From positions 1-64,000 of the forward strand of contig NZ_AQQR01000020.1 of NCBI RefSeq assembly GCF_002210095.1: 64,000 bases of DNA, in the 5' to 3' direction. The notes under the pieces are model-generated. The model was not told where the DNA came from. It was given only the letters and a program-made list of their open reading frames with translations, and made no database searches. Below are positions 1-64,000 of this stretch, piece by piece. Made by a program: the position numbers and the translations under genes. Each line of letters starts with the position of its first letter. Within the stretch, counting starts at the first letter, position 1. Source of the stretch: Marinibacterium profundimaris. GTDB lineage: Bacteria > Pseudomonadota > Alphaproteobacteria > Rhodobacterales > Rhodobacteraceae.

Positions 1-47
1 TCAAAGAAAATCAATGTCCTGCTGGACAACCATCATAGGAGACAGAA

Positions 48-824
48 ATGATCAACCCGATGTCATTGGAAAATCAGGTAGTAATCGTCACCGGCGCCGG
101 ACAGGGGATCGGCCGCGGCGTGGCGGAACTGGCGGCCGATCTGGGTGCCAGGGTCGTCGTGAACGATCTCAACGAAGACGGCGTCAAGGAAACCGCCGAG
201 AAAATCGGCGGCAATGCCCGCGCCCTCGTCGGGAACGTGGCCGACCCGGACTTTCCCGAGAAACTGGTGAAGTTCAGCCTTGACGAATTCGGGGACATCA
301 ACGGTCTGGTGAACAACGCCGGAATCGTGCGCGCCGCGATGATCCACAAGATGGACCGCGCCACATGGCAGCAGGTCATCGACGTCAATCTCACCGGTGT
401 CTTCGCCTGCCTTCAGGCCGTGGGCACCTACTACAGGGATCAGGCCCAGAAGGACCCGGACAGCTCTGCACGCCGCGCCATCGTCAACGTCTCCTCCGAT
501 GCTGGCCGCCGCGGTACCATCGGGCAGATCAACTATGGCGCCGCCAAGTCCGGCGTGCTCGGCTTGACGATGAGCGCCGCGCGCGAATGGGGCCGCTACG
601 GGATCAACGTCAACTCGGTCTGTTTCGGAATGGTCGAAACACCGATGACTGAAACGATCCGATCGGACAAGTTTGCCGACAAATACATGGCACAGATCCC
701 GATGGGCCGTATGAGCACCCCTGAAGAAGTGGCGCAGCCGGTCTGTTTCCTGTTGTCCAACGCGGCATCCTACATCACCGGCCAGCACCTGAGCGTGAAC
801 GGCGGCTACCACATCGGGTTCTGA
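48..824 (+). CDS. Short-chain dehydrogenase/reductase (SDR), probably 3-hydroxyacyl-CoA or alcohol dehydrogenase
   Basis: A 258-residue classical SDR, a cytoplasmic NAD(P)-dependent oxidoreductase. Visible motifs are the cofactor loop TGAGQGIG (about residues 15-22), NNAG in the middle and the catalytic YGAAK with an upstream serine; the C-terminal ITGQHLSVNGG is typical of the family. The start at 48 has AGGAGA five bases upstream; a second Met four codons in is possible. It is first in a three-gene operon with a DUF35 protein and a thiolase-fold enzyme, so oxidation of a hydroxyacyl-CoA or steroid-like hydroxyl is a reasonable inference. The substrate cannot be read from sequence. Confidence 0.9.
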   Translation: MINPMSLENQVVIVTGAGQGIGRGVAELAADLGARVVVNDLNEDGVKETAEKIGGNARALVGNVADPDFPEKLVKFSLDEFGDINGLVNNAGIVRAAMIHKMDRATWQQVIDVNLTGVFACLQAVGTYYRDQAQKDPDSSARRAIVNVSSDAGRRGTIGQINYGAAKSGVLGLTMSAAREWGRYGINVNSVCFGMVETPMTETIRSDKFADKYMAQIPMGRMSTPEEVAQPVCFLLSNAASYITGQHLSVNGGYHIGF

Positions 825-834
825 GGTGACAGGC

Positions 835-1221
835 ATGGAAAAGGAACCGGGGCCCGACGCCGTCTTTGCCGCCAAGCTGGCCGAGGGCGTCTTCGAGATT
901 CAGAAATGCGGCAGCTGCGGCACGCATGTCTTTCATCCGCGTGTGATCTGCCCAGCCTGCGGCAGCGCAAACCTTGAATGGGTTACGCCCTCGGGCAAGG
1001 CTACGGTCTATGCGCGGACAGTTGTGCGCCGAAAGCCCGAACGCGGCGGCGATTATAACGTGGTGCTGGTGGACCTCGAAGAAGGTGTTCGAATGATGTC
1101 GCGCGTGGACGGCGTCGCGCATGACGAAATTGCCGCCGGGCTGAAGGTGATCGCGTCGATCGGCGAAGGCGCGGACGGTCAATCCGCTGTCGTGTTCCGG
1201 CCCGAAGGAGGTGCAGGTTGA
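835..1221 (+). CDS. Zn-ribbon/OB-fold (DUF35) protein, partner of the adjacent thiolase-fold enzyme
   Basis: A 128-residue DUF35 protein. The N-terminal zinc ribbon has cysteines at 25, 28, 39 and 42 (CGSCG and CPACG), followed by an OB fold with the segment VVRRKPERGGDYNV. DUF35 proteins bind thiolase-fold enzymes and provide acyl-CoA access; in mycobacterial ChsH2 the DUF35 domain activates the aldolase Ltp2. The ATG at 835 is preferred because GAGGTGA lies just upstream; an in-frame GTG at 826 is possible. The stop overlaps the next gene's start. A paralogue at 20596-20973 has its four cysteines at identical positions. Confidence 0.88.
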   Translation: MEKEPGPDAVFAAKLAEGVFEIQKCGSCGTHVFHPRVICPACGSANLEWVTPSGKATVYARTVVRRKPERGGDYNVVLVDLEEGVRMMSRVDGVAHDEIAAGLKVIASIGEGADGQSAVVFRPEGGAG

Positions 1222-2363
1222 GTTTGCGGGGAAAAGCCGCCATTGTCGGAGCGGCGCTGGCCGGTTGTGGCGAGGCCCATGGCAAGAGCGCGATGGAGAT
1301 CACCGTCGAAGCCGTACAGGGCGCGCTGGCCGATGCCGGGGTCTCGCTTTGCGACGTCGACGCCATCGCAACATGCCAGCCGCTGGACATGCTGTCGGGG
1401 CTGACGCTGGCGCAGGAACTGGGGCTGAACCCCAGGTTCGCCATGAACAACCGCATGGGCGGCTCGTCGTTTCTGTCGCACACGCTCTGGGCCGCGACGC
1501 TGCTGGAGTTGCGGCTCGCCGACACGGTGCTGATCGCCTACGGGTCGAACCAGCGCACCGCCTCGGGCAAGCTGATGACAGCGCTCGGCCTGCCAACCTA
1601 CGAGGCCCCCTACCGGCCGATGTTCCCGCTGTCGTCCTACGCGCTTGCCGCGGACCGTCACATGACTCAGTTCGGCACCACGCGGGAACAACTGGCCGAC
1701 GTGGCGGTGGCCGCCCGTGCCTGGGCGCAAAAGAACCCCGAAGCGTTCGTTCGCAACCCGCTGACGCGCGAGGATGTCATTGCCTCTCGGCGGGTCTCGG
1801 ATCCGCTGCGGCTACGCGACTGCTGCCTTGTCACCGACGGTGGCGGCGCGCTGGTGATGCGGCGGGCCGAGACGGCGAAGGATCACCCCAGGCCACCGGT
1901 TTATCTGCTGGGGGGCGGCGAAGGCACCACCCACCGCGACATTTCCGAAATGCCGGACCTGACCGTGACCGGGGCCGTGCAATCGGGTGCGGCGGCCATG
2001 GAAATGGCCGGCGTGCGCCCGTCGGATATCGACGTGGTGGAGCTTTACGATGCCTTCACCATCAACGTGATCCTGTTCCTTGAGGATCTGGGCTTTTGCA
2101 GGAAAGGCGAGGGTGGCGCCTTCGTCGAAAGTGGCGGCATCGCGCCCGGCGGTCATCTGCCGGTCAACACCAACGGCGGCGGACTGTCCTGCGTGCATCC
2201 CGGCATGTACGGCATCTTCACGCTGGTCGAAGCGGTGCGGCAGCTGCGCGGCGAAGCCGGAGACCGCCAGATCGACAGCGCAGAGCTGGCCCTGGCCCAC
2301 GGCAACGGCGGTGTCCTGTCCAGCCAGGTGACGAACATCCTGGGCACCGAAGCCACCCTCTGA
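1218..2363 (+). CDS. Thiolase-fold protein without nucleophilic cysteine (Ltp2-like aldolase candidate)
   Basis: A 381-residue SCP2-type thiolase-superfamily protein. Where thiolases carry the nucleophilic cysteine this one reads NNRMGGSSF (about 77-85), so it probably does not do thiolysis. Tyrosines in ELYDAF (Y277) and HPGMYG (Y331) sit in conserved C-terminal motifs, as in Ltp2-type retro-aldolases that act with DUF35 partners. The start is TTG at 1218 with GGAGGTG four bases upstream, overlapping the DUF35 stop, so the genes are translationally coupled. It resembles the protein at 19441-20592 throughout. Assignment as aldolase is inference; a degenerate thiolase is the alternative. Confidence 0.85.
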   Translation: MSLRGKAAIVGAALAGCGEAHGKSAMEITVEAVQGALADAGVSLCDVDAIATCQPLDMLSGLTLAQELGLNPRFAMNNRMGGSSFLSHTLWAATLLELRLADTVLIAYGSNQRTASGKLMTALGLPTYEAPYRPMFPLSSYALAADRHMTQFGTTREQLADVAVAARAWAQKNPEAFVRNPLTREDVIASRRVSDPLRLRDCCLVTDGGGALVMRRAETAKDHPRPPVYLLGGGEGTTHRDISEMPDLTVTGAVQSGAAAMEMAGVRPSDIDVVELYDAFTINVILFLEDLGFCRKGEGGAFVESGGIAPGGHLPVNTNGGGLSCVHPGMYGIFTLVEAVRQLRGEAGDRQIDSAELALAHGNGGVLSSQVTNILGTEATL

Positions 2364-2386
2364 CCAGGCCATCGGGCAAGACGACA

Positions 2387-2413
2387 GCGGCCCTCCATAC
2401 AGAGGGCCGCTTT
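2387..2413 (+). terminator. Hairpin between convergent operons
   Basis: A perfect 9-bp stem, GCGGCCCTC (2387-2395) with GAGGGCCGC (2402-2410), six-base loop, then a short T run. It sits between the end of the thiolase-fold gene and the end of the convergent TRAP operon. The T tract favours plus-strand use. Confidence 0.7.
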
Positions 2414-2433
2414 GCGTTTCTGCCTGAGGTGAC

Positions 2434-3567
2434 TCAGTTCGGGTAGGTATCCATGTCGATCTTGGAGTAGATTTCCTGGCGCAGAAGATCGGCAAAGGGC
2501 TTCGGATTGTCGCGGATCGGATGCAGCGGCTTCACCAGACCATGCCATTTCTCGATCAGCTCGCGGTAGGTCGCGATCAGCGGTTCGGGATCTTCGATGC
2601 CGCGCTCTTCGCGGGAGATGCGGGCAATCTCTTCAAGGTCAGCGGTGCGAAAATCAACCAGATCCTGAAGGAACTCGGGCGAAGGTTTGTGAACCGTCAG
2701 TCCAAGGTCAGCGGCCTCTTTCAGCACATCCAGATCATCGGTTTCGTAATTCACCTCGGTCTGCGCCACGGCGTCGGGGATATTCTTGGTGAATTGTGTC
2801 CGTTGCTCACTTGAGAGGGACTTCCAGAACTTCGGGCTGAGGGCAAAGATCGACCCGGAATGATAGGTGCCCAGCGGCAGCTCCGTCAGGTGCTTGGCAA
2901 CTTCAATCAGGCTATGCCCCTTGAGCGCCCCGACCGGTTGCACCGCGGCGGTGACGACGCCGTGGCTCATCGTATCATACATCTCGCTCGTTGGCACGTT
3001 GACAGGCTCGGCCCCAAGGCGGGTTGCCCAGCGATCCCAGACCGAGCCGCCTGTGCGCAGCTTGACGCCCTGCATATCTTCGATGGTCACAATCGGCTGG
3101 GTCGTCAGCAACACGTAGGGCGCTGTGCTGATCCCGCTAAGGGCCACCATGCCGTTCTTGGCGAATTCGTCCTGGCACGGCTGGCAGTTAAGCATCACGA
3201 ACTCGCTGGTCGCGCCGAGCATCGCGTAATGATCCTCGCCCAGAAGCGCCATATCGGCGACGAGCTGCGCATAGGGCATTTCCGAACGGAAATAGGTCAG
3301 CGCAAGCAGGCCCACATCGGCCACACCGTCGCGCAGACCGGACAACGTCGGCTTGGCACCGAGCAGCGCGCCACCGGTAAACTGCTTGAAGTCGAAGGCG
3401 TCGGGAAATTCGGCTTCTGTCATCTCGACAAAGGCGGCATGGCCGCGCGATGTCGCGTGATTGGGCGAGGTCCAGTTGCTTACCGTCACCCGTTTTTCGG
3501 CCAGGGCGGGCGTGGCCGAGAGTACGGCACCCGTCGCCAGTATTGTCAGGATTTTCGTCAGTCTCAT
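2434..3567 (-). CDS. dctP: TRAP transporter periplasmic substrate-binding protein, DctP family
   Basis: A 377-residue solute receptor of a tripartite ATP-independent periplasmic (TRAP) transporter, which imports organic acids using an ion gradient. An N-terminal signal peptide is visible with likely cleavage after ALA at residue 23. The body has the DctP pattern (QFTGGALLGA, GVKLRTGG, ALSPKFWKSLSSEQR). Two cysteines in NCQPCQ could form a disulfide. It is last in the operon after both permease genes and follows the acyl-CoA genes at 5.5-10.6 kb, suggesting uptake of the acid they degrade. The substrate is unknown. Confidence 0.9.
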   Translation of the reverse strand: MRLTKILTILATGAVLSATPALAEKRVTVSNWTSPNHATSRGHAAFVEMTEAEFPDAFDFKQFTGGALLGAKPTLSGLRDGVADVGLLALTYFRSEMPYAQLVADMALLGEDHYAMLGATSEFVMLNCQPCQDEFAKNGMVALSGISTAPYVLLTTQPIVTIEDMQGVKLRTGGSVWDRWATRLGAEPVNVPTSEMYDTMSHGVVTAAVQPVGALKGHSLIEVAKHLTELPLGTYHSGSIFALSPKFWKSLSSEQRTQFTKNIPDAVAQTEVNYETDDLDVLKEAADLGLTVHKPSPEFLQDLVDFRTADLEEIARISREERGIEDPEPLIATYRELIEKWHGLVKPLHPIRDNPKPFADLLRQEIYSKIDMDTYPN

Positions 3568-3624
3568 GTGGTCTCCTCCTCTTTGTAAAAGTCCCGCTGT
3601 CGCGCGGGTTTCATCACGGCAGTT

Positions 3625-4932
3625 TCAACTTCCAAGCTCCGGCAGGAACATGATCAGTTCGGGGAACGCGACCATGATGATCAGGACCACCACATCGGCG
3701 GCCAGGAACCACATGACGCCTTTAAAAATTAGCGAAATCGGAACCGCGTCTCCGACGATTCCCTTTATCACGAAGACGTTGAGCCCCACCGGCGGCGTAA
3801 TCAGCGCCATCTCGACCAGCTTGGTTGCAAGGACGCCGAACCAGATCAGGCTGATATGGTTAGCCTCAAAAATCGGCAGAAGAACGGGTAGCGTCAGCAG
3901 CAGGATGCCCAGCGGATCTAGGATCATGCCCAGCAGGCAAAAGAGCACCGCTGTGCCGAAAGCCAGCATTACATAGCTCACCCCCAGCTCGATCACCAAG
4001 TCTGACATCGCTTCGGGGATACCGCTGATTGCCAGAAACCGGGAAAACAGATTGGCACCAACCGCAATGATAAAAATCGCCGCTGTCATTTTTGCAGTGT
4101 CCATCAGCGCGATTTTCGAAACTTTCCAGTTCAAAGTGCCGCGCGCCGCCGCAATCACGAAGGACAAGGCCGCCCCGACAGCGCCAGCCTGTGTCGGTGT
4201 GAATATCCCGGTGAACAGACCGCCAAAAACACCCAGCACCAGCAAGATTACAGGCCATGTTTCGCTCAGAGCCTCCAGCCGTTCGGACCAGATGGCACTT
4301 TCGTCCAGTGGCGGCGCAAGTGCGGGGTTGATCCGCGCACGAATGATGATCACGGCCCAGTACCCCAGCATTGTCAGCACGCCCGGCACGATCGCAGCCA
4401 AAAACAGCTTGCTGATCGCGACCTCGGCAAAAACGCCGTAGATGATCAGAAGGATGCTCGGCGGGATGAGTGAGCCCATGGTGCCGGCCGCGGCAACCAC
4501 GGCGGTACTCAGCCCGGGATCGTAGTCGCGCTTCAGCATTTCCGGCACCGCGATACGCCCCATCGCCGCGGCGCAGGCCAAGCTGGAACCCGCCGCGGCC
4601 GAAAACAGCGCTGCGCCGCCCACGCTGGCGACTGCCAGCCCCCCGGGCAGGAACGACAGCCAGACCCGGGCGGCCTTGAAGATCCCGCGCGTGATGTCGG
4701 TCTGGTAACAGACGTAGCCCATCAACAGAAACATCGGGATCGAACTCAGCGTCCAGTGCGCGGCGAAGTCATATGGCACGGCGGTTAGCAGGCCGAAGGC
4801 CGCGCCGCTGCCCAGCATGGCCCAGAACCCGAAGAAGGACACGATGCCCAAGGCCACCGCGATCGGAATGCGCAGCAAAACCAGCAGGATGACGGAAACG
4901 ATGCCACAAAGGCCGATCTGAAAAAAGCTCAC
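3625..4932 (-). CDS. dctM: TRAP transporter large permease, DctM family
   Basis: A 435-residue integral membrane protein with about a dozen hydrophobic segments and the DctM hallmark near LFSAAAGSSLACAAAMG and IPPSILLIIYG. It forms the translocation channel with the small subunit encoded just upstream. The GTG at 4932 is the preferred start because AGGAG lies seven bases upstream and the small-subunit stop is 10 bases away; an in-frame ATG at 4983 would overlap that gene and lacks support. Second of three genes in dctQ-dctM-dctP. Confidence 0.9.
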   Translation of the reverse strand: MSFFQIGLCGIVSVILLVLLRIPIAVALGIVSFFGFWAMLGSGAAFGLLTAVPYDFAAHWTLSSIPMFLLMGYVCYQTDITRGIFKAARVWLSFLPGGLAVASVGGAALFSAAAGSSLACAAAMGRIAVPEMLKRDYDPGLSTAVVAAAGTMGSLIPPSILLIIYGVFAEVAISKLFLAAIVPGVLTMLGYWAVIIIRARINPALAPPLDESAIWSERLEALSETWPVILLVLGVFGGLFTGIFTPTQAGAVGAALSFVIAAARGTLNWKVSKIALMDTAKMTAAIFIIAVGANLFSRFLAISGIPEAMSDLVIELGVSYVMLAFGTAVLFCLLGMILDPLGILLLTLPVLLPIFEANHISLIWFGVLATKLVEMALITPPVGLNVFVIKGIVGDAVPISLIFKGVMWFLAADVVVLIIMVAFPELIMFLPELGS

Positions 4933-4942
4933 CGTCGTGCTC

Positions 4943-5464
4943 CTATTCGGACATGTCGTGATTGGGGCTGGCCATGAACGCATCAGTGAAGGGGCGTTGG
5001 ATCAGCTTTGCCAGCAAAAGAAGAACCATCAGACCTGCGCCGATTGGCAGAAAGAAGCGGCCGGGCCAGACGATCACCGCCGCCATGCCCATGGATTTCT
5101 CCCCGACAAGGTATTTCTCGACAGCGTCTATCCAGGTTTGCCAGGTGAGCAGCCCGTAGAACACCGCAGACAGTGCCAAAGCCAGCATGTCCAAAGCGGT
5201 CCTCGCCCCTGTCGGGAGCATATCGTGGATCAGGTCGACCTTGATGTGCTCGTTGGTATATTCGACGAAGGGAAGCGGCAGAAAGACCAACCCGACCATG
5301 TAATAGTAGGACACGTAATCCACCGTTCCCGGCAGTGGCTCGGCGATGAACTGGCTCAGGATGACGTCGAGCGTGACATGGGCCATCATCAAGGCCGCCA
5401 GAGCCGTCGCGGCGTTGGTGATGATCCGCGACACCCATCCAAGTCGGGCAATTACTGATTCCAT
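4943..5464 (-). CDS. dctQ: TRAP transporter small permease, DctQ family
   Basis: A 173-residue protein with four predicted membrane segments, the usual size and topology of DctQ. Features include an amphipathic N-terminus, the segment VDYVSYYYMVGLVFLPLPF and a charged loop (NEHIKVDLIHDMLP). It associates with DctM and is required for transport in known TRAP systems. First of the three TRAP genes, about 40 bases downstream of the enoyl-CoA hydratase-like gene, so it is probably co-transcribed with the acyl-CoA genes. Confidence 0.87.
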   Translation of the reverse strand: MESVIARLGWVSRIITNAATALAALMMAHVTLDVILSQFIAEPLPGTVDYVSYYYMVGLVFLPLPFVEYTNEHIKVDLIHDMLPTGARTALDMLALALSAVFYGLLTWQTWIDAVEKYLVGEKSMGMAAVIVWPGRFFLPIGAGLMVLLLLAKLIQRPFTDAFMASPNHDMSE

Positions 5465-5506
5465 CGCTGTTTCTTTCCTGTCATGGTCAGGTCGCTGGCC
5501 CTACGG

Positions 5507-6283
5507 CTATGCCCCTTGAAATACCGGTTGTCTCTTGCTCAGGAAGGCGTCGATGCCTTCGGAGTGGTCTGCGCTCTTGATGATTTGTCCCTGGATGATG
5601 GCTTCGGTTTCAAGAAAGCTCTCAAGCGAAGGTTGCAGCGCGGCGCGCATCAGCCGCTTGGCTCCGGCCAGCGCAAAAGTCGGGCCTGCCGCTAGGTCTG
5701 CCGCATAGTCCGCCGCGGCGTCATCGAGCGCGTCGTCCGGATGCACCTGGCTCGCCAGCCCCAGACTCAGCGCCTCTTGCGCCGGCACCAGCCGGGCAGA
5801 GAAGGCAAGATCTGTCGCCCGCTGTCGCCCAATCAGATTCTGAAGAAAAAACGCCGCGCCGCCATCCGGGGCCAAGCCAATCTTGCGAAAGACCTGACCA
5901 AGTTTCGCTGTCTCGGAAAGCAGCAGGACGTCGCAGGCCAGGGCCATGCTCAGCCCGATCCCCACCGCGGGACCGCGCACCGCCGCCACCACCGGCTTTT
6001 CACAGTTGTAGATCGACAGGATCATCTGGTGCGCCCGGTGCAGACGCGCACGGTCGCCCCAGACATCGTCCTTGCCCATGGTCGAAATGTCCGCGCCCGC
6101 ACAAAAGGCACGGCCCTCGGCTCTCAGCAGTACCGCCCGGATCTCGGGGTCGGTGTGGATCTGGCGGAAGCTCTCCATGAGCTCGACCCGCATTTCAAGG
6201 GTCAGCGCGTTCAGCTTGTCCGGCCGGTTCAGCGACACGACGGCCAGACCGCATTTGCGTTCAACTGTGATGTCACTTTCCAT
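5507..6283 (-). CDS. Enoyl-CoA hydratase/isomerase (crotonase) family protein
   Basis: A 258-residue crotonase-fold protein acting on an acyl-CoA thioester. The oxyanion-hole segments FCAGAD (60-65) and GPAVGIG (104-110) are present. The usual hydratase Glu pair is absent; an aspartate occurs in LAPDGG (D140), as in PaaG-like and delta3-delta2-enoyl-CoA isomerases, so isomerase activity is at least as likely as hydration. The ATG at 6283 was chosen because GGGAGGG precedes it; an upstream in-frame ATG at 6322 overlaps the preceding gene. It lies between acyl-CoA dehydrogenase and TRAP genes. Confidence 0.87.
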   Translation of the reverse strand: MESDITVERKCGLAVVSLNRPDKLNALTLEMRVELMESFRQIHTDPEIRAVLLRAEGRAFCAGADISTMGKDDVWGDRARLHRAHQMILSIYNCEKPVVAAVRGPAVGIGLSMALACDVLLLSETAKLGQVFRKIGLAPDGGAAFFLQNLIGRQRATDLAFSARLVPAQEALSLGLASQVHPDDALDDAAADYAADLAAGPTFALAGAKRLMRAALQPSLESFLETEAIIQGQIIKSADHSEGIDAFLSKRQPVFQGA

Positions 6284-6311
6284 GACGGTCCCTCCCCTCA
6301 GCAATAATCTG

Positions 6312-7466
6312 TCAGTCGGCAAAGAGCGCCCGTGCGATCCCGTTCTTGTGGATCTGGGTCGTGCCTCCGGTGATCGTCAGCATCCGCACGTCCCGCACCA
6401 TCCGCTCCAGCGGCAACGAGCCGAAATAACCGTAGCCGCCGAACATCTGCATCGCGTCGTGGGTCACGCGCTGTGCCATCTCGGTGGCCTGGACCTTGGC
6501 AATCGATGACAGGGTCGGATCGGGCTGGCCCCGGTCGATCAGCGACAGCGCGGTGTAGCACAGCGACCGGGCAGCCTCGATCTGCACTTTCATGTCCGAC
6601 ATCATCCACTGCAGGCCCTGCATGTCGGACAGCGCCTTGCCGAACTGGCGGCGCGTTTTCATGTAGTCGCAGGCCAGGTCGAACGCACCTTCGGCCACGC
6701 CAAGTGCCAGAACCCCCATGCCGACGCGGGTGCCGTTATAGACACCCAGCGGACGGACAAAGCCGCTAGAATTCTCGGCCAGACCCTCGGTCACGATGTT
6801 CTCCGCCGGCACTCGCACGTCGTCAAAGTGGATCTCGCATTCGTTGCAGCCGCGCGCCCCCATCTTCTGTTCGAGGATGTGCACCGTCACGCCGGGGCTG
6901 TCACGTTCGACCAGAACCGTGCCAATGCCCCGCGCCCCCTTGCTGTCGCAGAACCGCGCATAGACCAGAAGGTAATCGGCCCGGTCGCCGAAGGTGGTAA
7001 ATATCTTGCCGCCGTTCAGCACAAAGTCATTGCCGTCCCGCCGCAACGAGGTCGTCACTGCCGTGGCGTCCGAGCCTGCCTCGGGCTCGGTCCAGGAAAT
7101 CGCGCATTCGATCTCGCCCGCCGCGAAGCGCGGCAGGAAGGCGCGCTTCAGCTCTTCGCTGCCGCAGGTGGCGATGATCCGGGGCGAGACGTTCTGATCA
7201 TGGACAATCAGCGCGGTGTTGAAATCCACCTTCGCCAGTTCCTCGATCACCAGATAGCAATCGACCAGCGAGGCATCCCCCCCCCCATATTCGCCGGGGA
7301 TGGTCATGCCCAGATAGCCAAGTTCGCTCAGGCGATGGTGGTTTTCATCGGGATAGATGCCCTCCCGGTCCCAGCGCGCGGCCCGATCGCGAAATTCACT
7401 CAGCGCTAGCTTGCGCGCCGCGTCCTTCAGCGCGATCTGCTCCTCGGTCAGCATTGAAGGATGCAT
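6312..7466 (-). CDS. Acyl-CoA dehydrogenase family protein, atypical active site
   Basis: A 384-residue FAD-dependent acyl-CoA dehydrogenase by length and architecture, with the flavin/substrate segment ISWTEPEAGSDATAV and the C-terminal FGGYGYFGSLPLER. Neither usual position of the catalytic Glu is filled: the C-terminal site reads TITGGTTQIH rather than YEGT, and the helix-G site reads YNGTRVGM. An Asp at residue 90 (IVHDQN) is close to the Asp used by cyclohexene-carboxyl-CoA dehydrogenases, so an unusual position of oxidation is possible. It follows another dehydrogenase gene by a few bases, so the two may work in sequence or together. Confidence 0.88.
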   Translation of the reverse strand: MHPSMLTEEQIALKDAARKLALSEFRDRAARWDREGIYPDENHHRLSELGYLGMTIPGEYGGGDASLVDCYLVIEELAKVDFNTALIVHDQNVSPRIIATCGSEELKRAFLPRFAAGEIECAISWTEPEAGSDATAVTTSLRRDGNDFVLNGGKIFTTFGDRADYLLVYARFCDSKGARGIGTVLVERDSPGVTVHILEQKMGARGCNECEIHFDDVRVPAENIVTEGLAENSSGFVRPLGVYNGTRVGMGVLALGVAEGAFDLACDYMKTRRQFGKALSDMQGLQWMMSDMKVQIEAARSLCYTALSLIDRGQPDPTLSSIAKVQATEMAQRVTHDAMQMFGGYGYFGSLPLERMVRDVRMLTITGGTTQIHKNGIARALFAD

Positions 7467-7471
7467 GCGCT

Positions 7472-8650
7472 CTACCCTCCCCGCCGTTGGTTGAAGCTGT
7501 GGCCATAGACCATGGCGGCAATTGTGTTGCGCAGGATCTCAACGGTGCCACCGCCAAGCGCGAAGCCGCGCGCGTCACGCACCATGCGTTCCAGCGGGTA
7601 TTCACGCGTATAGCCATTGTGGCCGTGGATCTGCAGCGCCTCGTTCGTGACCCGTTGCGCCATTTCGTTGGAGTAGAGCTTGGCCATGGTTGCATCCATC
7701 GGGTCGGGAAAGCCGTTCGGCGCGGGGTTGGTGGCGGCGCGATAGACCATCAGCCGTGCCGCATGGATCTGTGTCGCCATGTCGGCGATCTTCCATTGGA
7801 GGCCCTGAAATTCTTTGATCGGGCGGCCAAACTGATGGCGGATCTCCGAATATTCCTTAGCCGCCTCGAAGGCGCCTTGCGCCAGCCCCACGCACATCGC
7901 CGCATTGCCCACACGCTCGGGGCCGAAACTGCTCATCAGCAGCGCGAAGGAGCGCGAGCTTTCGGGATCGCCCTCAACCAGCACGTCCTCGGGACCGGCC
8001 TTGTAATTTTCAAGGATGATCTCGGCCTCGGTCAGACCCCGACCGCCCATTTTCCGTGATATGTGGCCGATCCGCGCGCCGGGTTTCTTCAAATCGACGA
8101 CGAAGGCGCCAATCCCCTTTGCCCCGCTAGCCTTGCCGAAACGACAAAAGACCAGCGCGTAATCGGCCACATGCGCGCCGGTGGACCAGCACTTGTTGCC
8201 GTTCAGCACCCAGCCGTCGCCATCCTTGGTGGCCGTGGTGCGCAGATCGGTGACCGCGGACCCCGCCTCGGGTTCACTGATGGCGATGGCGATGAATTTC
8301 CTGCCCGCCGCCATGTCCGGCAGAAACCGCTCTTTCTGTTCATCGTTGCCCAGAATGCTGATCGCCCGCGACGGACCGTTCAGGTAAAGCTGCGAGACCA
8401 GCGCGGTGTTGAAACAGACCCGCGCCATTTCCTCCAGAAAGACGGTGCCCTGCACCACCGGCGCGCCGGAGCCGCCGTATTCCTCGGGGATGAACATGCC
8501 CAGATAGCCAAGCTCGGCCAGCTTGTCGCGGTTGGCGGCGGGAAATTCCTCTTTGTCGTCCCAATAGGCGGCCTTTGGGGCGAATTCCCGTTCGGCCAGC
8601 TTGCGGGCCTCCGAGCGAAAATCTTCCAGTTCCGGATCGAGCTTGAACAT
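7472..8650 (-). CDS. Acyl-CoA dehydrogenase family protein
   Basis: A 392-residue FAD acyl-CoA dehydrogenase that passes electrons to ETF. Motifs include AISEPEAGSAV and WVLNGNKCWST, helix G with FGPERVGNAA (Glu at the isovaleryl-CoA dehydrogenase base position) and the C-terminal GHNGYTREYPLERMVRD. The ATG at 8650 (MFKLDPELED) fits the family's usual N-terminus; an upstream extension would run into the CoA-transferase gene. It lies one base after that gene's end, so they are almost certainly co-transcribed. Its substrate is probably a branched or cyclic acyl-CoA, judging only from the cluster. Confidence 0.9.
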   Translation of the reverse strand: MFKLDPELEDFRSEARKLAEREFAPKAAYWDDKEEFPAANRDKLAELGYLGMFIPEEYGGSGAPVVQGTVFLEEMARVCFNTALVSQLYLNGPSRAISILGNDEQKERFLPDMAAGRKFIAIAISEPEAGSAVTDLRTTATKDGDGWVLNGNKCWSTGAHVADYALVFCRFGKASGAKGIGAFVVDLKKPGARIGHISRKMGGRGLTEAEIILENYKAGPEDVLVEGDPESSRSFALLMSSFGPERVGNAAMCVGLAQGAFEAAKEYSEIRHQFGRPIKEFQGLQWKIADMATQIHAARLMVYRAATNPAPNGFPDPMDATMAKLYSNEMAQRVTNEALQIHGHNGYTREYPLERMVRDARGFALGGGTVEILRNTIAAMVYGHSFNQRRGG

Positions 8651-8651
8651 G

Positions 8652-9842
8652 TCAGTTTTTGTCCTCTGAGCGCGTGGAAAGCCCGGATTGGCGCAATGCG
8701 CCCAATACGCGTGCCGTATCGGCACCCGCTGCCGGGGCGGGTATGGGGGGCACGCGGTTATGACGTGCAAATTGCATTGGCAGCCCTGGAACAGGGACCG
8801 TGCCCAGATCTGGATGCGGAAGGTCATGGATCATGCCGCGTGCGCGCATGTCTTCGTCCGACACTACTTCAGCGAGCGTGCGCACCGCAGCGCCCGGCAC
8901 ATGTGCGCTGTTCAGGGCCGCGAAAATCTCGGCGCGGGTATGACGTGAGGTCCACGCTGTCACCCAGCCATCGACTCGGGCACGTTGCGCGCAGCGCGCG
9001 GGCCCTTCGGCAAGCTCGGCATCTTCGGCCAGATCAGGGCGGCCCATGGCACGGGTCAGGTGCTGCCAGTGGCGATCGTTCAGGCACATAATAGCCACCT
9101 GTCCGTCTTGCGCCGGAAACAGGTCGTAGGGTGCGACCTTGAGCACGGCCTGACTGTTGCCGGCCCGGTCAGCGAACCCGTCGGGCGCCAGCAAAAAGCT
9201 TGCGATATTCGATGCCAGCGCGTGGTGTGTGACGTCCTGCATTGCGATTTGGACAAAGTCCCCGCGCCCTGTCGTGCCGCGCGCATGCAAGGCTGCCATA
9301 ATGCCACCAAAAAGGTGGATACCGCCAAGAAAATCGGCGATCGCTGCACCGCATTTCACCGGTGGACCATCTGGAAACCCGGTCACCGACATCAGCCCTG
9401 TCAGCGCCTGAATGGGGAAATCCATTGCCGGTGCATCGCGGTAAACGGAATCGGCGGCGTAGCCCTTGCCCGACCCCATGACCAAGCGCGGATTGCGAGC
9501 CGAGAGCGTCTCCCACCCGATACCCAGTTTTTCCATCGTACCAGGCCGGGAATTCTCGATCAACACGTCGGCGTTATCCGCCAGCGCCAGCAGCGCGGAG
9601 CGCCCTTCCTCCGACTGGAGATCAAGCACCACGCTTTGTTTGCTGGAATTCAGCATCATCGCCGCCGGGTTTTCGCGCCCGCCCGCGATGCCGCGAATGG
9701 TGTCACCGCCGGGCGGCTCAACCTTGATGACCTCGGCGCCCATGAGAGCGAACATCAGCCCGCAATAGGGCCCGAGATAAACCTGACCCAGATCCACCAC
9801 TTTGAGCCCAGTCAGGGGGCCACCCGCTGCCGCCGCGGTCAT
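8652..9842 (-). CDS. CaiB/BaiF class III CoA-transferase
   Basis: A 396-residue family III CoA-transferase, which moves CoA between carboxylic acids through an aspartyl intermediate. The N-terminus has DLGQVYLGPYCG and GAEVIKVEPPGGD. The nucleophile is predicted to be D170 in AAIADFLGG, matching Asp169 of formyl-CoA transferase. The start overlaps the end of the upstream crotonase gene by four bases (ATGA), indicating coupling. One of five family members in this cluster; it could activate the substrate by taking CoA from a pathway product. Confidence 0.9.
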   Translation of the reverse strand: MTAAAAGGPLTGLKVVDLGQVYLGPYCGLMFALMGAEVIKVEPPGGDTIRGIAGGRENPAAMMLNSSKQSVVLDLQSEEGRSALLALADNADVLIENSRPGTMEKLGIGWETLSARNPRLVMGSGKGYAADSVYRDAPAMDFPIQALTGLMSVTGFPDGPPVKCGAAIADFLGGIHLFGGIMAALHARGTTGRGDFVQIAMQDVTHHALASNIASFLLAPDGFADRAGNSQAVLKVAPYDLFPAQDGQVAIMCLNDRHWQHLTRAMGRPDLAEDAELAEGPARCAQRARVDGWVTAWTSRHTRAEIFAALNSAHVPGAAVRTLAEVVSDEDMRARGMIHDLPHPDLGTVPVPGLPMQFARHNRVPPIPAPAAGADTARVLGALRQSGLSTRSEDKN

Positions 9843-10609
9843 GTGCCGCTAAAGCACGGTTTGCGCTTTTCCCTGAAGGCAGCCACGGCTTCGCGATGAT
9901 CCTCGGTCTGCATGATAAAGGCCTCGGCGGTGGCCTCGATCTCAAGATAGGTGGCAAAGTCGCAATCCATGCCGCGGTTCAGCATCGCCTTGCCCAGCCC
10001 GAAAGCACGGGTCGGCCCGTCGGCCAGACGCGTGGCAAGTGCAATGGCTTCCGCCTCCAGCGCGTCTTCGTCGTGAATTGCATGGACTATCCCCAGATCG
10101 CGCGCCTCCTGCGCGCCGATCACCTGGGCGGTCATGAACATGGCCTTGGCGCGCTGCGTGCCAACCACCCGCGACAGCAGGTAAAGCCCGCCTCCATCGG
10201 GCACGATCGCCACCCGCGCATAGGCCTGGCAGAACTGGGCCGAGGGTGCGGCGAGGATCACATCGGCCAGAAGCGCGATATTGAACCCCACACCAAATGC
10301 AGGCCCCGCAACCGCCGCAATCACCGGCTTTTCAAGATCATAGAGCATCCGGGTGACGCGGTGTTGTTGCTTCATGCGGTCGCGCATTGCGGTTGGCGAC
10401 GCGCCTGCAAAGGTGTTGATGTCACCGCCCGCGCAAAATGCGCCACCGGTTCCGGCGATTAGCAGCGCGCGGACACGGTCGTCATCGCGCACTTCCGTGA
10501 CGATGCGCTCCATCTCCTTGCGCGCGGCCTGGTCGAGCGCATTCTTCTTCGCGGGGAAGTCGAACGTCATCCGACCGACACCCTCTGAGCATTTGTACAG
10601 CAGGGTCAC
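9839..10609 (-). CDS. Enoyl-CoA hydratase/isomerase family protein
   Basis: A 256-residue crotonase-fold protein with oxyanion-hole segments FCAGGD (58-63) and GPAFGVG (102-108). As in the protein at 5507, the second acid position is Asp (VPDGG, D138) and the first Glu is missing, which points to an isomerase or unusual hydratase. It is first in a minus-strand operon running to the TRAP genes. The 216-base region upstream separates it from a divergent flavin oxidoreductase gene and must hold both promoters. Confidence 0.88.
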   Translation of the reverse strand: MTLLYKCSEGVGRMTFDFPAKKNALDQAARKEMERIVTEVRDDDRVRALLIAGTGGAFCAGGDINTFAGASPTAMRDRMKQQHRVTRMLYDLEKPVIAAVAGPAFGVGFNIALLADVILAAPSAQFCQAYARVAIVPDGGGLYLLSRVVGTQRAKAMFMTAQVIGAQEARDLGIVHAIHDEDALEAEAIALATRLADGPTRAFGLGKAMLNRGMDCDFATYLEIEATAEAFIMQTEDHREAVAAFREKRKPCFSGT

Positions 10610-10825
10610 CGCTTCCTCCTCCCGGAAATGGATCTCTTGGGAACACGCTAGAGGCGGGTTGTGCCAACAAGCTATAGGTCAGCGCCGGAAAACAGATTTG
10701 TGTTAAATAGATGCCGCCCGTTTTTTCCGTTGCGGTCTCAAGGCCGCGGTGTTTCGGTCTGGCCAGAGATGCGCTGACGGCGGCTCCGCGCAACGTCCTG
10801 ATGAAACAGCAAAGAGACCGAAACC
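10610..10825. promoter_or_regulatory. Divergent intergenic region between acyl-CoA operon and flavin oxidoreductase
   Basis: This region must contain promoters for both flanking genes. I see no copy of the TCTAACA-type palindrome found upstream of other operons here, and no convincing promoter hexamer pair. It includes a moderately AT-rich stretch near 10690-10710. Confidence 0.4.
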
Positions 10826-11791
10826 ATGTATTCCGAAACTCTTCTCGGCCATCTGCGCCTGCCCGTGATCTGCTCGCCAATGTTCCTGGTATCCGGTCCC
10901 GACCTTGTCATCGCCCAGTGCAAAGCCGGCGTGATCGGCAGTTTTCCCGCCTTGAACGCACGCGAAAAAGACGGCGAGCCCCCCCTGCTTGAAGCCTGGC
11001 TCAAACGCATCACCGAAGAGCTCGATGCACATAATCAGGCCAATCCCGACCGGCCCGCCGCGCCCTTTGCGGTCAACCAGATCGTGCACCGCTCGAATGA
11101 TCGGGTCGAACGCGACGTCGAGATATGTGCCCGTTGGAAGGTGCCAGTCTGGATCACTTCGATGGGTGCACGCGAAGACGTGAACCAGGCGGCACATGAT
11201 TGCGGCGGCATCGTGCTGCATGACGTGATCAACAACAAATACGCCCGGAAAGCGATCGATAAGGGCGCCGACGGCCTGATCGCGGTCTGCGCGGGCGCCG
11301 GCGGCCACGCCGGGGCCTTGTCACCCTTTGCGCTGGTTCAGGAAATCCGGGCATGGTTCGACGGTCCGCTGGCGCTGTCGGGTTCTATCGCCACCGGACA
11401 GGCTATATTAGCGGCGCAGGTCATGGGCGCCGATTTCGGATATATCGGATCGCCCTTCATCGCTACGACCGAGGCTGTCGCTTCGGAGGAGTACAAGCAG
11501 ATGATCGTCGACAGCTGTGCGGACGATATCGTCTACACCAATCATTTCAGCGGCGTGAACGCGAATTACCTGAAGCCGTCAGTCCGGGCGGTCGGCCTCG
11601 ACCCGGACAACCTGACCGGCGTCGGCAACAAGCTCAATCTGTCGACGGGCGACATTCGGCCCAAGGCCTGGCGTGACATCTGGGGCAGTGGTCAGGGGAT
11701 CGGTGCGGTCGGCGCGGTGACGACGACAGCGGACTATGTTGACCGTCTCGTCCGAGAATACCATGCCGCCAAAGATGCGCTCTGCGCCTGA
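10826..11791 (+). CDS. NAD(P)H-dependent flavin oxidoreductase, nitronate monooxygenase family
   Basis: A 321-residue FMN-binding TIM-barrel protein of the 2-nitropropane dioxygenase/nitronate monooxygenase family. The N-terminus reads LPVICSPMFLVSGPDL; the active-site segment GAGGHAG contains the conserved His (H161), and GSIATG plus GSPFIATTE are phosphate-binding segments. Family members oxidise nitronates or act as NADH:quinone or enoyl-type reductases, and many are of unknown role, so a redox step on a pathway intermediate is only an inference. It is a single plus-strand gene between two minus-strand operons. Confidence 0.85.
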   Translation: MYSETLLGHLRLPVICSPMFLVSGPDLVIAQCKAGVIGSFPALNAREKDGEPPLLEAWLKRITEELDAHNQANPDRPAAPFAVNQIVHRSNDRVERDVEICARWKVPVWITSMGAREDVNQAAHDCGGIVLHDVINNKYARKAIDKGADGLIAVCAGAGGHAGALSPFALVQEIRAWFDGPLALSGSIATGQAILAAQVMGADFGYIGSPFIATTEAVASEEYKQMIVDSCADDIVYTNHFSGVNANYLKPSVRAVGLDPDNLTGVGNKLNLSTGDIRPKAWRDIWGSGQGIGAVGAVTTTADYVDRLVREYHAAKDALCA

Positions 11792-11793
11792 CG

Positions 11794-11822
11794 AAAAAGG
11801 GCGGCAAGTTGCCCAGCCGCCC
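11794..11822 (-). terminator. Rho-independent terminator of the 11.9-17.3 kb operon
   Basis: GGGCGGC (11799-11805) pairs with GCCGCCC (11816-11822). On the minus strand the stem is followed by TTTTT (11794-11798), so it should end transcripts of the adenylate-forming gene at 11863. It may also slow plus-strand transcripts. Confidence 0.75.
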
Positions 11823-11862
11823 ATCTGATCCTGCCACTATCGCAGATGCCTGAGGAGCGATC

Positions 11863-13065
11863 TCAGCGGTCTTTTTGGTTGATGATCAGTTCTGCATTCT
11901 CGGGCAGTTCCGCAACAATGCTCACCGCGTCGGCACGGATCCTGGCATGCAATTTAAAGGCCTCAGCTGCGGCCGCTTCCGCAGCTGAGGCGTCGGCGCC
12001 GTCTTCCAGCACAAGCGAAAGCCGGATCATGTCACGGTCACTTTCGCGTGTCACCACGGCCTGCGCGGCTTTTGCGCCAGGCGTACCGATGACAACTTCT
12101 TCAACCACGCGCGGATAAACGAAAATCTCGCGCACTTTGACCGCTGCGCCGACCCTGCCCTGCAGCGCTGAAATCCGGCTGACGGTGCCATCCGCGTTGC
12201 TCTCAAGCGCCAAGGCACTGTCGCCGGTGCCGAACCGGATCATCGGCCACGTAGCATCGCGCGCGGTCACGACAACCTCGCCTGGTTCACCATGGGCGAC
12301 CTGTTCCCCGCTGACCGGATCGCAGATCTGCACCACGCGGTCGGGATGAACCAGATAGCCGTCGCCGCCATCCTCATAGGCGACAAGGCCCAGATCGGCT
12401 GTGGCATAGGCGGCCCAGGTCGACACGCCGTAATCGGCCTCGATCCGGCGGCGTTTGGCCATCCAGTCGCCCATTTCCCCGCCCAGAAAGGCGGTTTTCA
12501 CCTTCCATGCGTCGCGGCCATAGGTTTCGATCACCTTGTCCGCCAGCGTCAGGAAAAACGCAGTCGAAGCACAGATCGAAGTCACGCCGGTTTCGACGAT
12601 GATTTGTGCCTGAAGCTCGGTGTTGCCGACGCCGCCCGGGATCACAGTGGCGCCTGCGGCCTGTGCCGCTTCGTCGAACAGCAGGCCAGCCGGTACCAGA
12701 TGATACATCCAGGTGTTCAGGATGATATCTCCCGGCCCCACGCCTGCGGCCTTGAACAGAAGGTCAAGGCCGTGGCCGCCACCGCCCGAAAGGGCTGGTT
12801 CGAAAATCGGGCCGGGGGACACGTAGATTCGCCCGATATCCTTTAAATCCGAGGCGAGGAACCCGCCAAAAGGCGGGTTCTCGCGCTGAATTTTCAGAAG
12901 CTCTTCCTTCTTCATCACTGGAAGGCGCGAAAGGTCCGCCACCGATGTGACGGCTGCCGGATCGAATCCGGCAGCCGTGAATCGCGATTTCAGACCAGGA
13001 GCCTTTTCGGCCGCAGCGGCATAGGCTTGCGCTATATCTCGGTAGATATCATCAGACATTTCCAT
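11863..13065 (-). CDS. PaaK-like adenylate-forming enzyme (phenylacetate-CoA ligase family), divergent
   Basis: A 400-residue protein resembling phenylacetate-CoA ligases: N-terminal DLSRLPVMKKEEL, a central AYATADLGL, PMIRFGTGD at the ribose-binding aspartate position and a C-terminal subdomain. The usual nucleotide P-loop SSGTTG is not recognisable; its place reads VSPGPIFEPALSGGG. ATP use may therefore be altered, or the protein may be a relative with another role. It is last in its operon, followed by a strong terminator. Candidate role: CoA ligation of an acid intermediate. Confidence 0.75.
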   Translation of the reverse strand: MEMSDDIYRDIAQAYAAAAEKAPGLKSRFTAAGFDPAAVTSVADLSRLPVMKKEELLKIQRENPPFGGFLASDLKDIGRIYVSPGPIFEPALSGGGGHGLDLLFKAAGVGPGDIILNTWMYHLVPAGLLFDEAAQAAGATVIPGGVGNTELQAQIIVETGVTSICASTAFFLTLADKVIETYGRDAWKVKTAFLGGEMGDWMAKRRRIEADYGVSTWAAYATADLGLVAYEDGGDGYLVHPDRVVQICDPVSGEQVAHGEPGEVVVTARDATWPMIRFGTGDSALALESNADGTVSRISALQGRVGAAVKVREIFVYPRVVEEVVIGTPGAKAAQAVVTRESDRDMIRLSLVLEDGADASAAEAAAAEAFKLHARIRADAVSIVAELPENAELIINQKDR

Positions 13066-13086
13066 GCCTCCTCGTCCAATCGGGCG

Positions 13087-13896
13087 TTAAAGCGGGCAGT
13101 CCTTACGGAAGTTCGGCGTGCGCTTCTCGCGGTGCGACAACACACCCTCCTTGACGTCCTCGCTCATGAAGCCAAGCATCTCCAGCGCGGTCGACGCATC
13201 AAAGATCGGCCCGGCCTGGCGCAGCCAGTTGTTCAGCGAATACTTGGTCCAGCGAATCGCGCTTTGCGAGCCGTTGGCTAGTTCGACGGCTGTATCCAGC
13301 GCGATCTGCTGCAGCTCGTCATCCTCGACGCACATTGATACCAGACCGATACGCTCGGCCTCTTCGCCCGACACCGGCTTGCAGGTCATCAGATAGTATT
13401 TCGCCTTGGCCATCGAGGTCAGCAGCGGCCAGATAATCGCCGCGACGTCACCGGCGGCAACACCAAGGCGGGGATGACCATCGACAATCTTGGCCCGTTT
13501 TCCGGCGATCGAGATGTCGGCCAGGATGGCAACCACAAGGCCCGCGCCGGCCGCAGGGCCATTGATCGCGGAAATGATCGGCTTGTTGCAGTTGATGATG
13601 TTGTAGACGAGATCCTTGGCTTCTTTCCACGTCTTCATGATCTCGTGCGAGTCCCCGATCATCTTTTCAATCAGGCTGAAATCGCCACCGGCGGAAAACG
13701 CCTTGCCCGCACCGGTCACGATAACCGAATTGATGTCTGGGTCACGGTCGATATCGATCCACATGTCCGTCATCTGGGTGTGAGTTTCGGCATCGACCGA
13801 GTTAAACGTCTCGGGCCGGTCGAACGTGATGCGCAGCACGCGATCCGCCGGGTAGTCAAATTTCAGTTTATCGTATTTTGCATAACGATCCGACAT
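13087..13896 (-). CDS. Enoyl-CoA hydratase/isomerase family protein
   Basis: A 269-residue crotonase-fold protein with the first oxyanion segment FSAGGDF (67-73) and the second GPAAGAG (113-119). The acid position carries D150 in GVAAGDVAA, not the hydratase Glu pair. The start at 13896 has GGAGG upstream; a longer in-frame version would overlap the acyl-CoA dehydrogenase gene. It lies between the alpha-type dehydrogenase and the PaaK-like gene, within the operon that starts at the palindrome near 17.37 kb. Confidence 0.88.
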   Translation of the reverse strand: MSDRYAKYDKLKFDYPADRVLRITFDRPETFNSVDAETHTQMTDMWIDIDRDPDINSVIVTGAGKAFSAGGDFSLIEKMIGDSHEIMKTWKEAKDLVYNIINCNKPIISAINGPAAGAGLVVAILADISIAGKRAKIVDGHPRLGVAAGDVAAIIWPLLTSMAKAKYYLMTCKPVSGEEAERIGLVSMCVEDDELQQIALDTAVELANGSQSAIRWTKYSLNNWLRQAGPIFDASTALEMLGFMSEDVKEGVLSHREKRTPNFRKDCPL

Positions 13897-13924
13897 AGTT
13901 CTATTTCCTCCGTGGGGTATTGAG

Positions 13925-15076
13925 TCAGCCAGGCAGTCCCAGGACGGCCTTGGACAGGATGTTTCTTTGGATTTCGTTCGATCCACCGTAGATCGTGGTA
14001 GGTCTGGCCTTGTAGAAACTCGCCAGAACATCGACACTTACGTTGCCGACTTGGAGCGGCCCGATGGAGCCGCCATCGGGTCCGGCTGCTTCGATCATCA
14101 GCTCGGTGATGCGCTGGAAGCATTCAGTCACCCAAATCTTCAGCATGGAGACATCCGCACCCAGCGTCTCGCCACGTTTGAGCTGATCTGCAAAACGGGC
14201 ATAAAGCGCGGCATGATCTTCCACATCCAGTGCCGCCTGGGCAAATCGATCGCGAAACACCGGATCATCAAACGCGCCACGGCCCCGTGCAAAGCTTTCC
14301 AATTGCCCCAGTGCGTTCTGGGCCAGGCTTGGCGAACCGATGAAGATGCGCTCGAAGCTCAGGAGAGCCTTGGCCATCGTCCAACCCTTGTTCAGCTCGC
14401 CCACAAGGTTCTCGCGGGGCGTCCGGGCATCGTCAAAGAAGACCTCACAAAACTCAGTTTCACCCGAGAGGGTCTTGATCGTGCGAACATCGACTCCGGG
14501 CTGATCCATCGGAGCAAGCAGGAAACTGATGCCCTGTTGTTTCTTGGGTGCATCCGGATCGGTGCGCACCAGCATGAAAATGTGCGTAGCGTCATGCGCC
14601 ATCGTGGTCCAGATCTTCTGTCCGTTGATGACAAAGTCGTCCCCGTCAATTTCTGCACGCGTGCGCAGGTTCGCCAGATCGGACCCAGCGCCCGGCTCTG
14701 AGTAGCCTTGGCACCAGATGTCATCGCAACTCAGGATACGCGGCAGCCAGTAATCTTTTTGGTCCTGGGTGCCGAACTTGATGATCAGAGGGCCGACCAT
14801 CTGCACGCCCATATCGCGGCCACGATTGACGCCCCAGCGTTGCTGCTCTTCGTAGAAAATCAGCAGCTTGGCGGCGTTCAGGCCCATGCCACCATATTCT
14901 GTGGGCCATGCTGGCGCGACCCAGCCCTTCGCGTGCAGCTTGCGGTGCCAGTGTTCGATCTCGGCGAACTTTGGACGGTGCGGCAGATGGCGCAGCTCTT
15001 CGGGGTATTCGGCCTCGAAGAACTGGCGCACCTCCTTGCGGAACTCTGCATCGGTCATTGCGTTCCAGTCGGTCAT
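13925..15076 (-). CDS. Acyl-CoA dehydrogenase, catalytic (alpha) subunit of a probable heteromer
   Basis: A 383-residue acyl-CoA dehydrogenase with GYSEPGAGSDLANL, FVINGQKIWTT and the C-terminal TIYGGSNEIQRNIL. The C-terminal Glu position is Gly (IYGG), but helix G has LSFERIF with E242 at the alternative base position. Its ATG overlaps the stop of the upstream dehydrogenase gene (ATGA at 15073-15076). Adjacent dehydrogenase pairs of this kind form alpha2beta2 enzymes in steroid degraders (ChsE1-ChsE2). The partner lacks a base, which supports that assignment here. Likely reaction: alpha,beta-dehydrogenation of a bulky side-chain acyl-CoA. Confidence 0.9.
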   Translation of the reverse strand: MTDWNAMTDAEFRKEVRQFFEAEYPEELRHLPHRPKFAEIEHWHRKLHAKGWVAPAWPTEYGGMGLNAAKLLIFYEEQQRWGVNRGRDMGVQMVGPLIIKFGTQDQKDYWLPRILSCDDIWCQGYSEPGAGSDLANLRTRAEIDGDDFVINGQKIWTTMAHDATHIFMLVRTDPDAPKKQQGISFLLAPMDQPGVDVRTIKTLSGETEFCEVFFDDARTPRENLVGELNKGWTMAKALLSFERIFIGSPSLAQNALGQLESFARGRGAFDDPVFRDRFAQAALDVEDHAALYARFADQLKRGETLGADVSMLKIWVTECFQRITELMIEAAGPDGGSIGPLQVGNVSVDVLASFYKARPTTIYGGSNEIQRNILSKAVLGLPG

Positions 15077-16197
15077 TGTGCGGCCCCCTCTGCTTCGCGT
15101 GCCTCGAACCATATCCGCCTGTGATAGGCATCGTCGCCCAACCAGGCCGACAGCACCAACGCCCGGTTCAGATAGAGCCCGATATCGAATTCGTCGGTAT
15201 AGCCGACCGCGCCATGAAGCTGGATCGCATCACGAGTGATTTTTTTGGCCGCGGTCACCGCACGTGACTTGGCCCGGCTGGCCAACCGGGCGCGGATCTT
15301 CGGATCCGTTTCGCCGTCCATCTGCGCCAGAGCTTCGCCGACGCCTGCCTGCGCGACCTCGCACATCACGTGAAGGTCGACAGCACGGTGCTGGATGACC
15401 TGGAATGACCCGATCGGCTTGTCGAACTGCTCCCGCGTCTTGATGTAATCGAGCGTGATCTCGAAGGCGCGCTCGCTCAGGCCGACAAGCTCGGCGGCGG
15501 CAAGCGCCGTTGCATCGACGACAGCCTCGGCCAGCGCGTCCTGAACCGCTCTTCCGCTGGCCAGTTCGGCGGCCGGGGTTCCCGAAAACGAAAGCTCGCC
15601 CAAGGAACTGCCATCGGCTTGCGCACGCTTGTTGATGACGAACCCGTCCGCGTTTGCCTCGACCAATACCAGAACCTGACCATCGTCTCCCTGGGTCACA
15701 ACAAGGAACCCTTGCGATCCGGCCGCGCCGGCCACCCAAGCCTTGGCGCCGGTCAGCTTTCCGTCTGCGTATCGGCAGGTCGCATCGGCGGGCGCTCCGC
15801 CCGGGCCGCGTTCCTGCCAGGCAACCGCCAGCACAGTTTCGCCGCTGATGAGTTGTGGCACCTTCGGATGATCCGGGCAAAGGCGGCGCAGAAGACCGAG
15901 GCTCAGACCGATCGTCAACACGACCGGTTCCGGGGCAATCACGCGACCGACCTCTTCGGCGATGATGCCGGCAGCGGCCAGGCCCATGCCAAGCCCGCCC
16001 TGATCTTCGGGCACCGCCACCCCGAAAACGCCGGCCTCGGCGAGTTCCCGGACCATCTCCGCATCGAAACCGCCCCCGGCATCACGAAGTTTTCGGGCTC
16101 TGTCACTTCCGCCCGCCCGTTCAAACAACGTGCGCGCGCTCTCGCGCAACAGGCGAAGGTCTTCTTGTTCGCTGGAAAGGATATCAGTCTGTGTCAT
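15073..16197 (-). CDS. Acyl-CoA dehydrogenase-like protein, non-catalytic (beta) subunit candidate
   Basis: A 374-residue acyl-CoA dehydrogenase fold protein with AVPEDQGGLGMG, TREQFDKPIGSFQVIQHR and ITRDAIQLHGAVGYTDEF. No Glu is visible at either base position (helix G reads VVDATALAAAE; the C-terminus reads SAWLGDDAYHRR). It is therefore probably the structural or FAD-completing partner of the downstream dehydrogenase, as in ChsE1/ChsE2-type alpha2beta2 enzymes. The gene overlaps both neighbours by a few bases, fitting strict co-translation. Confidence 0.88.
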   Translation of the reverse strand: MTQTDILSSEQEDLRLLRESARTLFERAGGSDRARKLRDAGGGFDAEMVRELAEAGVFGVAVPEDQGGLGMGLAAAGIIAEEVGRVIAPEPVVLTIGLSLGLLRRLCPDHPKVPQLISGETVLAVAWQERGPGGAPADATCRYADGKLTGAKAWVAGAAGSQGFLVVTQGDDGQVLVLVEANADGFVINKRAQADGSSLGELSFSGTPAAELASGRAVQDALAEAVVDATALAAAELVGLSERAFEITLDYIKTREQFDKPIGSFQVIQHRAVDLHVMCEVAQAGVGEALAQMDGETDPKIRARLASRAKSRAVTAAKKITRDAIQLHGAVGYTDEFDIGLYLNRALVLSAWLGDDAYHRRIWFEAREAEGAAQ

Positions 16198-16633
16198 TTT
16201 GTTTTCGCTGGATCATCACGGGGGTGTCGGTCGAAAAAACGACCTCGCCCGCAGGGTTTTTGGCGCTGAGCGTATAGTGCAAAACACCTCTGTCGGGCTT
16301 GCTTTTTGACGGCGTGACCGCGTTGACCGTCAGTTCGACATCAAGGGGTTCGTTCGGGCGCACCGGCCGCAGCCAGCGCAGATTGTCAAAGCCCATGCCA
16401 CCGATATTGGCGACATCGACCATCATTTCAGACATGACCGGCCTAAACACTTCCAGCATCGTCTGAAAGCCCGAGGCGATCAGGCTGCCATGTATGGCGG
16501 TTGCATAGTTTTCGTCGGTGTGCAGCCGCTGCGGATCCCATTCCTCGGCAAACGCCTTTATCGAACCCGCGCTCATCGGAGCGCTGCGAAAGCGATAGAC
16601 CTGGCCCGGCGAGAAGTCTTCCAGATACCTCAA
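16184..16633 (-). CDS. MaoC-family (R)-enoyl-CoA hydratase
   Basis: A 149-residue single hot-dog protein with the hydratase-2 motif FAEEWDPQRLHTDE (D33 and H38 the likely catalytic dyad), followed by AIHGSLIASG. It hydrates a 2-enoyl-CoA, producing the substrate for a dehydrogenase or a retro-aldolase. It overlaps the dehydrogenase gene downstream and the transglutaminase-like gene upstream by a few bases. In igr-type operons a MaoC protein sits in the same position next to the heteromeric dehydrogenase. Confidence 0.88.
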   Translation of the reverse strand: MRYLEDFSPGQVYRFRSAPMSAGSIKAFAEEWDPQRLHTDENYATAIHGSLIASGFQTMLEVFRPVMSEMMVDVANIGGMGFDNLRWLRPVRPNEPLDVELTVNAVTPSKSKPDRGVLHYTLSAKNPAGEVVFSTDTPVMIQRKQNDTD

Positions 16634-17349
16634 GAGGCACCCTCCTTTGCGAAACCGTCATCGTATCCGCTCGCATCCTTGGATATCCGGATGCGGTTGA
16701 ATTCTTCCAGCTTCGGATAGGTTTCCTTGAACGCCACCAGGAACTCACCCATCGGCGCGTCGAAATAGAGACCACGGTCGTTCACATATTCCATGTGTCG
16801 GTGATTCTGTTCGTCGAACTCATGAAAGAGCGCGTCGTGATAGCCGTCGAAGACCAGGGGTTTGACCCCGAATCTTTCACACAGTTCCATGTTGAATGCA
16901 GGTGTCACCTTGTAGGCCTCATTCCCCAACCACAGTTGAACGTAGCCGTGGTAGATAAAGAGATCGGTCCCCATCAACTCCTGCAACTTGGGTGTATTCA
17001 GGTGGTTGCGCACATCCGCGAACCCCAGTGCGGCTGGGATACCCACAGCACGCAGACAAGCCGCCAGCAGAATTGCCTTGGGAACGCAAAACGCCGCTTC
17101 CGCCCCAGCGATACGGCTGGCACGGTAAGAGTCCTCATCCAGCGCGAAACAATAGGGATCATAGCGAATATCGTCGCGCACCGCTTCGAACAGGCGGACC
17201 GCCTTGTCTCGATTGGTTGCGTCCAAAGGAAGATCACGCAAAGCCGATGTCACGAAACCCTGCACTTCCAAGCTATCGCTTTCCACAAAGCGCGATGGCA
17301 TGACATAACGCTCAGCATCAGTCGGCAGGTCATCGTCAGACTTGTCCAT
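16630..17349 (-). CDS. Transglutaminase-like (papain-fold) protein in an acyl-CoA operon
   Basis: A 239-residue protein of the transglutaminase-like superfamily. A Cys in GAEAAFCVPKAILLA (C88) is followed by LRAVGIPAALGFADVRNH, then a His in IYHGYVQLWL (H134) and TPAFNMEL, where the third triad member is Asn (N153) rather than the usual Asp. No signal peptide is seen, so it is probably cytoplasmic. It is the first gene of the operon and begins 15 bases from the palindromic operator; GGGAGGGG precedes the ATG. Its role in acyl-CoA metabolism is unknown; a cysteine acyl-transfer, thioesterase or amidase function is possible. Confidence 0.82.
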   Translation of the reverse strand: MDKSDDDLPTDAERYVMPSRFVESDSLEVQGFVTSALRDLPLDATNRDKAVRLFEAVRDDIRYDPYCFALDEDSYRASRIAGAEAAFCVPKAILLAACLRAVGIPAALGFADVRNHLNTPKLQELMGTDLFIYHGYVQLWLGNEAYKVTPAFNMELCERFGVKPLVFDGYHDALFHEFDEQNHRHMEYVNDRGLYFDAPMGEFLVAFKETYPKLEEFNRIRISKDASGYDDGFAKEGAS

Positions 17350-17364
17350 TGGCCCCTCCCTTTT

Positions 17365-17380
17365 TCTAACAAGTGTTAGA
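17365..17380. promoter_or_regulatory. Palindromic operator TCTAACAAGTGTTAGA
   Basis: A 16-bp inverted repeat, symmetric except for its two centre bases, 15 bp upstream of the transglutaminase-like gene. The same motif recurs at 21026, 24640 (one half decayed), 37240 and 39703 (weak). Size and symmetry fit a TetR-family repressor site. Confidence 0.8.
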
Positions 17381-17412
17381 TTACCGATTCAAAACCTGCC
17401 CGTCAACGGGAT

Positions 17413-18555
17413 TTACTCTGTCATCGGTTGGTCCACGCCATAACGCGCATTGTCTTTGCCCAAGGTGGCTGCAACTCCGACCGAATTTCCCGAAGAACGG
17501 AACTCCGGCGCAATTGGCAGCGGCAAAGCGGGCGTGTTCCGGTCAGAGATTTTTACGGTCCGCCCGAACACGTCACGCGCTTTGAAATGCGGGTCGCGCG
17601 CCGCCTCGGCGGGCGTTTTCACGACCGAACAGCAGCAATCGGCCGCAGCCAGCAGAGGCTCCCAATGGGTCGAGGGGTGTTTCCTCAGACGACGCGCAAC
17701 CTCCGCGGCACTGGCATCGGGATCGGACCAGTCATCGCGAAGTGCCACCGGCAAACCAATGACATCGCAGAACGACTGCCAGAACTTTTCTTCCAACGCG
17801 CCGACGGCGATCTGACGCCCGTCCGCAGCCGTATAAAGCCTATACCGGGCCAGGCCACCCGTCAGGCGGCTGCTACCGTTTTTAATGTTCTGCCCGGCAA
17901 TCACACCTTCGGCATGGGCCCAATAGGCAAAGGCGAACGCCCCCTCGGACATTGCGATATCCAGATGCGTCCCCTGCCCGCTTGCCTGCCGCGCAATCAG
18001 GGCCAGCAGGATATTCATCACTGCAGGATAGGTTCCGCCTCCGATATCGGCGACCAGTCCGAACGGTGCCGTTGGCTGGTCATCCGGTCCGCGACTGAGC
18101 GACAGGATACCCGTATCACCGACGTAGTTGAGGTCGTGGCCGGCTGCGCTGGCCTTTGGTCCGGTCTGGCCATAGCCGGTGATCGAACAATAGATGAGAC
18201 CGGGATTGATCTCGCGCAGAGCATCATAACCAAGCCCGAGCCGGTCCATCACGCCGGGACGGAACTGCTCTACCAGAACATCGGCCTTCTCGATCAAGGG
18301 GCGCAGCCATTCCACTGCACCCCTCGACTTGAGGTCGATGGCAACCGATCGCTTGCCGTGGTTCAACACGGCAAATCCGATGCTCTCTCCGTCGATCTTG
18401 GGCTCCGTGTGGCGCGCGTCCTCGCCGACTCCGGGCCGTTCGAACTTGATTACTTCGGCCCCGACCTCGGACAGCATGAGCGTCGCCATCGGACCGGGAA
18501 GAAGTGTGCTGAAATCCAGCACCAGGATATCCTTGAGCGGTTGAGCCATCTTCAC
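17413..18555 (-). CDS. CaiB/BaiF family protein resembling alpha-methylacyl-CoA racemase
   Basis: A 380-residue family III CoA-transferase-fold protein. The segments AAGHDLNYVGDTG (H140) and LVADIGGG (D170) match the catalytic His/Asp pair of alpha-methylacyl-CoA racemase (AMACR/MCR) rather than a simple transferase. Such racemases invert the 2-methyl centre so that stereospecific dehydrogenases can act on sterol or isoprenoid side chains. The ATG at 18555 or the one two codons later could be the start. It is last in the operon that begins with the DUF35 gene at 20973. Confidence 0.85.
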   Translation of the reverse strand: MKMAQPLKDILVLDFSTLLPGPMATLMLSEVGAEVIKFERPGVGEDARHTEPKIDGESIGFAVLNHGKRSVAIDLKSRGAVEWLRPLIEKADVLVEQFRPGVMDRLGLGYDALREINPGLIYCSITGYGQTGPKASAAGHDLNYVGDTGILSLSRGPDDQPTAPFGLVADIGGGTYPAVMNILLALIARQASGQGTHLDIAMSEGAFAFAYWAHAEGVIAGQNIKNGSSRLTGGLARYRLYTAADGRQIAVGALEEKFWQSFCDVIGLPVALRDDWSDPDASAAEVARRLRKHPSTHWEPLLAAADCCCSVVKTPAEAARDPHFKARDVFGRTVKISDRNTPALPLPIAPEFRSSGNSVGVAATLGKDNARYGVDQPMTE

Positions 18556-18559
18556 TACC

Positions 18560-19417
18560 TCAGGCGAAGCGTGCCGCGCCGTTGTTCAGAACAACCACAT
18601 CGCGTGCCGGGATCGACGCCCGGAACCGGGCCTCGCCGTCCTCTTCCCAGATTTCGAACCGCACGGTTTCGCCGGGATAGACCGGCGCCGAGAACCGAAC
18701 ATCCAGACCGACAAGCCGGGCCGCATCATAGTCAAGCAACGTCTTGAGAATCGCTCGGGCCGCCAGCCCATAGGTCGCCAGACCATGCAGGATCGGGCGG
18801 TCAAACCCGACAGAACGGGCAACATCCGGGTCAGCATGAAGCGGATTGAAATCACCGCTGAGACGATAAATAAGGGCTTGGCGCGGCAGGGTATCGATAT
18901 CACATACATGATCAGGCGCCCGATCAGGCAGCACTGCGGGTGCCGGACCCGCCTGGTTTTCACCGCCAAACCCCCCATCACCGCGACAGAAAGCCGACAT
19001 CGCCACGCGTGCCAGTTTTTCACTGCTGTCCGCGTCGATAATATCACGGCTTTGGTAAATGACGGCTCCCTTGCCCTCGCCCTTGTCGGCGATGAAGTCG
19101 ATCTTGCTGCGGCCGACAATCCGGCCATGTGTCGGCAGCGGCTTGTAGATGTCGAGCCACTGTTCTCCGTGCAGCACTTTTTGCCAGTTTACGCCGGTCT
19201 TGGGATCGCGCAGCCAGAAGCCGGGATACCCCAAAATGACCGCCATCGAGGGAACTGCCTTGAGCCCGTCCTCATAGACATAGGCCAGCTCCTTTTTGTC
19301 GGTCGGATCCTCGCCGAACCCAAGGCCGAGTGCATACAGGATGGTATCCCGCTCGGTCAGCGTCTGTTCGATTTCCTCAAAGTCCCAGTTCAACAGTGCA
19401 TCGAAATCCAATGGCAT
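18560..19417 (-). CDS. MaoC-type hydratase with double hot-dog fold (MFE-2 hydratase-2 like)
   Basis: A 285-residue two-hot-dog protein. The C-terminal half contains YRLSGDFNPLHADP with D189, N191 and H194, the hydratase-2 signature, followed by FDRPILHGLATYG. The N-terminal half (LAYVYEDGLKAVPSM) is the non-catalytic, substrate-binding repeat seen in eukaryotic MFE-2 and large bacterial hydratases, which handle bulky or 2-methyl-branched acyl-CoAs. It lies between the thiolase-fold and racemase-like genes with very short gaps. Likely role: hydration of the branched enoyl-CoA made by the dehydrogenases. Confidence 0.9.
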   Translation of the reverse strand: MPLDFDALLNWDFEEIEQTLTERDTILYALGLGFGEDPTDKKELAYVYEDGLKAVPSMAVILGYPGFWLRDPKTGVNWQKVLHGEQWLDIYKPLPTHGRIVGRSKIDFIADKGEGKGAVIYQSRDIIDADSSEKLARVAMSAFCRGDGGFGGENQAGPAPAVLPDRAPDHVCDIDTLPRQALIYRLSGDFNPLHADPDVARSVGFDRPILHGLATYGLAARAILKTLLDYDAARLVGLDVRFSAPVYPGETVRFEIWEEDGEARFRASIPARDVVVLNNGAARFA

Positions 19418-19440
19418 TTACTTTCCTCCCTTAGTTGCCG

Positions 19441-20592
19441 TCAGAGCGTGTTTTGCGATCCAAGTATGGCCGTGACCTGACTGGACAGCACACCACCATT
19501 GCCATGCGCCAGCGCCAGGTCGACATCTTTCAATTGAATGCCCGGCGCGTCGCCACGGATCTGACGCGCAGCCTCAATCACTGTGAAGATTCCGTACATC
19601 CCGGGGTGCACGCAGGACAGGCCGCCGCCATTCGTGTTCACCGGCAAGACGCCGCCAGGCGCGATGCGTCCGCCCTCGACAAAGGCCCCTCCCTCGCCCT
19701 TCGCGCAGAACCCAAGATCTTCGAGAAACAAAATCGTGTTGATGGTGAAGGCATCATAGAGCTCGACCGCCTGTATGTCCGCAGGGGTCACTCCGGCCGC
19801 CGCAAAGGCGCGCGCGCCCGAGTCGCGGGCCGCGGTCACGGTGAAATCCTTCATCTGGGAAATCTGCCGGTGCGAGCTCTCCGCCGCACTGCCCAGCACA
19901 TAGACAGGCGCCTTCGGGAAATCCCGGGCGCGGTCCGCGCGGACCATTACGATCGCGCCGCCACCGTCGGTGACAAGACAACAGTCGCGCACGGTCAATG
20001 GATCGCCCACCATGCGCGCACCCAGCACGTCCTCGCGGGTCAGCGGGCCGCGCTCGAACGCTTCGGGGTTGCGCTGCGCCCAGGCCCGCGCGGCGACGGC
20101 CACGTCGGCCAGCTGTTCGCGGGTGGTGCCATATTCATGCATGTGCCGCGCCGCCGCCATCGCATAGGCCGAGATCGGATAGCGCGGATTATACGGCGCC
20201 TCGTAGGCCGGCGGACGTGAAGCGGTCACCAGTCTGCCCGACGCGGTGCGCTGGTTGGAGCCATAAACAATCAGCGCGACATCACACAGACCGGCGTCCA
20301 GCGCCATGGTCGCGGACGTCAGGTAGTTTACGAAGGACGAACCGCCCGACATCGTGCCATCAATGAAACGGGGCTGGATGCCCAGATACTCCGCCGCCAT
20401 AAGCGCCGGCATGCTGTCTTCCATCATGGTGCAAAACAGCCCGTCGACGTCGGACAGTTTCAGCCCGGCATCGCCAAGCGCCGCAAGCGCAGATTGCGCC
20501 ATGACATCATAGGCCGTCAGGCCATGGGCTTCTCCGAAACCGGCATGACCAGTTCCCACGATGGCGGATTTCCCCCGAAGTTCAATGGTCAT
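19441..20592 (-). CDS. Thiolase-fold protein without nucleophilic cysteine (Ltp2-like aldolase candidate)
   Basis: A 383-residue SCP2-type thiolase-superfamily protein. The nucleophile region reads GTMSGGSSF (79-87) with no Cys. Tyrosines occur in ELYDAF (Y279) and HPGMYG (Y333), positions conserved in Ltp2-like aldolases. It lies directly downstream of a DUF35 gene, the partner required by Ltp2. With the MaoC and paired dehydrogenase genes this recreates the gene set for retro-aldol removal of a side chain. It is clearly paralogous to the protein at 1218-2363, with long identical runs such as DAFTIN and NTNGGGLSCVHPGMYG. Confidence 0.87.
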   Translation of the reverse strand: MTIELRGKSAIVGTGHAGFGEAHGLTAYDVMAQSALAALGDAGLKLSDVDGLFCTMMEDSMPALMAAEYLGIQPRFIDGTMSGGSSFVNYLTSATMALDAGLCDVALIVYGSNQRTASGRLVTASRPPAYEAPYNPRYPISAYAMAAARHMHEYGTTREQLADVAVAARAWAQRNPEAFERGPLTREDVLGARMVGDPLTVRDCCLVTDGGGAIVMVRADRARDFPKAPVYVLGSAAESSHRQISQMKDFTVTAARDSGARAFAAAGVTPADIQAVELYDAFTINTILFLEDLGFCAKGEGGAFVEGGRIAPGGVLPVNTNGGGLSCVHPGMYGIFTVIEAARQIRGDAPGIQLKDVDLALAHGNGGVLSSQVTAILGSQNTL

Positions 20593-20595
20593 GGC

Positions 20596-20973
20596 TTATC
20601 TCTCCGACGGCTTGAAAAGCACGGCCGGAGCGCCCTCGGCCTCGCCCACGAAAGCGGTTACAGGCATGTCGATAGCGACCTCACCCGGGGCGATGCCCTC
20701 GACCCGGCTCATCATCCGGACACCCTCGTCCAGCTCGACGACACATACGTTGTAGTCACCGCCCCGTTCGGGTTTTCGGCGCACGACCGTTGTGGTGTGG
20801 ACCCGTCCCTTGCCCCTCGCCTTCATCCAAGAAATCGCGCTGCCATGACAATGGGGACACAAGACTCTCGGGAAAAAGTGATAGGCCCCGCAGTCGTCGC
20901 ACTTTGGCAGCAGGATCTCTCCCTCTGCCAGCGCGCGTTGGAAAAATTGGTCTGGTCCTATGGCGTCCTGCAC
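20596..20973 (-). CDS. Zn-ribbon/OB-fold (DUF35) protein, aldolase partner
   Basis: A 125-residue DUF35 protein with zinc cysteines at 25, 28, 39 and 42 and the OB-fold segment VVRRKPERGGDYNV, identical to that of its paralogue at 835-1221. It should bind the thiolase-fold protein encoded three bases downstream. The start is GTG at 20973 with AGGAG upstream. It is first in the operon, and the palindromic operator lies about 50 bases upstream. Confidence 0.88.
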   Translation of the reverse strand: MQDAIGPDQFFQRALAEGEILLPKCDDCGAYHFFPRVLCPHCHGSAISWMKARGKGRVHTTTVVRRKPERGGDYNVCVVELDEGVRMMSRVEGIAPGEVAIDMPVTAFVGEAEGAPAVLFKPSER

Positions 20974-21025
20974 CAGCGTTCTCCTTCAAGCGATCCAGTC
21001 TTCGTCCAACCGTATTGATTATGTT

Positions 21026-21041
21026 TCTAACAATTGTTAGA
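21026..21041. promoter_or_regulatory. Perfect palindromic operator TCTAACAATTGTTAGA
   Basis: A perfect 16-bp palindrome between the divergent DUF35 and CoA-transferase genes, 52 bp from the former start and 36 bp from the latter. One bound regulator could control both directions. The best of the five copies in the window. Confidence 0.85.
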
Positions 21042-21077
21042 TTTAGTCAACCATTCAAGATCATTTGCGAGAAACTC

Positions 21078-22223
21078 ATGCCAGGTTCAGACTTAGCCCC
21101 CCTTTCCGGCAAACTCGTCGTTGCGTTGGAACAGGCAGTCGCCGCGCCTTTTTGCTCCTCGCGGCTGGCCGATGCCGGCGCGCGCGTGATCAAGATCGAA
21201 CGCAAGGGAGCCGGCGATTTCGCCCGCGCCTACGATACCGCCGCCAACGGCGAAAGCGCCTATTTCACATGGCTTAACCGAGGAAAGGAATCGGTGGCGC
21301 TGGACATTAAAGCCGACGAGGACCGGGAAATCCTGCTCAGGATTCTGGAAAACGCGGATGTGTTTATTCAGAACCTCCTGCCGGGCGCGCTGGCCAAGCT
21401 CGGGCTCGATTCCACAAGTCTGCGAAAGAGGTTCCCGCGCCTGGTGACCTGCGACATCACCGGATATGGCGAAGACGGCCCGATGCGCAACGCCAAGGCC
21501 TACGACCTTCTTGTGCAATGCGAAAGCGGTCTGGCATCAGTGACCGGTACACCCGACGGACCAGGACGGGTGGGCGTGTCGGTCTGCGATATCGCCACCG
21601 GTATGACAGCCCATGCTGGAATCTGCGAAGCACTTGTCGGGCGTGATCGCACCGGCAAGGGCAGCGGCGTTTCCGTAGCAATGTTCGATGTGATGGCCGA
21701 CTGGATGTCGGTACCGCTGCTGTATCACGATTACCTTGGCAAGCCTACACCGCGTGTCGGGCTGAACCACACGGTCATCTGTCCCTACGGGGCCTATCAG
21801 TGCAAAGACGGCCAGCTTGTCGTCATTACCGTGCAACACAACGGCGAATGGCAACGGTTCTGTGAACACATACTGGGCGACGCGGCGCTGGCAACCGACC
21901 CCCGTTTTCACGACAACACGTCACGAATTGAAAACAAACCCGCGCTCGAAGAGCTCATCAAGGCCGTGTTCGCCTCGCATGATCGCACCGAGATGCTGAA
22001 GCGCCTTGACGCTGCGGGCATTGCCTCCGGCGCGGTGAACGACGTGGCGTCCCTGTCCGATCACCCGCAGCTTGACCGATCCGTGATAGGCACACCCTCG
22101 GGCGAGATCAACGTCCCGACACCCCCGATCCGGCGCAGCCTCGGCGAAACGGCACTGGGCCCCTGCCCGGCCTTCGATGCGGAAGGTGAAGCCATACGCG
22201 CCGAATTCGGGCCCCTTTCATGA
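21078..22223 (+). CDS. CaiB/BaiF class III CoA-transferase
   Basis: A 381-residue family III CoA-transferase. The predicted aspartyl nucleophile is D171 in SVCDIATGMTAH; the N-terminus has VALEQAVAAPFCSSRLADAGARVIKIER. The ATG at 21078 was chosen because it gives the family's usual N-terminus and lies just after the palindrome; a much longer open frame exists upstream but would run through the operator. It is first in a two-gene plus-strand operon with another CoA-transferase, divergent from the aldolase operon. Confidence 0.9.
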   Translation: MPGSDLAPLSGKLVVALEQAVAAPFCSSRLADAGARVIKIERKGAGDFARAYDTAANGESAYFTWLNRGKESVALDIKADEDREILLRILENADVFIQNLLPGALAKLGLDSTSLRKRFPRLVTCDITGYGEDGPMRNAKAYDLLVQCESGLASVTGTPDGPGRVGVSVCDIATGMTAHAGICEALVGRDRTGKGSGVSVAMFDVMADWMSVPLLYHDYLGKPTPRVGLNHTVICPYGAYQCKDGQLVVITVQHNGEWQRFCEHILGDAALATDPRFHDNTSRIENKPALEELIKAVFASHDRTEMLKRLDAAGIASGAVNDVASLSDHPQLDRSVIGTPSGEINVPTPPIRRSLGETALGPCPAFDAEGEAIRAEFGPLS

Positions 22224-22254
22224 AAACGGTGGACAACTAAAACGGTGGACAACC
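22223..22254. repeat. 16-bp tandem duplication at a gene junction
   Basis: AAAACGGTGGACAAC occurs twice head to tail (22223-22237 and 22239-22253, plus one spacer base each). It starts in the stop codon of the first CoA-transferase gene and ends three bases before the next ATG. The duplication copies GGTGG, which can act as ribosome binding site for the second gene. Confidence 0.85.
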
Positions 22255-22256
22255 AA

Positions 22257-23423
22257 ATGACCGCTGAGAACAAACCGGCGATCCTTCAAGGCGTGAAGAT
22301 CGTCGATCTGACTTCTGTAGTTTTCGGACCTTTGGCGACGCAGATGCTGGGCGATCTGGGGGCCGATGTGATCAAGGTGGAAGGCCCCGAGGGCGATCTT
22401 CTTCGCCAGGTCCAGCCATCGCGCAACAAGCTGATGGGGGCCGCTTTTCTGGGGACCAACCGTAACAAGCGCAGTGTCGTACTCGACCTCAAAACACAAA
22501 CCGGTCGCGATCAGTTGCGCAAACTGCTCATCGATGCCGATGTGATGATTTCGAGCATCCGGCCTGCGGCGCTTGCCAGATTGGGTTTGGATCCCGAATC
22601 CCTACGCCAGAAAAACCCGAACCTGATCACGGTATCCGCCACCGGTTTCGGGCAGGACGGGCCCTATGCCGCCAAGCCTGCATTCGACGATTCCGTCCAG
22701 TCGGTGTCGGGATTGGCCAGCTTGGCTACCTTGCGCGACCCCGAGGCACCGCCCGCTTATGCCCCGACAATTCTCGCCGATAAGCTTGGCGGGGTCACTG
22801 CTGCCTATGCCGTGATGGGTGCTCTGTTCCACCGCGAGCGCACTGGAGAAGCCCAGCATGTCGAGGTTCCGATGTTTGAAACGCTGGCCGCCTTCCTGTT
22901 GATCGAACATATGGATGGTGCCACCTTTGAAGAGGCTCCGCAGGATTTCGGCTATGCCCGCATGCTGGTTCCGCACAGGCGTCCGGTTCAGACGGTAGAT
23001 GGCTATATCACCATTCTGCCCTACACCAACGTGCAATGGGCGCGGTTCTTTCAGGCGGTCGGGCGCGACGACATGATCGACCATGTCTGGGTCACTGACA
23101 TGGATGCCCGAAGCCGCAACATCGGCGCGGTATACGATATGGTGGCGCAGATTGCGCTGACCCGGACCACGGATGACTGGCTTGCCCTGATGGAGCAGGC
23201 AGACATACCCGCCATGCCGGTGCGCAACCTGTCAGATTTGCCGAACGATCCCCATCTTGCCGCGACCGGCTTCTTCCAACGGATTGATCACCCATCCGAA
23301 GGACCGATCTGGACGACACGCCCGCCGATACGATTCTCGGCAACACCGGCGCGGCATGATCATCGCCCGGCCCCGCGACTTGGGGAACACAGCGACGAGA
23401 TTCTGGTGCCGGGTAGGGAATAG
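22257..23423 (+). CDS. CaiB/BaiF class III CoA-transferase
   Basis: A 388-residue family III CoA-transferase with IVDLTSVVFGPLATQMLGDLG at the N-terminus and the predicted nucleophile D175 in TILADKLGG. The start at 22257 is favoured because GGTGG lies eight bases upstream; an in-frame GTG at 22245 lies in the tandem duplication and has no ribosome binding site. Co-transcribed with the preceding CoA-transferase. Two adjacent, dissimilar members could form a heteromer or act on successive intermediates. Confidence 0.89.
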   Translation: MTAENKPAILQGVKIVDLTSVVFGPLATQMLGDLGADVIKVEGPEGDLLRQVQPSRNKLMGAAFLGTNRNKRSVVLDLKTQTGRDQLRKLLIDADVMISSIRPAALARLGLDPESLRQKNPNLITVSATGFGQDGPYAAKPAFDDSVQSVSGLASLATLRDPEAPPAYAPTILADKLGGVTAAYAVMGALFHRERTGEAQHVEVPMFETLAAFLLIEHMDGATFEEAPQDFGYARMLVPHRRPVQTVDGYITILPYTNVQWARFFQAVGRDDMIDHVWVTDMDARSRNIGAVYDMVAQIALTRTTDDWLALMEQADIPAMPVRNLSDLPNDPHLAATGFFQRIDHPSEGPIWTTRPPIRFSATPARHDHRPAPRLGEHSDEILVPGRE

Positions 23424-23437
23424 CCCCACCCGGCACC
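23405..23437. terminator. Hairpin between convergent genes
   Basis: GGTGCCGGGT (23405-23414) pairs with ACCCGGCACC (23428-23437), overlapping the end of the CoA-transferase gene. No U tract follows on either strand, so its use as an intrinsic terminator is uncertain. Confidence 0.5.
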
Positions 23438-23444
23438 GGACGGA

Positions 23445-24602
23445 TCAAACATCCAGCGAACGCGCGATCAGTTCCTTCATGATCTCGTTGGTGCCGCCAT
23501 AGATCATCTGGACCCGGCTGTCGGCATAAAGACGCGCGATGGGGTATTCCATCATGAAACCGTAACCGCCGTGCAGTTGCAGGCATTCATGCATGACCTC
23601 GTTCTGCGTCTGGCTGCCCCACCACTTCGCCATCGAAGCCGTGGCCGCATCAAGTTCGCCCGCTTCAAGACGCGCGAGCCCGTCATTTACGAAGGAACGT
23701 AGCAATTCGGCCTTGGTTTTGCATTCCGCCAGTTTGAAGCGTGTATTCTGGAAGTCCATGATCCGGCTTCCAAATGCCTTGCGGTCCTGAACATATTTCA
23801 CCGTTTCATCGATCGCAAAATCAATAAAACCGAGGGCGGTAATGCCGATCATCAGCCGCTCCCAAGGCAGCTGCTTCATCAGCTGGTAGAACCCCTGCCC
23901 CTCTTCCGGACCAAGCAGGTTCGCCGTAGGCACGCGCACATCCTCGAAGAACAGCTCAGCAGTATCCGAACCTTTCATACCCAGTTTCTTCAGGTTCCGT
24001 CCCCGGCGAAAGCCCTCGGCGCCCTCGGTTTCCAGAACGATCAACGAAACGCCCTTAGCGCCGGCGTTGCGGTCGGTCTTTGCCACGATAACAACGAGAT
24101 CCGCCGTGTGCCCGTTTGTGATAAAGATCTTCGAACCGTTGATCTTGTAGTGGTTGCCATCCTTTTCCGCATAGGTTTGTACGTTCTGGAGGTCAGAGCC
24201 CGTTCCAGGCTCGGTCATGGCAATCGCCGCAACGCTGTCGCCGATGACCAGTTTCGGCAACCACTTTTTCTTCTGTTCCTCACTGCCATATGCGTTGAGA
24301 TAATGGATTACGATGGACTGGATCCCATAGCCCCAACCCGTATCACCGGTGCGCCCCTGCTCGTAGACGGTAATCGCGTCGAACCCGATGCCGCCACCGA
24401 ACCCACCATATTCTTCGGCAATCGAGCCACCCATGACACCCTGCTGACCGACTGTTTTCCAGAAGTCGCGGTCAACAATTCCCTGCTCCGCCCATTTTTC
24501 AATCTTCGGAGCCATCTCTGCATCGAAAAGCCTGCGTGTACTATCGGCGAACATCTTGTGTTCATCCACTGCCCAACTCGGGGAGTTCTTGATCAGAGAC
24601 AT
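23445..24602 (-). CDS. Acyl-CoA dehydrogenase
   Basis: A 385-residue FAD acyl-CoA dehydrogenase with [24 protein letters not shown], and the C-terminal [20 protein letters not shown] and [12 protein letters not shown]. Helix G carries the base Glu in LPWERLMIG, as in isovaleryl-CoA dehydrogenase and FadE-like enzymes. It is a single-gene minus-strand unit whose start lies 37 bp from a partly conserved copy of the operator palindrome. Likely step: dehydrogenation of a medium or branched acyl-CoA, with electrons passed to the adjacent ETF. Confidence 0.92.
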
Positions 24603-24639
24603 GTTTTATTCCTATCGAGTCATGCTTGCATTGAAAAAA

Positions 24640-24655
24640 TCTAACAAGTGTTTTT
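24640..24655. promoter_or_regulatory. Partly conserved operator copy (TCTAACAAGTGTTTTT)
   Basis: The left half matches the palindrome at 17365 exactly; the right half is decayed after TGTT. It is upstream of the acyl-CoA dehydrogenase gene, so it is probably a weaker site of the same regulon. Confidence 0.55.
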
Positions 24656-24753
24656 TTCTCACAATGAACCCGAGCCGTTCTGACGGGGCGTCACACGGCT
24701 TCGGACCGTGCGCATCCGGATTTATCCAATCAACGCGCCGCCCATTCGGCTCG

Positions 24754-24791
24754 TATAAAAAGGCCCGACAAAACAGGCGGGCCTTTTTATA
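24754..24791 (-). terminator. Terminator of the liv-etf operon
   Basis: A perfect 14-bp inverted repeat, TATAAAAAGGCCCG (24754-24767) and CGGGCCTTTTTATA (24778-24791), just after the end of etfA on the minus strand, with a T run in the descending arm. It can work in both directions. Confidence 0.88.
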
Positions 24792-24806
24792 CTTTTTTGC
24801 AATGGC

Positions 24807-25733
24807 TTACAGCTTGTCGGTCAGTTCGGGCACGGCCTCGAACAGGTCGGCGACCAGACCGTAATCGGCAACCTGGAAGATCGGGGCCTCTTCGTCCTTG
24901 TTGATCGCGACGATGATCTTGCTGTCCTTCATGCCCGCAAGGTGCTGAATCGCACCCGAGATGCCGACGGCGATATACAGGTCAGGCGCGACCACCTTGC
25001 CGGTCTGGCCGACCTGCCAGTCGTTCGGTGCAAAGCCCGAGTCGACGGCGGCGCGGGATGCGCCAACGGCGGCGCCCAGCTTGTCGGCCAGTTTCTCGAT
25101 CAGCGCAAAATCGTCTTCCGAGCCGACGCCACGGCCGCCCGAAACCACGATACCGGCCGAGGTCAGTTCGGGACGGTCGCTTTCGGCGACCTTGTCTTCG
25201 ACCCATTCCGACAGGCCCGAAACGGATGCGCCGCCCACGGTTTCCACGGCGGCCGAGCCACCGGTGCCGGCCGCGTCGAAGCTGGCGGTGCGGAAGGACA
25301 CGACCTTTTTTGCGTCGCCCGATTTCACCGTCTGGATCGCGTTACCTGCATAGATCGGGCGCTCGAACGTGTCGGCATCGACCACGCCGGAGACATCGGT
25401 CAGCATCATCACGTCCAGCAGCGCGGCCACGCGGGGCAGCACGTTCTTGGCGTCGGTGGTGGCGGGTGCCACGATGTGATCGTAGTCGCCTGCCAGCGAC
25501 ACGATCAGGTCGGCGGTCGATTCCGCCAGGCGATGACCCAGCGCGGGGTCTTCGGCGACCAGCACCTTGGCCGCGCCGTCGATTGTCGCGGCTTCTTTCG
25601 CGGCGTCGGCGGCAGACGCGCCGGCGCACAGAACCGTCACGTCGCCCAGGGCCTTGGACGCGGTGACCGCCTTTGCGGTCGCGTCCATCGATAGTTCACC
25701 ATTGTTGACTTCGGCAAGAAGAAGAACAGCCAT
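24807..25733 (-). CDS. etfA: Electron transfer flavoprotein alpha subunit
   Basis: A 308-residue ETF alpha subunit. The C-terminal FAD-binding domain has [59 protein letters not shown] and [11 protein letters not shown], all standard. With EtfB it accepts electrons from the acyl-CoA dehydrogenases of this cluster and passes them to ETF-ubiquinone oxidoreductase. The ATG at 25733 overlaps the etfB stop (TGATG); the GTG just before is less likely. Roseobacters usually have another etf pair elsewhere, so this one may be dedicated to the pathway. Confidence 0.96.
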
Positions 25734-26491
25734 CACACCGCCCCCTTTTCCTTGAGTTTCGCAACCAGCTCGTCGACCGAGCCAACCATTTCACCGGCGG
25801 CGCGTTCGGGCGGCTCGGACGTCTTGACCACGGTCAGGCGCGGGGTGACGTCGACGCCATAGTCGGCGGCCGTCTTTTCATCCAGCGGCTTTTTCTTGGC
25901 CTTCATGATGTTGGGCAGCGACGCATAGCGCGGTTCGTTCAGGCGCAGGTCGACGGAAACGACGGTCGGCATCTTGACCTTGATGGTCTGCAGGCCGCCA
26001 TCGACCTCGCGGGTGACGACGGCGCTGTCGCCATCGATGCCCACTTCCGAGGCAAAGGTCGCCTGGCTCCAACCGAGGATCGCCGACAGCATCTGGCCGG
26101 TGGCATTCATGTCGTTGTCGATCGCCTGCTTGCCGCAGAGAACCAGACCGGGCTGTTCCTCTTCCACGACCTTGGCAAGGATCTTGGCCACTGCCAGCGG
26201 CTCGATATCCTGGTGCACGTCATCCGCTGCGACGACCAGGATGGCGCGGTCGGCGCCCATGGCCAGTGCGGTGCGCAGGGTTTCCTGCGCCTGTTTGACG
26301 CCGATGGATACCGCGACGACCTCTTCGGCCTTGCCGGCCTCTTTTAGGCGGATCGCCTCTTCGACGGCGATTTCGTCGAACGGGTTCATCGACATCTTAA
26401 CGTTGGCGAGATCGACACCGCTGCCATCCGCCTTGACGCTGACCTTCACGTTGTAGTCGATCACCCGTTTCACAGGCACGAGTACCTTCAT
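25733..26491 (-). CDS. etfB: Electron transfer flavoprotein beta subunit
   Basis: A 252-residue ETF beta subunit: [16 protein letters not shown] at the N-terminus, the signature [22 protein letters not shown], and the AMP-binding segment [18 protein letters not shown]. Length and motifs are complete. It precedes etfA with a one-base stop/start overlap and follows two crotonase genes in the operon that begins with the livG homologue. Confidence 0.96.
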
Positions 26492-26533
26492 TGGCGTGGT
26501 CTCCTTGAGTTTTGCGATAAGGTTTCAACCGAG

Positions 26534-27316
26534 CTAACGGTCTTTGAATTCTGGAGTTCTTTTTTCCGAAAACGCTTTCATCGCTTCGGGAAAGTCATGC
26601 GCGCACAGCAAAACGCTTTGGGCATCGCGCTCGATATCCAGCGCCTCGAGATAGCTGCACTCGGCTGCGGCGCGCATCACACGCTTGGCGGTCTGAACGC
26701 CAAACATCGGGTGCGTTGCAATCTCGCGGGCAATTTCCAACGCCCGTACTTCGACCTGGTTGGCCGGCACACATTCTTCGACAACGCGCAGGTCCCTAGC
26801 GGTGCGCCCGTCGATTTCACGGCCCGTGAGCACAAGCATCCGGGCCACGCCCGCACCGGCGCGCTGCTGAAGCAGCCAGCTTGATCCCGTGTCGGGACAA
26901 CCGCCGACGCGTGCAAATACTTCGCACAGCCGGGCATCTTCGGCGGCAACGACAATGTCCGCCGACAAGGCCAGGCTGAGGCCCGCGCCAAAAGCCACGC
27001 CGCATACCGCAGAAATCAGAGGTTTGCGAAACAGATAGGCCGCGCGTCCGCCATCGTGAACCAGGTCCACCATTTCCGACGTCGCCCGCGCGCCTTTGGC
27101 GATCTCGGACTGAAACCCGACAAGATCGCCGCCGCTGCTGAAATGATCGCCGCCGGTCATGACAACGGCACGGATCGTAGCGTCCCGTTCGGCTTCGCGC
27201 AGGAGCGCCACCAGTTCTTCGACGAACCCGATGCTGTAAGGGTTGCGTTTTGTCGGCTGAAGAAAACGCAGGATTCCGACAGGGCCTTCCCTGTCCAGGC
27301 GAATAAGCTCAGTCAT
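26534..27316 (-). CDS. Enoyl-CoA hydratase/isomerase family protein
   Basis: A 260-residue crotonase-fold protein. The oxyanion segments are FSSGGDLVGF (59-68) and CGVAFGAG (105-112). The acid position reads GCPDTGSS (D142) with no Glu pair, similar to the cluster's other isomerase-like members. It is located between another crotonase gene and etfB on the minus strand; the 11-base gap to the upstream gene supports co-transcription. Confidence 0.88.
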   Translation of the reverse strand: MTELIRLDREGPVGILRFLQPTKRNPYSIGFVEELVALLREAERDATIRAVVMTGGDHFSSGGDLVGFQSEIAKGARATSEMVDLVHDGGRAAYLFRKPLISAVCGVAFGAGLSLALSADIVVAAEDARLCEVFARVGGCPDTGSSWLLQQRAGAGVARMLVLTGREIDGRTARDLRVVEECVPANQVEVRALEIAREIATHPMFGVQTAKRVMRAAAECSYLEALDIERDAQSVLLCAHDFPEAMKAFSEKRTPEFKDR

Positions 27317-27327
27317 TCAAGTCTCCA

Positions 27328-28104
27328 TCAGGTCCCGGTCCAGACGGGTGCTCGCTTTTCAGCAAAGGCCTTTGGGCCTTCAATCGCGTCGTTGCTGGCG
27401 TAAACCACCTCGTGCAGGCGCTTGCCCTCTTTCAGGCCACCCGCACAGCCCAGGTCCATGGTCGCGCGAACGCCGCCTTTGGCCGCAATCACCGAAAGCG
27501 GGGCCGCGCTGGCAATGCGTTTGGCAAGGTCGAAGGCCCGTGCGCGGACAGCATCGGGAGTGTCTTCGATATAGTTGGTGAACCCGTATTCGTGCAGGCG
27601 CTCGATCGGCATCAAATCGCCGGTCAGAACAATTTCCATAAGGATGGGCTGCGGCAGCATGGACAATGCTGGCGATGCCCAAGGCGATCCACGACCGATC
27701 TTTACTTCGGTAATGCCGACCTTGGTTCCCTTGAGACCGACCCTCAGATCGCAATTCAGCGTCAGCATCATTCCGCCCGCCATCAGCGACCCCGTCATCG
27801 CCGCGATGATCGGTTTTTTGCAGGCGCGCATGGTCTCGTGAAACGGGTCGCGCATCTTGGTCAGAATATCGACGCCCTCGTCGCGTGCGATTTGTGTGGC
27901 TTCCTTCAGATCCAATCCGGCGCTGAAAACGCCGCAATCGGCCGACGTCAGAATGGCCACGCGAACGCTGTCGTCCGCCTCGATCTTCTCCCAGGCGTCG
28001 GTCAGCCCGTTCGTCGCCGCCACAGAAAGCGCGTTCTTGCGTTCTGGCCGGTTGATACAGACGGTCGCAATGCCATCTTCAATCTTCACGTTAATGGGAC
28101 TCAT
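27328..28104 (-). CDS. Enoyl-CoA hydratase/isomerase family protein
   Basis: A 258-residue crotonase-fold protein with NRPERKNALS at the N-terminus and oxyanion segments FSAGLDL (60-66) and TGSLMAGG (104-111). It differs from the other four in carrying Glu in ITEVKIGRG (E133) and lacking the PDGG motif, so it is the crotonase here closest to a hydratase at this position. First gene after the hairpin that follows the substrate-binding protein. Confidence 0.87.
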   Translation of the reverse strand: MSPINVKIEDGIATVCINRPERKNALSVAATNGLTDAWEKIEADDSVRVAILTSADCGVFSAGLDLKEATQIARDEGVDILTKMRDPFHETMRACKKPIIAAMTGSLMAGGMMLTLNCDLRVGLKGTKVGITEVKIGRGSPWASPALSMLPQPILMEIVLTGDLMPIERLHEYGFTNYIEDTPDAVRARAFDLAKRIASAAPLSVIAAKGGVRATMDLGCAGGLKEGKRLHEVVYASNDAIEGPKAFAEKRAPVWTGT

Positions 28105-28143
28105 GATACCTGCTTCGTTTCTCTGAACAACTTGGGTGCGTAA

Positions 28144-28177
28144 AGCTTCCCCGCGATATGTTTACCGCGGGGAAGCT
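28144..28177 (-). terminator. Strong hairpin after the first substrate-binding protein gene
   Basis: AGCTTCCCCGCG (28144-28155) pairs with CGCGGGGAAGCT (28166-28177), a perfect 12-bp stem with a 10-base loop, starting five bases after the gene's stop. Only TTTA follows, so it may be a partial terminator or a 3'-stabilising structure that raises binding-protein mRNA relative to downstream genes. Confidence 0.7.
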
Positions 28178-28182
28178 GTGTC

Positions 28183-29433
28183 CTACTCGACTTTGAAAGT
28201 CGCGGAGCTGTGCTTGATGACATCCCACACAACGTCGAGATAGTCGGCGCTCCAGTCGGTCTGCGGAACCCAGGTTTCGCCATTCCACTGCTCGACCCGA
28301 GTCTTGCCACCACCACCATGATCTTTGTCGGTCACTGTAACCGGGGCCATGGTGCCGTTTCCATCGAAGTTCTCGATCGATTCATAGGCATTCTTCATGC
28401 TTTCCGGTGTGATCGGCCAACCGTTTTCGGCAATCGCGATACGCGCGGCTTCAAAACCGACCGAATAAATCGCCATACCCATGTTATAGTACACGTCTCG
28501 CACCAGATTCTCGGGTCCGCTGCCCTTGCCATTGGCATAGTAGGTTTCCAGCATCGTCTTGACGATCGGAACTTCCTGGCCACCGGCCACGTTGGTTCCG
28601 CGCAAAATGCCTTTTGCCTCTTGTGCGCCAATGTTGGCGATATCGACCTCGTTGAGCCAGTTGACCGACAGGTAACGGTCGATCGGGAACCGGTTGCGGC
28701 GCATTTCCTTCGAGGCAACCACATGCCCGCCAGCCAGAAGCCAGCTGATCACGTAATCTGGCTTATCACGGCGGATATTGCTCCAGGCACCGGCCTGATC
28801 CGAACCGGGAAGCGGCACGGGATAAAGCTCCAGTTCGAACCCTTCCTTCTCGGAAAGCGTTTTCAGGATCTCGATTGGTTCCTGACCGAAGGGATAATCC
28901 AGATAGATGAACCCGATCTTCGCCTTGCTCAGGTCACCGCCCATCTGGCCCTTGATGAAGGCAACGTTATTTGCCGCCTGCTGCCAGTACGTCGGACCGA
29001 CCGGGAAAACCCATTCGAACACTTCCCCGTCAACTGCATCGCCACGGCCAACGAAGGACTGCATCAGAACGTTGCCGTCCTTCATGGCACGCGGCAGAAC
29101 CGCGTTCGTGACCGGCGTGGACAGAAAATTGAATAGGAACACACCTTCGCGCTTGAGCTGCTCATAGCATTCCACACCGCGCTGCGGTTCGTTGCCGTGA
29201 TCGCGAACGATGATTTCTACCGGATGCCCTTCGATACCGCCATTTTCGTTGGTGTACATCGCCAGATCCTGGGCGGCCTGAGCCACCTGCGGCGAAATGA
29301 AAGTGTAGGATTTGCTAAGGTCGAAGCAGAGTCCGAAGCGGATCGGCTCCTTGTCCTGCGCTGCGGCCACAGTCGCGCTTGCTGCCAGCGCAGTAGCAAG
29401 GACTACTGCCTTAATGTGCTGTTTGACTTTCAT
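28183..29433 (-). CDS. Liv-type ABC transporter substrate-binding protein (first copy)
   Basis: A 416-residue periplasmic binding protein of the branched-chain amino acid/amide/aromatic acid (HAAT) class. A signal peptide with likely cleavage after VAAA (A25) precedes a type I periplasmic fold: RFGLCFDLSKSYTF, VEIIVRDHGNEPQRGVECYEQL and FIYLDYPFGQEPIEILKTLSEKEGF. It is highly similar along its length to the next protein upstream (29531-30769). Such receptors in aromatic or alicyclic acid clusters bind organic acids rather than leucine. Followed by a strong hairpin. Confidence 0.92.
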   Translation of the reverse strand: MKVKQHIKAVVLATALAASATVAAAQDKEPIRFGLCFDLSKSYTFISPQVAQAAQDLAMYTNENGGIEGHPVEIIVRDHGNEPQRGVECYEQLKREGVFLFNFLSTPVTNAVLPRAMKDGNVLMQSFVGRGDAVDGEVFEWVFPVGPTYWQQAANNVAFIKGQMGGDLSKAKIGFIYLDYPFGQEPIEILKTLSEKEGFELELYPVPLPGSDQAGAWSNIRRDKPDYVISWLLAGGHVVASKEMRRNRFPIDRYLSVNWLNEVDIANIGAQEAKGILRGTNVAGGQEVPIVKTMLETYYANGKGSGPENLVRDVYYNMGMAIYSVGFEAARIAIAENGWPITPESMKNAYESIENFDGNGTMAPVTVTDKDHGGGGKTRVEQWNGETWVPQTDWSADYLDVVWDVIKHSSATFKVE

Positions 29434-29460
29434 GTTTTCTCTCTCCCGTTGGTTTGGTTT

Positions 29461-29499
29461 GGGGCGGTGATACCGTTTCGTAAACGCCGCTGCCGCCCC
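29461..29499 (-). terminator. Hairpin after the second substrate-binding protein gene
   Basis: GGGGCGG (29461-29467) pairs with CCGCCCC (29493-29499) across a 25-base loop, between the two tandem binding-protein genes. It is weaker than the hairpin at 28144 and has no U tract, but sits in an equivalent place. Confidence 0.4.
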
Positions 29500-29530
29500 G
29501 CGTAGCGTCGCCCTTCCTGCTACCAGTCTT

Positions 29531-30769
29531 TCACTGCTCGTATTCTGAGGAACTTTCTTTCACCACTTCCCACACGACGTCCGTGTACTCAGAGATCCAG
29601 TCGGTTTGCGGCACCCAAGTCTCCCCGTCCCACATCTCGATCCGGGTCTTGCCACCGCCGCCATGATCTTCGACCGTCACCGTAATGGGGGCCATCAGCC
29701 CGTTCGCGTCGAATCCCTCAAGCGACTCCAGTCCCGCTTTGTAGGACTTTGCGGTAATCGGAAGGCCTTCGAGTTCTGCCGCCTTGCGCGCGGCTTCGAA
29801 CATGATTGAATACATGGCCAGACCGGTGTTGTAGAAAACGTCCTGGGTCTTCTCAATCGGGCCCGAACCCTCGCCCTTGTCGTAGAGCTCGGTCATGATC
29901 TCCTGATACAGCGCGACGTCCTGACCGCCCACAACATTGGTACCGCGCTTGATACCCTTGGCGGCCTCGTCGCCAATATTGGCGATATCGACTTCGTTCA
30001 GCCAGTTGACGGAAATGTATTTGTCCATCGGGATGCGATTGCGCTGCATTTCCTTCGACGCAACCACATGCGCACCGCCAAGCATCCAGACAATCACATG
30101 ATCTGGGTTGTCCCGGCGCACCTTGGACCACACACCGGCCTGGTCACTGCCAGGCAGTGGCACAGGGTAAAGCTCAAGCTTGAAACCCTCTTTTTCGGAC
30201 AAGGTTTTGAGAATCTCGATCGGCTCCTGTCCGAAAGGATAATCGAAATACACAAACCCCACCTTCACGTCCGACAAGTCGCCATCATGCAATTGCTTTA
30301 TGTAGGCAACATCATTGGCCGCCTGTCCCCAATAGGTCGGTCCGATCGGATAGACCCATTCGAAAACGGTGCCGTCGACGGCATCGCCTCGGCCGACAAG
30401 CGACTGCATCAGGATACGCCCGTCTTCCATGGCCCGCGGCAGGATAGCCAGAGAGACCGGAGTGGACAGGGTATCGAAAACAAAGACGCCCTCGCGGCTG
30501 AGTTTCGAGTAGCACTCGATTCCGCGCTGCGGTTCGTTCCCGTGGTCACGCACGATGACTTCGACCGGTTCCCCACCGATGCCGCCCTTCATGTTGATGA
30601 GCTTGGCAAGGTCCATCGCGGCCTGCGAAACCTGCGGCGTGGCAAAGGTATAGGCCTTGCTGAGATCGTAGCAGATGCCGATCTTGAATGGCTCGGCCAG
30701 CGCCTGGGTGCCGAACAGCGCCCCGCCAACCATTGAAAATACTGCCAGCGCTTTGGTAAGTTTCTTCAT
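29531..30769 (-). CDS. Liv-type ABC transporter substrate-binding protein (second copy)
   Basis: A 412-residue periplasmic binding protein with a signal peptide (cleavage after QALA, A25). Many blocks are shared with the 28183 protein: VRDHGNEPQRG, MQSLVGRGDAVDG, FEWVYPIGPTYWGQAAN, DYPFGQEPIEILKTLSEKEGF and SVNWLNEVDIANIG. The pair looks like a tandem duplication followed by divergence, probably giving two affinities or ligands for one permease. It lies downstream of the livF homologue in the same operon. Confidence 0.92.
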   Translation of the reverse strand: MKKLTKALAVFSMVGGALFGTQALAEPFKIGICYDLSKAYTFATPQVSQAAMDLAKLINMKGGIGGEPVEVIVRDHGNEPQRGIECYSKLSREGVFVFDTLSTPVSLAILPRAMEDGRILMQSLVGRGDAVDGTVFEWVYPIGPTYWGQAANDVAYIKQLHDGDLSDVKVGFVYFDYPFGQEPIEILKTLSEKEGFKLELYPVPLPGSDQAGVWSKVRRDNPDHVIVWMLGGAHVVASKEMQRNRIPMDKYISVNWLNEVDIANIGDEAAKGIKRGTNVVGGQDVALYQEIMTELYDKGEGSGPIEKTQDVFYNTGLAMYSIMFEAARKAAELEGLPITAKSYKAGLESLEGFDANGLMAPITVTVEDHGGGGKTRIEMWDGETWVPQTDWISEYTDVVWEVVKESSSEYEQ

Positions 30770-30802
30770 TTTTTCCTCCCTGAACAGTTTTCGAATAGTA
30801 CG

Positions 30803-31618
30803 TTAGCTCAGCCAACGTTTGCGTCGGCTGTAGTGCTTGACGTTGTGAAAATCGGTCTCTCCGCCGCCTAGATAGAACTCCTGAATGTCGGAGTTGGATT
30901 TGAGCGCCTCGGCCGTGCCGTGCATAACGACGCGGCCGTTTTCGATAAGATACCCTTGCGAAACGATCTCCAGAGCTGCCAGGGCGTTCTGTTCCACCAG
31001 CAGGACGGACAGGCCCTCATCCTTATTGATCTTTTGCAGGATGCCGAAGATTTCCTCGACCAGGAACGGAGCAAGCCCGAGACTTGGTTCATCAAGCATC
31101 AAAAGCTTCGGCTGGGTCACGAGGGCCCGCCCAATGGCAAGCATCTGTTGCTCACCACCCGACAAATAGCCTGCTTGCGAATTTTTGCGTTCGGCAAGCC
31201 GTGGAAAATAGGCGTAAATCTTGTCCTTTTCCGCATTCAGCGTTGATCGGGACATTCCGCGCGGCGCGGCGGCGGTCAGGTTCTCGTCGGGGGTCAGGTG
31301 TTCGAAGACCCGTCGCCCTTCGATGACATGACATATGCCCATCTCGACGCGTTTTTGCGCGAGCGCTTCGGTAATGTCCGCTCCCTGGAACGTTATCTCA
31401 CCTCGGCTGATGCGTCCGCGCTCAGCCTTCAAAAGACCGCTGATCGCTTTCAACGTGGTGCTTTTTCCCGCTCCGTTCGATCCCAAGAGTGCGATCATCT
31501 CGCCCTTTGGGACTTGGACCGAAACACCTTTGATCGCCAGTATTACATTGTCGTACAGTACTTCGACGCTGTTCATGGATAGAATGTTTTGGGCTTCAAC
31601 TTTTTCTTGCATCGGCAT
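30803..31618 (-). CDS. livF: ABC transporter ATP-binding protein, LivF family
   Basis: A 271-residue ABC ATPase, the LivF-like half of the HAAT transporter. Walker A is GSNGAGKST, the signature is YLSGGEQQML and Walker B is LLMLDEPSLGLAP; the H-loop region and ENGRVVMHGTAEAL follow. An N-terminal stretch of about 15 residues precedes the usual start, and internal Met codons offer alternatives. It pairs with the LivG homologue at 35500 and energises the two permeases encoded immediately upstream. Confidence 0.93.
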   Translation of the reverse strand: MPMQEKVEAQNILSMNSVEVLYDNVILAIKGVSVQVPKGEMIALLGSNGAGKSTTLKAISGLLKAERGRISRGEITFQGADITEALAQKRVEMGICHVIEGRRVFEHLTPDENLTAAAPRGMSRSTLNAEKDKIYAYFPRLAERKNSQAGYLSGGEQQMLAIGRALVTQPKLLMLDEPSLGLAPFLVEEIFGILQKINKDEGLSVLLVEQNALAALEIVSQGYLIENGRVVMHGTAEALKSNSDIQEFYLGGGETDFHNVKHYSRRKRWLS

Positions 31619-31622
31619 TCCC

Positions 31623-32696
31623 CTATTTCTTGAACTGATCGAAGGGCCAGACCATCAGATAGTCCCTGATGTTGCCGTAGAGTTTTCCCAAACCGAGTGG
31701 TTCGATCAGAAGGATAGTGACGATCAGTGCGCCATAGACTGCGTTCGGGATGTGAGCGAGTGTTTCAACATCGATCTGTACGCCAATCCATTCACTCAGC
31801 GTGGCGACGAGACCATTCACCAGGCCGGGAACAATAAGGATCAGGGCAACCCCAAAATAGGATCCGATGATGCTGCCAAGACCGCCAACGATCACCATCG
31901 CAAGAACCTGAATCGAAACGGCAACCGAGAATTGCTCGGGTGCGGCGAGAAAGAAAAAGGTGGCAACAAGCATCGCACCGCTGACGCCCGCGATGAACGA
32001 CGAAGTCGCGAATGCGAGAATTTTGTAGTAGAAACTGTTCACACCCAGGATCGCGGCGGCGAAATCTTTTTCACGGACAGCGACCAAGGCGCGACCGAGT
32101 CCAGTACGCTTGAGATTAAGCATGAAGATCGTCACCAAGACACACCAGCCGAAGGCGACATAGTAGAAGCCAGTATCAGTGGTAATCTCTTGCCCGAGCA
32201 GCGCCAATGTCGGTGACTGGAGCGACGCGTGTGAGCCCCCCGAGATCGCCGGAGAGTGGGTCAGAACCCAGTCCATCACGAATTGCATCGCAAGAGTGGT
32301 AAGGGCGAGATACAGTCCCTTGACCCGCAAAGCGGCAAAAGCAAACAGGCTGCCGATCACGGATGACGTCAACCCGCCGATGATCAGGGCGAATTCCCAC
32401 GGCACCCCGAAACGCGCGGCATGGATCGCCGAATAGGCGCCGACAGCCATGACCGCGGCATAGCCCAGGTGAAGCTGCCCCGCCCAACCTGTCACCAGGT
32501 TCAGCCCCAAAGCGGCGGCCGTCCAGATCAGCCAGGGAAGCAAGTAGCTGTTCAGGTAAAGCGACGGAATGATGAACGGCGCGGCAAGACCGATCAGAAA
32601 GATGAATGCTGTCAGATTTCTGTCGGCAGGCACCTTGAAGATACGGCTGTCCGAAACGTAGTCGGCGTGATGGACGCCGGAAAGTCTGTAAAACAT
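31623..32696 (-). CDS. livM: ABC transporter permease, LivM family
   Basis: A 357-residue inner-membrane permease with about nine or ten hydrophobic segments. LivM features include GLNLVTGWAGQLHLGYAAVM, ALRVKGLYLALTTLAMQF and the ATPase-contact loop REKDFAAAILGVN. It forms the heteromeric channel with LivH, encoded four bases upstream. The C-terminus (LGKLYGNIRDYLMVWPF) is typical of LivM proteins in aromatic-acid clusters that also carry an acyl-CoA synthetase gene. Confidence 0.92.
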   Translation of the reverse strand: MFYRLSGVHHADYVSDSRIFKVPADRNLTAFIFLIGLAAPFIIPSLYLNSYLLPWLIWTAAALGLNLVTGWAGQLHLGYAAVMAVGAYSAIHAARFGVPWEFALIIGGLTSSVIGSLFAFAALRVKGLYLALTTLAMQFVMDWVLTHSPAISGGSHASLQSPTLALLGQEITTDTGFYYVAFGWCVLVTIFMLNLKRTGLGRALVAVREKDFAAAILGVNSFYYKILAFATSSFIAGVSGAMLVATFFFLAAPEQFSVAVSIQVLAMVIVGGLGSIIGSYFGVALILIVPGLVNGLVATLSEWIGVQIDVETLAHIPNAVYGALIVTILLIEPLGLGKLYGNIRDYLMVWPFDQFKK

Positions 32697-32699
32697 CCC

Positions 32700-33587
32700 T
32701 TACACCCTTTCGATGTCGTGACGACCGAATAGTCCGTGCGGACGGATCATGACCGTGAGAATGAGCACGGCGGCGACGATAAGCTCACGGCTTCCGCCTC
32801 CGACAAGCGGATCGAGGAAATCAGCGCCGACGTTTTCGACGACGCCCAGGATGATGCCTGCGATTACGGCGCCAAGGATACTGTCGAGACCACCGAGAAC
32901 GGCAACCGTCAGACCTTTGAGAAGCAACAGCGACAGCGCCTGATCGACACCCTGAATCTCGCCCCATATAACGCCCGCGGCGACGGCAACAACGGATGCC
33001 AGCGCCCAAGACAAGCCAACGCCGCGTTCAACCGAGATGCCGACCGACCACGAAGCCATGTAATCATCCGCGATCGCCCGCAACTTGATCCCGGTCCGGG
33101 TTCGGAAAAACAGCATGAAGGCGACAAACAAGGCGAGCGCAACACCGGCACCAACCAGATGGATGCGGCTGATGAAGATGTCGCCCAAAAACAGTGGATC
33201 ATAGCTGACGCCCAACTCCATCGAACGTGACGTCCCGCCCCAAATCGCAAGCGTTGTACCCCGCAGGAAAATGTCGAGGCCGAGTGTCAGCATCAAGATC
33301 ATGACGACCGGCCGACCTGCGAGACGGCGCAGAGCAACACGCTCAATGCCGAACCCAAGGCCGAACATGACAACCGCAGCCAGAGGGATGGCCAGCCACA
33401 AGGGTAAACCCACATCGCGCGCCAGCGCCAAGACCACATAGGCCCCGACCATGGTCAACCCGCCCTGCGCCAGATTGGGCACCGAAGATGCCTTGTAAAT
33501 CAGCACAAGGCCGATGGCGAATAGCGAATACAGCAGACCCGTCAAGGCTCCGTTGATCGCAAGCTCTGATAGAAAGACCCAGTCCAT
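32700..33587 (-). CDS. livH: ABC transporter permease, LivH family
   Basis: A 295-residue permease with the LivH pattern: INGALTGLLYSLFAIGLVLIYKAS, VPNLAQGGLTMVGAY, ALRRLAGRPVVMILMLTLGLD and KGLTVAVLGGLDSILGAVIAG near the C-terminus. Eight or so membrane segments are visible. The gene directly abuts the acyl-CoA synthetase upstream (start and stop adjacent), so import and activation are transcriptionally linked. Confidence 0.92.
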   Translation of the reverse strand: MDWVFLSELAINGALTGLLYSLFAIGLVLIYKASSVPNLAQGGLTMVGAYVVLALARDVGLPLWLAIPLAAVVMFGLGFGIERVALRRLAGRPVVMILMLTLGLDIFLRGTTLAIWGGTSRSMELGVSYDPLFLGDIFISRIHLVGAGVALALFVAFMLFFRTRTGIKLRAIADDYMASWSVGISVERGVGLSWALASVVAVAAGVIWGEIQGVDQALSLLLLKGLTVAVLGGLDSILGAVIAGIILGVVENVGADFLDPLVGGGSRELIVAAVLILTVMIRPHGLFGRHDIERV

Positions 33588-35507
33588 TTATACCTCCCTG
33601 ATGGGAAGGCTTCTTTCGACCTTCCCTACTTCCCCGGTCTCGTAAGTCACCTGCGCGCTTACATGGACCTCTTTTGAACCGTCGTAGAGCGCCGCGATCA
33701 CGTCGGCATAGCGTTCCTGAACGACCTTCCTCCGCAGTTTTCGTGTCCGTGTGATTTCACCATCGTCCGGGTCGAATTCTTTCGGCAGACTGACAAAGCG
33801 TTGCAGGCGCAATGGCTCGGTGACGGCCTTGTTGACCCGTTGGAACGCCTCGCGAAGCAACGTCGCGACCTCTTCACGCTGAGAAAGATCGGCATATGAC
33901 ACGTAAGGTACGCCGTTCACTTCGGCCCAGTGCCCCACGGCCTCGAAATCCACGCAGACCATCGCCGTCAGTTCCTTCAGCCCGGCGCCAATCACGGCCG
34001 CATCCTTGATATACGGGCTGAATTTCAACCGGTTCTCGATGTAGTTTGGAACGTAACGTTCACCGTCGGCGGTGTGCATGACCTCGGAGACACGGCCCAG
34101 AACAACCAGGTGTCCGTCGTCTTCCAGATAGCCGGCATCGCCGGTATGCAGCCACCCGCCCTCAAGCGCTTCGGCGGTCGCTTCGGGTTTGTTGAAATAC
34201 CCTTCGAACACGCTGTCCGAGCGCACCAGGATCTCACCGTCTTCGGCAATGCTGACCTCGACGCCAGGCGCCGGTTTGCCAACCGTATGAAGACGGACCT
34301 CGCCCGGAGCCTGAATCGCGTTGATCGCGCTGTTCTCGGTCTGGCCGTAGAGCTGACGCAACTTGATCCCCAGGGCGCGGTAGAACACAAAGGTGTCTTC
34401 CCCGATCGCTTCACCGCCGGTGAACGCATTCTTTAGGCGGCTCATCCCGAACTGGTCCTTGATCGGTCCGAAAACCATCACCTCGCCCAGAAGCCGGCCC
34501 AATGGCTCAAGTACACCGCCGCTTTTGCCATTCAGCTTGTTCATTTCAGCTGCGATGGCCCGATCCATGAAGAAATGGTACAACCATTTCTTGACCGGGG
34601 TCGAATTCTCGATACCGACCTGGATCGTCGTCAGCATCTGGTCCCAGCTTCTTGGCGCCGCCAGATAGAATGTCGGAGCGATTTCGCGCATGTCGCGCAC
34701 AACCGTTTCCTGACGTTCCGGCACGTTCACGGTGAACCGCCAAAGCAGGGCCGCCGCGACGGTAATGGCAAAATCGCCCACCCAGGCCATCGGCAGATAG
34801 GCCAGGATTTCCTCGTTTTCGTCGAATGCGCCCGCTGCATGCCCGTTCTTAGCGGCAGCAAGAACATTTTTCTGACTTAGAACGATACCTTTCGGCTCGC
34901 CCGTGGTCCCTGACGAATGCATGAAGATGGCCGGATCTTCGGGTTTTGCACGACCGTAAAGCTCTTCGCGCAGGCCGGGGGCTTCATTCAGATCGTGCTG
35001 ACCGACTTCGATCAGGTGATCCCAGGACATCAGCCCTTCGACCTCATAGAAACCAAGGCCCCGCGCTTCGTCATAAATGATGTGGTCGATCCCCTCGGCG
35101 CCCGCGTCCTTCAGCTCCAGGATCTTGTCAACCTGTTCCTGATCTTCGGCGATGGCCGCGACGATTTCGACTTCGCCAAGAAAGTGCCGGAGTTCTTCGA
35201 GCGTCGCGCCGGGATAGGCAGGCATTGCATAGGCACCCAGCAACGAAATAGCCAGCATTCCGCCATACAGCCGCGCCCGGTTGTCGCCCAGGATAAGCAC
35301 CGCCTTGCCCGGTGTTACGCCGATTTTCTCAAGCCCGGCCGCGCAGGCCAGCACCTCTTCGGCGTATTCCGCCCATGTGGTTTCCTTCCAGATCCCACGC
35401 TCTTTTTCGCGAAGCGCGATTTCCGAACCGTGTTTCGAGGCGTTCCGCGCCAGAATTGCGCCGATCGTGTCGCTGCCCGAAGACTGTTTCTTCGTCAAAT
35501 CAGTCAT
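33588..35507 (-). CDS. AMP-dependent acyl-CoA synthetase (long-chain/aromatic FadD-like)
   Basis: A 639-residue adenylate-forming acyl-CoA ligase. Visible motifs: the P-loop HSSGTTGEPKG (197-207), YGQTENS, TGDAGYLEDDGHLVVLGR and the C-terminal TRTRKLRRKVV. It converts an imported carboxylic acid to its CoA thioester using ATP. It is embedded between livG and livH homologues, an arrangement known from aromatic and alicyclic acid clusters, so it probably activates the transported acid as it enters. It overlaps livG by eight bases. The chain length or ring specificity is not evident. Confidence 0.93.
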   Translation of the reverse strand: MTDLTKKQSSGSDTIGAILARNASKHGSEIALREKERGIWKETTWAEYAEEVLACAAGLEKIGVTPGKAVLILGDNRARLYGGMLAISLLGAYAMPAYPGATLEELRHFLGEVEIVAAIAEDQEQVDKILELKDAGAEGIDHIIYDEARGLGFYEVEGLMSWDHLIEVGQHDLNEAPGLREELYGRAKPEDPAIFMHSSGTTGEPKGIVLSQKNVLAAAKNGHAAGAFDENEEILAYLPMAWVGDFAITVAAALLWRFTVNVPERQETVVRDMREIAPTFYLAAPRSWDQMLTTIQVGIENSTPVKKWLYHFFMDRAIAAEMNKLNGKSGGVLEPLGRLLGEVMVFGPIKDQFGMSRLKNAFTGGEAIGEDTFVFYRALGIKLRQLYGQTENSAINAIQAPGEVRLHTVGKPAPGVEVSIAEDGEILVRSDSVFEGYFNKPEATAEALEGGWLHTGDAGYLEDDGHLVVLGRVSEVMHTADGERYVPNYIENRLKFSPYIKDAAVIGAGLKELTAMVCVDFEAVGHWAEVNGVPYVSYADLSQREEVATLLREAFQRVNKAVTEPLRLQRFVSLPKEFDPDDGEITRTRKLRRKVVQERYADVIAALYDGSKEVHVSAQVTYETGEVGKVERSLPIREV

Positions 35508-36306
35508 GCGACCCTCCGATATATGCCTCGATGACCCGCGGGTCCTTCACAACCTCCTTGGGGATGCCACTGGCGATCATTTCACCATAATTCAGGGCCA
35601 GCATCCGATCACAAATGCCGGTGATGACATCCATATGATGTTCGATCAGCAGAACGCTGACGCCGCGTTCGGCACGGGCATCCAGAATGAAACGGGAAAT
35701 ATACCCTTTCTCTTCCTGGTTCATGCCGGCCATCGGTTCATCGAGAATCAGCATCTGTGGCTCGGCCACCAATGCCCGCGCCAGCTCGACCCGCTTTTTC
35801 AACCCGATCGGAAGACCATCGACCAACTCATGCCGAATGCTCTCGAGCTGTAGAAACTCGATCACCTCCTCGACGATTTTACGGTTCTCGATTTCTTCAC
35901 GCTGTGCTGCCAACCAATATAGCGCCGTACGCAAAACGCCTGGGCTCATGTGGATGTGCCGCCCGAGCAGGATGTTGTCCAGAACGCTCATCCCGTTGAA
36001 CAGAGCAAGATTTTGGAACGTTCTTGCAACGCCGAGCTTGGCAACCTTGTGAGGCGCCGTACCCGTAATGTCGTTTCCTGCCAGCCGGACCCTGCCCTCG
36101 TTTGGCGGGTAAAATCCGGTAATTGCGTTTGTTAGCGTTGTCTTGCCGCTGCCATTCGGACCGACAAGTCCAAAGATTTCCCCTTGTCGAATAACGAGGT
36201 CAACACCGGTGACAGCGACGATGCCGCCGAACCGTCGCTCGACCCCGCTGCACTCCAGTATCGCCCCATCATCGGCTCCGATTGCTGTTTTAATCTTTGT
36301 CGTCAT
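35500..36306 (-). CDS. livG: ABC transporter ATP-binding protein, LivG family
   Basis: A 268-residue ABC ATPase with Walker A GPNGSGKTT, the LivG-specific NAITGFYPPNEGRV and VARTFQNLALFNGMSVLDN, and Walker B MLILDEPMAGMNQEEK. The canonical LSGGQ signature is degenerate, reading DGLPIGLKKRVELARAL, which is common in LivG relatives from these clusters. First gene of the livG-fadD-livH-livM-livF-binding protein-crotonase-etf operon. Confidence 0.92.
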   Translation of the reverse strand: MTTKIKTAIGADDGAILECSGVERRFGGIVAVTGVDLVIRQGEIFGLVGPNGSGKTTLTNAITGFYPPNEGRVRLAGNDITGTAPHKVAKLGVARTFQNLALFNGMSVLDNILLGRHIHMSPGVLRTALYWLAAQREEIENRKIVEEVIEFLQLESIRHELVDGLPIGLKKRVELARALVAEPQMLILDEPMAGMNQEEKGYISRFILDARAERGVSVLLIEHHMDVITGICDRMLALNYGEMIASGIPKEVVKDPRVIEAYIGGSHD

Positions 36307-36343
36307 CTAGATCTCATTGTCCCCCTAAGGTTCACGGCCAACA

Positions 36344-37198
36344 TCAGGTAATCCGGAAGTAGTCCGGCCGCCCCGTTGGCCATGGATCCCCCCACAATTG
36401 CTGCCCACCGTCGATGTTCAGAACTTCACCGGTTACGAATTTCCCTGAATTGGCCGCCATATAGACAACCCCTTCAGCGACATCCCATTCGTCCCCGGCG
36501 TGCCGCATCGGGTTGGAGTCCTGAAATGTCGCAGAACCCTCCGGAGGGTAGTTCCCGAAACCGTTGCTTTCGCAGCAACCCGGCGCGACGCAGTTCACTC
36601 GGATATCGTGCGGGGCCCACTCCACCGCAACCGACTTGGACAGGTAAACTACCCCTGCCCGGGCCGCACAGGTATGCGCGATGCCGGGCATGCCGCGCCA
36701 GATATCGGCCACGATGTTGACGATGGAGCCTGGTTGCTTGTTGGCAACCCAGTGGCGCGCCGCGGATTGCATCATCCACCAGGTGCCGTTGAGGTTGGTG
36801 TCTATGACCGCATTCCAGCCCTTTGGACTGAACTCCAACGCAGCTTGCGGAAACTGACCCCCAGCATTGTTCACCAAAACGTCAATCGCCCCGAACTCCT
36901 GGTTCGTCTTGGCGACAAAATCCTCGACCTGCTCAGGCTCCCGGATGGTCATAGGCACAGCGAAAACTTCGCCCCCGAAACTTTCAAGGAACTCCTTGGC
37001 CAAAGCCAGTTTCTCTTCGTTGCGTCCATTGATCGCCAGATTGGCCCCGAGCCTTGCGAACAGGGTCGCAATTGCCAGCCCCAATCCGCCTCCAGCGCCG
37101 GTCACCACAACGATTTTGCCGGTGAATAAACCGCTTGCGTAAACGGTTGCACGTTTTGATAGGTCCTCCCTCGAAGACCCAAACTGCGTCTTATTCAT
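36344..37198 (-). CDS. SDR family protein, PECR/DECR-like enoyl-CoA reductase candidate
   Basis: A 284-residue SDR with cofactor loop TGAGGGLG and NNAGGQ. The catalytic YxxxK is replaced: the aligned region reads AHTCAARAGVVYLSKS, like peroxisomal trans-2-enoyl-CoA and 2,4-dienoyl-CoA reductases, which also have VEWAP and RVNCVAPG. Reduction of an enoyl- or dienoyl-CoA is the likely reaction. The start at 37198 has GGAGGAGG just upstream; a GTG or ATG further upstream is possible. The operator palindrome lies 41 bp before the start, so this gene probably belongs to the regulon. Confidence 0.87.
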   Translation of the reverse strand: MNKTQFGSSREDLSKRATVYASGLFTGKIVVVTGAGGGLGLAIATLFARLGANLAINGRNEEKLALAKEFLESFGGEVFAVPMTIREPEQVEDFVAKTNQEFGAIDVLVNNAGGQFPQAALEFSPKGWNAVIDTNLNGTWWMMQSAARHWVANKQPGSIVNIVADIWRGMPGIAHTCAARAGVVYLSKSVAVEWAPHDIRVNCVAPGCCESNGFGNYPPEGSATFQDSNPMRHAGDEWDVAEGVVYMAANSGKFVTGEVLNIDGGQQLWGDPWPTGRPDYFRIT

Positions 37199-37239
37199 GA
37201 CGCCTCCTCCCATTCCCCATTAGGGGCAGTTGCCAGTAA

Positions 37240-37255
37240 TCTAACGGGTGTTAGA
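37240..37255. promoter_or_regulatory. Operator palindrome TCTAACGGGTGTTAGA
   Basis: Both half sites TCTAAC and GTTAGA are intact; the centre differs from the other copies. It lies between the SDR start and the end of the acyl-CoA dehydrogenase gene. Confidence 0.75.
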
Positions 37256-37303
37256 AAAATGGTCAAGACACCTTTTCCCACCAGCCCCGCCCGTCATCTC
37301 CGA

Positions 37304-38470
37304 TCAGTAAGACTTTGGAAGCCCAAGGGCTTTTTCTGCTATGAACGACAAAAGCATCTGCGGTGTCACCGGTACGATGCGGAACAGCAGAGCCTCCCGT
37401 ACCAGTCGCTCCACGTGATATTCCTTGGCGTATCCGAATCCGCCAAATGTAATTTGCGCGGCTTCGGTCGCCTCGACCGCGGCGTCGGCGGCCAAAAGCT
37501 TGGCAGCGTTCGCCTCGACGCCGCAGGATTCTCCCGCATCGTAGAGGGCTGCAGCGTGCATCACCATGAGATTGGCAGATTCCACCCGCGCCCAGGCTTT
37601 GGCGAGCGGATGCTGAACACCCTGATTTTGGCCGATTGGGCGGTCAAAAATCACACGTTCGTTTGCATAATGCGCCGCGCGCGCCAGTGCGTTGCGCGCA
37701 ATACCGATACATTCGCCGGCCACCAGGACGCGTTCGGGATTCAACCCGTGCAAAATTTGTCTAAAGCCTTTGCCTTCCTCCCCGATCAGGTCCTCAGCCG
37801 GAATCGGCAACCCATCGATGAAAACTTCATTCGAATCGACAGCTTTTCGACCCATCTTTTCGATCTCTCGCACGTCAACGAAATTTCGGTCGAGATCTGT
37901 ATAGAACAGGCTCAGCCCTTCGGTCGGGCTGCTCACATCTTCAAGCCGCGTTGTCCTGGCCAGAAGCAGCATCTTGTGGGCCACCTGCGCGGTAGAAATC
38001 CAGACTTTTTGTCCGTGCACGACATATCTGTCCCCCTGCCGCACCGCCATGGTCTTCAGCTTTGTGGTATCCAGCCCCGTCGTCGGTTCGGTCACGGCGA
38101 AACACGCCTTTTCGTCACCCGCGATCAGAGGGCCAAGCATACGCGCGCGCTGCTCATCGGTCCCGAACTTCACCACCGGGTTGAGCCCGAAAATGTTCAT
38201 GTGGATGGCCGAGGCTCCGCTCGCGCCGGCCCCCGACTCGGCGATTGCCTGCATCATTATGGTCGCCTCGGTGATCCCCAGACCCGCGCCGCCGACAGCT
38301 TCTGGCATGGCGATACCTAGCCAGCCGCCATCGGCCATTGCCCTGTGCAGTTCATGGGGAAAACCACCGTTGCGATCCCGATCCAGCCAATAGTCGTCGT
38401 CGAACCTTCCGCAAATCCGCAGAATCTGGTCGCGAATCTCTTGTTGGTCGGCGGTCAATCGAAATGTCAT
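37304..38470 (-). CDS. Acyl-CoA dehydrogenase
   Basis: A 388-residue FAD acyl-CoA dehydrogenase with AVTEPTTGLDTTKLKT, YVVHGQKVWIST and TFGGFGYAKEYHVERLVRE. Helix G has LNPERVLVAG, with Glu at the isovaleryl-CoA dehydrogenase base position; the C-terminal segment (VTPQMLLSFIAEKALGLP) has no YEGT. Its ATG overlaps the stop of the CoA-transferase gene by four bases. It is second in the two-gene unit that follows the operator at 39703. Confidence 0.91.
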   Translation of the reverse strand: MTFRLTADQQEIRDQILRICGRFDDDYWLDRDRNGGFPHELHRAMADGGWLGIAMPEAVGGAGLGITEATIMMQAIAESGAGASGASAIHMNIFGLNPVVKFGTDEQRARMLGPLIAGDEKACFAVTEPTTGLDTTKLKTMAVRQGDRYVVHGQKVWISTAQVAHKMLLLARTTRLEDVSSPTEGLSLFYTDLDRNFVDVREIEKMGRKAVDSNEVFIDGLPIPAEDLIGEEGKGFRQILHGLNPERVLVAGECIGIARNALARAAHYANERVIFDRPIGQNQGVQHPLAKAWARVESANLMVMHAAALYDAGESCGVEANAAKLLAADAAVEATEAAQITFGGFGYAKEYHVERLVREALLFRIVPVTPQMLLSFIAEKALGLPKSY

Positions 38471-39678
38471 AGCGCGCGCCCTCCTTCCAATCTTACGAGC
38501 CCAGCCTCACATAGGGCCGTGATCCGCTCATCGTTAAAACCAAGATCACGCAGAATGCTTTGGCTGTCTGCGCCAGGCGGTCGTCCCAGCCAACGAAGCT
38601 GACCGGGCGTCGCGCTGAGATGAGGGACCGGGCCAATGACCTGAGTCTGTTCGCCAGCGACCGACACGATATCCCCGCGATGGCTTATCTGCTCGTTCGT
38701 CGTGATTTCCTCGACACTCAACACACGCGAGGCAACGGCATCATGGCGGGCGAATACCGCCTCCACTTCCTTAGCTGTGTGCTGCATGACAAAATCATTG
38801 ATCGCATCGAAGACCACCGCCATGTGCTGCGACATCTCGCCAAGTGTCGCAAACCGCGGATCATCGGCAAGGGCGTCCCCGCCGACTGCCCGCAACAGTC
38901 GTTGCGCGGTTTCCGCGCTTCCTGCGGAAACGGTCAGCCACACCCCATCGGACGTTCGGAACATCCCCCCCGGAGCAAAGTCCATCGGCTGGCGCAGCCC
39001 ATTGCGCCGCGGCGAGAGCTTCGCGCCCGTCAATGCGGGAACAGGATAGTCCATCAACCGAAGCAACGCCTCGAACACCGCAAGATCGACGACCTGACCG
39101 CGTGCAATGCCCTTTTCGCGAGCAAATAGCGCGATCATGACTCCCAAAGCGCCCATCAGCCCTGTCGTGCTGTCGGCTGCCGGAAACCCGGGGTGCATCG
39201 GCGGCCCGTCGGGAAAACCGGTCAGATGTGCTAAACCACTCATGGCCTCCGCAGCACGTCCAAACGCTGGCACGTCGCGCATCGGACCGTCCTGTCCGTA
39301 ACCTGAAACCCGCAAGACAACCAAGTCCGGGTTCCAATCGTGCAGGACGTCTGGCCCAACACCAGCACGTTCTAGCACACCCGGACGGAAATTTTCGATC
39401 AGCACGTCGGCATCTTCAACCAACCTGCGCAGGATGTCCCGGCCCTCGTCGGACTTCCAGTCCAGGCCTAGTGTTTTCTTGTTGCGGCCCAAAGTCTTCC
39501 ACCAGACGCCCACCCCATCCTCTGCCTTGGGTCCAAGGTCGCGCATCATATCCGTCCGGTTGGGGGCTTCGATCTTGATGACATCTGCACCAAAATCCGA
39601 GAGTAAAGCTGCCGCAAGTGGTCCGGCAATTACGTGACCAAGTTCTATAATCTTCAGTTGATCAAGGGGTCTAGACAT
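38467..39678 (-). CDS. CaiB/BaiF class III CoA-transferase
   Basis: A 403-residue family III CoA-transferase with IIELGHVIAGPLAAALLSDFG at the N-terminus and the predicted nucleophile D169 in FPAADSTTGLMG, matching formyl-CoA transferase Asp169. The start at 39678 (MSRPLDQL) fits the family; an upstream ATG at 39747 would place the operator inside the gene. It is the last catabolic gene before the insertion-sequence region and is translationally coupled to the acyl-CoA dehydrogenase. Confidence 0.9.
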   Translation of the reverse strand: MSRPLDQLKIIELGHVIAGPLAAALLSDFGADVIKIEAPNRTDMMRDLGPKAEDGVGVWWKTLGRNKKTLGLDWKSDEGRDILRRLVEDADVLIENFRPGVLERAGVGPDVLHDWNPDLVVLRVSGYGQDGPMRDVPAFGRAAEAMSGLAHLTGFPDGPPMHPGFPAADSTTGLMGALGVMIALFAREKGIARGQVVDLAVFEALLRLMDYPVPALTGAKLSPRRNGLRQPMDFAPGGMFRTSDGVWLTVSAGSAETAQRLLRAVGGDALADDPRFATLGEMSQHMAVVFDAINDFVMQHTAKEVEAVFARHDAVASRVLSVEEITTNEQISHRGDIVSVAGEQTQVIGPVPHLSATPGQLRWLGRPPGADSQSILRDLGFNDERITALCEAGLVRLEGGRAL

Positions 39679-39702
39679 CTGCACTTTCGACTCTGCTAAT
39701 TT

Positions 39703-39718
39703 TCTAATGGTTGTTCGA
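39703..39718. promoter_or_regulatory. Degenerate operator copy (TCTAATGGTTGTTCGA)
   Basis: Matches the palindrome in TCTAA and TGTT with several mismatches, 24 bp upstream of the CoA-transferase start. Its position matches the other sites, so it may be functional but weak. Confidence 0.45.
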
Positions 39719-39801
39719 TTGCTAGCAAAGGCGAAGTCTGACCTCAAGATTCAAAGGTAATCACCTCCCCGAAAACGTAGCCGCCCGGTTGTTACCATGG
39801 A

Positions 39802-40012
39802 TCAGTTCATTGGCGTCCAGTTCCATGGAAGCGGTTCGTTGAGCGGGTTGGTCATGTGATTGTGGATGCGGTCGAGGATTTCGGCCAGCCAGGCTTGCGG
39901 ATCGTGGCCGTTCATCTTGGCTGTCTCGACAAGGGACATCGCCCGGGACAGCGTTTCGCCACCGCTGTCGGAGTGTGCGAAAAGCCAGTTCTTTCGCCCG
40001 ATGCTGATCAGG
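39802..40012 (-). pseudogene. IS66-family transposase, C-terminal fragment
   Basis: Minus-strand translation gives about 70 residues typical of an IS66 TnpC C-terminus: IGRKNWLFAHSDSGGE, then SLVETAKMNGHDPQAWLAEI and a PLPWNWT end before the stop at 39802-39804. Everything upstream is missing, cut by the IS3-type end near 40013. A dead remnant. Confidence 0.85.
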
Positions 40013-40169
40013 TGATGGGATCCCCGAAAACTGGACCGGTTTGGCTTAGAGTTTTCCGCACGAATGAAGCGACACCCATCTTTGGACCAGCGGCGGGCAG
40101 AGTTTTCCGGCTATTGACCTGCTACCCGATGCTGGACCACCCGGGCGGGCGCTTCCGGTCATTCCGCGG

Positions 40170-41012
40170 TCAGTGAGGGCCATCTGCCACCGACCGATCC
40201 ATGAGCTCTATCGGTGGCTTGTTGCCGATCGAGCTGTGTGGGCGAACTTCGTTGTAGTCTCTGCGCCAAGCCTCGCATTTTCGGGCCGCGTCGTCGAGGG
40301 TCATGAACCAGTGGGCACTCAAGCACTCCGCCCGGAACTTGCCGTTCAGGCTCTCGATGAAGGCATTGTCCGTCGGCTTCCCGGGACGCGAGAAGTCCAG
40401 GGTGACGTCCCGCTGGTAGGCCCAGAGATCAAGGTCGCGGGAGACGAACTCGCTGCCTTGGTCGACCCGGATCGTCCTCGGCAGGCCGATTTCGGCGCCG
40501 ACCCGTTCGAGCACCTCAATCACGTCCGGGGCGCGGAAGCTGAACCGGGGCACGATTGCCGGGGCGTAGCGGCTGAAGGTGTCGACGATCGTCAGAACCC
40601 GGATCTTCGTGCCCGTCGCGAGTTGGTCGTGAACAAAGTCCATGGCCCAGGTCTCGTTGCTGCGAACTGCCGGGCAGCGGTCCTCGCGCAGGTTCGCCTT
40701 GACCCGTCGCTTCGGCGTCTTGTTCCTGAGCTGCAAGCCTAACGCCTTGTAAAGGCGATAAACCCTCTTCTGGTTTATGGCCCAGCCTTCGCGCCGCAGC
40801 AGGACATGGATGCGCCGGTAGCCGTAGCGTATCCGTGTCGCTGCGATCTCCTTGATCCGTTCCATCAGTGCGGCCTGCGAGCGGCGCCTGCCTTTGTAGT
40901 GGTAGCTCGATCGCTCGGCCCGCAGCACCTGGCAAGTCCGCCGGATGCTGACCTTCCAGGTCGCCCGAACCTCATCGACGAGCTGGCGCCGCCGCGCAGG
41001 CCCTACAGTTTT
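40170..41012 (-). CDS. IS3-family transposase OrfB (DDE), expressed by frameshift from OrfA
   Basis: The catalytic half of the transposase. In the standalone numbering from 40928 the DDE triad is D97 (WAMDFV), D156 (RVDQGSEF) and E192 (NAFIESLNGKF), with the standard 35-residue D-E spacing. The frame extends upstream of 40928 in the -1 phase and joins OrfA at a run of seven T (41009-41015; A7 on the coding strand), the classic slippery sequence for -1 frameshifting. Product: an OrfAB fusion ending at 40170. Confidence 0.9.
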   Translation of the reverse strand, partial: KTVGPARRRQLVDEVRATWKVSIRRTCQVLRAERSSYHYKGRRRSQAALMERIKEIAATRIRYGYRRIHVLLRREGWAINQKRVYRLYKALGLQLRNKTPKRRVKANLREDRCPAVRSNETWAMDFVHDQLATGTKIRVLTIVDTFSRYAPAIVPRFSFRAPDVIEVLERVGAEIGLPRTIRVDQGSEFVSRDLDLWAYQRDVTLDFSRPGKPTDNAFIESLNGKFRAECLSAHWFMTLDDAARKCEAWRRDYNEVRPHSSIGNKPPIELMDRSVADGPH

Positions 41013-41269
41013 TTTGCCAGCACGTCCTGCAGCATCGCCTTGTCCAGGCTCAGGTCCGCCACCAGCTTCTTCAGCTTGCCATTCTCGTCCTCAAGCTGCC
41101 GCAGCCGGCGCATCTCCGACGGCATCAGCCCGGCATACTTCTTCCGCCAAGCATAGAACGTCGCCTCACTGATCCCGGCCTTCCGGCACACCTCGCCGAT
41201 CACCGTGCCCTCTTCCGCCTGCTTCAGGACGAACGCGATCTGCGCCTCGCTGAACTTCGATCTCTTCAT
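41003..41269 (-). CDS. IS3-family transposase OrfA (helix-turn-helix)
   Basis: An 88-residue protein starting MKRSKFSEAQIAFVLKQAE with a helix-turn-helix (GEVCRKAGISEATFYAWRKKY) and a leucine-zipper-like segment (LRQLEDENGKLKKLVADL). It binds the terminal repeats and dimerises. It ends in AKKL followed by TAG; the A7 run just before allows -1 slippage into OrfB. Confidence 0.92.
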   Translation of the reverse strand: MKRSKFSEAQIAFVLKQAEEGTVIGEVCRKAGISEATFYAWRKKYAGLMPSEMRRLRQLEDENGKLKKLVADLSLDKAMLQDVLAKKL

Positions 41270-41348
41270 GTCAGCTCTCCGATTCCCGGCCCGATCCTAA
41301 ACTGGAAAATCCCAGCTCGATCCGGTCCAGGAAGCGGGAAGCAGGTCA

Positions 41349-41825
41349 CTATGATCGGGGTGACGGGCTGGTTGCGCCTCCCGATTTCGTCAGCAGGATC
41401 GGCGGTTTGTTCCCGATCGCGCTGTGTGGCCGTTCGTCATTGTAGTATCTCCGCCAAGCCTCCACTTTTTCGCAGGCATCCGCAAGGTTCATGAACCAAT
41501 GTGTGTTCAGGCACTCCTGCCGGAACCGTCCGTTAAAGGCCTCGATGAAAGCGTTATCGGTCGGCTTACCGGGCCGTGAGAAGTCGAGGATCACGCCGCG
41601 CTGATAGGCTCAGAGGTCCATGTCGCGGGAGATGAACTCGCTACCCTGGTCGACCCGGATCGTCTTCGGATAGCCGATCCGGCGGCACACCCGATCCAGG
41701 GTGGCGACCACGTCTTCCCCGCGATAACTGAACCGAACATCCAGCACCGGCGAATAACGCGAGAACGTGTCCACGACCGTCAGGACGCGCAGCTTCTTGC
41801 CCATGGCAAGCTGGTCATGCGCATC
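41349..41825 (-). pseudogene. IS3-family transposase OrfB, 3' part with nonsense mutation
   Basis: The minus-strand frame encodes DQLAMGKKLRVLTVVDTFSR, VDQGSEFISRDMDL, a TGA stop at 41610-41612, then AYQRGVILDFSRPGKPTDNA and AFNGRFRQECL. The neighbouring intact element has Trp (TGG) at the stop position, so this is a TGG-to-TGA change. The 5' part is missing beyond about 41820. Non-functional. Confidence 0.88.
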
Positions 41826-42212
41826 TACCGCCTGCAGACTGAAGACGGGGAACGCGCTATCGGCCGTCTGGTCAGTCAGGAGCAGCTTCTCAATGTCTAT
41901 GCGCGCTTGGGTCTCGATTGTCAGATCGAGATGACGCCGCAGGAGGTGTTCGGCGCGGTCATGGACGCGAAGACGACCCTGAGCCTCCTTGGCGGCTACC
42001 AGCTGCGCCGCTCGCTGGTCATGGGTCAGCCGAGGCTGGAATTGAACAGCGCGTCGGGCACGGCCCTGCCTGCACTGAAGGCGATGGGCTGTTTCACCGA
42101 GGTGATCCAGTGGAAGACGCGGGTGTTCATCCCGGTGGATGGCACCGAGGTGCTGGTGCGGGTTCTCGCGGAGTATCCTGTTGGCGGCAGTGCAGCGGAT
42201 GCCGCAGCATGA
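41817..42212 (+). pseudogene. Strawberry-notch-like helicase/methylase, C-terminal remnant
   Basis: About 131 residues (RIYRLQTEDGERAIGRLVS, then EMTPQEVFGAVMDAKTTLSL and FIPVDGTEVLVRVLAEYPV) resembling the C-terminal end of large bacterial strawberry-notch family proteins found on alphaproteobacterial plasmids. The expected N-terminal thousand or more residues are missing; the gene is cut at the IS junction near 41817. Its stop overlaps the next ATG (ATGA at 42209), the original coupling. An ATG at 41817 is present by chance, so a fragment could be translated. Confidence 0.65.
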
Positions 42213-43255
42213 GCGCGGGGCGCAGTATCGCGGACCTCTCGGCCGATCTGGCAGACCGGGCCGAGAGCTTCTGCCGCCAGTATTTCCCCGAGGGGCGCAA
42301 GCAGGGCAATTATTGGCAGGTTGGTGACACTTCGGGCGCAAAGGGGCAGAGCCTTGCCATCCGGCTCCAGGCCCAGGGTGGGCGCAAGGCCGGGTCCTGG
42401 ACCGATTACGCGACGGGTGAATATGGCGACTTGATCGACCTGCTGCATGAACGGCTTGGGTCGATCACGCTCAAAGAGACGCTGTGGGAGGCCCGGTCTT
42501 TCCTTGGCGAGGCCCCCTGCCCGGCCGTGCCGCGAGACACCCAAACCCGTGAGCAACCAGATGCCGCCTCGAGCAAACGCATCGCGCGGACGCGCAAACT
42601 CTTTGCCGCTGGCAAGCCGGTCCTGGGCACCCTGGCCGCCACCTATCTGCAGGGGCGTGGCATCACACGGCTGGGTTCGGCCCTGCGCTATCACCCACGG
42701 GTCTTCCTGCGGCACGGCACGGACGACGCCGATCCGCCGCAAAGGGCTCCTGCCCTGCTCGCGAAGATCACCGATATTCGCGGCCAGATCACTGGATGCG
42801 CGCGGTTCTATCTAGACCCGTCCACCGGCGGTCTGGCCGGGATCGAGAGCCCGAAGCGGATCCTCGGGCAGCTTCACGGCCATGCCATCCGCTTCTGGTC
42901 CGGCACGGGCCGCTCTGATCTCATCGTCGGCGAAGGTCTCGAGAACACCCTTTCGGTGGGCACCGCTCTCCCCGAGTTCGATCTCGCCTCCTGTCTCACC
43001 GCCACCCATCTCGGGCTGTTCATCCCGCCGCCGGGGATCAAGCGTATCTGGATCGCGCGGGACAATGACGAAGCCGGACGTAACGCATGAAAGAGATTTC
43101 GTAACCAACTGGAATCTCGGGGAATTACCTGTGGTGATCTCGTGCCAAACATGGGCGATTTCAACGACGATTTGCAGGCACTTGGCAAGGATACGCTGCG
43201 CCGGTCGCTGATAGAGGCCATGAAAGCACAAGGTCTGGAGATCGAGGACGGGTGA
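42209..43255 (+). pseudogene. Toprim-domain (DUF7146-like) plasmid protein with internal stop
   Basis: The frame opens MSAGRSIADLSADLADRAES, includes SWTDYATGEYGDLIDLL (zinc-finger/primase-like N-terminus) and a toprim core with DLIVGEGLENTLSVG and IWIARDNDEAG, then meets TGA at 43088-43090. The same frame continues with KRFRNQLESRGITCGDLVP and GDFNDDLQALGKDTLRRSL to a second TGA at 43253-43255, exactly what is expected after the toprim core. The first stop is thus probably a nonsense mutation removing the last 55 residues. A 293-residue truncated product is possible. Confidence 0.72.
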
Positions 43256-43553
43256 CCGCCACCATCCTCTTGGATGTCCAACAGGGCAAAGGTTCCGCGG
43301 GTTCGATCTGATCCCGTTTGGATATTGGGAGCGATGGACCGGCGGGTCGGGGCTGAGTGCCCCTCGCCCGGGCAGCAATGCGCCGCTACCCGGAAAATTC
43401 CCCTGAGCCTTCGGCTCATTCCTCGCGGGACCAATTTTCCGGCCCGCGGCGCATTCTCCGCTTCGCTCCGATCCTGACGGATGCGGCCCGGTCGCCGCCG
43501 GTCCTGGTATCGCCCCATCCAAATCGGGTCAGATCAAACAGAGGAACCAGACA
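43256..43553. other. Intergenic region upstream of the DUF2493 gene
   Basis: No coding frame is convincing here. It includes GC-rich inverted segments (around 43395-43450) and a stretch similar in composition to the region before the DUF736 gene at 45.4 kb (both contain CATTCCTCGCG). Probably a promoter and leader region. Confidence 0.4.
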
Positions 43554-44465
43554 ATGCCCCATCAGACAGACGTCCAAGAGGAAACCGGCGTGACCTCCGC
43601 CATCCTCGACCACCTCGCACTTCACGGCGCAACGCCAGGGCCCGGCGAGACCGATCACCGCCCCCTGCCCCAGCCTGACGAGGTCGAGCTCGCCATGGCG
43701 GCGCTCTTTGACACCACCACCGGCCTCATCACCGGCAGCCAGTTGGAAGACAATCTCGAAGAGATGCTCTGGTCCCTGACCTCAATCTTCCATCGCCGGC
43801 TCACCCATATCCAGAAGCTGCTCGACGACAACGAATTCGAGGTCCGGGAAAGTCTGGCCATCCAGGACGGCTCAGAGGTCGCCTCGGTCGAACTAGAGCG
43901 CCTCCAAATGATCGGGCTCAAACTCTGGGACCATCGCGACGCTTTCGAGCAGATGCGCGATCTGGCCGTGGACCACTTTTCGGCCGCCACGGGTTCACCC
44001 TGGCTGCCCCGCACCGGATCCAAGGTCTCGCATCGCGGCCTGACTTCCGCCGTGGTGGACAGCCGGGCCTACCTCTCGGCCAAGCGACGCAAGGAGACAG
44101 AGGTACACTGCCCCGAAGGCACGCGGATCGCCTTCTCGGGCGGGGGCTATCACGCCTACGATCTGATCTGGTCCGTGCTCGACGCCACGCACGCCAAATT
44201 CCCCGACATGGTGCTGCTGCACGGCGGCACGCCGAAAGGTGCCGAGATGATCGCGGCCCGCTGGGCAGATACTCGGGGCGTCACCCAGGTAGTCTTCAAG
44301 CCCGACTGGGAGAGCCACGGCAAGGCGGCTCCCTTCAAGCGCAATGACAAGATGCTCGAGACCATGCCGCAGGGTCTGATCGCAACGCCCGGTTCGGGCA
44401 TCACCGAGAACATCGTCGACAAGGCCCGCAAGCTCGGGATCCGCATCAAGAGGATCGGGGCTTAG
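43554..44465 (+). CDS. DUF2493 (SLOG/YspA-like) domain protein
   Basis: A 303-residue protein with a helical N-terminal half and a C-terminal DUF2493 domain: RIAFSGGGYHAYDLIWSVLD, LLHGGTPKGAEMIAARWA and TPGSGITENIVDKARKLGI. The SLOG-type Rossmann fold binds nucleotides or nucleotide-derived ligands. The gene is common on alphaproteobacterial plasmids beside toprim and strawberry-notch genes, as here. The precise function is unknown; sensing of nucleotide signals or a defence role has been suggested for the superfamily. Confidence 0.85.
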   Translation: MPHQTDVQEETGVTSAILDHLALHGATPGPGETDHRPLPQPDEVELAMAALFDTTTGLITGSQLEDNLEEMLWSLTSIFHRRLTHIQKLLDDNEFEVRESLAIQDGSEVASVELERLQMIGLKLWDHRDAFEQMRDLAVDHFSAATGSPWLPRTGSKVSHRGLTSAVVDSRAYLSAKRRKETEVHCPEGTRIAFSGGGYHAYDLIWSVLDATHAKFPDMVLLHGGTPKGAEMIAARWADTRGVTQVVFKPDWESHGKAAPFKRNDKMLETMPQGLIATPGSGITENIVDKARKLGIRIKRIGA

Positions 44466-44585
44466 GCCCCGGTTCTACCATGACATCAGTCAGAGCACAC
44501 TGTGCGGTTCGCTCTATGAGTGCGCAGAGCTGCGCACTTCTGCGGGATTTGGTCTGTCAGACCGCCGTGAGTGTTAACACCATTT

Positions 44586-44978
44586 CTAACTGGCGGCTGT
44601 GGCGAGACCCTCTGAAGCCTCCTGACGCTCACGTCGTCCGGTCGTCAGCGGGATATTCGCCGAAAGGCAGCCCATGTCGGCCAGGAAACTGACCAATCCG
44701 ACGATCGTCTTGAACTCGCGCAATTTGAAGACGCTACGGCTCGTGACAAGCATCTTCGCATCCTGGCCATCCTACGTCACCGCGTGCACGGCCCAGGCGC
44801 CATGCCAACTGTTGTGGCGCTTCCCGGCAGTCTGGTTGCAGATCACCTCGATGAGGTAGCCATCTGAGTGCAGATCGCGCAGGCCATCCTCGGTGACCAC
44901 ATTCGGTGTTGCGCCGTCCAACAGCTTATCCTCTTCACTTATGCCGACACGTATCGGGATTGGAGCGGGCCCGAGCTT
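44586..44978 (-). pseudogene. Broken conserved gene of unknown family
   Basis: The minus strand reads in one frame from 44978 to a TAG at 44586, interrupted by TAG at 44772-44774. The translation looks protein-like: EEDKLLDGATPNVVTEDG, LHSDGYLIEVICNQTAG, AWAVHAVT, the stop, then DGQDAKMLVTSRSVFKLREF and VSFLADMGCLSANIP. Reading through the stop gives a smooth sequence, so it is probably a recent nonsense mutation in a plasmid accessory gene. No family recognised. Confidence 0.5.
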
Positions 44979-45516
44979 CTACCCGATCTTCCGAGTCGCA
45001 TGCGTCGTTTGCTCAGTTTCGCAATCCCATACGGGACATCTTCGAAGTTCGCAACGCGGCCGGGATTGAAGCCGTCGGGAACAGATGCGCGTGTCTTCGC
45101 CCTGGCATTTCATCTTCTCCTGCCTGTCAGAGCACTCTCTGCTTGAGGCCCCTAGTGACCCGACCGAGGAGCTGAATACGGGCCGGTGTCGCGTTGCGAT
45201 AGGTCGTGGTGTGTATCGAAAGATCTGGCGAGCCTGTGCAAAGGACGCATCGGCGTTCCTGGCTGTCGGCAGTTCACCCAGTTTCCTTCGCGGCCGCCGC
45301 ACTTCTCCCTTTGTCTGAGTTGCATGACATGCTGGTCGCAGCTGTCGTCCCGTCCAAAAGGTTGTCACCGATCTTTTTCCCCTGTCCCTGCGGGCCATTC
45401 CTCGCGAGGCAAAAAGACCGGCGCCTGCCCCTCTCCGCTGCGCTCCGCCTTCGGTGTGGCCGGGCCTTGCCCGCTGCAAGGTGACCATCATTGCAACGCA
45501 AACAAGGAGAAGAGCG
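44979..45516. other. Intergenic or decayed region before the DUF736 gene
   Basis: Several overlapping frames exist, but none looks like a real protein. A minus-strand stretch near 45170-45300 (KGEVRRPRRKLGELPTA) might be a remnant. The last part has a GC-rich leader and AAGGAG before the DUF736 start. Confidence 0.35.
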
Positions 45517-45855
45517 ATGACCACGAACTGCATCAAATTCACCAGCGCCGACATCGAAACCGCCAAGGGCGTCGGCTCCATCTTGACCCTGACCTTCGAC
45601 CTCGACATCACGGTCGAACCCGTCGCAAGCGTGAACCCGATGGCCCCCACGCACCGCGGCCTCGGCCGCTCCCCGCGCGGCAAGCTGGTCGAGTGCGGCG
45701 GGATCTGGAGGAAGCAGAACAAGGAGACCGGCGCCGACTACTATACGCTGACCATCCGCGACCACGGCTTCAACGCCAACCTCGGCAAGGCCGCGAACCA
45801 GAACGATCTGTCCCTGCAGGCCGTCATCCCTTGGGGGCCGAAAGACGCTGCGTGA
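45517..45855 (+). CDS. DUF736-related plasmid protein
   Basis: A 112-residue protein beginning MTTNCIKFTSADIETAKG, with CGGIWRKQNKETGADYYTLTI and NLGKAANQNDLSLQAVIPWG near the C-terminus, the pattern of DUF736-family proteins, which are frequent on alphaproteobacterial plasmids and integrative elements. The ATG at 45517 follows AAGGAG. Function unknown. A decayed relative of its C-terminal half lies at 63515-63640. Confidence 0.75.
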   Translation: MTTNCIKFTSADIETAKGVGSILTLTFDLDITVEPVASVNPMAPTHRGLGRSPRGKLVECGGIWRKQNKETGADYYTLTIRDHGFNANLGKAANQNDLSLQAVIPWGPKDAA

Positions 45856-46346
45856 CGTAAAGAATCGGCTGGGACAACCCAGCCGATTTCCTCTGTTTCC
45901 CTTCGCGCTGAAACGCATTCCCCACATTTTGGAGCCAGTGGTTGGTCCGCTTGGTGGAAGCAACCGATCACTGAATTGGCGCAAGGTGATGATGATGCAA
46001 TCCGCTTCGGAGGAGACGGGTTCGTAGTTCCCCTAGCGCCATGAGGCTTCCAGCATCTTGCATTTTGACAGCCGTGCAGCGGTGAAAAAAGAAACAAAAA
46101 CAGATAGTTGAATGTAACTGGCGCGAAGTTAAAGTTGACTACACATCCGAGCGAGTGACAGTTTCCCCAAGATATTGGGTAGCTACATTCCTCGATCGCT
46201 ATACTTTGTCGAGGCATCTAGGCACGCTGGTAGATTGGGTAAGATCTAACCGCCGGGCGAAAATCGTTGTTAAGACTCAGTTTTCCGTGTAGATGACACT
46301 TTAATGAGCGAAATCGCTGAAAAAGCGATATTTAGAGGACAGGCGG
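45856..46346. promoter_or_regulatory. RepABC upstream control region
   Basis: A noticeably AT-rich, gene-free stretch before repA. It holds a parS-like repeat at 46063 and a small hairpin ATCGCT-GAAAA-AGCGAT (46314-46330) just before the ribosome binding site. A TTGTTA (46268-46273) with TAGATG 17 bases later is a possible promoter. RepA and RepB usually autoregulate from here. Confidence 0.5.
46063..46079 (+). repeat. parS-like repeat, copy 1
   Basis: TTTTGACAGCCGTGCAG, shared with two copies between repA and repB. An imperfect dyad (TTG...CAA in the third copy). In RepABC plasmids such sites bind RepB. Confidence 0.6.
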
Positions 46347-47558
46347 ATGCGAGAACGGTCTTTTGCGGCTGATACGAAGGATCAACCCTTCGACGAGATC
46401 ATCCTACAGCAAGGAGAGTTGATTTCCGACCGCCTCAATATGTTGCGGCAGGAACAGTATCCTCCGGACGCCCAAAAAGGTCTACGTCAGTTTTCATTGG
46501 CCGAGGTTGCTTACTATCTCGGCGTGACGCAGTCGACCATCAAGAAGCTTCATCTCGAAGGCAAAGGTCCTGAACCTGAAACATCATCGTCCGGGAGGCG
46601 CAGCTACTCGGCCGAGCAGATGCTGGAACTGAGAGCTTATCTCGACAAGCATGGCCGCCCCGGAAAACGCCGTTATGTCCCCTATCGGCAGCCTGGTGAA
46701 GAACTGCACGTCGTGTCCGTCGTGAACTTCAAAGGAGGAAGTGGAAAGACCACTACCGCCGCCCACCTCGCGCAGCACTTGGCGTTGAAAGGGCATCGAG
46801 TTCTTGCGATCGACTTGGACCCTCAGGCCTCGCTCACAGCTTTGCATGGCATTCAGCCTGAACTCGACGACGTGCCTTCGCTCTACGAGACACTTCGCTA
46901 TGATGACGAGCGTAAGCCGATCTCAGAGGTGATCCGGCCAACGAACTTTCCCAACCTTGATATCGTGCCGGCAAGTCTCGAGCTTCAAGAGTACGAATAC
47001 GATACCCCGGTTGCTTTGACGAGCAGCGATCCCCACGAGGGCCGTACCTTCTTCACTCGCATATCGAAGGCGCTTAGCGAGGTTGATGACCGCTATGACG
47101 TGGTTGTGATCGATTGCCCTCCTCAACTGGGCTACCTCACGCTCACTGCTCTCACGGCTTCTTCCTCGGTCATTGTGACAGTCCATCCTCAGATGCTGGA
47201 CGTCATGTCGATGAGCCAGTTTCTCCTGATGCTGGGCGGAATCATGAAGACGATCCGTGACGCTGGAGCGAACATGCGCCTGAAGTGGTTCCGTTACCTG
47301 GTAACGCGATTTGAACCAACGGACGGTCCCCAAAAGCAGATGGTTGGGTTCCTCCAGGCGATGTTCCCAAATCAGATGCTGTCGGCTCCTGTGCTGAAGT
47401 CTACGGCGATCTCCGACGCTGGGATTACGAAGCAGACGCTTTACGAAGTTGAACGGTCTCAATTCGTGCGGACTACTTATGACCGCGCAGTGACATCTTT
47501 GAATGACGTGAACGATGAAATCGCCGAACTGATCCACAAGGCTTGGGGGCGTGAATGA
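46347..47558 (+). CDS. repA: Plasmid partitioning protein RepA (ParA-family ATPase)
   Basis: A 403-residue ParA-type Walker ATPase of the RepABC class. An N-terminal helix-turn-helix region (LAEVAYYLGVTQSTIKKLHLEG) precedes the deviant Walker A KGGSGKTT (129-136), then IDLDPQASLTALHG and VVVIDCPPQLGYLTLTAL. RepA drives segregation with RepB bound at parS and represses the operon. It is first of repA-repB-repC on the plus strand with AGAGGA upstream of the ATG. Confidence 0.95.
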   Translation: MRERSFAADTKDQPFDEIILQQGELISDRLNMLRQEQYPPDAQKGLRQFSLAEVAYYLGVTQSTIKKLHLEGKGPEPETSSSGRRSYSAEQMLELRAYLDKHGRPGKRRYVPYRQPGEELHVVSVVNFKGGSGKTTTAAHLAQHLALKGHRVLAIDLDPQASLTALHGIQPELDDVPSLYETLRYDDERKPISEVIRPTNFPNLDIVPASLELQEYEYDTPVALTSSDPHEGRTFFTRISKALSEVDDRYDVVVIDCPPQLGYLTLTALTASSSVIVTVHPQMLDVMSMSQFLLMLGGIMKTIRDAGANMRLKWFRYLVTRFEPTDGPQKQMVGFLQAMFPNQMLSAPVLKSTAISDAGITKQTLYEVERSQFVRTTYDRAVTSLNDVNDEIAELIHKAWGRE

Positions 47559-47564
47559 CTAAGG

Positions 47565-47606
47565 TTTTGACAGCCGTGCAGAGAGCTAGTTTTGACAGCC
47601 GTGCAA
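47565..47606 (+). repeat. Two parS-like repeats between repA and repB
   Basis: TTTTGACAGCCGTGCAG at 47565-47581 and TTTTGACAGCCGTGCAA at 47590-47606, direct repeats eight bases apart. With the copy at 46063 they flank repA, the usual arrangement of RepB-binding partition sites. Confidence 0.65.
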
Positions 47607-47661
47607 CTGTCGAAATGCGCGCGGCGCTTTGGTTGGATTTGGACGAAAAGGAGATGGCTTG

Positions 47662-48657
47662 ATGGCTCGCAAAGACCTCCTGAAGAGCGTTATGGCGGGC
47701 TCGCCGGAGCAGCCCAAGGATTCCGGTCGCTCTGGATACGCAATGCGCGGTGCTTCGAAATCGATGAAGGTTTCGATTGATAGCCTTGCGGAAAACTCGA
47801 AGCGTCTCCTTGAAGGTGAAACCATTGTCGAGATCGATCCGCAATTGATCGATGTGTCATTCGTTTCGGATCGGCTTAGTGATGACGATGTTGCTTTCGA
47901 CGAACTGAAAGCATCGATCGCAGCGGGTCGCCAGGACACGCCGGTACTGCTTAGACCGCATCCGGAAGCGGATGGCCGCTATATGATCGTCTTCGGGCAT
48001 CGCCGTGTGCGCGTTGCATCGGCGCTCGGCCGTAAGGTTCGCGCAGTTGTAAAACCAATGGACGATGTGGCCCACATTCTTGCTCAAGGGCAGGAAAACA
48101 CTGCGCGCGCAGACCTCTCTTTTATTGAGAAGGCCCTTTTTGCGAAGAGCCTCTTGGATATGGGACAAGCAAAGGACGTGATCCAGTCCGCACTTACCAT
48201 CGATGGGACGTTGCTTTCACGGATGCTGTCAGTGGCGCAGAACGTCCCTAGGTACGTCATCGAACAGATTGGGCCGGCCAAGCAGATTGGGCGTGATCGC
48301 TGGGAAGACTTCAAAAAGTTGGCTTCGGAACCATCGAATGACAAGATCCTCGAGGGAGCTCTGGAGTTCGACGGGTTTCAGAACCTCGACAGTGATGCTC
48401 GCTTTGAGTTCCTGCATAGCAAGCTGGCAGAAGCGGGTAGGGTGCCGAAGCGCCGAAAAACGCGTGCCGCGCCCAAGAAACGAACCTGGACTGCCGGCAA
48501 AGGCCGCATCAAGGGAGTCATCGGTCGTTCCGGAAAGGCATTCAGCATTTCGCTTACGGCACAAGATTCAACCGAGTTCGGAGACTTTCTCTCGGGTCGG
48601 CTTGATCAGCTGTACAGCGAATTCCTCGCGACGAAAGAGGAGCAGTCAGAACAATGA
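47662..48657 (+). CDS. repB: Plasmid partitioning protein RepB (ParB family)
   Basis: A 331-residue ParB-family centromere-binding protein: ParB N-terminal domain with GRQDTPVLLRPHPEADGRYM and FGHRRVRVASALGRKVRAVV, then a helix-turn-helix region (DLSFIEKALFAKSLLDMG, TIDGTLLSRMLSV). A basic stretch KRRKTRAAPKKR lies near the C-terminus. The ATG at 47662 is preceded by AGGAG; a longer in-frame start at 47629 is less likely because it enters the parS region. It partners with RepA. Confidence 0.94.
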   Translation: MARKDLLKSVMAGSPEQPKDSGRSGYAMRGASKSMKVSIDSLAENSKRLLEGETIVEIDPQLIDVSFVSDRLSDDDVAFDELKASIAAGRQDTPVLLRPHPEADGRYMIVFGHRRVRVASALGRKVRAVVKPMDDVAHILAQGQENTARADLSFIEKALFAKSLLDMGQAKDVIQSALTIDGTLLSRMLSVAQNVPRYVIEQIGPAKQIGRDRWEDFKKLASEPSNDKILEGALEFDGFQNLDSDARFEFLHSKLAEAGRVPKRRKTRAAPKKRTWTAGKGRIKGVIGRSGKAFSISLTAQDSTEFGDFLSGRLDQLYSEFLATKEEQSEQ

Positions 48658-48664
48658 TCTAGGC

Positions 48665-48718
48665 AAAAGAAAAGCCCCCAAGCAGCGTGGCCTGAGAGCT
48701 AATCTGAAAAGTTTGGTC
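48665..48718 (-). ncRNA. RepABC counter-transcribed antisense RNA (ctRNA)
   Basis: In the repB-repC gap, on the minus strand, a promoter (48725-48753) is followed about 55 bases later by a terminator: AGCTCTCAGG pairs with CTTGGGGGCT (plus-strand 48691-48700 and 48673-48682) with G-U pairs, then TTTTCTTTT. Size, place and orientation match the small antisense RNA that represses repC and sets incompatibility in RepABC plasmids. Confidence 0.8.
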
Positions 48719-48724
48719 GCTTAG

Positions 48725-48753
48725 AAGATATCTCTCCCGCGAATCACTGTCAA
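48725..48753 (-). promoter_or_regulatory. Promoter of the antisense RNA
   Basis: On the minus strand TTGACA (48748-48753) and TATCTT (48725-48730) are 17 bases apart, close to the sigma-70 consensus and among the clearest promoters in the window. It reads away from repC. Confidence 0.8.
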
Positions 48754-48817
48754 CAAGAACGCCACTTCGGCGAACGGCTTTCTTTTGCCTCCACATAACT
48801 GGAGGTGAGAAACAGGC

Positions 48818-50098
48818 ATGAAGCATACAGGTTGGCGCAAGCCGACACCGGGTCTTGGCATTGCAGAGCAGCTTGCCCAAGCCGGTGAACAGGTAGCTGT
48901 ACCCAAAACGCGGGCCTTCGTGGCCGTGAAGCGGGTCGGAGCCTACATTGGCCTCAAGGCGGGGGACATGATGCTCCTCGACACGCTCGGGGCGTTTACC
49001 CAGGCCCAGGACTGGGAGGAGGGTCAGCGCCCGATCGTCTGGGCATCGAACGCCTATCTGATAGAGCAGACGGGCTTCTCGCTTTCCGCGCTGAAACGCC
49101 ATGCGCGGCGCCTGGCCGAGATCGGCGTGATCTCCTTCCAGGACAGCCCGAACGGCAAGCGTTGGGGCCGTAGGGACGCTGAGGGGCGCATCGTGGAGGC
49201 CTATGGCTTCGATCTGTCGCCGCTCGCAGCTCGCGTCGAGGAGTTCGAGGAACTGCATAGCGATTTGCAGGCCGAACGCGAGCTCTGCCAGCGCTTGAAG
49301 CGCCAGATCACCGTGGCACGCCGGATGATCCGCGCGCGGATCGAGACCGCCGTCAGCAGCGCGCTGCGCGGTCCTTGGACGCAATTCACAGGCCTCTTCG
49401 AGGAGCTTCTTGATCGGCTTCCGCGCCGTCATGAAGCCTCTGAGCAACTTGCGCGGTTGCTGACCTGGTTCAAGGAACTTCAGGAGCGCGTCGAAGCGGC
49501 CTATCTCAAGGCAACCGAGGTCGTTCAACCTGTGGAAAACGCGCCCGAAGCCAAGGAACAAGTTCCCGAGAAGACTCAAGAAATGAACCCCAGGGAGGTC
49601 ATTTCTGACCCTCATATACTAATTACAAACCAACTTGATCCTGTAACTCGTAATTCCTCAGAAAATGAGGAAGTCGCGGCCGTGGTGCCCAATGCTCAGC
49701 CCGAAGATCAGGTTGACAGGGAGCTGGAAGAGTGGGTGGCTGAAGTCCGCAAGAAGCGCGCGGCACTGGATCTGCCCACAGTGATGCAGGCCTGTCCCGA
49801 ATTCGCGTCCTGGGCGCGTAATATGGGCGGCTTCCTGAAGGATTGGGGCGATCTGCACCGGGTTGCCGGGCAGCTCAGGCCGATGATCGGGGTGTCCGAG
49901 CATGCGTGGAACGTGGCGCAAGACCGGCTGGGCAAACAGGTGGCGACAGCGGCGCTGGCGCTTGTCTTCGAGAAGCATTGCGCGGGCGAAGTTTCCTCGC
50001 CGGGCGGATATCTGCGCGGCATGGTCGAGAAGGCCGGGGCAGGGGAGCTGCATCTCGAGCGCAGCTTCTATGGCAGGCTCAGTGGGCAGGCGGCGTGA
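48818..50098 (+). CDS. repC: Plasmid replication initiator RepC
   Basis: A 426-residue RepC initiator. The N-terminal winged-helix domain has GAYIGLKAGDMMLLDTLGAF and IVWASNAYLIEQTGFSLSALKRHARRLAE; a coiled segment (residues 135-230) and a less conserved linker follow, then the C-terminal domain with WARNMGGFLKDWGDLHRVAG and SPGGYLRGMVEKAGAGELHL. It binds the origin inside its own gene. GGAGGTGA lies upstream of the ATG. Expression is expected to be limited by the antisense RNA just upstream. Confidence 0.95.
   Translation: MKHTGWRKPTPGLGIAEQLAQAGEQVAVPKTRAFVAVKRVGAYIGLKAGDMMLLDTLGAFTQAQDWEEGQRPIVWASNAYLIEQTGFSLSALKRHARRLAEIGVISFQDSPNGKRWGRRDAEGRIVEAYGFDLSPLAARVEEFEELHSDLQAERELCQRLKRQITVARRMIRARIETAVSSALRGPWTQFTGLFEELLDRLPRRHEASEQLARLLTWFKELQERVEAAYLKATEVVQPVENAPEAKEQVPEKTQEMNPREVISDPHILITNQLDPVTRNSSENEEVAAVVPNAQPEDQVDRELEEWVAEVRKKRAALDLPTVMQACPEFASWARNMGGFLKDWGDLHRVAGQLRPMIGVSEHAWNVAQDRLGKQVATAALALVFEKHCAGEVSSPGGYLRGMVEKAGAGELHLERSFYGRLSGQAA
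49601..49675 (+). other. Candidate replication origin (AT-rich tract inside repC)
   Basis: A locally AT-rich stretch (CTCATATACTAATTACAAAC and following) encodes the low-complexity linker of RepC and contrasts with GC-rich flanks. RepABC origins lie in such AT-rich tracts in the middle of repC. Confidence 0.6.
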
Positions 50099-50110
50099 TG
50101 GGGCAGGGGA

Positions 50111-51220
50111 TCAGAGTCCGGCGGCCTTGGTTAGGTTCACGCGGAACCGGTCGCGCCGGCGCTGGTAGCGGCGGGTCATCTCGGCCGAGGCATGACCAAG
50201 CTGTTTTTGAACGTAGCGCTCGTCGACTTCGGCGGAGCTGGCGAGACCGGCGCGCAGCGAATGGCCGGAGAACAGCGCCAGGCGTTCCTTTTCGGGCAGC
50301 TCGGATCGGATGCCGGCGTCCAGGACCGTCCGCTTGATCAGGCGCGCAACATGCTTGTCATTCAGTCGCGTTTCAGTGGCGCGGTTGCCATCGCGCGAGG
50401 TGCCGACGAAGACCGGACCGAAGTCGATCTTCGCGAAGTGCAGCCATTGCTCCAGCGCGTGCACGGGGCAGGTCTGATCCTTGGAGCCGCGGCCGATCTC
50501 GACTTCGCGCCAACCGGTTTTGGCGTTGAGGGTCAGGAGGGCGCCTTTCTCGAAGATCTCGATCCAGCCGCCAGAATCCGGCGTGTCGTCCTTGTGGACG
50601 TCAAGGCTAACGATTTCCGAGCGGCGCAAGCCTCCTGCATATCCCACCAGCAGGATCGCCCGATCCCGCAGCCCGCGCAGATCATATGGCAGGGTGGCGA
50701 CCATCGCGAGGATGTCCTCGGCCAGGATGGCCTCCTTCTGAACTGGTGGTCGCGCGTGCTTTCGCTTGATCCCGGCCAACACCGTGGCGATATGTCGGTT
50801 CTTGCGATCGAGGGAAAAGCCGCGCTGTGCGTAGTTCCAGGCGAGACCTGACAGACGGCGGTCGATGGTTGAGACGGACAGGGCAGGGGAGGGACGTGAG
50901 CCGGTCGCGAGATCCGCAAGGTAGAGGCCGATCATCTCCGGCGACGGAGGCAGCGGCTCGGTGCCCTTCAACCGGCACCAGCGCGCGAAGTGCGCCCAAT
51001 CCTTCGCATAGGCCTTCAGCGTGTTGTCCGACGCTGCCGCGCGTGCATAGTCGCGAGCCGTATCGACCAGCTGATCGAGCGTGCCTGAGCCCGCGACAAA
51101 GGAAGGCAGGCTCAAGACCTCGCCGTCAGGATGATCTCTCTCGTTGTCCTCGTTGGACGAAGGCCCGATTGGCACGTCTGAGGTCGATTTCTCGGTGCTT
51201 TCTGACATGCCTCTGAGCAT
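50111..51220 (-). CDS. Tyrosine recombinase/integrase
   Basis: A site-specific tyrosine recombinase, about 369 residues from the ATG at 51220. The N-terminal SAM-like domain has NTLKAYAKDWAHFARWCR. All catalytic residues are present: R199 (GGLRRSEI), K234 (AKTGW), H320 and R323 (HSLRAGL), H343 (LGHAS) and Y352 (TRRYQRR). It is convergent with repC and divergent from DUF1403. Such enzymes next to RepABC may resolve plasmid multimers or integrate the element. Starts at 51208 or upstream are also possible. Confidence 0.9.
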   Translation of the reverse strand: MLRGMSESTEKSTSDVPIGPSSNEDNERDHPDGEVLSLPSFVAGSGTLDQLVDTARDYARAAASDNTLKAYAKDWAHFARWCRLKGTEPLPPSPEMIGLYLADLATGSRPSPALSVSTIDRRLSGLAWNYAQRGFSLDRKNRHIATVLAGIKRKHARPPVQKEAILAEDILAMVATLPYDLRGLRDRAILLVGYAGGLRRSEIVSLDVHKDDTPDSGGWIEIFEKGALLTLNAKTGWREVEIGRGSKDQTCPVHALEQWLHFAKIDFGPVFVGTSRDGNRATETRLNDKHVARLIKRTVLDAGIRSELPEKERLALFSGHSLRAGLASSAEVDERYVQKQLGHASAEMTRRYQRRRDRFRVNLTKAAGL

Positions 51221-51232
51221 ATCCTTTTGTGT

Positions 51233-51302
51233 CCGATAATGCAAACTTATTGGGCATAGCAAGGGGCTGCGAAGTGGGGCGGTTCCTACACTATATTGTA
51301 GG
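51233..51302. promoter_or_regulatory. Two dyads in the recombinase-DUF1403 divergent promoter region
   Basis: CCGATAA (51233-51239) with TTATTGG (51247-51253), and CCTACA-CTATAT-TGTAGG (51285-51302). They lie between divergent genes and could be operators or recombination core sites for the adjacent tyrosine recombinase. Confidence 0.5.
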
Positions 51303-51333
51303 CAAAAGCGCCGTGAGAGATTAGTGTTGTGGC

Positions 51334-52287
51334 ATGACATATCAGCCAACGGCCATCTCGAACGACCTAGATACCCTACCGCAGTTGCCGGGCTGGGTCA
51401 CCACCGGCCGTGCGGAAACCCCTGAAACTGTGGCCTTTCGGTTCGGGGCGGTGCTCACGGTGCTCGATCAACTGATTGGCGATCCGAGGCATGGTGTGCC
51501 GCTGAAACTGCTCGCCAACCGGCTGGCGCTGAGTGCCGCAGTGGCAACCTCGAAACTGGAGGGTCGGCTGGCAAAGGAAGCAGATATCCGCGACGCCTAC
51601 CACCTGACACCGCCGGGCGAAGCGCGGGGTCCGGATGGCGATCTGCTGGCGTTTTGGCGCGAGGCTGTGCGTATGAGGACAAGCGGTGCGGGCGAGATCG
51701 CTGACTTGGTTGGCTCGGACTTCGCTGGCGAGGTGGGTGTCTGGCTTGACGTGGGATTGGAACACGCACGGACCTATGGCCCTTTGTCGGGTTGCGTCGC
51801 CGTCCTGCGCGCCGTGCTCGAGGTCGACGACCGGGCGGAGCGGGTCGCCTGTCTGCTCTCGGACATCGCCCTGGCACAGGCGCTGAACTGGAAGCAGGTG
51901 CTGCCGGTGACTACGCAGCGGTTGACAAAGGCGGCTCTGCGCGACCTGACCGCAGAAGGGCAGGGGGCCGATCTGGCAGTCGAGGGGCGGATCCTCGAGT
52001 CCGTCGAAGAGTCGATCCGATTGGCGCGAGAACTGGCCCGTCGTGCCGACGCTCTTCGTTCCGTGGCGCCGAAACTGCGAGCCAAAGGATCGGACGCGGC
52101 CGTCGATCTGTTCCTGACCGAGGATGCCGTGGCTCCGGCGTCGATGCTGTCGCCGCGTATTCGTGGAACGTCGATCCCCATGACTGACCGCGCTGCGCGG
52201 CGGTTTTGCGACCGGCTTGTTGAGTTGGGCGTGGCACGGGAACTGACCGGGAGGTCGACCTTCCGGCTCTACGGGATCGCATCATGA
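51334..52287 (+). CDS. DUF1403 family protein
   Basis: A 317-residue DUF1403 protein: DTLPQLPGWVTTGRAETPET, FRFGAVLTVLDQLI, RLALSAAVATSKLEGRLAKE and the C-terminal MTDRAARRFCDRLVELG. The family is almost confined to alphaproteobacterial plasmids and elements, next to recombinase and ScpB genes, as here. The role is unknown; a segregation or condensation function with ScpB is an inference from position. Its stop overlaps the ScpB start (ATGA at 52284). Confidence 0.87.
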   Translation: MTYQPTAISNDLDTLPQLPGWVTTGRAETPETVAFRFGAVLTVLDQLIGDPRHGVPLKLLANRLALSAAVATSKLEGRLAKEADIRDAYHLTPPGEARGPDGDLLAFWREAVRMRTSGAGEIADLVGSDFAGEVGVWLDVGLEHARTYGPLSGCVAVLRAVLEVDDRAERVACLLSDIALAQALNWKQVLPVTTQRLTKAALRDLTAEGQGADLAVEGRILESVEESIRLARELARRADALRSVAPKLRAKGSDAAVDLFLTEDAVAPASMLSPRIRGTSIPMTDRAARRFCDRLVELGVARELTGRSTFRLYGIAS

Positions 52288-52892
52288 CGGTCGGGACAAG
52301 AAAACGGAAACCGGCGGAGGAGGGCGGCGGCTTCTTCGATCGGGAGCTTGACGATCTGCCACAGGCACTGCGCTGGCGCGAATGGATGGGGCGGATCGAG
52401 GCGGTGCTCTTCGCCTCCGCCTCGCCGGTCGGCCGTGAGGATCTGGCGCGCGTGGTAGGGCAGGGGGCCTCGATCGAGATGCTGATCGAGGACATCCAGG
52501 CCGAGTTGACCGACCGCCCCTACGAGTTGGCTCAGGTGGCCGGTGGCTGGATGTTCCGCACCAAGACGCAGTTTGCAGATGCCATCAAGGCCGCCGCTGA
52601 TCTAGGGGACCAGTCCCTGGCTTTTACCGAGATGGAAATGGGGGTGCTCTGCGCGATCGCCTATCACCAACCGATCGACCGGGCGGGCCTCGCCGACATC
52701 TTCGGCAAAGAGGTCAGCCGCGACCTGCTGGCCCGGCTGCGGTACAAGGACCTGATTGCCAGTGGGCCGCGGTCGCCGCGATCCGGCGCGCCGCATACCT
52801 TCGTGACGACGGAGACATTCCTGGTGACGTTCGATCTCCAGAGCTTGCGCGATTTGCCGGATTTGGAACTGCACGGGGACCAACCATCATGA
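52284..52892 (+). CDS. ScpB-like segregation and condensation protein, plasmid type
   Basis: A 202-residue ScpB-family protein with two winged-helix domains: RIEAVLFASASPVGREDLARVV, RPYELAQVAGGWMFRTKTQFADAI and GVLCAIAYHQPIDRAGLADIFGKEVSRDLLARL. Chromosomal ScpB works with ScpA and SMC in condensation; this shorter form is coupled to DUF1403 instead of ScpA. It probably helps segregation of the replicon or regulates the recombinase. Confidence 0.88.
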   Translation: MTVGTRKRKPAEEGGGFFDRELDDLPQALRWREWMGRIEAVLFASASPVGREDLARVVGQGASIEMLIEDIQAELTDRPYELAQVAGGWMFRTKTQFADAIKAAADLGDQSLAFTEMEMGVLCAIAYHQPIDRAGLADIFGKEVSRDLLARLRYKDLIASGPRSPRSGAPHTFVTTETFLVTFDLQSLRDLPDLELHGDQPS

Positions 52893-52991
52893 CGTCGCTT
52901 CGCATTTTCGGCCGAGCAATTGGGTGCTCGTCCTACACGAACATGCGCGGGTCATTTGACCAGCGTTTTCCTCCGGAAGACGAGGTGCGAT

Positions 52992-53867
52992 GTGTCGACC
53001 AACACTGAGATTGAAGCCCTCAAAAACAGCATCGTCACAAGCATGTTTGTTGATCCAGGCGACGAAAACTACGTCATGGCGCGCATCGCCTATCACGGTG
53101 GCCTCTATCAGGATTTCTTTTGGAACGCGGCCCAAGCTACAGAAAAGTACCTCAAGGCGTCGCTGCTGTTAAACGGCGAAACGCTCATCAAAAACAATGG
53201 GCACAACAAGTTTGGTCACAATTTGGAGCGCCTGTTCAGAAAGGTGGAAAGCTACGCGGGCGAGTTCTTTCCTGACACGCTGACCAGACCTGTGGAGCTT
53301 GGCGATCTTCACTGGCGATCGGAAACCCCGCAGGCGTTCGTCGCGCGGTTGAACGCCGCTGGCGATCCGAGCTCGAGATACAACGTGCACGGGTACACGA
53401 AACGCTGGGAGGATCTGTGTCATCTGGATCAATTCCTATGGGCAGCGCGTCGGGTGGCATTCAGGCTGGATCATGTCATCGTTCCTGAGAGGATGAGGTC
53501 AAATCCAGACATACCTCAGACGATAGCGGATCAGCTGCGGCGAACCTTGACGTTCTCGCCCCGCAGCGTAACGTCGCGGCTGGCCAAGCTCACGGGTCCG
53601 CGAAGTCGTGTCGAACTGCGCGATGCCTTCTTCAAGGGGAATTTTCTTTTTGCCCCGGCGGATTACGATCACGGTACTATTTTTCACGGCTCATCCGCTT
53701 CAAATCCGGTTCTCTACAGACGTATTTTAGCTTATGTGCCCGAAGAGGGAGATGTCGCCCCTAACGCTACAATTGCTGAACTCGCTGATTGGGCTGCCTC
53801 AAACATCTTCTTGGGAGAGGCCATCGCCGATCAGCTTCGAGACGCCGCAGAGCGCCTGCGTCCGTAA
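52992..53867 (+). CDS. HEPN-domain protein
   Basis: A 291-residue protein whose N-terminal half is a HEPN domain: FFWNAAQATEKYLKASLLLNG followed by HNKFGHNLERLFRKVE, the classic A-Q-x-x-E-K-x-L-K-A and H-x-L-x-x-L pattern. HEPN proteins are often RNases or toxins in defence and toxin-antitoxin systems. The C-terminal 120 residues (TFSPRSVTSRLAKLTG, HGTIFHGSSASNPVLYRR) are unrecognised. The start is GTG at 52992 with GAGGTG four bases upstream. It is convergent with an ATPase gene; the surroundings look AT-richer than the backbone. Confidence 0.75.
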   Translation: MSTNTEIEALKNSIVTSMFVDPGDENYVMARIAYHGGLYQDFFWNAAQATEKYLKASLLLNGETLIKNNGHNKFGHNLERLFRKVESYAGEFFPDTLTRPVELGDLHWRSETPQAFVARLNAAGDPSSRYNVHGYTKRWEDLCHLDQFLWAARRVAFRLDHVIVPERMRSNPDIPQTIADQLRRTLTFSPRSVTSRLAKLTGPRSRVELRDAFFKGNFLFAPADYDHGTIFHGSSASNPVLYRRILAYVPEEGDVAPNATIAELADWAASNIFLGEAIADQLRDAAERLRP

Positions 53868-53957
53868 ACCCTACCAGTGAAGTTGCCGCCTTTTCGAAGT
53901 ATGCGGGAAATTGGCGCTGTCGGTGCACAACAGGCCGGGTCTGCTGATCCGATGGCG

Positions 53958-55283
53958 TCAATTTCGGTCCCAGTCGTCATCCGAACCATAGCGCTCCACG
54001 ATGCTGTCACTTTGATCCTCATACCAGGGCTCCAGTGTGCCCACTTCCTTTCCTTCCTCGACGAACGTTTCAACTGTGAGTAATCCCGTCCCCAGCTCAT
54101 TAAGCTCAACACGCAGTGTGTGGCCCTCGACTTCGCCACTGCCATCTTCGATCTCATGCTCATACTCGTAATCGAGCCAGGGGAAGTACTCGGCCATAAG
54201 CTCATTCAGTTCGCCCTGCGGGAGCCATGTATCAACGGTGTATTCCGGTTCAGCATCCGGGTCGCCAAAGGTGACCTTAGTTTCACGAAAATTGAGGGTC
54301 TTGTTCACCCACTCGTCGATGATCAGGAAGATATCCTCTTTGATCGACCGAGCGGCGATCTCTCGAATGAGAGGTAGGTCCAGCGCCAGTCTGAAACGCC
54401 TGACTGTTAAAAGCGTCTTCAACAGGCCCATAGAAGCTGCATCTTCGGCAAGCTGCTGTGCGTTCGACCCGTCTAGCAGTGATTGCGAAACAAGTTTTGC
54501 CAGCTTTAGGTTGCCCGCGGACAGATCGTACAAGACTTTGAGAATGGGAGCATCGATCCGAGCCTCTACGCCAAAGCACCTCAACGCTTCTTCGAACTTC
54601 CCTTCATTGCACTTTTCCAGCTCGATACGTTCCGGCCGAACTCGCTCTACCCACCGATCAAAGTCTTTGCCGAGATAATCCATCTGGGTAGGGTCCGTTG
54701 TCTTGACGACGATCATTTTCAGCTTGGCTAGGAACGCGTCTTCCTCCCAATCCCTAGCTTCGCCTAATTTCTTTAAGAGTGCGAATGATGCGTCGTCCCA
54801 CCAGTGGATGTTGTCAGCGACTAAGACAACGGTTCTGCCACGCGACATGCGACGAATCCTACCAAGCCACTTCCACTCTTCCTCGGAGAAGTCAGCTGAG
54901 TTAGACGGCGTTAGAGCTTTTGAGGCGTTCACCGCCCAATCAAAGACTGTGGCCCCAAGGGTACCGAAACCAGATAGAAAACTGCCCGCTCCCGCAACAA
55001 CTCGACCACCTTGGACAACGACTTTTTCAAGGCCCGACCGATTTCTCGTCAGGCTTTCAAATGGAGCGAAATCCTCAGAGCGCCTGACAGCATCTCCAAC
55101 TGCAAATAGGGGAGTCGCGCCTGCAACATCGCTAGCAATGTCGGAGGCAAGCCATGTTTTGCCCGACCCCGAGGGACCATCAAGGACCAGACAACGGGTA
55201 TTGGACTTAGTCAGAGAACCAACGCCTTCGCGTCGAAACTTGTCGTGGCCCAAAATACTTTCAAGGTTGCCACTAGGCGCCAT
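53958..55283 (-). CDS. P-loop ATPase of the AAA/STAND type, function unknown
   Basis: A 441-residue protein with Walker A GPSGSGKT (36-43) and Walker B RTVVLVADNIHWWDD, the layout of AAA_16/STAND-like ATPases, followed by a helical region and an acidic C-terminus (DYEYEHEIEDGSGEVE and YGSDDDWDRN). The arrangement suggests a signalling or switch ATPase rather than a metabolic enzyme. GGAGA precedes the ATG. It lies between the HEPN gene (convergent) and the Fic gene (same strand), in an accessory island, so a defence or conflict role is plausible but unproven. Confidence 0.75.
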   Translation of the reverse strand: MAPSGNLESILGHDKFRREGVGSLTKSNTRCLVLDGPSGSGKTWLASDIASDVAGATPLFAVGDAVRRSEDFAPFESLTRNRSGLEKVVVQGGRVVAGAGSFLSGFGTLGATVFDWAVNASKALTPSNSADFSEEEWKWLGRIRRMSRGRTVVLVADNIHWWDDASFALLKKLGEARDWEEDAFLAKLKMIVVKTTDPTQMDYLGKDFDRWVERVRPERIELEKCNEGKFEEALRCFGVEARIDAPILKVLYDLSAGNLKLAKLVSQSLLDGSNAQQLAEDAASMGLLKTLLTVRRFRLALDLPLIREIAARSIKEDIFLIIDEWVNKTLNFRETKVTFGDPDAEPEYTVDTWLPQGELNELMAEYFPWLDYEYEHEIEDGSGEVEGHTLRVELNELGTGLLTVETFVEEGKEVGTLEPWYEDQSDSIVERYGSDDDWDRN

Positions 55284-55373
55284 AATTCTCCGTTATCGTT
55301 ACTTCACGATGCGCCAAGGGCGACCGCAAGGCGGTCAGCATTGACCGATAACATCTGCCACGAATCGTTCGCG

Positions 55374-55955
55374 TCAGCCTGCCATCTTGATGATGGCATC
55401 AACGAGAGGAGCTTCGTCGCCGACGAAACTTGCTATCATGGCGTCGATGAATTCGTTCTCATCGATGTTGCACTCGATCATCTCAAGCCCGGCGATCTGC
55501 ATGAGGATATCGAGGAAAGTGAGTTGGCATCGCCCGTTGCCCTCGCGAAATGGATGGACGGCGTTAATGTCGGCGATGTAGTGGGCCGCGCGCGCGGCGA
55601 AGTCTTGCAAACTGTTCGTGTCGGCCAGGTGATTCTCTTCGGCGAGCTCACGAAAAATGCGGTTCATCTCGGCGTCGATATACTCTGGATAGCAAAACCA
55701 GTTCCCTCCTTTGGCGGTTCGAATTTGTCTTGCCTGTCCCGCCCACTCGTAGACGTCTTGAAAGAAGTGGTGATGGATCGCTCGATAATGCTCATAGTCG
55801 AGGGCACCTTCAGGCAATGCTTCCTCGGAACGGGTCAAGAACATGAGTTGCTCGAACTGATCAAGCTCGTCCTGATCGGTCAGGTCAGCCTTGTTCCGAA
55901 GAATGCTGGTGCCGGGGTAACAGAGGGGGTCCTCCGTGGCGTCGTACCGGCTCAT
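55374..55955 (-). CDS. Fic-domain protein (AMPylator/toxin candidate)
   Basis: A 193-residue Fic/DOC protein with the complete active-site motif HPFREGNGR (134-142), preceded by the typical IHHHFFQDVYEWAGQARQIRT flap region. It should transfer AMP from ATP to a target hydroxyl. No obvious inhibitory S/T-x-x-x-E-G/N helix is visible inside, so inhibition would need a partner. Its ATG overlaps the stop of the upstream 72-residue gene (ATGA), a toxin-antitoxin-like layout. Confidence 0.9.
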   Translation of the reverse strand: MSRYDATEDPLCYPGTSILRNKADLTDQDELDQFEQLMFLTRSEEALPEGALDYEHYRAIHHHFFQDVYEWAGQARQIRTAKGGNWFCYPEYIDAEMNRIFRELAEENHLADTNSLQDFAARAAHYIADINAVHPFREGNGRCQLTFLDILMQIAGLEMIECNIDENEFIDAMIASFVGDEAPLVDAIIKMAG

Positions 55956-56170
55956 TTACCTTTTTTTGTGACGAAGGAACCGGTAATCGCTGAGCGAAGG
56001 GCATCGCCTTTGAGCCCGCGATCGGAATAGGTCTTGAGAGTTTTGGCGGACTTCGAACTGGTCGTAACACCCTCAACTTTGGCAAACTTCGTGGCTTTGT
56101 CCTTGCCTAGTGGCTTGGTCGCGAAGCGTCCGGTGGTCGCCGATCTCTTGAGTGCGGTGCTCTTGTCCAT
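55952..56170 (-). CDS. Small basic protein coupled to Fic (antitoxin candidate)
   Basis: A 72-residue, strongly basic protein (LKRSATTGRFATKPLGKDK, then DRGLKGDALRSAITGSFVTK). It precedes and overlaps the Fic gene by four bases, the place of an antitoxin. It lacks a recognisable VbhA-type S/T-x-x-x-E-G motif, so if it inhibits Fic it would do so differently; it could instead be a DNA-binding regulator or a target adaptor. Confidence 0.7.
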   Translation of the reverse strand: MDKSTALKRSATTGRFATKPLGKDKATKFAKVEGVTTSSKSAKTLKTYSDRGLKGDALRSAITGSFVTKKGK

Positions 56171-56349
56171 ACGGCCAACTTATCACGCTCCAAATTGAAT
56201 GTGTATGAAGATTCCGCTCGGCGTCATGACCGTCTTGGCGGAGCATACTGGAGTCCCGTCGAGATCGTCTATCCCATTCTTTGGAAACTGTGAAACTGCC
56301 TTCCGCTCAGGTAACGATAATGGCCCCTCCTATCATCTCCTGTCTCTTT

Positions 56350-57237
56350 TCAGGCCGGCTCGAGCGGTCGATCTTTTGATTTCCCGACGCTCGCGAGGTC
56401 TGCAACGAAGACATTGTCGATCAGGCGCACACCGTCGAGCCAGGCCGCCAGGAAGAGGCGGCTGGGGCGGTCTGCACTCGTCATCAGCTTCAGGTCGGGA
56501 ACGCTGCGCAGTTCGAGGTAGTCGATGGAGTCGAACCCGGCTGAGAGCAGGGCCTTCTTGGCCTTGTCGATGGTCTGCTCGACGTGTCCGCCCCGGGCGA
56601 TGACACGCGCCGCGTCTTCCAAGACCTGGGCGATCATCGGCGCCGTTTTGCGTGGCCCGGCACCGAGCCGAAGGTTGCGCGAAGACATGGCGAGGCCGTC
56701 TTCCTCGCGAATGGTCGGACAGCCGACAATCTCCGTATTCAGGTCCAGATCCTCGCACAGCCGGGTCACCACCTGCAGTTGCTGATAGTCCTTTTCACCG
56801 AAATAGGCGCGGTCGGCATCGCATTGCAGGAACAGCTTGGTCACCACCGTGGCCACCCCGTCGAAATGCCCCGGACGCGCCCCGCCGCACAGGCCTTCGC
56901 TGACACCGGTGACCGAGATCGTGGTGGCAAAACCTTCGGGGTACATCTGTGCGCCGTCGGGTACGTAAAGCACATCCGCGCCATAGGGCGTCAGCTTTGC
57001 GGCGTCGCTGTCTTCGGTCCGAGGGTATTTCGCCAGATCCTCGGGGTTGTTGAACTGTTTGGGGTTCACGAACAGCGTCACGATCACCCGGTCATTTTCG
57101 GCGCAGGCCCGTTCCACCAAGCTAAGGTGCCCGGCATGCAGCGCGCCCATGGTCGGCACGACGCCGATGCTGTCCCCGGCGCGGCGCCAGCTTTCGGTCA
57201 GGGCGCGCAGCTCGGCCTTGGTGCGGATGATCTTCAT
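56350..57237 (-). CDS. panC: Pantothenate synthetase
   Basis: A 295-residue pantoate-beta-alanine ligase, the ATP-dependent last step of pantothenate synthesis. Motifs: [16 protein letters not shown] (nucleotide-binding HxGH), [34 protein letters not shown] and [13 protein letters not shown] (KMSKS-like). The ATG overlaps the panB stop by four bases, so the pair is coupled. Complete in length. Confidence 0.97.
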
Positions 57238-58061
57238 TTGCCGGGTTCCTCTTGGGAAAAGACATGTTCGGGGGCGGGGAAGCTGCGGGCGCGGACCTCT
57301 TCTGCATAGGTGCGGATGGCTGTCCGGGCGTCGCTGGCCAGATCGCCATAGCGTTTGACGAACTTGGGCTTGAAGGCATCAAACAACCCCAGCATGTCGT
57401 CGATCACAAGGATCTGTCCGTCGCATCCGGCCGAGGCCCCGATGCCGACCGTGGGGATATCGATATCGGCGGTGATCTGATCGGCCAGCGTGGCGGGCAC
57501 CTTTTCCAGCACGACCGAGAAGGCCCCGGCGCGGGTCACGGCGCGGGCGTCTTGGGTGATCCGTTCGGCATCTGCGCCGCGCCCCTGCACCTTGTAGCCG
57601 CCAAGCGCGTTCACCGCCTGAGGTGTCAGACCGATATGGGCCATGACGGGGATGCCGCGGTCGACGATGAAACGGATCGTGTCCTCCATATGCGCGCCGC
57701 CTTCCAGCTTGACCGCGCCGGCCCCGGTTTCGGCCATCAGCCGGGCGGCGTTGCGAAAGGCCTGAGCGGGGGATTCCTCGTAACTGCCGAAGGGCATGTC
57801 GACGACCATCAGGGCGCGGTGCAGGCCGCGGGAGACGGCGCGACCATGCATCACCATCATCTCCATCGTCACGTCGAGGGTGGAGGGCAGCCCGTGCAGC
57901 ACCATTCCGACGCTGTCACCGACCAGAACAAGGTCACATTCCGCATCCGCCAGCTGGGCCACGGGGGTCGTATAGGCGGTCAGGCAGACAAGCGGATCGG
58001 CCCCTTTGCGCGCGCGAATGTCAGAGGCAGTCAGGCTGCGTTGCGGGGCGGATTGGCTCAT
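57234..58061 (-). CDS. panB: 3-methyl-2-oxobutanoate hydroxymethyltransferase
   Basis: A 275-residue ketopantoate hydroxymethyltransferase, which makes ketopantoate from 2-oxoisovalerate and methylene-tetrahydrofolate. Motifs: [62 protein letters not shown] and [21 protein letters not shown]. The start at 58061 follows GAGGAGG; the longer open frame to 58145 has no support. Upstream of panC in the same operon and downstream of the nad genes. Confidence 0.97.
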
Positions 58062-58186
58062 GTCGGTCCTCCTCAGACGGGCTTGGGAGGGGATAGCGGG
58101 TTGGGGACCTATTCGCAAGTGCAGCACAATATTATTGCGTTGCACTATGGGAAAAAGTCATATATGTATCGCGACGATTGGCGCGT

Positions 58187-59035
58187 TCAGAAGTCCAGCC
58201 CAAGGTCCAGCACCTGCGCCGAATGGGTCAGGGCACCAGACGAGATGTAATCCACACCCGTCGCCGCGACCTCGGCAATGCGGTCCAGCTTCATGTTGCC
58301 CGAGGCCTCCAGCACCACGCGACCGTCGGTCATTTTCACAGCTTCGACAAGGGTTTGCCTGTCCATATTGTCCAGCAGAACCACATCGGCCCCACCTTCG
58401 TCCAGCGCCTCGGAGAGCTGGTCCAGCCGGTCGACCTCGATCTCGCAGCGGATCATGTGGGACGCGCTTGCCTTGACCGATTGCAGCACCGGGCGGATGC
58501 CCCCGGCGGCGGCAATGTGGTTGTCCTTGATCAGGATGGCGTCCGACAGGCTGAAACGGTGGTTGAACCCGCCGCCATGCAGCACCGCCTGTTTTTCGAC
58601 GATCCGCAGCCCCGGCGTGGTCTTGCGGGTGCAGGTCACGCGGGTCCGGGTGCCGCGCGTTTCGGCCACGAAGGCGGCGGTCAGCGTGGCGATCCCGGAC
58701 ATGCGCCCGGCAAAGTTCAGCGCGACCCGTTCGCCCGACAGGATGGAGGCCGCGTTGCCCGTGATCTCCATCAGCTGATCGCCCGGCGCAACCGTGTCAC
58801 CGTCGGCTTTATGCGCCGTGATCTTCAGCGCCGGGTCCACCAGACGGAAGGCCAGCGCGGCGATTTGCAGGCCCGACACGACGCCGGGTTCGCGGGCGTT
58901 CAGCCGCGCGGAATAGGTGGTGCCGGCGGGAATGACCGTGCGGGTGGTGATGTCGCCATAGGTGCCCAGATCCTCAAGCAGCGCGGCGCGCACGAGGGGT
59001 TCAAGGATCAGGTCGGGCAGGGGAGTATGGGTCAC
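58187..59035 (-). CDS. nadC: Nicotinate-nucleotide diphosphorylase (quinolinate phosphoribosyltransferase)
   Basis: A 282-residue enzyme converting quinolinate and PRPP to nicotinate mononucleotide. Motifs: ALLEDLGTYGDITTRTV, RVALNFAGRMSGIATLT, TRKTTPGLRIVEKQAVLHGG, ILIKDNHIAAAGG and EVDRLDQLSEAL. It overlaps nadB by four bases and is last in nadA-nadB-nadC. A 125-base gap separates it from panB. Confidence 0.97.
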   Translation of the reverse strand: MTHTPLPDLILEPLVRAALLEDLGTYGDITTRTVIPAGTTYSARLNAREPGVVSGLQIAALAFRLVDPALKITAHKADGDTVAPGDQLMEITGNAASILSGERVALNFAGRMSGIATLTAAFVAETRGTRTRVTCTRKTTPGLRIVEKQAVLHGGGFNHRFSLSDAILIKDNHIAAAGGIRPVLQSVKASASHMIRCEIEVDRLDQLSEALDEGGADVVLLDNMDRQTLVEAVKMTDGRVVLEASGNMKLDRIAEVAATGVDYISSGALTHSAQVLDLGLDF

Positions 59036-60615
59036 GCCGGTTCCTTTCGGGTCGTGGTGTCGCGGATCGCGAGCGCATCTTTCAGGGTCATCAGCGACCT
59101 TGTGCCGGTTGCGCCGTCCGCCTGCGGATAGTCCGAGCGGAAATGCGCGCCCCGGCTTTCGCGGCGCATCAGCGCGGCAGCGGCGATCAGGGTGGCGGTG
59201 GCGGTCATGTTGGCCAGCGCCTCGCAGTCGGGCTGCGCGGCTTCGATGGCGGCGATTTCGGTCAGGGTGCGGGTCAGGCCCTCCGCCGTGCGGATCACGC
59301 CCGCGCCATCGGTCATCGCCTGCCGCAGCCGGGCAACCAGCGCGGGATCGGGCGTTTCGGCGGCGGGCAGGTCGGGCAGGGTGACGGGCGCGGCATCTGC
59401 GGGGGAGGGCAGGGCGGCGTCAATCGCAAGCGCACAGCGGCGGCCATAGACCAGCGCCTCTAGCAGCCCGTTCGAGGCCAGCCGGTTCGCCCCGTGCAAC
59501 CCGGTCGAGGCGACCTCTCCACAGGCCCAGAGGCCGGGCAGGGTCGTGGCGCCTTCGCCATCCGTCGCCACGCCGCCCATGTGGTAATGCGCGGCGGCGG
59601 CCACGGGGATCACCTGCGTCAACGGGTCCAGACCCGCCTGTTGGCAGGCGGCGGCCACGGCGGGAAAATCCGTCAGGATCTTCGCACCAAGGGCCGCGCG
59701 GGTGTCCAGCGCCGGGGCCAGCCCTTGTTGTGTCTGGGCATAGACGGCGCGGGCCACGATGTCGCGCGGGGCCAGTTCGGCGTCTGGGTGGGCGTCCGGC
59801 ATGAACCGCGCGCCAAGGCGGTTGACCAGCGTCGCGCCTTCACCGCGCAGCGCCTCGGTCGCAAGGGGGGCAGGGTCCAGCCCGCAGGCCATGGCGGTCG
59901 GGTGAAACTGAACGAATTCAGCGTCAGCAATTTGCGCGCCCGCGCGGGCGGCCATGCCGATCACCTGCCCACGGATGCGCGGCGGGTTCGTCGTCAGGGC
60001 ATAAAGCCCACCCGATCCGCCCCCGGCCAGCAGAACGGCGGCACCGCGCAGGGTGACGCTGGCGCTTTGACCCTGATCACAGCGGGCGACGGCCACGCCG
60101 GTGACGCGGCCCTGAGTGACCTCAAGCGCCGTGGCCATGACGCCTTCGAGCACCTGGATATGGTCGGCCTCGCGCACCTGAACGGTCAGGGCGCGCATGA
60201 TCTCGGCCCCGGCCTGATCGCCCTGCACGCGCACCACGCGGGCAAAACTATGCGCGGCCTCGCGCGACAGGACATAGGACCCGTCCGAGGTGCGGTCGAA
60301 GGGCGTGCCCAGCCCGGTCAGGTCAAGGATATGATCGCGCGCCTCGGCTGTGACCGAGGTGGCGACGCCCGGATCAACGGTGCCCGCACCGGCGGTGACG
60401 GTATCGCGGGCATGGGCATCGGCGCTGTCCGCCGGATCCATCGCCGCCGCAACGCCGCCCTGCGCCCAGGCCGAGGACGCACCAGCGCCCAATGCCTCGG
60501 GCGAGATCATCAGCACGGGGTGCGGGGACAGTTTCAGCGCCGCATATTGCGCCGCAAGGCCCGCGCCGACGATGATCACGCGACCCGTATTGATCGGCGT
60601 TTCGGTCGGGGTCAT
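59032..60615 (-). CDS. nadB: L-aspartate oxidase
   Basis: A 527-residue FAD enzyme oxidising L-aspartate to iminoaspartate in NAD synthesis. The N-terminal dinucleotide fold VIIVGAGLAAQYAALKL, SSAWAQGGVAAAM, QFHPTAM, YHMGGVATD and ASTGLHGANRLASNGLLEALVYGRR are all present. Family length is normal. The C-terminal helical domain follows. Four to five bases after nadA and overlapping nadC, so the three genes form one transcript. Confidence 0.97.
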   Translation of the reverse strand: MTPTETPINTGRVIIVGAGLAAQYAALKLSPHPVLMISPEALGAGASSAWAQGGVAAAMDPADSADAHARDTVTAGAGTVDPGVATSVTAEARDHILDLTGLGTPFDRTSDGSYVLSREAAHSFARVVRVQGDQAGAEIMRALTVQVREADHIQVLEGVMATALEVTQGRVTGVAVARCDQGQSASVTLRGAAVLLAGGGSGGLYALTTNPPRIRGQVIGMAARAGAQIADAEFVQFHPTAMACGLDPAPLATEALRGEGATLVNRLGARFMPDAHPDAELAPRDIVARAVYAQTQQGLAPALDTRAALGAKILTDFPAVAAACQQAGLDPLTQVIPVAAAAHYHMGGVATDGEGATTLPGLWACGEVASTGLHGANRLASNGLLEALVYGRRCALAIDAALPSPADAAPVTLPDLPAAETPDPALVARLRQAMTDGAGVIRTAEGLTRTLTEIAAIEAAQPDCEALANMTATATLIAAAALMRRESRGAHFRSDYPQADGATGTRSLMTLKDALAIRDTTTRKEPA

Positions 60616-60619
60616 CGCC

Positions 60620-61672
60620 CTAACCGGCCATCTTGGCGGACAGGTCGATCATGCGCTGAACGGCGATGCGGGCCTTGTCGGCAACCGCCGGGTCGACCTC
60701 GACCGCGCCCTGCATGGTGTGCAGCGACCACAGCACCTTTTCCAGCGTGATTTTCTTCATATAGGGGCACATGTTGCAGGGCCCCACGAAATCCACGTCC
60801 GGCAGCGCGTCCGAGATGTTCGAGGCCATCGAACATTCCGTCACCAGCATCGCCTTTTCCGGGCGCTGCTGCGTCACATAGTCGATGATACCGCTGGTCG
60901 AGCCGGAGAAATCGGCCTCGGCCACGACATCCGGCGGGCATTCGGGATGCGCGATGATCCGCGTGCCGGGGTTCCATTCGCGGAAATCCTTCAGGTCCTG
61001 CGCGGTGTATTGTTCGTGCACGATGCAGGCACCGTCCCACCAGACGATGTTCTTTTCCGGCACAAGGTTGGCGATGTTCTGCGCCAGATATTTGTCCGGC
61101 GTCATGATGACCGTGTCGCTGTCCATCCCGCGCACGATCTGCACCGCGTTCGAGGAGGTGCAGCAGATGTCGGATGCGGCCTTCACCTCGGCGGTGGTGT
61201 TCACATAGGTGACGACCGGCGCGCCCGGATATTTGGCACGCATTTCGGCGATACCTTCGGCGGTGATGCTTTCGGCCAGGGAACAGCCGGCGTCCATGTC
61301 GGGGATCAGCACCGTCTTGGACGGATTCAGGATCTTCGAGGTCTCGGCCATGAAATGCACGCCGCACTGGATGATCACGTCTGCCTGTACCTTGGTCGCC
61401 TCAATCGCCAGCTGAAGGCTGTCACCAACCACGTCCGCGATACCGTGGTAGATCTCGGGCGTCATGTAGTTATGCGCCAGGATAACCGCGTTGCGTTCCT
61501 TTTTCAGCTTATTGATCGCCGCGACATAGGGCGCAAATATCGCCCAGTCTGGGGGCGTCACGACACGGTCTATCCGGGCGAAAATGTCAGCATTTGCCTT
61601 GGCGATGTCGGTGGACGGAGATAGATCGTAGTGATCGGCGAGTTCGGCGCGCAGCGCGATCTGGTCGAGCAA
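60620..61672 (-). CDS. nadA: Quinolinate synthase
   Basis: A 350-residue [4Fe-4S] enzyme condensing iminoaspartate with dihydroxyacetone phosphate. Motifs: AVILAHNYMTPEIYHGIADVVGDS with a split repeat, VIIQCGVHFMAETSKIL, PDMDAGCSLAESI, YVNTTAEVKAASDICCTSSNA and GPCNMCPYMKK; the cluster cysteines are present. The start is uncertain: a TTG at 61672 fits the family N-terminus and has AGGA nine bases upstream, while a GTG at 61723 would add 17 residues. Confidence 0.95.
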   Translation of the reverse strand: MLDQIALRAELADHYDLSPSTDIAKANADIFARIDRVVTPPDWAIFAPYVAAINKLKKERNAVILAHNYMTPEIYHGIADVVGDSLQLAIEATKVQADVIIQCGVHFMAETSKILNPSKTVLIPDMDAGCSLAESITAEGIAEMRAKYPGAPVVTYVNTTAEVKAASDICCTSSNAVQIVRGMDSDTVIMTPDKYLAQNIANLVPEKNIVWWDGACIVHEQYTAQDLKDFREWNPGTRIIAHPECPPDVVAEADFSGSTSGIIDYVTQQRPEKAMLVTECSMASNISDALPDVDFVGPCNMCPYMKKITLEKVLWSLHTMQGAVEVDPAVADKARIAVQRMIDLSAKMAG

Positions 61673-61845
61673 AAGCGGAGTTCCTGAGGTTACTTCGGGC
61701 CGCCGTGGAGGGCGCGACCGCACGCGGGTGGCGTCGGCTAAGAGGTGTTTACGGGTCGGCTTACCTTAGGGCAAGTGTGCGGGGCGTCTTATTTCAATGA
61801 CGCACGCTAACATGTACCGAAAGCCACCGTCATACGATTATGGGC

Positions 61846-63027
61846 TCAGACGTCGGTGCGCGGGCAAGACTTTGGATCCGGTCCAGAGGCGAAGCGGGCT
61901 TTCAGCAGGCATTCGTCGTATTCCGAGCGAACCTCGGAATCGAACACGATGCCGCCGCCTACGTTGAAGACGGCCTCTCCGCCTGCGTGCAGTGTGAGGG
62001 TGCGGATGGCAACATTGAAGCGCATCTCGCCGGACGGAGCGACGAACCCAATGGCCCCGCAATAGATGTCACGCGGACGACTTTCCAGCGCACGCAGGAT
62101 CTGCATCGCACGGATCTTCGGAGCTCCGGTGATCGAGCCGCAGGGAAAGAGCGCAGTGAAAGTATCGGAGACGGTCGTCTCCAGTGCCAGCCGCGCCCGA
62201 ACGCGGCTGACCATCTGATGCACTGTGGGATAGCTTTCGATCCGGAACATCTCGGGTACATGCAGCGTGCCCAATTGGCAGATGCGCGAGATATCGTTGC
62301 GCAGCAGGTCGACGATCATCAGGTTCTCGGCTTGGTTTTTCCCGTCCTGTCGCAAGGTCTCGGCAAGGGCGGCGTCTGCCTCGGGCGTCGATCCGCGCCC
62401 GATAGTGCCTTTCATCGGATGGGTCTCGATCCAGCCTTCCGCGTCTACCTGGAAGAACAGTTCAGGCGACCGTGAGAGGATGATGGGCCCACCCAAGTCG
62501 ATCAGTGCAGCATAGCGGACCGGCTGCCTGGCGGTCATTTCTTCGAACAGCGCTATCGGATCTCCCGACCATCGCGCGGAGAACGGGAAAGTCAGGTTCG
62601 CCTGGTAGCAATCGCCTGTGCGAAGGTGCCGGTGGACCCTTTCGAAACGCGACCTGTAATTCTCGAAGGACCATTCTGGCCGGACATCCGTCAAAGTCGC
62701 CTTGCCTGTTGCCCGTGTCCCTACCGATCCAGTCTCGGGCGCGTTGAAGACCCCCATGAGCACGAGCGGCAGGCGGCGGCCTCCGGGCATGATGTCACGC
62801 AATTTCGGCTCGAGTGCGTAACCGGCCTCGTAGCTCACGTAACCGGCACACCATTTCCCGGCCGCACGTGTGCGTTCCATCCGGTCGAGCGCGGCCTGGA
62901 CTTCGTCCGGATGGTCAGCGCGGATCACCTCGCGTGGTATGGCGAACCGCATCTCGGTACCGGTGAGGTCATCGCGCAGCAGAATGCTTGGCCCGTCCGC
63001 GCGATAGGCTGCTTCAGGCCTGTCCAT
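61846..63027 (-). CDS. pabB: Aminodeoxychorismate synthase component I
   Basis: A 393-residue chorismate-binding enzyme making 4-amino-4-deoxychorismate for folate. The motif THPMKGTIGRG with K206 is the PabB signature (anthranilate synthases have Ala there). Others: TGDCYQANLTFPF, NLMIVDLLRNDISRIC, FPCGSITGAPKIRAMQ and FNVGGGIVFDSE. No fused lyase domain is visible at this length. It starts within the end of the Dabb gene on the same strand. The 122 bases between pabB and nadA contain no clear signal. Confidence 0.93.
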   Translation of the reverse strand: MDRPEAAYRADGPSILLRDDLTGTEMRFAIPREVIRADHPDEVQAALDRMERTRAAGKWCAGYVSYEAGYALEPKLRDIMPGGRRLPLVLMGVFNAPETGSVGTRATGKATLTDVRPEWSFENYRSRFERVHRHLRTGDCYQANLTFPFSARWSGDPIALFEEMTARQPVRYAALIDLGGPIILSRSPELFFQVDAEGWIETHPMKGTIGRGSTPEADAALAETLRQDGKNQAENLMIVDLLRNDISRICQLGTLHVPEMFRIESYPTVHQMVSRVRARLALETTVSDTFTALFPCGSITGAPKIRAMQILRALESRPRDIYCGAIGFVAPSGEMRFNVAIRTLTLHAGGEAVFNVGGGIVFDSEVRSEYDECLLKARFASGPDPKSCPRTDV

Positions 63028-63331
63028 CGGGAGCCGTGAAGGCCTGGGCCTGATCGTAGTCTACAGCGAAGCGCAGTTCGCGCAGGGGTTTCACCCGGCG
63101 GATCGATTCCGCGTAGGTTTCGTGCGCCTTGTAGGCAGCCAGGGCCGCATCATCGGCGAATTCGCCGTAGACGACGACGTCGATTTCCTTGCTGTTTGGA
63201 TCTGACTTCCGATTGAGCGAGATTTCGAGGTGCTGGGCATGCGGGATGCCGGTGAGCATCTGGAGCCCTTTTCTGATAGATTCGATATTGTCGTTGTTGA
63301 TGGCGGTGAAGAAGACGATGTGGCGGATCAT
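63014..63331 (-). CDS. Dabb-family (stress-responsive alpha/beta barrel) protein
   Basis: A 105-residue protein with the Dabb signature: MIRHIVFFTAINNDNIESIR, then LEISLNRKSDPNSKEIDVVV and YGEFADDAALAAYKAHETY. The family forms ferredoxin-like dimers, and some members are enzymes or stress-related; the role here is unknown. The start at 63331 gives the family N-terminus; a longer frame to 63430 is not supported. It overlaps pabB by 14 bases. Confidence 0.87.
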   Translation of the reverse strand: MIRHIVFFTAINNDNIESIRKGLQMLTGIPHAQHLEISLNRKSDPNSKEIDVVVYGEFADDAALAAYKAHETYAESIRRVKPLRELRFAVDYDQAQAFTAPDGQA

Positions 63332-63514
63332 GGCAATCCCGGTTGGTTTCTGAGAACATGCGGATGCTCCCGACGCGTGGCCCGGAGTCGTCCGCAGACC
63401 GAGTTGTAGGGTCTGCCTCGCGTCGTTCAACCGGATAGTGCTGGGTCATAAAGGTGTGTGTCACCTGACCCTAGCCTGCCTTCTGGTCCTTCTCTGACCG
63501 GCGTCGCGCCATTC

Positions 63515-63640
63515 AAGAAGACTGGTGCCGACTACGATACGGCACCCAAACGCGACCACGGCTTCAACGTCGACCTCGGCAAGGATGCATATGAGGACGA
63601 TCCGTCCCTGCAGGCCACAATTTGTGGTCCCAAAGGCGCT
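63515..63640 (+). pseudogene. Decayed DUF736-like fragment
   Basis: The plus strand reads KKTGADYDTAPKRDHGFN and VDLGKDAYEDDPSLQATI, followed by GPKGA, clearly related to the C-terminal part of the DUF736 protein at 45517-45855 (KETGADYY, RDHGFNANLGK, LSLQAVIPWGPKDA). The start and first half are missing and one codon is deleted. A relic of a second copy. Confidence 0.75.
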
Positions 63641-63716
63641 GGCCTGCTCCCCTTGGTGTCCGCGTACTTCAACTCGTTCTGTTTAGGTTTTGTCGTCGCA
63701 TCGGTCAGGGTCTGCC

Positions 63717-63833
63717 CTAGATGCGGGAAAATTCTATCGGCAAGTTCGGTCCGCCAGACAAGAAATCGCCACTGATCTGAAGAGTTCGTGGGTCCCACTG
63801 GAGAGAACCCCATGCCAATATACCAATCTTCAT
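63717..63833 (-). pseudogene. Truncated gamma-glutamylcyclotransferase-like fragment
   Basis: The minus-strand frame starts at an ATG (63833) and gives 38 residues: MKIGILAWGSLQWDP, then GPNLPIEFSRI before a TAG. This matches the N-terminus of gamma-glutamylcyclotransferase-fold proteins (ILAYGSLxxDPG, LPIEFSRIS), which are normally over 150 residues. The rest is absent. Confidence 0.55.
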
Positions 63834-64000
63834 TCGTCCTCGACTTTGGATATGGGTTCTCCTTTGTCTTCTAGCGCGGTTATTCACTTGTCTATGGGTG
63901 CACGTGTCCACCACTCGACTTGCAAGGAACGCTGCCTTTCCATTGATGTCGATGCTACGTGCGGCGGCGCGACAGCTGGTAATCCACACCCGTCATCCGA

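Follow-up and report, generated by a model that had tools for sequence, protein, structure and literature searches.

A plasmid-borne gene block of Marinibacterium profundimaris is a probable catabolic operon for a small branched acid, with a predicted thiolase-fold retro-aldolase

The 64,000-nucleotide stretch of DNA analyzed here (hereafter, the window) carries at positions 13925–20973 a block of genes that is probably a plasmid-borne catabolic operon for a small alpha-methyl- or beta-branched acid (possibly dicarboxylic or alicyclic), which would be degraded through a cycle of dehydrogenation, hydration and retro-aldol cleavage. At the center of this reading is P0007, a thiolase look-alike that, judged by its residues, appears to have exchanged the thiolase machinery for that of an aldolase. 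An earlier, sequence-only reading had placed here an acyl-CoA dehydrogenase pair, two hydratases, a racemase, a thiolase-fold protein and a DUF35 partner, and had likened them to the igr operon; all of these genes lie on the minus strand of the block and belong to the families it gave, although it left unnamed a transglutaminase-fold gene (P0004) in their midst. The igr-like set of functions (dehydrogenation, hydration and retro-aldol cleavage) is matched by the gene content, and the caveat that the block may serve another acid proved the better half of that reading.

Table 1. Features of the block and its surroundings (window coordinates).
Feature	Position	Strand	Basis or remark
DUF35 pair partner, then thiolase-fold gene (second pair; DUF35 826-1215, thiolase-fold 1218-2363)	826..2363	+	signature same as P0007
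PaaK-like acyl-CoA ligase	11863..13065	-	weak PaaK matches, 109-119 bits; conserved neighbour, same run
Enoyl-CoA hydratase/isomerase PRK07327	13087..13896	-	NCBIfam 420.6 bits (cut-off 292); conserved neighbour, same run
P0001, acyl-CoA dehydrogenase large subunit, PimC/ChsE type	13925..15076	-	NCBIfam pimC_large; PDB 6wy9 Tcur3483; longest ORF to 15112
P0002, acyl-CoA dehydrogenase small subunit, PimD/ChsE type	15073..16197	-	NCBIfam pimD_small; PDB 6wy8_A Tcur3481
P0003, small single hot-dog MaoC hydratase	16184..16633	-	PF01575
P0004, transglutaminase/NAT-fold protein	16630..17349	-	PF01841 33.1 bits (cut-off 23)
P0005, CaiB family III protein, AMACR-like racemase	17413..18555	-	PF02515; best PDB matches 8rmw/1x74 AMACR
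P0006, double hot-dog MaoC hydratase, MFE-2 hydratase-2 type	18560..19417	-	MFE-2_hydrat-2_N + MaoC domains
P0007, thiolase-fold protein, predicted retro-aldolase	19441..20592	-	NCBIfam PRK06158 642 bits (cut-off 421); Gly84, Tyr279, Ala281, His329
P0008, DUF35 partner	20596..20973	-	Pfam zf-ChsH2 + OB_ChsH2_C; best PDB matches 6ok1_B, 9myr_B
CaiB/BaiF CoA-transferase genes (n=2), divergent	21078-22223, 22245-23423	+	divergent pair kept in most of 17 closest named loci
Acyl-CoA dehydrogenase, EtfA, EtfB, two enoyl-CoA hydratases	23445..28104	-	mostly co-travel with block
Branched-chain-type ABC transporter (two binding proteins, LivF, LivM, LivH, LivG) and acyl-CoA ligase	28183..36306	-	annotated relatives

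The co-directional run extends beyond the block through the enoyl-CoA hydratase and PaaK-like genes, at intergenic distances from -14 to +63 bp, and the two dehydrogenase genes overlap by 4 bp when P0001 is started as in its annotated relatives (383 aa; the overlap is 40 bp with the longest ORF). The block is borne by a RepABC plasmid contig and is found again on Roseobacter plasmids. The grouping of these genes is not a matter of chance, since 15 of the 17 closest named loci keep the ten-gene order intact; the two exceptions are a 4.5-kb contig (L111) and a locus (L115) in which a 100-N gap spans the double hot-dog hydratase and the racemase and the small MaoC protein is matched over only 32% of the length. 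A DUF35 gene lies less than 150 bp upstream of the thiolase-fold gene in 79 of 80 named loci. The P0007 family is large: at least 587 of the at least 590 pattern matches listed among genome contigs encode relatives of P0007 when set against the family alignment, and 337 of 72,556 plasmid records hold a tblastn match at 1e-20 (a wider count, which may include true thiolases).

P0007 combines three features of thiolase-fold retro-aldolases: a glycine for the nucleophilic cysteine, a tyrosine (Tyr279) in a YDxF motif and an adjacent DUF35 gene. Gly84 occupies the thiolase Cys position, aligned with the cysteines of BbsB, 7yvy and the SCP2-type thiolase of the same genome, and Tyr279 (of YDAF) stands where the thiolase HDxF motif has its His; the fourth catalytic position is His329, followed by Pro. 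The earlier description of P0007 as cysteine-less thus holds for the nucleophile position but not for the protein, which has other cysteines (e.g., C204 and C205). We rejected these as replacement nucleophiles, Cys327 being unconserved and the 204/205 pair being shared by TcLtp2. In a signature table of the four catalytic columns (124 rows), the combination G-Y-A/S-H was found in 112 rows, comprising 112/112 of the P0007 class, whereas thiolases read C-H-x-H (6/6 rows); Gly-Tyr was likewise present in 6/6 rows of a further group made up of Ltp2, Sal and IpfD together with three near relatives. The equivalent tyrosines of TcLtp2 (Tyr294) and CtSal (Tyr302) are catalytic, and in CtSal, too, Gly fills the Cys position (PMC12329534). 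Our literature search turned up no assay for a G-Y-A-H protein. The predicted model of P0007 (pLDDT 77.8) was taken at fold level only.

The Gly-for-Cys and Tyr-for-His changes are common to P0007, the proven aldolases Ltp2 and Sal, and the ibuprofen protein IpfD, which supports the view that the block works like igr. The Ltp2 residues YDHF and Tyr344 (PMC12329534) are replaced in the alignment by YDAF and His329. P0007 also lacks the residues that CtSal and TcLtp2 have on the acid side, and His329-Pro is a thiolase-like arrangement. The earlier reading had turned on whether P0007 falls among active thiolases. In our tree it did not: four thiolases separate from the 41 other rows (support 100/99), in keeping with the replaced catalytic residues, although the point where the long thiolase branch attaches is poorly supported. 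A clade of known and near aldolases without P0007 is not rejected by the AU test (p 0.508), the joining of P0007 and its nearest row with the thiolases gave p 0.087, and the tree program warned of long branches meeting. P0007 falls outside the Ltp2 and Sal clades; IpfD, itself on a long branch, groups with Ltp2 (97/85).

Several known systems are close to the block, each with differences. Actinobacterial igr (ChsE1-ChsE2, ChsH1-ChsH2, Ltp2) and Comamonas testosteroni ORF40-44 similarly cluster a heteromeric dehydrogenase, a MaoC hydratase, a thiolase-fold protein and DUF35, but P0008 (a CxxC...CxxC zinc ribbon and OB fold, free of MaoC by Pfam) is unfused and the MaoC proteins are separate, where igr has a ChsH2-type MaoC-DUF35 fusion with ChsH1; the block also adds the AMACR, the double hot-dog hydratase and the transglutaminase-fold protein. 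The bile acid aldolase CtSal and its DUF35 partner CtShy (PDB 9myr) share with P0007-P0008 the glycine, the tyrosine and the partner, but CtSal has YDCY with an essential Cys304 and Gln352 (YDAF and His329 in P0007), and CtShy has a Cys3His1 zinc finger in place of two CxxC motifs. IpfD and IpfE of ibuprofen degradation (pIBU218; the IpfD gene was picked out by its neighbours) act on a non-steroid acid and share YDAF, a missing nucleophilic Cys and a DUF35 partner; IpfD is 37% identical to P0007 over the match, has Tyr at the fourth position and is accompanied by a ring dioxygenase. The authors of the ibuprofen pathway called IpfDE a thiolase yielding propionyl-CoA (PMC9195938). Among solved structures P0007 matches 4u4e, 9myr (CtSal) and 6ok1 (TcLtp2), of which 4u4e is the closest by sequence (YDSF, GGSSF, HPGMYG), known here only by its chain name, 'Thiolase'. 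DUF35 proteins also partner true thiolases (BbsAB and archaeal acetoacetyl-CoA thiolase) and, BbsA being itself a DUF35 protein, such a partner is not diagnostic of a retro-aldolase.

The dehydrogenase pair bears on the best-surviving alternative, that the block serves ordinary beta-oxidation of branched or straight dicarboxylic acids, with P0007 a cysteine-independent thiolase or catalyst of another Claisen-type reaction; we regard this as unlikely, yet worth keeping in view. In NCBIfam, P0001 and P0002 come closest to the families of pimeloyl-CoA dehydrogenase PimCD, at scores far below the equivalog cut-offs (pimC_large, 313.8 bits against 623.85; pimD_small, 150.5 against 652.7). The genome also encodes a PimC-like paralog to which P0001 is 45% identical, against 34% to Tcur3483; P0002 shows 30% identity to the ORF following this paralog and 33% identity to Tcur3481. 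Dicarboxylate phenotypes are on record for a PimCD-like pair (PMC12543098). The same alternative draws on the NCBIfam name of the P0007 family (acetyl-CoA acetyltransferase), on the retained His329-Pro and on a Pseudomonas aeruginosa relative of P0007 encoded beside an acetate–CoA ligase family gene (which we take to be PauA), a MaoC protein, a dehydrogenase pair and an SDR. Against it stand the replacement of the nucleophile by Gly and of the HDxF His by Tyr in every row of the class, and the presence on contig C11 of the same genome of a protein that scores higher as PimC (493 versus 313 bits), given which straight dicarboxylates may have a dehydrogenase pair of their own; this protein also lowers the likelihood of simple pimelate degradation, which we retain as an alternative. 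A straight chain would, moreover, make an AMACR unnecessary.

A biosynthetic direction, in which P0007-P0008 would perform aldol addition or acyl transfer toward a modified product, is very unlikely: thiolase folds with DUF35 also form C–C bonds (PhlABC, the HMG-CoA synthase complex) and the transglutaminase/NAT-fold protein could transfer such a product, but the neighbours speak for catabolism (several dehydrogenases, EtfAB, enoyl-CoA hydratases, uptake transporters). Most improbable is a true igr-type module for the steroid C-17 side chain: it would account for the shared functions and the best PDB matches (Tcur3483, Tcur3481 and the ChsH2 DUF35 for P0001, P0002 and P0008), and steroid genes are reported in some Rhodobacteraceae MAGs (PMC5790920), but membership of igr is unsupported, since we found neither the Ltp2 residues nor a ChsH2 fusion nor KshA, P0007 lies outside the Ltp2/Sal clades, PimC is the nearer relative of the large dehydrogenase, and the Liv and TRAP transporters of the wider cluster fit small acids. 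The KshA search (PF19298, KshA_C) gave 0 matches in a genome rated 100% complete, and the 14 control genomes also gave none over the cut-off and hence no positive control.

Returning to the preferred branched-acid reading, a ligase would form the CoA thioester of the acid and P0005 would set the configuration at its alpha-methyl carbon. P0005 aligns with AMACR 8rmw/1x74 over AGHDxNY and DxGGG (Asp before GGG), and the active-site His and Asp, which we take to be the catalytic residues of AMACR, are present. The P0001/P0002 heteromer would then yield the alpha,beta-enoyl-CoA, passing electrons to EtfAB, and P0003 and/or P0006 (PDB match 1s9c; YRLSGDxNPLH aligned) would hydrate it. Cleavage of the beta-hydroxyacyl-CoA is the predicted task of P0007 with P0008, Tyr279 acting on the beta-hydroxyl and His329 (Tyr344 in Ltp2) probably protonating the leaving enolate, with acetyl- or propionyl-CoA and a carbonyl compound as expected products. 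With no aldehyde dehydrogenase among the annotated genes of the four stretches that we checked, a ketone is the likelier carbonyl product.

P0004 may act on an acyl-CoA intermediate of this cycle. Its Cys88 and His134 are invariant (42/42 aligned rows), its model (pLDDT 87) matches 3isr in Foldseek (E 1.5e-05) and 16 of the 17 closest named loci retain its gene inside the block. We also considered IpdAB-like ring cleavage by the CoA-transferase pair of the wider cluster and did not use it as evidence: the beta subunit is nearer 1poi, a glutaconate CoA-transferase (93.4 bits), than 6co6, presumably IpdB (43.3 bits). A small-acid substrate suits the transporters of the cluster. Clues to the substrate from the habitats or record titles of relatives (oil water, algae, the MAG name 'XylDeg') were suggestive only and were dropped; for the Pseudomonas cluster, a literature search by locus number yielded one microarray paper, which names no substrate.

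We tentatively propose, as a possibility beyond this locus, that the PRK06158 family (NCBI 'acetyl-CoA acetyltransferase') forms a third class of thiolase-fold retro-aldolases (Gly-Tyr-Ala/Ser-His) for aldolytic beta-oxidation of non-steroid branched acids, with three aldolase-DUF35 pairs within ~70 kb on Roseobacter plasmids, each near dehydrogenases and a MaoC hydratase and one relying on a novel acyl-CoA activity of a transglutaminase/NAT-fold enzyme. The second thiolase-fold protein of the window (1218-2363) is 63% identical to P0007. The residue rule (Cys-His versus Gly-Tyr) is clear, so that a single enzyme pair would suffice for a direct test; if the claim is true, many genes annotated as thiolases are misnamed, and P0004 would be an uncharacterised transglutaminase-fold partner for acyl-CoA catabolism. 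The block, shared among plasmids of marine bacteria, appears to serve the degradation of small branched acids. Thiolase-fold retro-aldol chemistry has so far been demonstrated mainly on steroid side chains; were the proposal correct, marine and soil bacteria would commonly use it on branched acids, and it would not be mainly a steroid speciality.

The window spans bases 1-64000 of C13, a contig of 70,241 bases in a 6.15 Mb genome of 60 contigs. Eight co-directional genes on its minus strand, P0001-P0008, are separated by gaps of -14 to +63 bp (see table). The observation of this block stands: the sequence-only reading named its genes correctly but omitted the transglutaminase-fold gene, P0004. 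Its analogy with the igr operon, described with a Comamonas counterpart in PMC12502768, is useful for mechanism, although wrong as membership. In the open-licence PMC literature we recognized neither a description of this block nor a retro-aldol assignment to the PRK06158 family, to which the thiolase-fold protein P0007 belongs, a result that does not prove absence from print.

Features of the window, its companion contig and compared plasmid loci
Feature	Sequence	Positions	Strand
Block, in order: P0008 DUF35, P0007 thiolase-fold, P0006 double hot-dog hydratase, P0005 AMACR-like racemase, P0004 transglutaminase-fold, P0003 small MaoC, P0002 and P0001 acyl-CoA dehydrogenase small and large subunits	C13	13925-20973	minus
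DUF35 + thiolase-fold pair (P0007 pair)	C13		
DUF35 + thiolase-fold pair	C13	826-2363	
DUF35 + thiolase-fold pair	C8	62962-64540	
IS3-type integrase-core gene	C13	40170-40928	
ParA-like gene	C13	46347-47558	
RepB gene	C13	47629-48657	
RepC gene	C13	48818-50098	
Pantoate ligase, ketopantoate hydroxymethyltransferase, QRPTase and FAD-binding/succinate-dehydrogenase-type flavoprotein (possibly NadB) genes, in a row	C13	56350-60615	
Sal-type thiolase-fold protein (YDCY; Gln at fourth position)	L186, Sulfitobacter dubius plasmid	4001-5547	
Ltp2-type protein (YDHF) + OB-fold protein, second pair besides ipfDE	L101, pIBU218	1939-3503	
CoA transferase + two dehydrogenases	L194, Roseovarius indicus plasmid	30217-33440	

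The catalytic residues of P0007 were compared in an alignment of 124 distinct rows, read at the site of the nucleophile in thiolases, at positions one and three of the HDxF/YDxF motif, and at a fourth position (the GHP His of thiolases, Tyr344 of TcLtp2). Thiolases read C-H-x-H (six rows, three of them near-identical), TcLtp2 and one pIBU218 protein G-Y-H-Y, CtSal and one Sulfitobacter dubius protein G-Y-C-Q, IpfD G-Y-A-Y and one Rhodococcus protein G-Y-C-Y; G-Y-A-H accounts for 107 rows and G-Y-S-H for five. According to PMC12329534, Tyr294 and Tyr344 are catalytic in TcLtp2, as are Tyr302 and Cys304 in CtSal, and CtSal is incapable of thiolysis because Gly occupies the SCP-2 thiolase Cys position. 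P0007 therefore has both changes that separate proven aldolases from thiolases, whereas its likely general acid differs from those of both TcLtp2 and CtSal. The Sal-type gene of L186 keeps company with zinc-ribbon, MaoC and acetoacetate--CoA ligase genes, and the second pair of L101 adjoins CaiB and enoyl-CoA hydratase genes.

The sequence-only reading had proposed phylogeny as a check on P0007. A maximum-likelihood tree built on 45 of these 124 rows sets four thiolases apart from the remaining 41 at 100/99. Those 41 fall into three distinct groups: Sal (2 rows, 100/100), in which the L186 protein joins CtSal, Ltp2 with IpfD (4 rows, 97/85), and the group of P0007 (35 rows, 82/93). P0007 stands apart from the thiolases and outside the Sal and Ltp2 groups. 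Two topology tests speak against this reading: forcing the six known or near aldolases into their own clade costs only 0.09 log units relative to the best tree (p 0.508), and a topology that unites the thiolases with P0007 and the row closest to it also survives the 0.05 level (p 0.087). Uniting these two rows with IpfD/Ltp2 is rejected (p 0.026). The program warned of long branches, including IpfD and the thiolases. On these sequences P0007 would represent a third lineage, the tree leaving open where the long thiolase branch joins, and the catalytic residues are therefore weighted above the phylogeny.

Conservation was followed in the best 80 of at least 587 P0007-family relatives; only 54 of the 80 loci span the full 19 kb, so gene absences may be contig-end effects. 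A close form of P0007 (85-99%) occurs in 17, of which 15 keep the complete ten-gene run between PaaK and DUF35, both included, in unchanged order. The exceptions are L111, a 4.5-kb contig, and L115, in which a 100-N gap spans the double hot-dog hydratase and the racemase, the small MaoC is partial (32% of length) and the two divergent CoA-transferases lack any match. The transglutaminase-fold gene is kept in 16/17 and was not seen in the remaining 63 loci, none of which has a CaiB gene with P0005 as its best window match; 18 of these 63 do have an adjacent dehydrogenase pair, and 29 have the double hot-dog hydratase. DUF35 lies ≤150 bp upstream of the P0007-family gene in 79 of the best 80. 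In L194 the CoA transferase and two dehydrogenase genes that separate the aldolase pairs are given as split or shortened ORFs in the annotation, and the first block and second DUF35-thiolase pair appear whole. Genes for a molybdopterin-binding subunit, a (2Fe-2S) protein and a CoA-transferase adjoin the block in Pseudosulfitobacter pseudonitzschiae.

The closest structures to P0005 are those of AMACR, to which it aligns through AGHDxNY and DxGGG, and the YRLSGDxNPLH stretch of P0006 aligns with 1s9c, a peroxisomal multifunctional enzyme type 2 structure. The best PDB matches of P0001 and P0002 are Tcur3483 and Tcur3481, which have a steroid role. By NCBIfam, however, the two come nearest to pimC and pimD, with scores well below the cut-offs, and P0001 shares 45% identity with a PimC-like protein on contig C11 versus 34% with Tcur3483. 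PMC12543098 ties a PimCD-like pair to C8-C12 dicarboxylates by transposon fitness and notes kinship to ChsE1-ChsE2; given this link and the nearness to PimC, the P0001/P0002 pair is no steroid marker.

A steroid substrate is counted against by the lack of a KshA_C match in this genome (rated 100% complete; 0/14 controls passed the cut-off, hence no positive control), by Liv and TRAP transporters, and by the absence of Ltp2/Sal residues. A small branched acid is favoured by the AMACR, the PimCD-type dehydrogenases and the ibuprofen precedent IpfDE, whose gene on pIBU218 was identified through its neighbours; the ipfDE-encoded thiolase yields propionyl-CoA in the authors' account (PMC9195938). 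The incomplete gene tables of L055, L056, L194 and L195 contain no aldehyde dehydrogenase, which favours a ketone product.

A single stretch of a Sulfitobacter alexandrii plasmid has the same gene order as the end of C8 followed by the start of C13, and from this collinearity we infer that the two contigs join. Three DUF35 + thiolase-fold pairs lie across C8:53560-82886 and C13:1-39747, each with MaoC and dehydrogenase genes within ~10 kb; the one on C8 has a thiolase-fold protein that shares 49% identity with P0007 and carries YDSF. Since the window encodes ParA-like, RepB and RepC proteins, C13 is part of a RepABC plasmid. The IS3-type gene marks the edge of the catabolic region, and vitamin B5 and NAD synthesis genes are carried on the same plasmid contig.

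Plasmid p5 of Sagittula sp. MA-2 matches 27/27 correctly translated window proteins (10.8-39.7 kb) at 97-100% identity. P0007 finds matches in 179/72,556 plasmid records (1e-40), 35 of them at ≥90% identity; those listed among the 35 are all Alphaproteobacteria. Most are Roseobacters, and seawater or algae are the source of many. Within the order, 38/292 genomes have a match (1e-60; the window's genome included). Excluding the window's own, nine matches are 94-98% identical and a tenth 84%; the nine come from as many genomes and as many genus codes, none of them the window's, a pattern that points to P0007 having moved between genera.

Of 398 genomes searched in the phylum, 21 besides the window's own encode a P0004 match at 40-53% identity, and plasmids of Rhodococcus and Mycolicibacterium encode proteins ~50% identical to it. 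In contrast to the Roseobacter block, its relatives at four inspected actinomycete plasmid loci (L086-L088, L090) lie near P450 and FAD-oxidoreductase genes, with a BtrH-domain gene in 3/4 and an acyl-CoA ligase gene in 3/4. Cys88 and His134 are invariant (42/42 aligned rows), and the P0004 model (pLDDT 87) finds 3isr, a putative cysteine protease, at E 1.5e-05, whereas its matches to arylamine N-acetyltransferases are weak (E 0.003 or worse); acyl transfer or hydrolysis on a CoA ester would be our guess.

The block is most likely a new variant of the thiolase-fold retro-aldolase module, with a predicted activity on non-steroid acids, and the residue rule for telling thiolase from aldolase is clean and testable.
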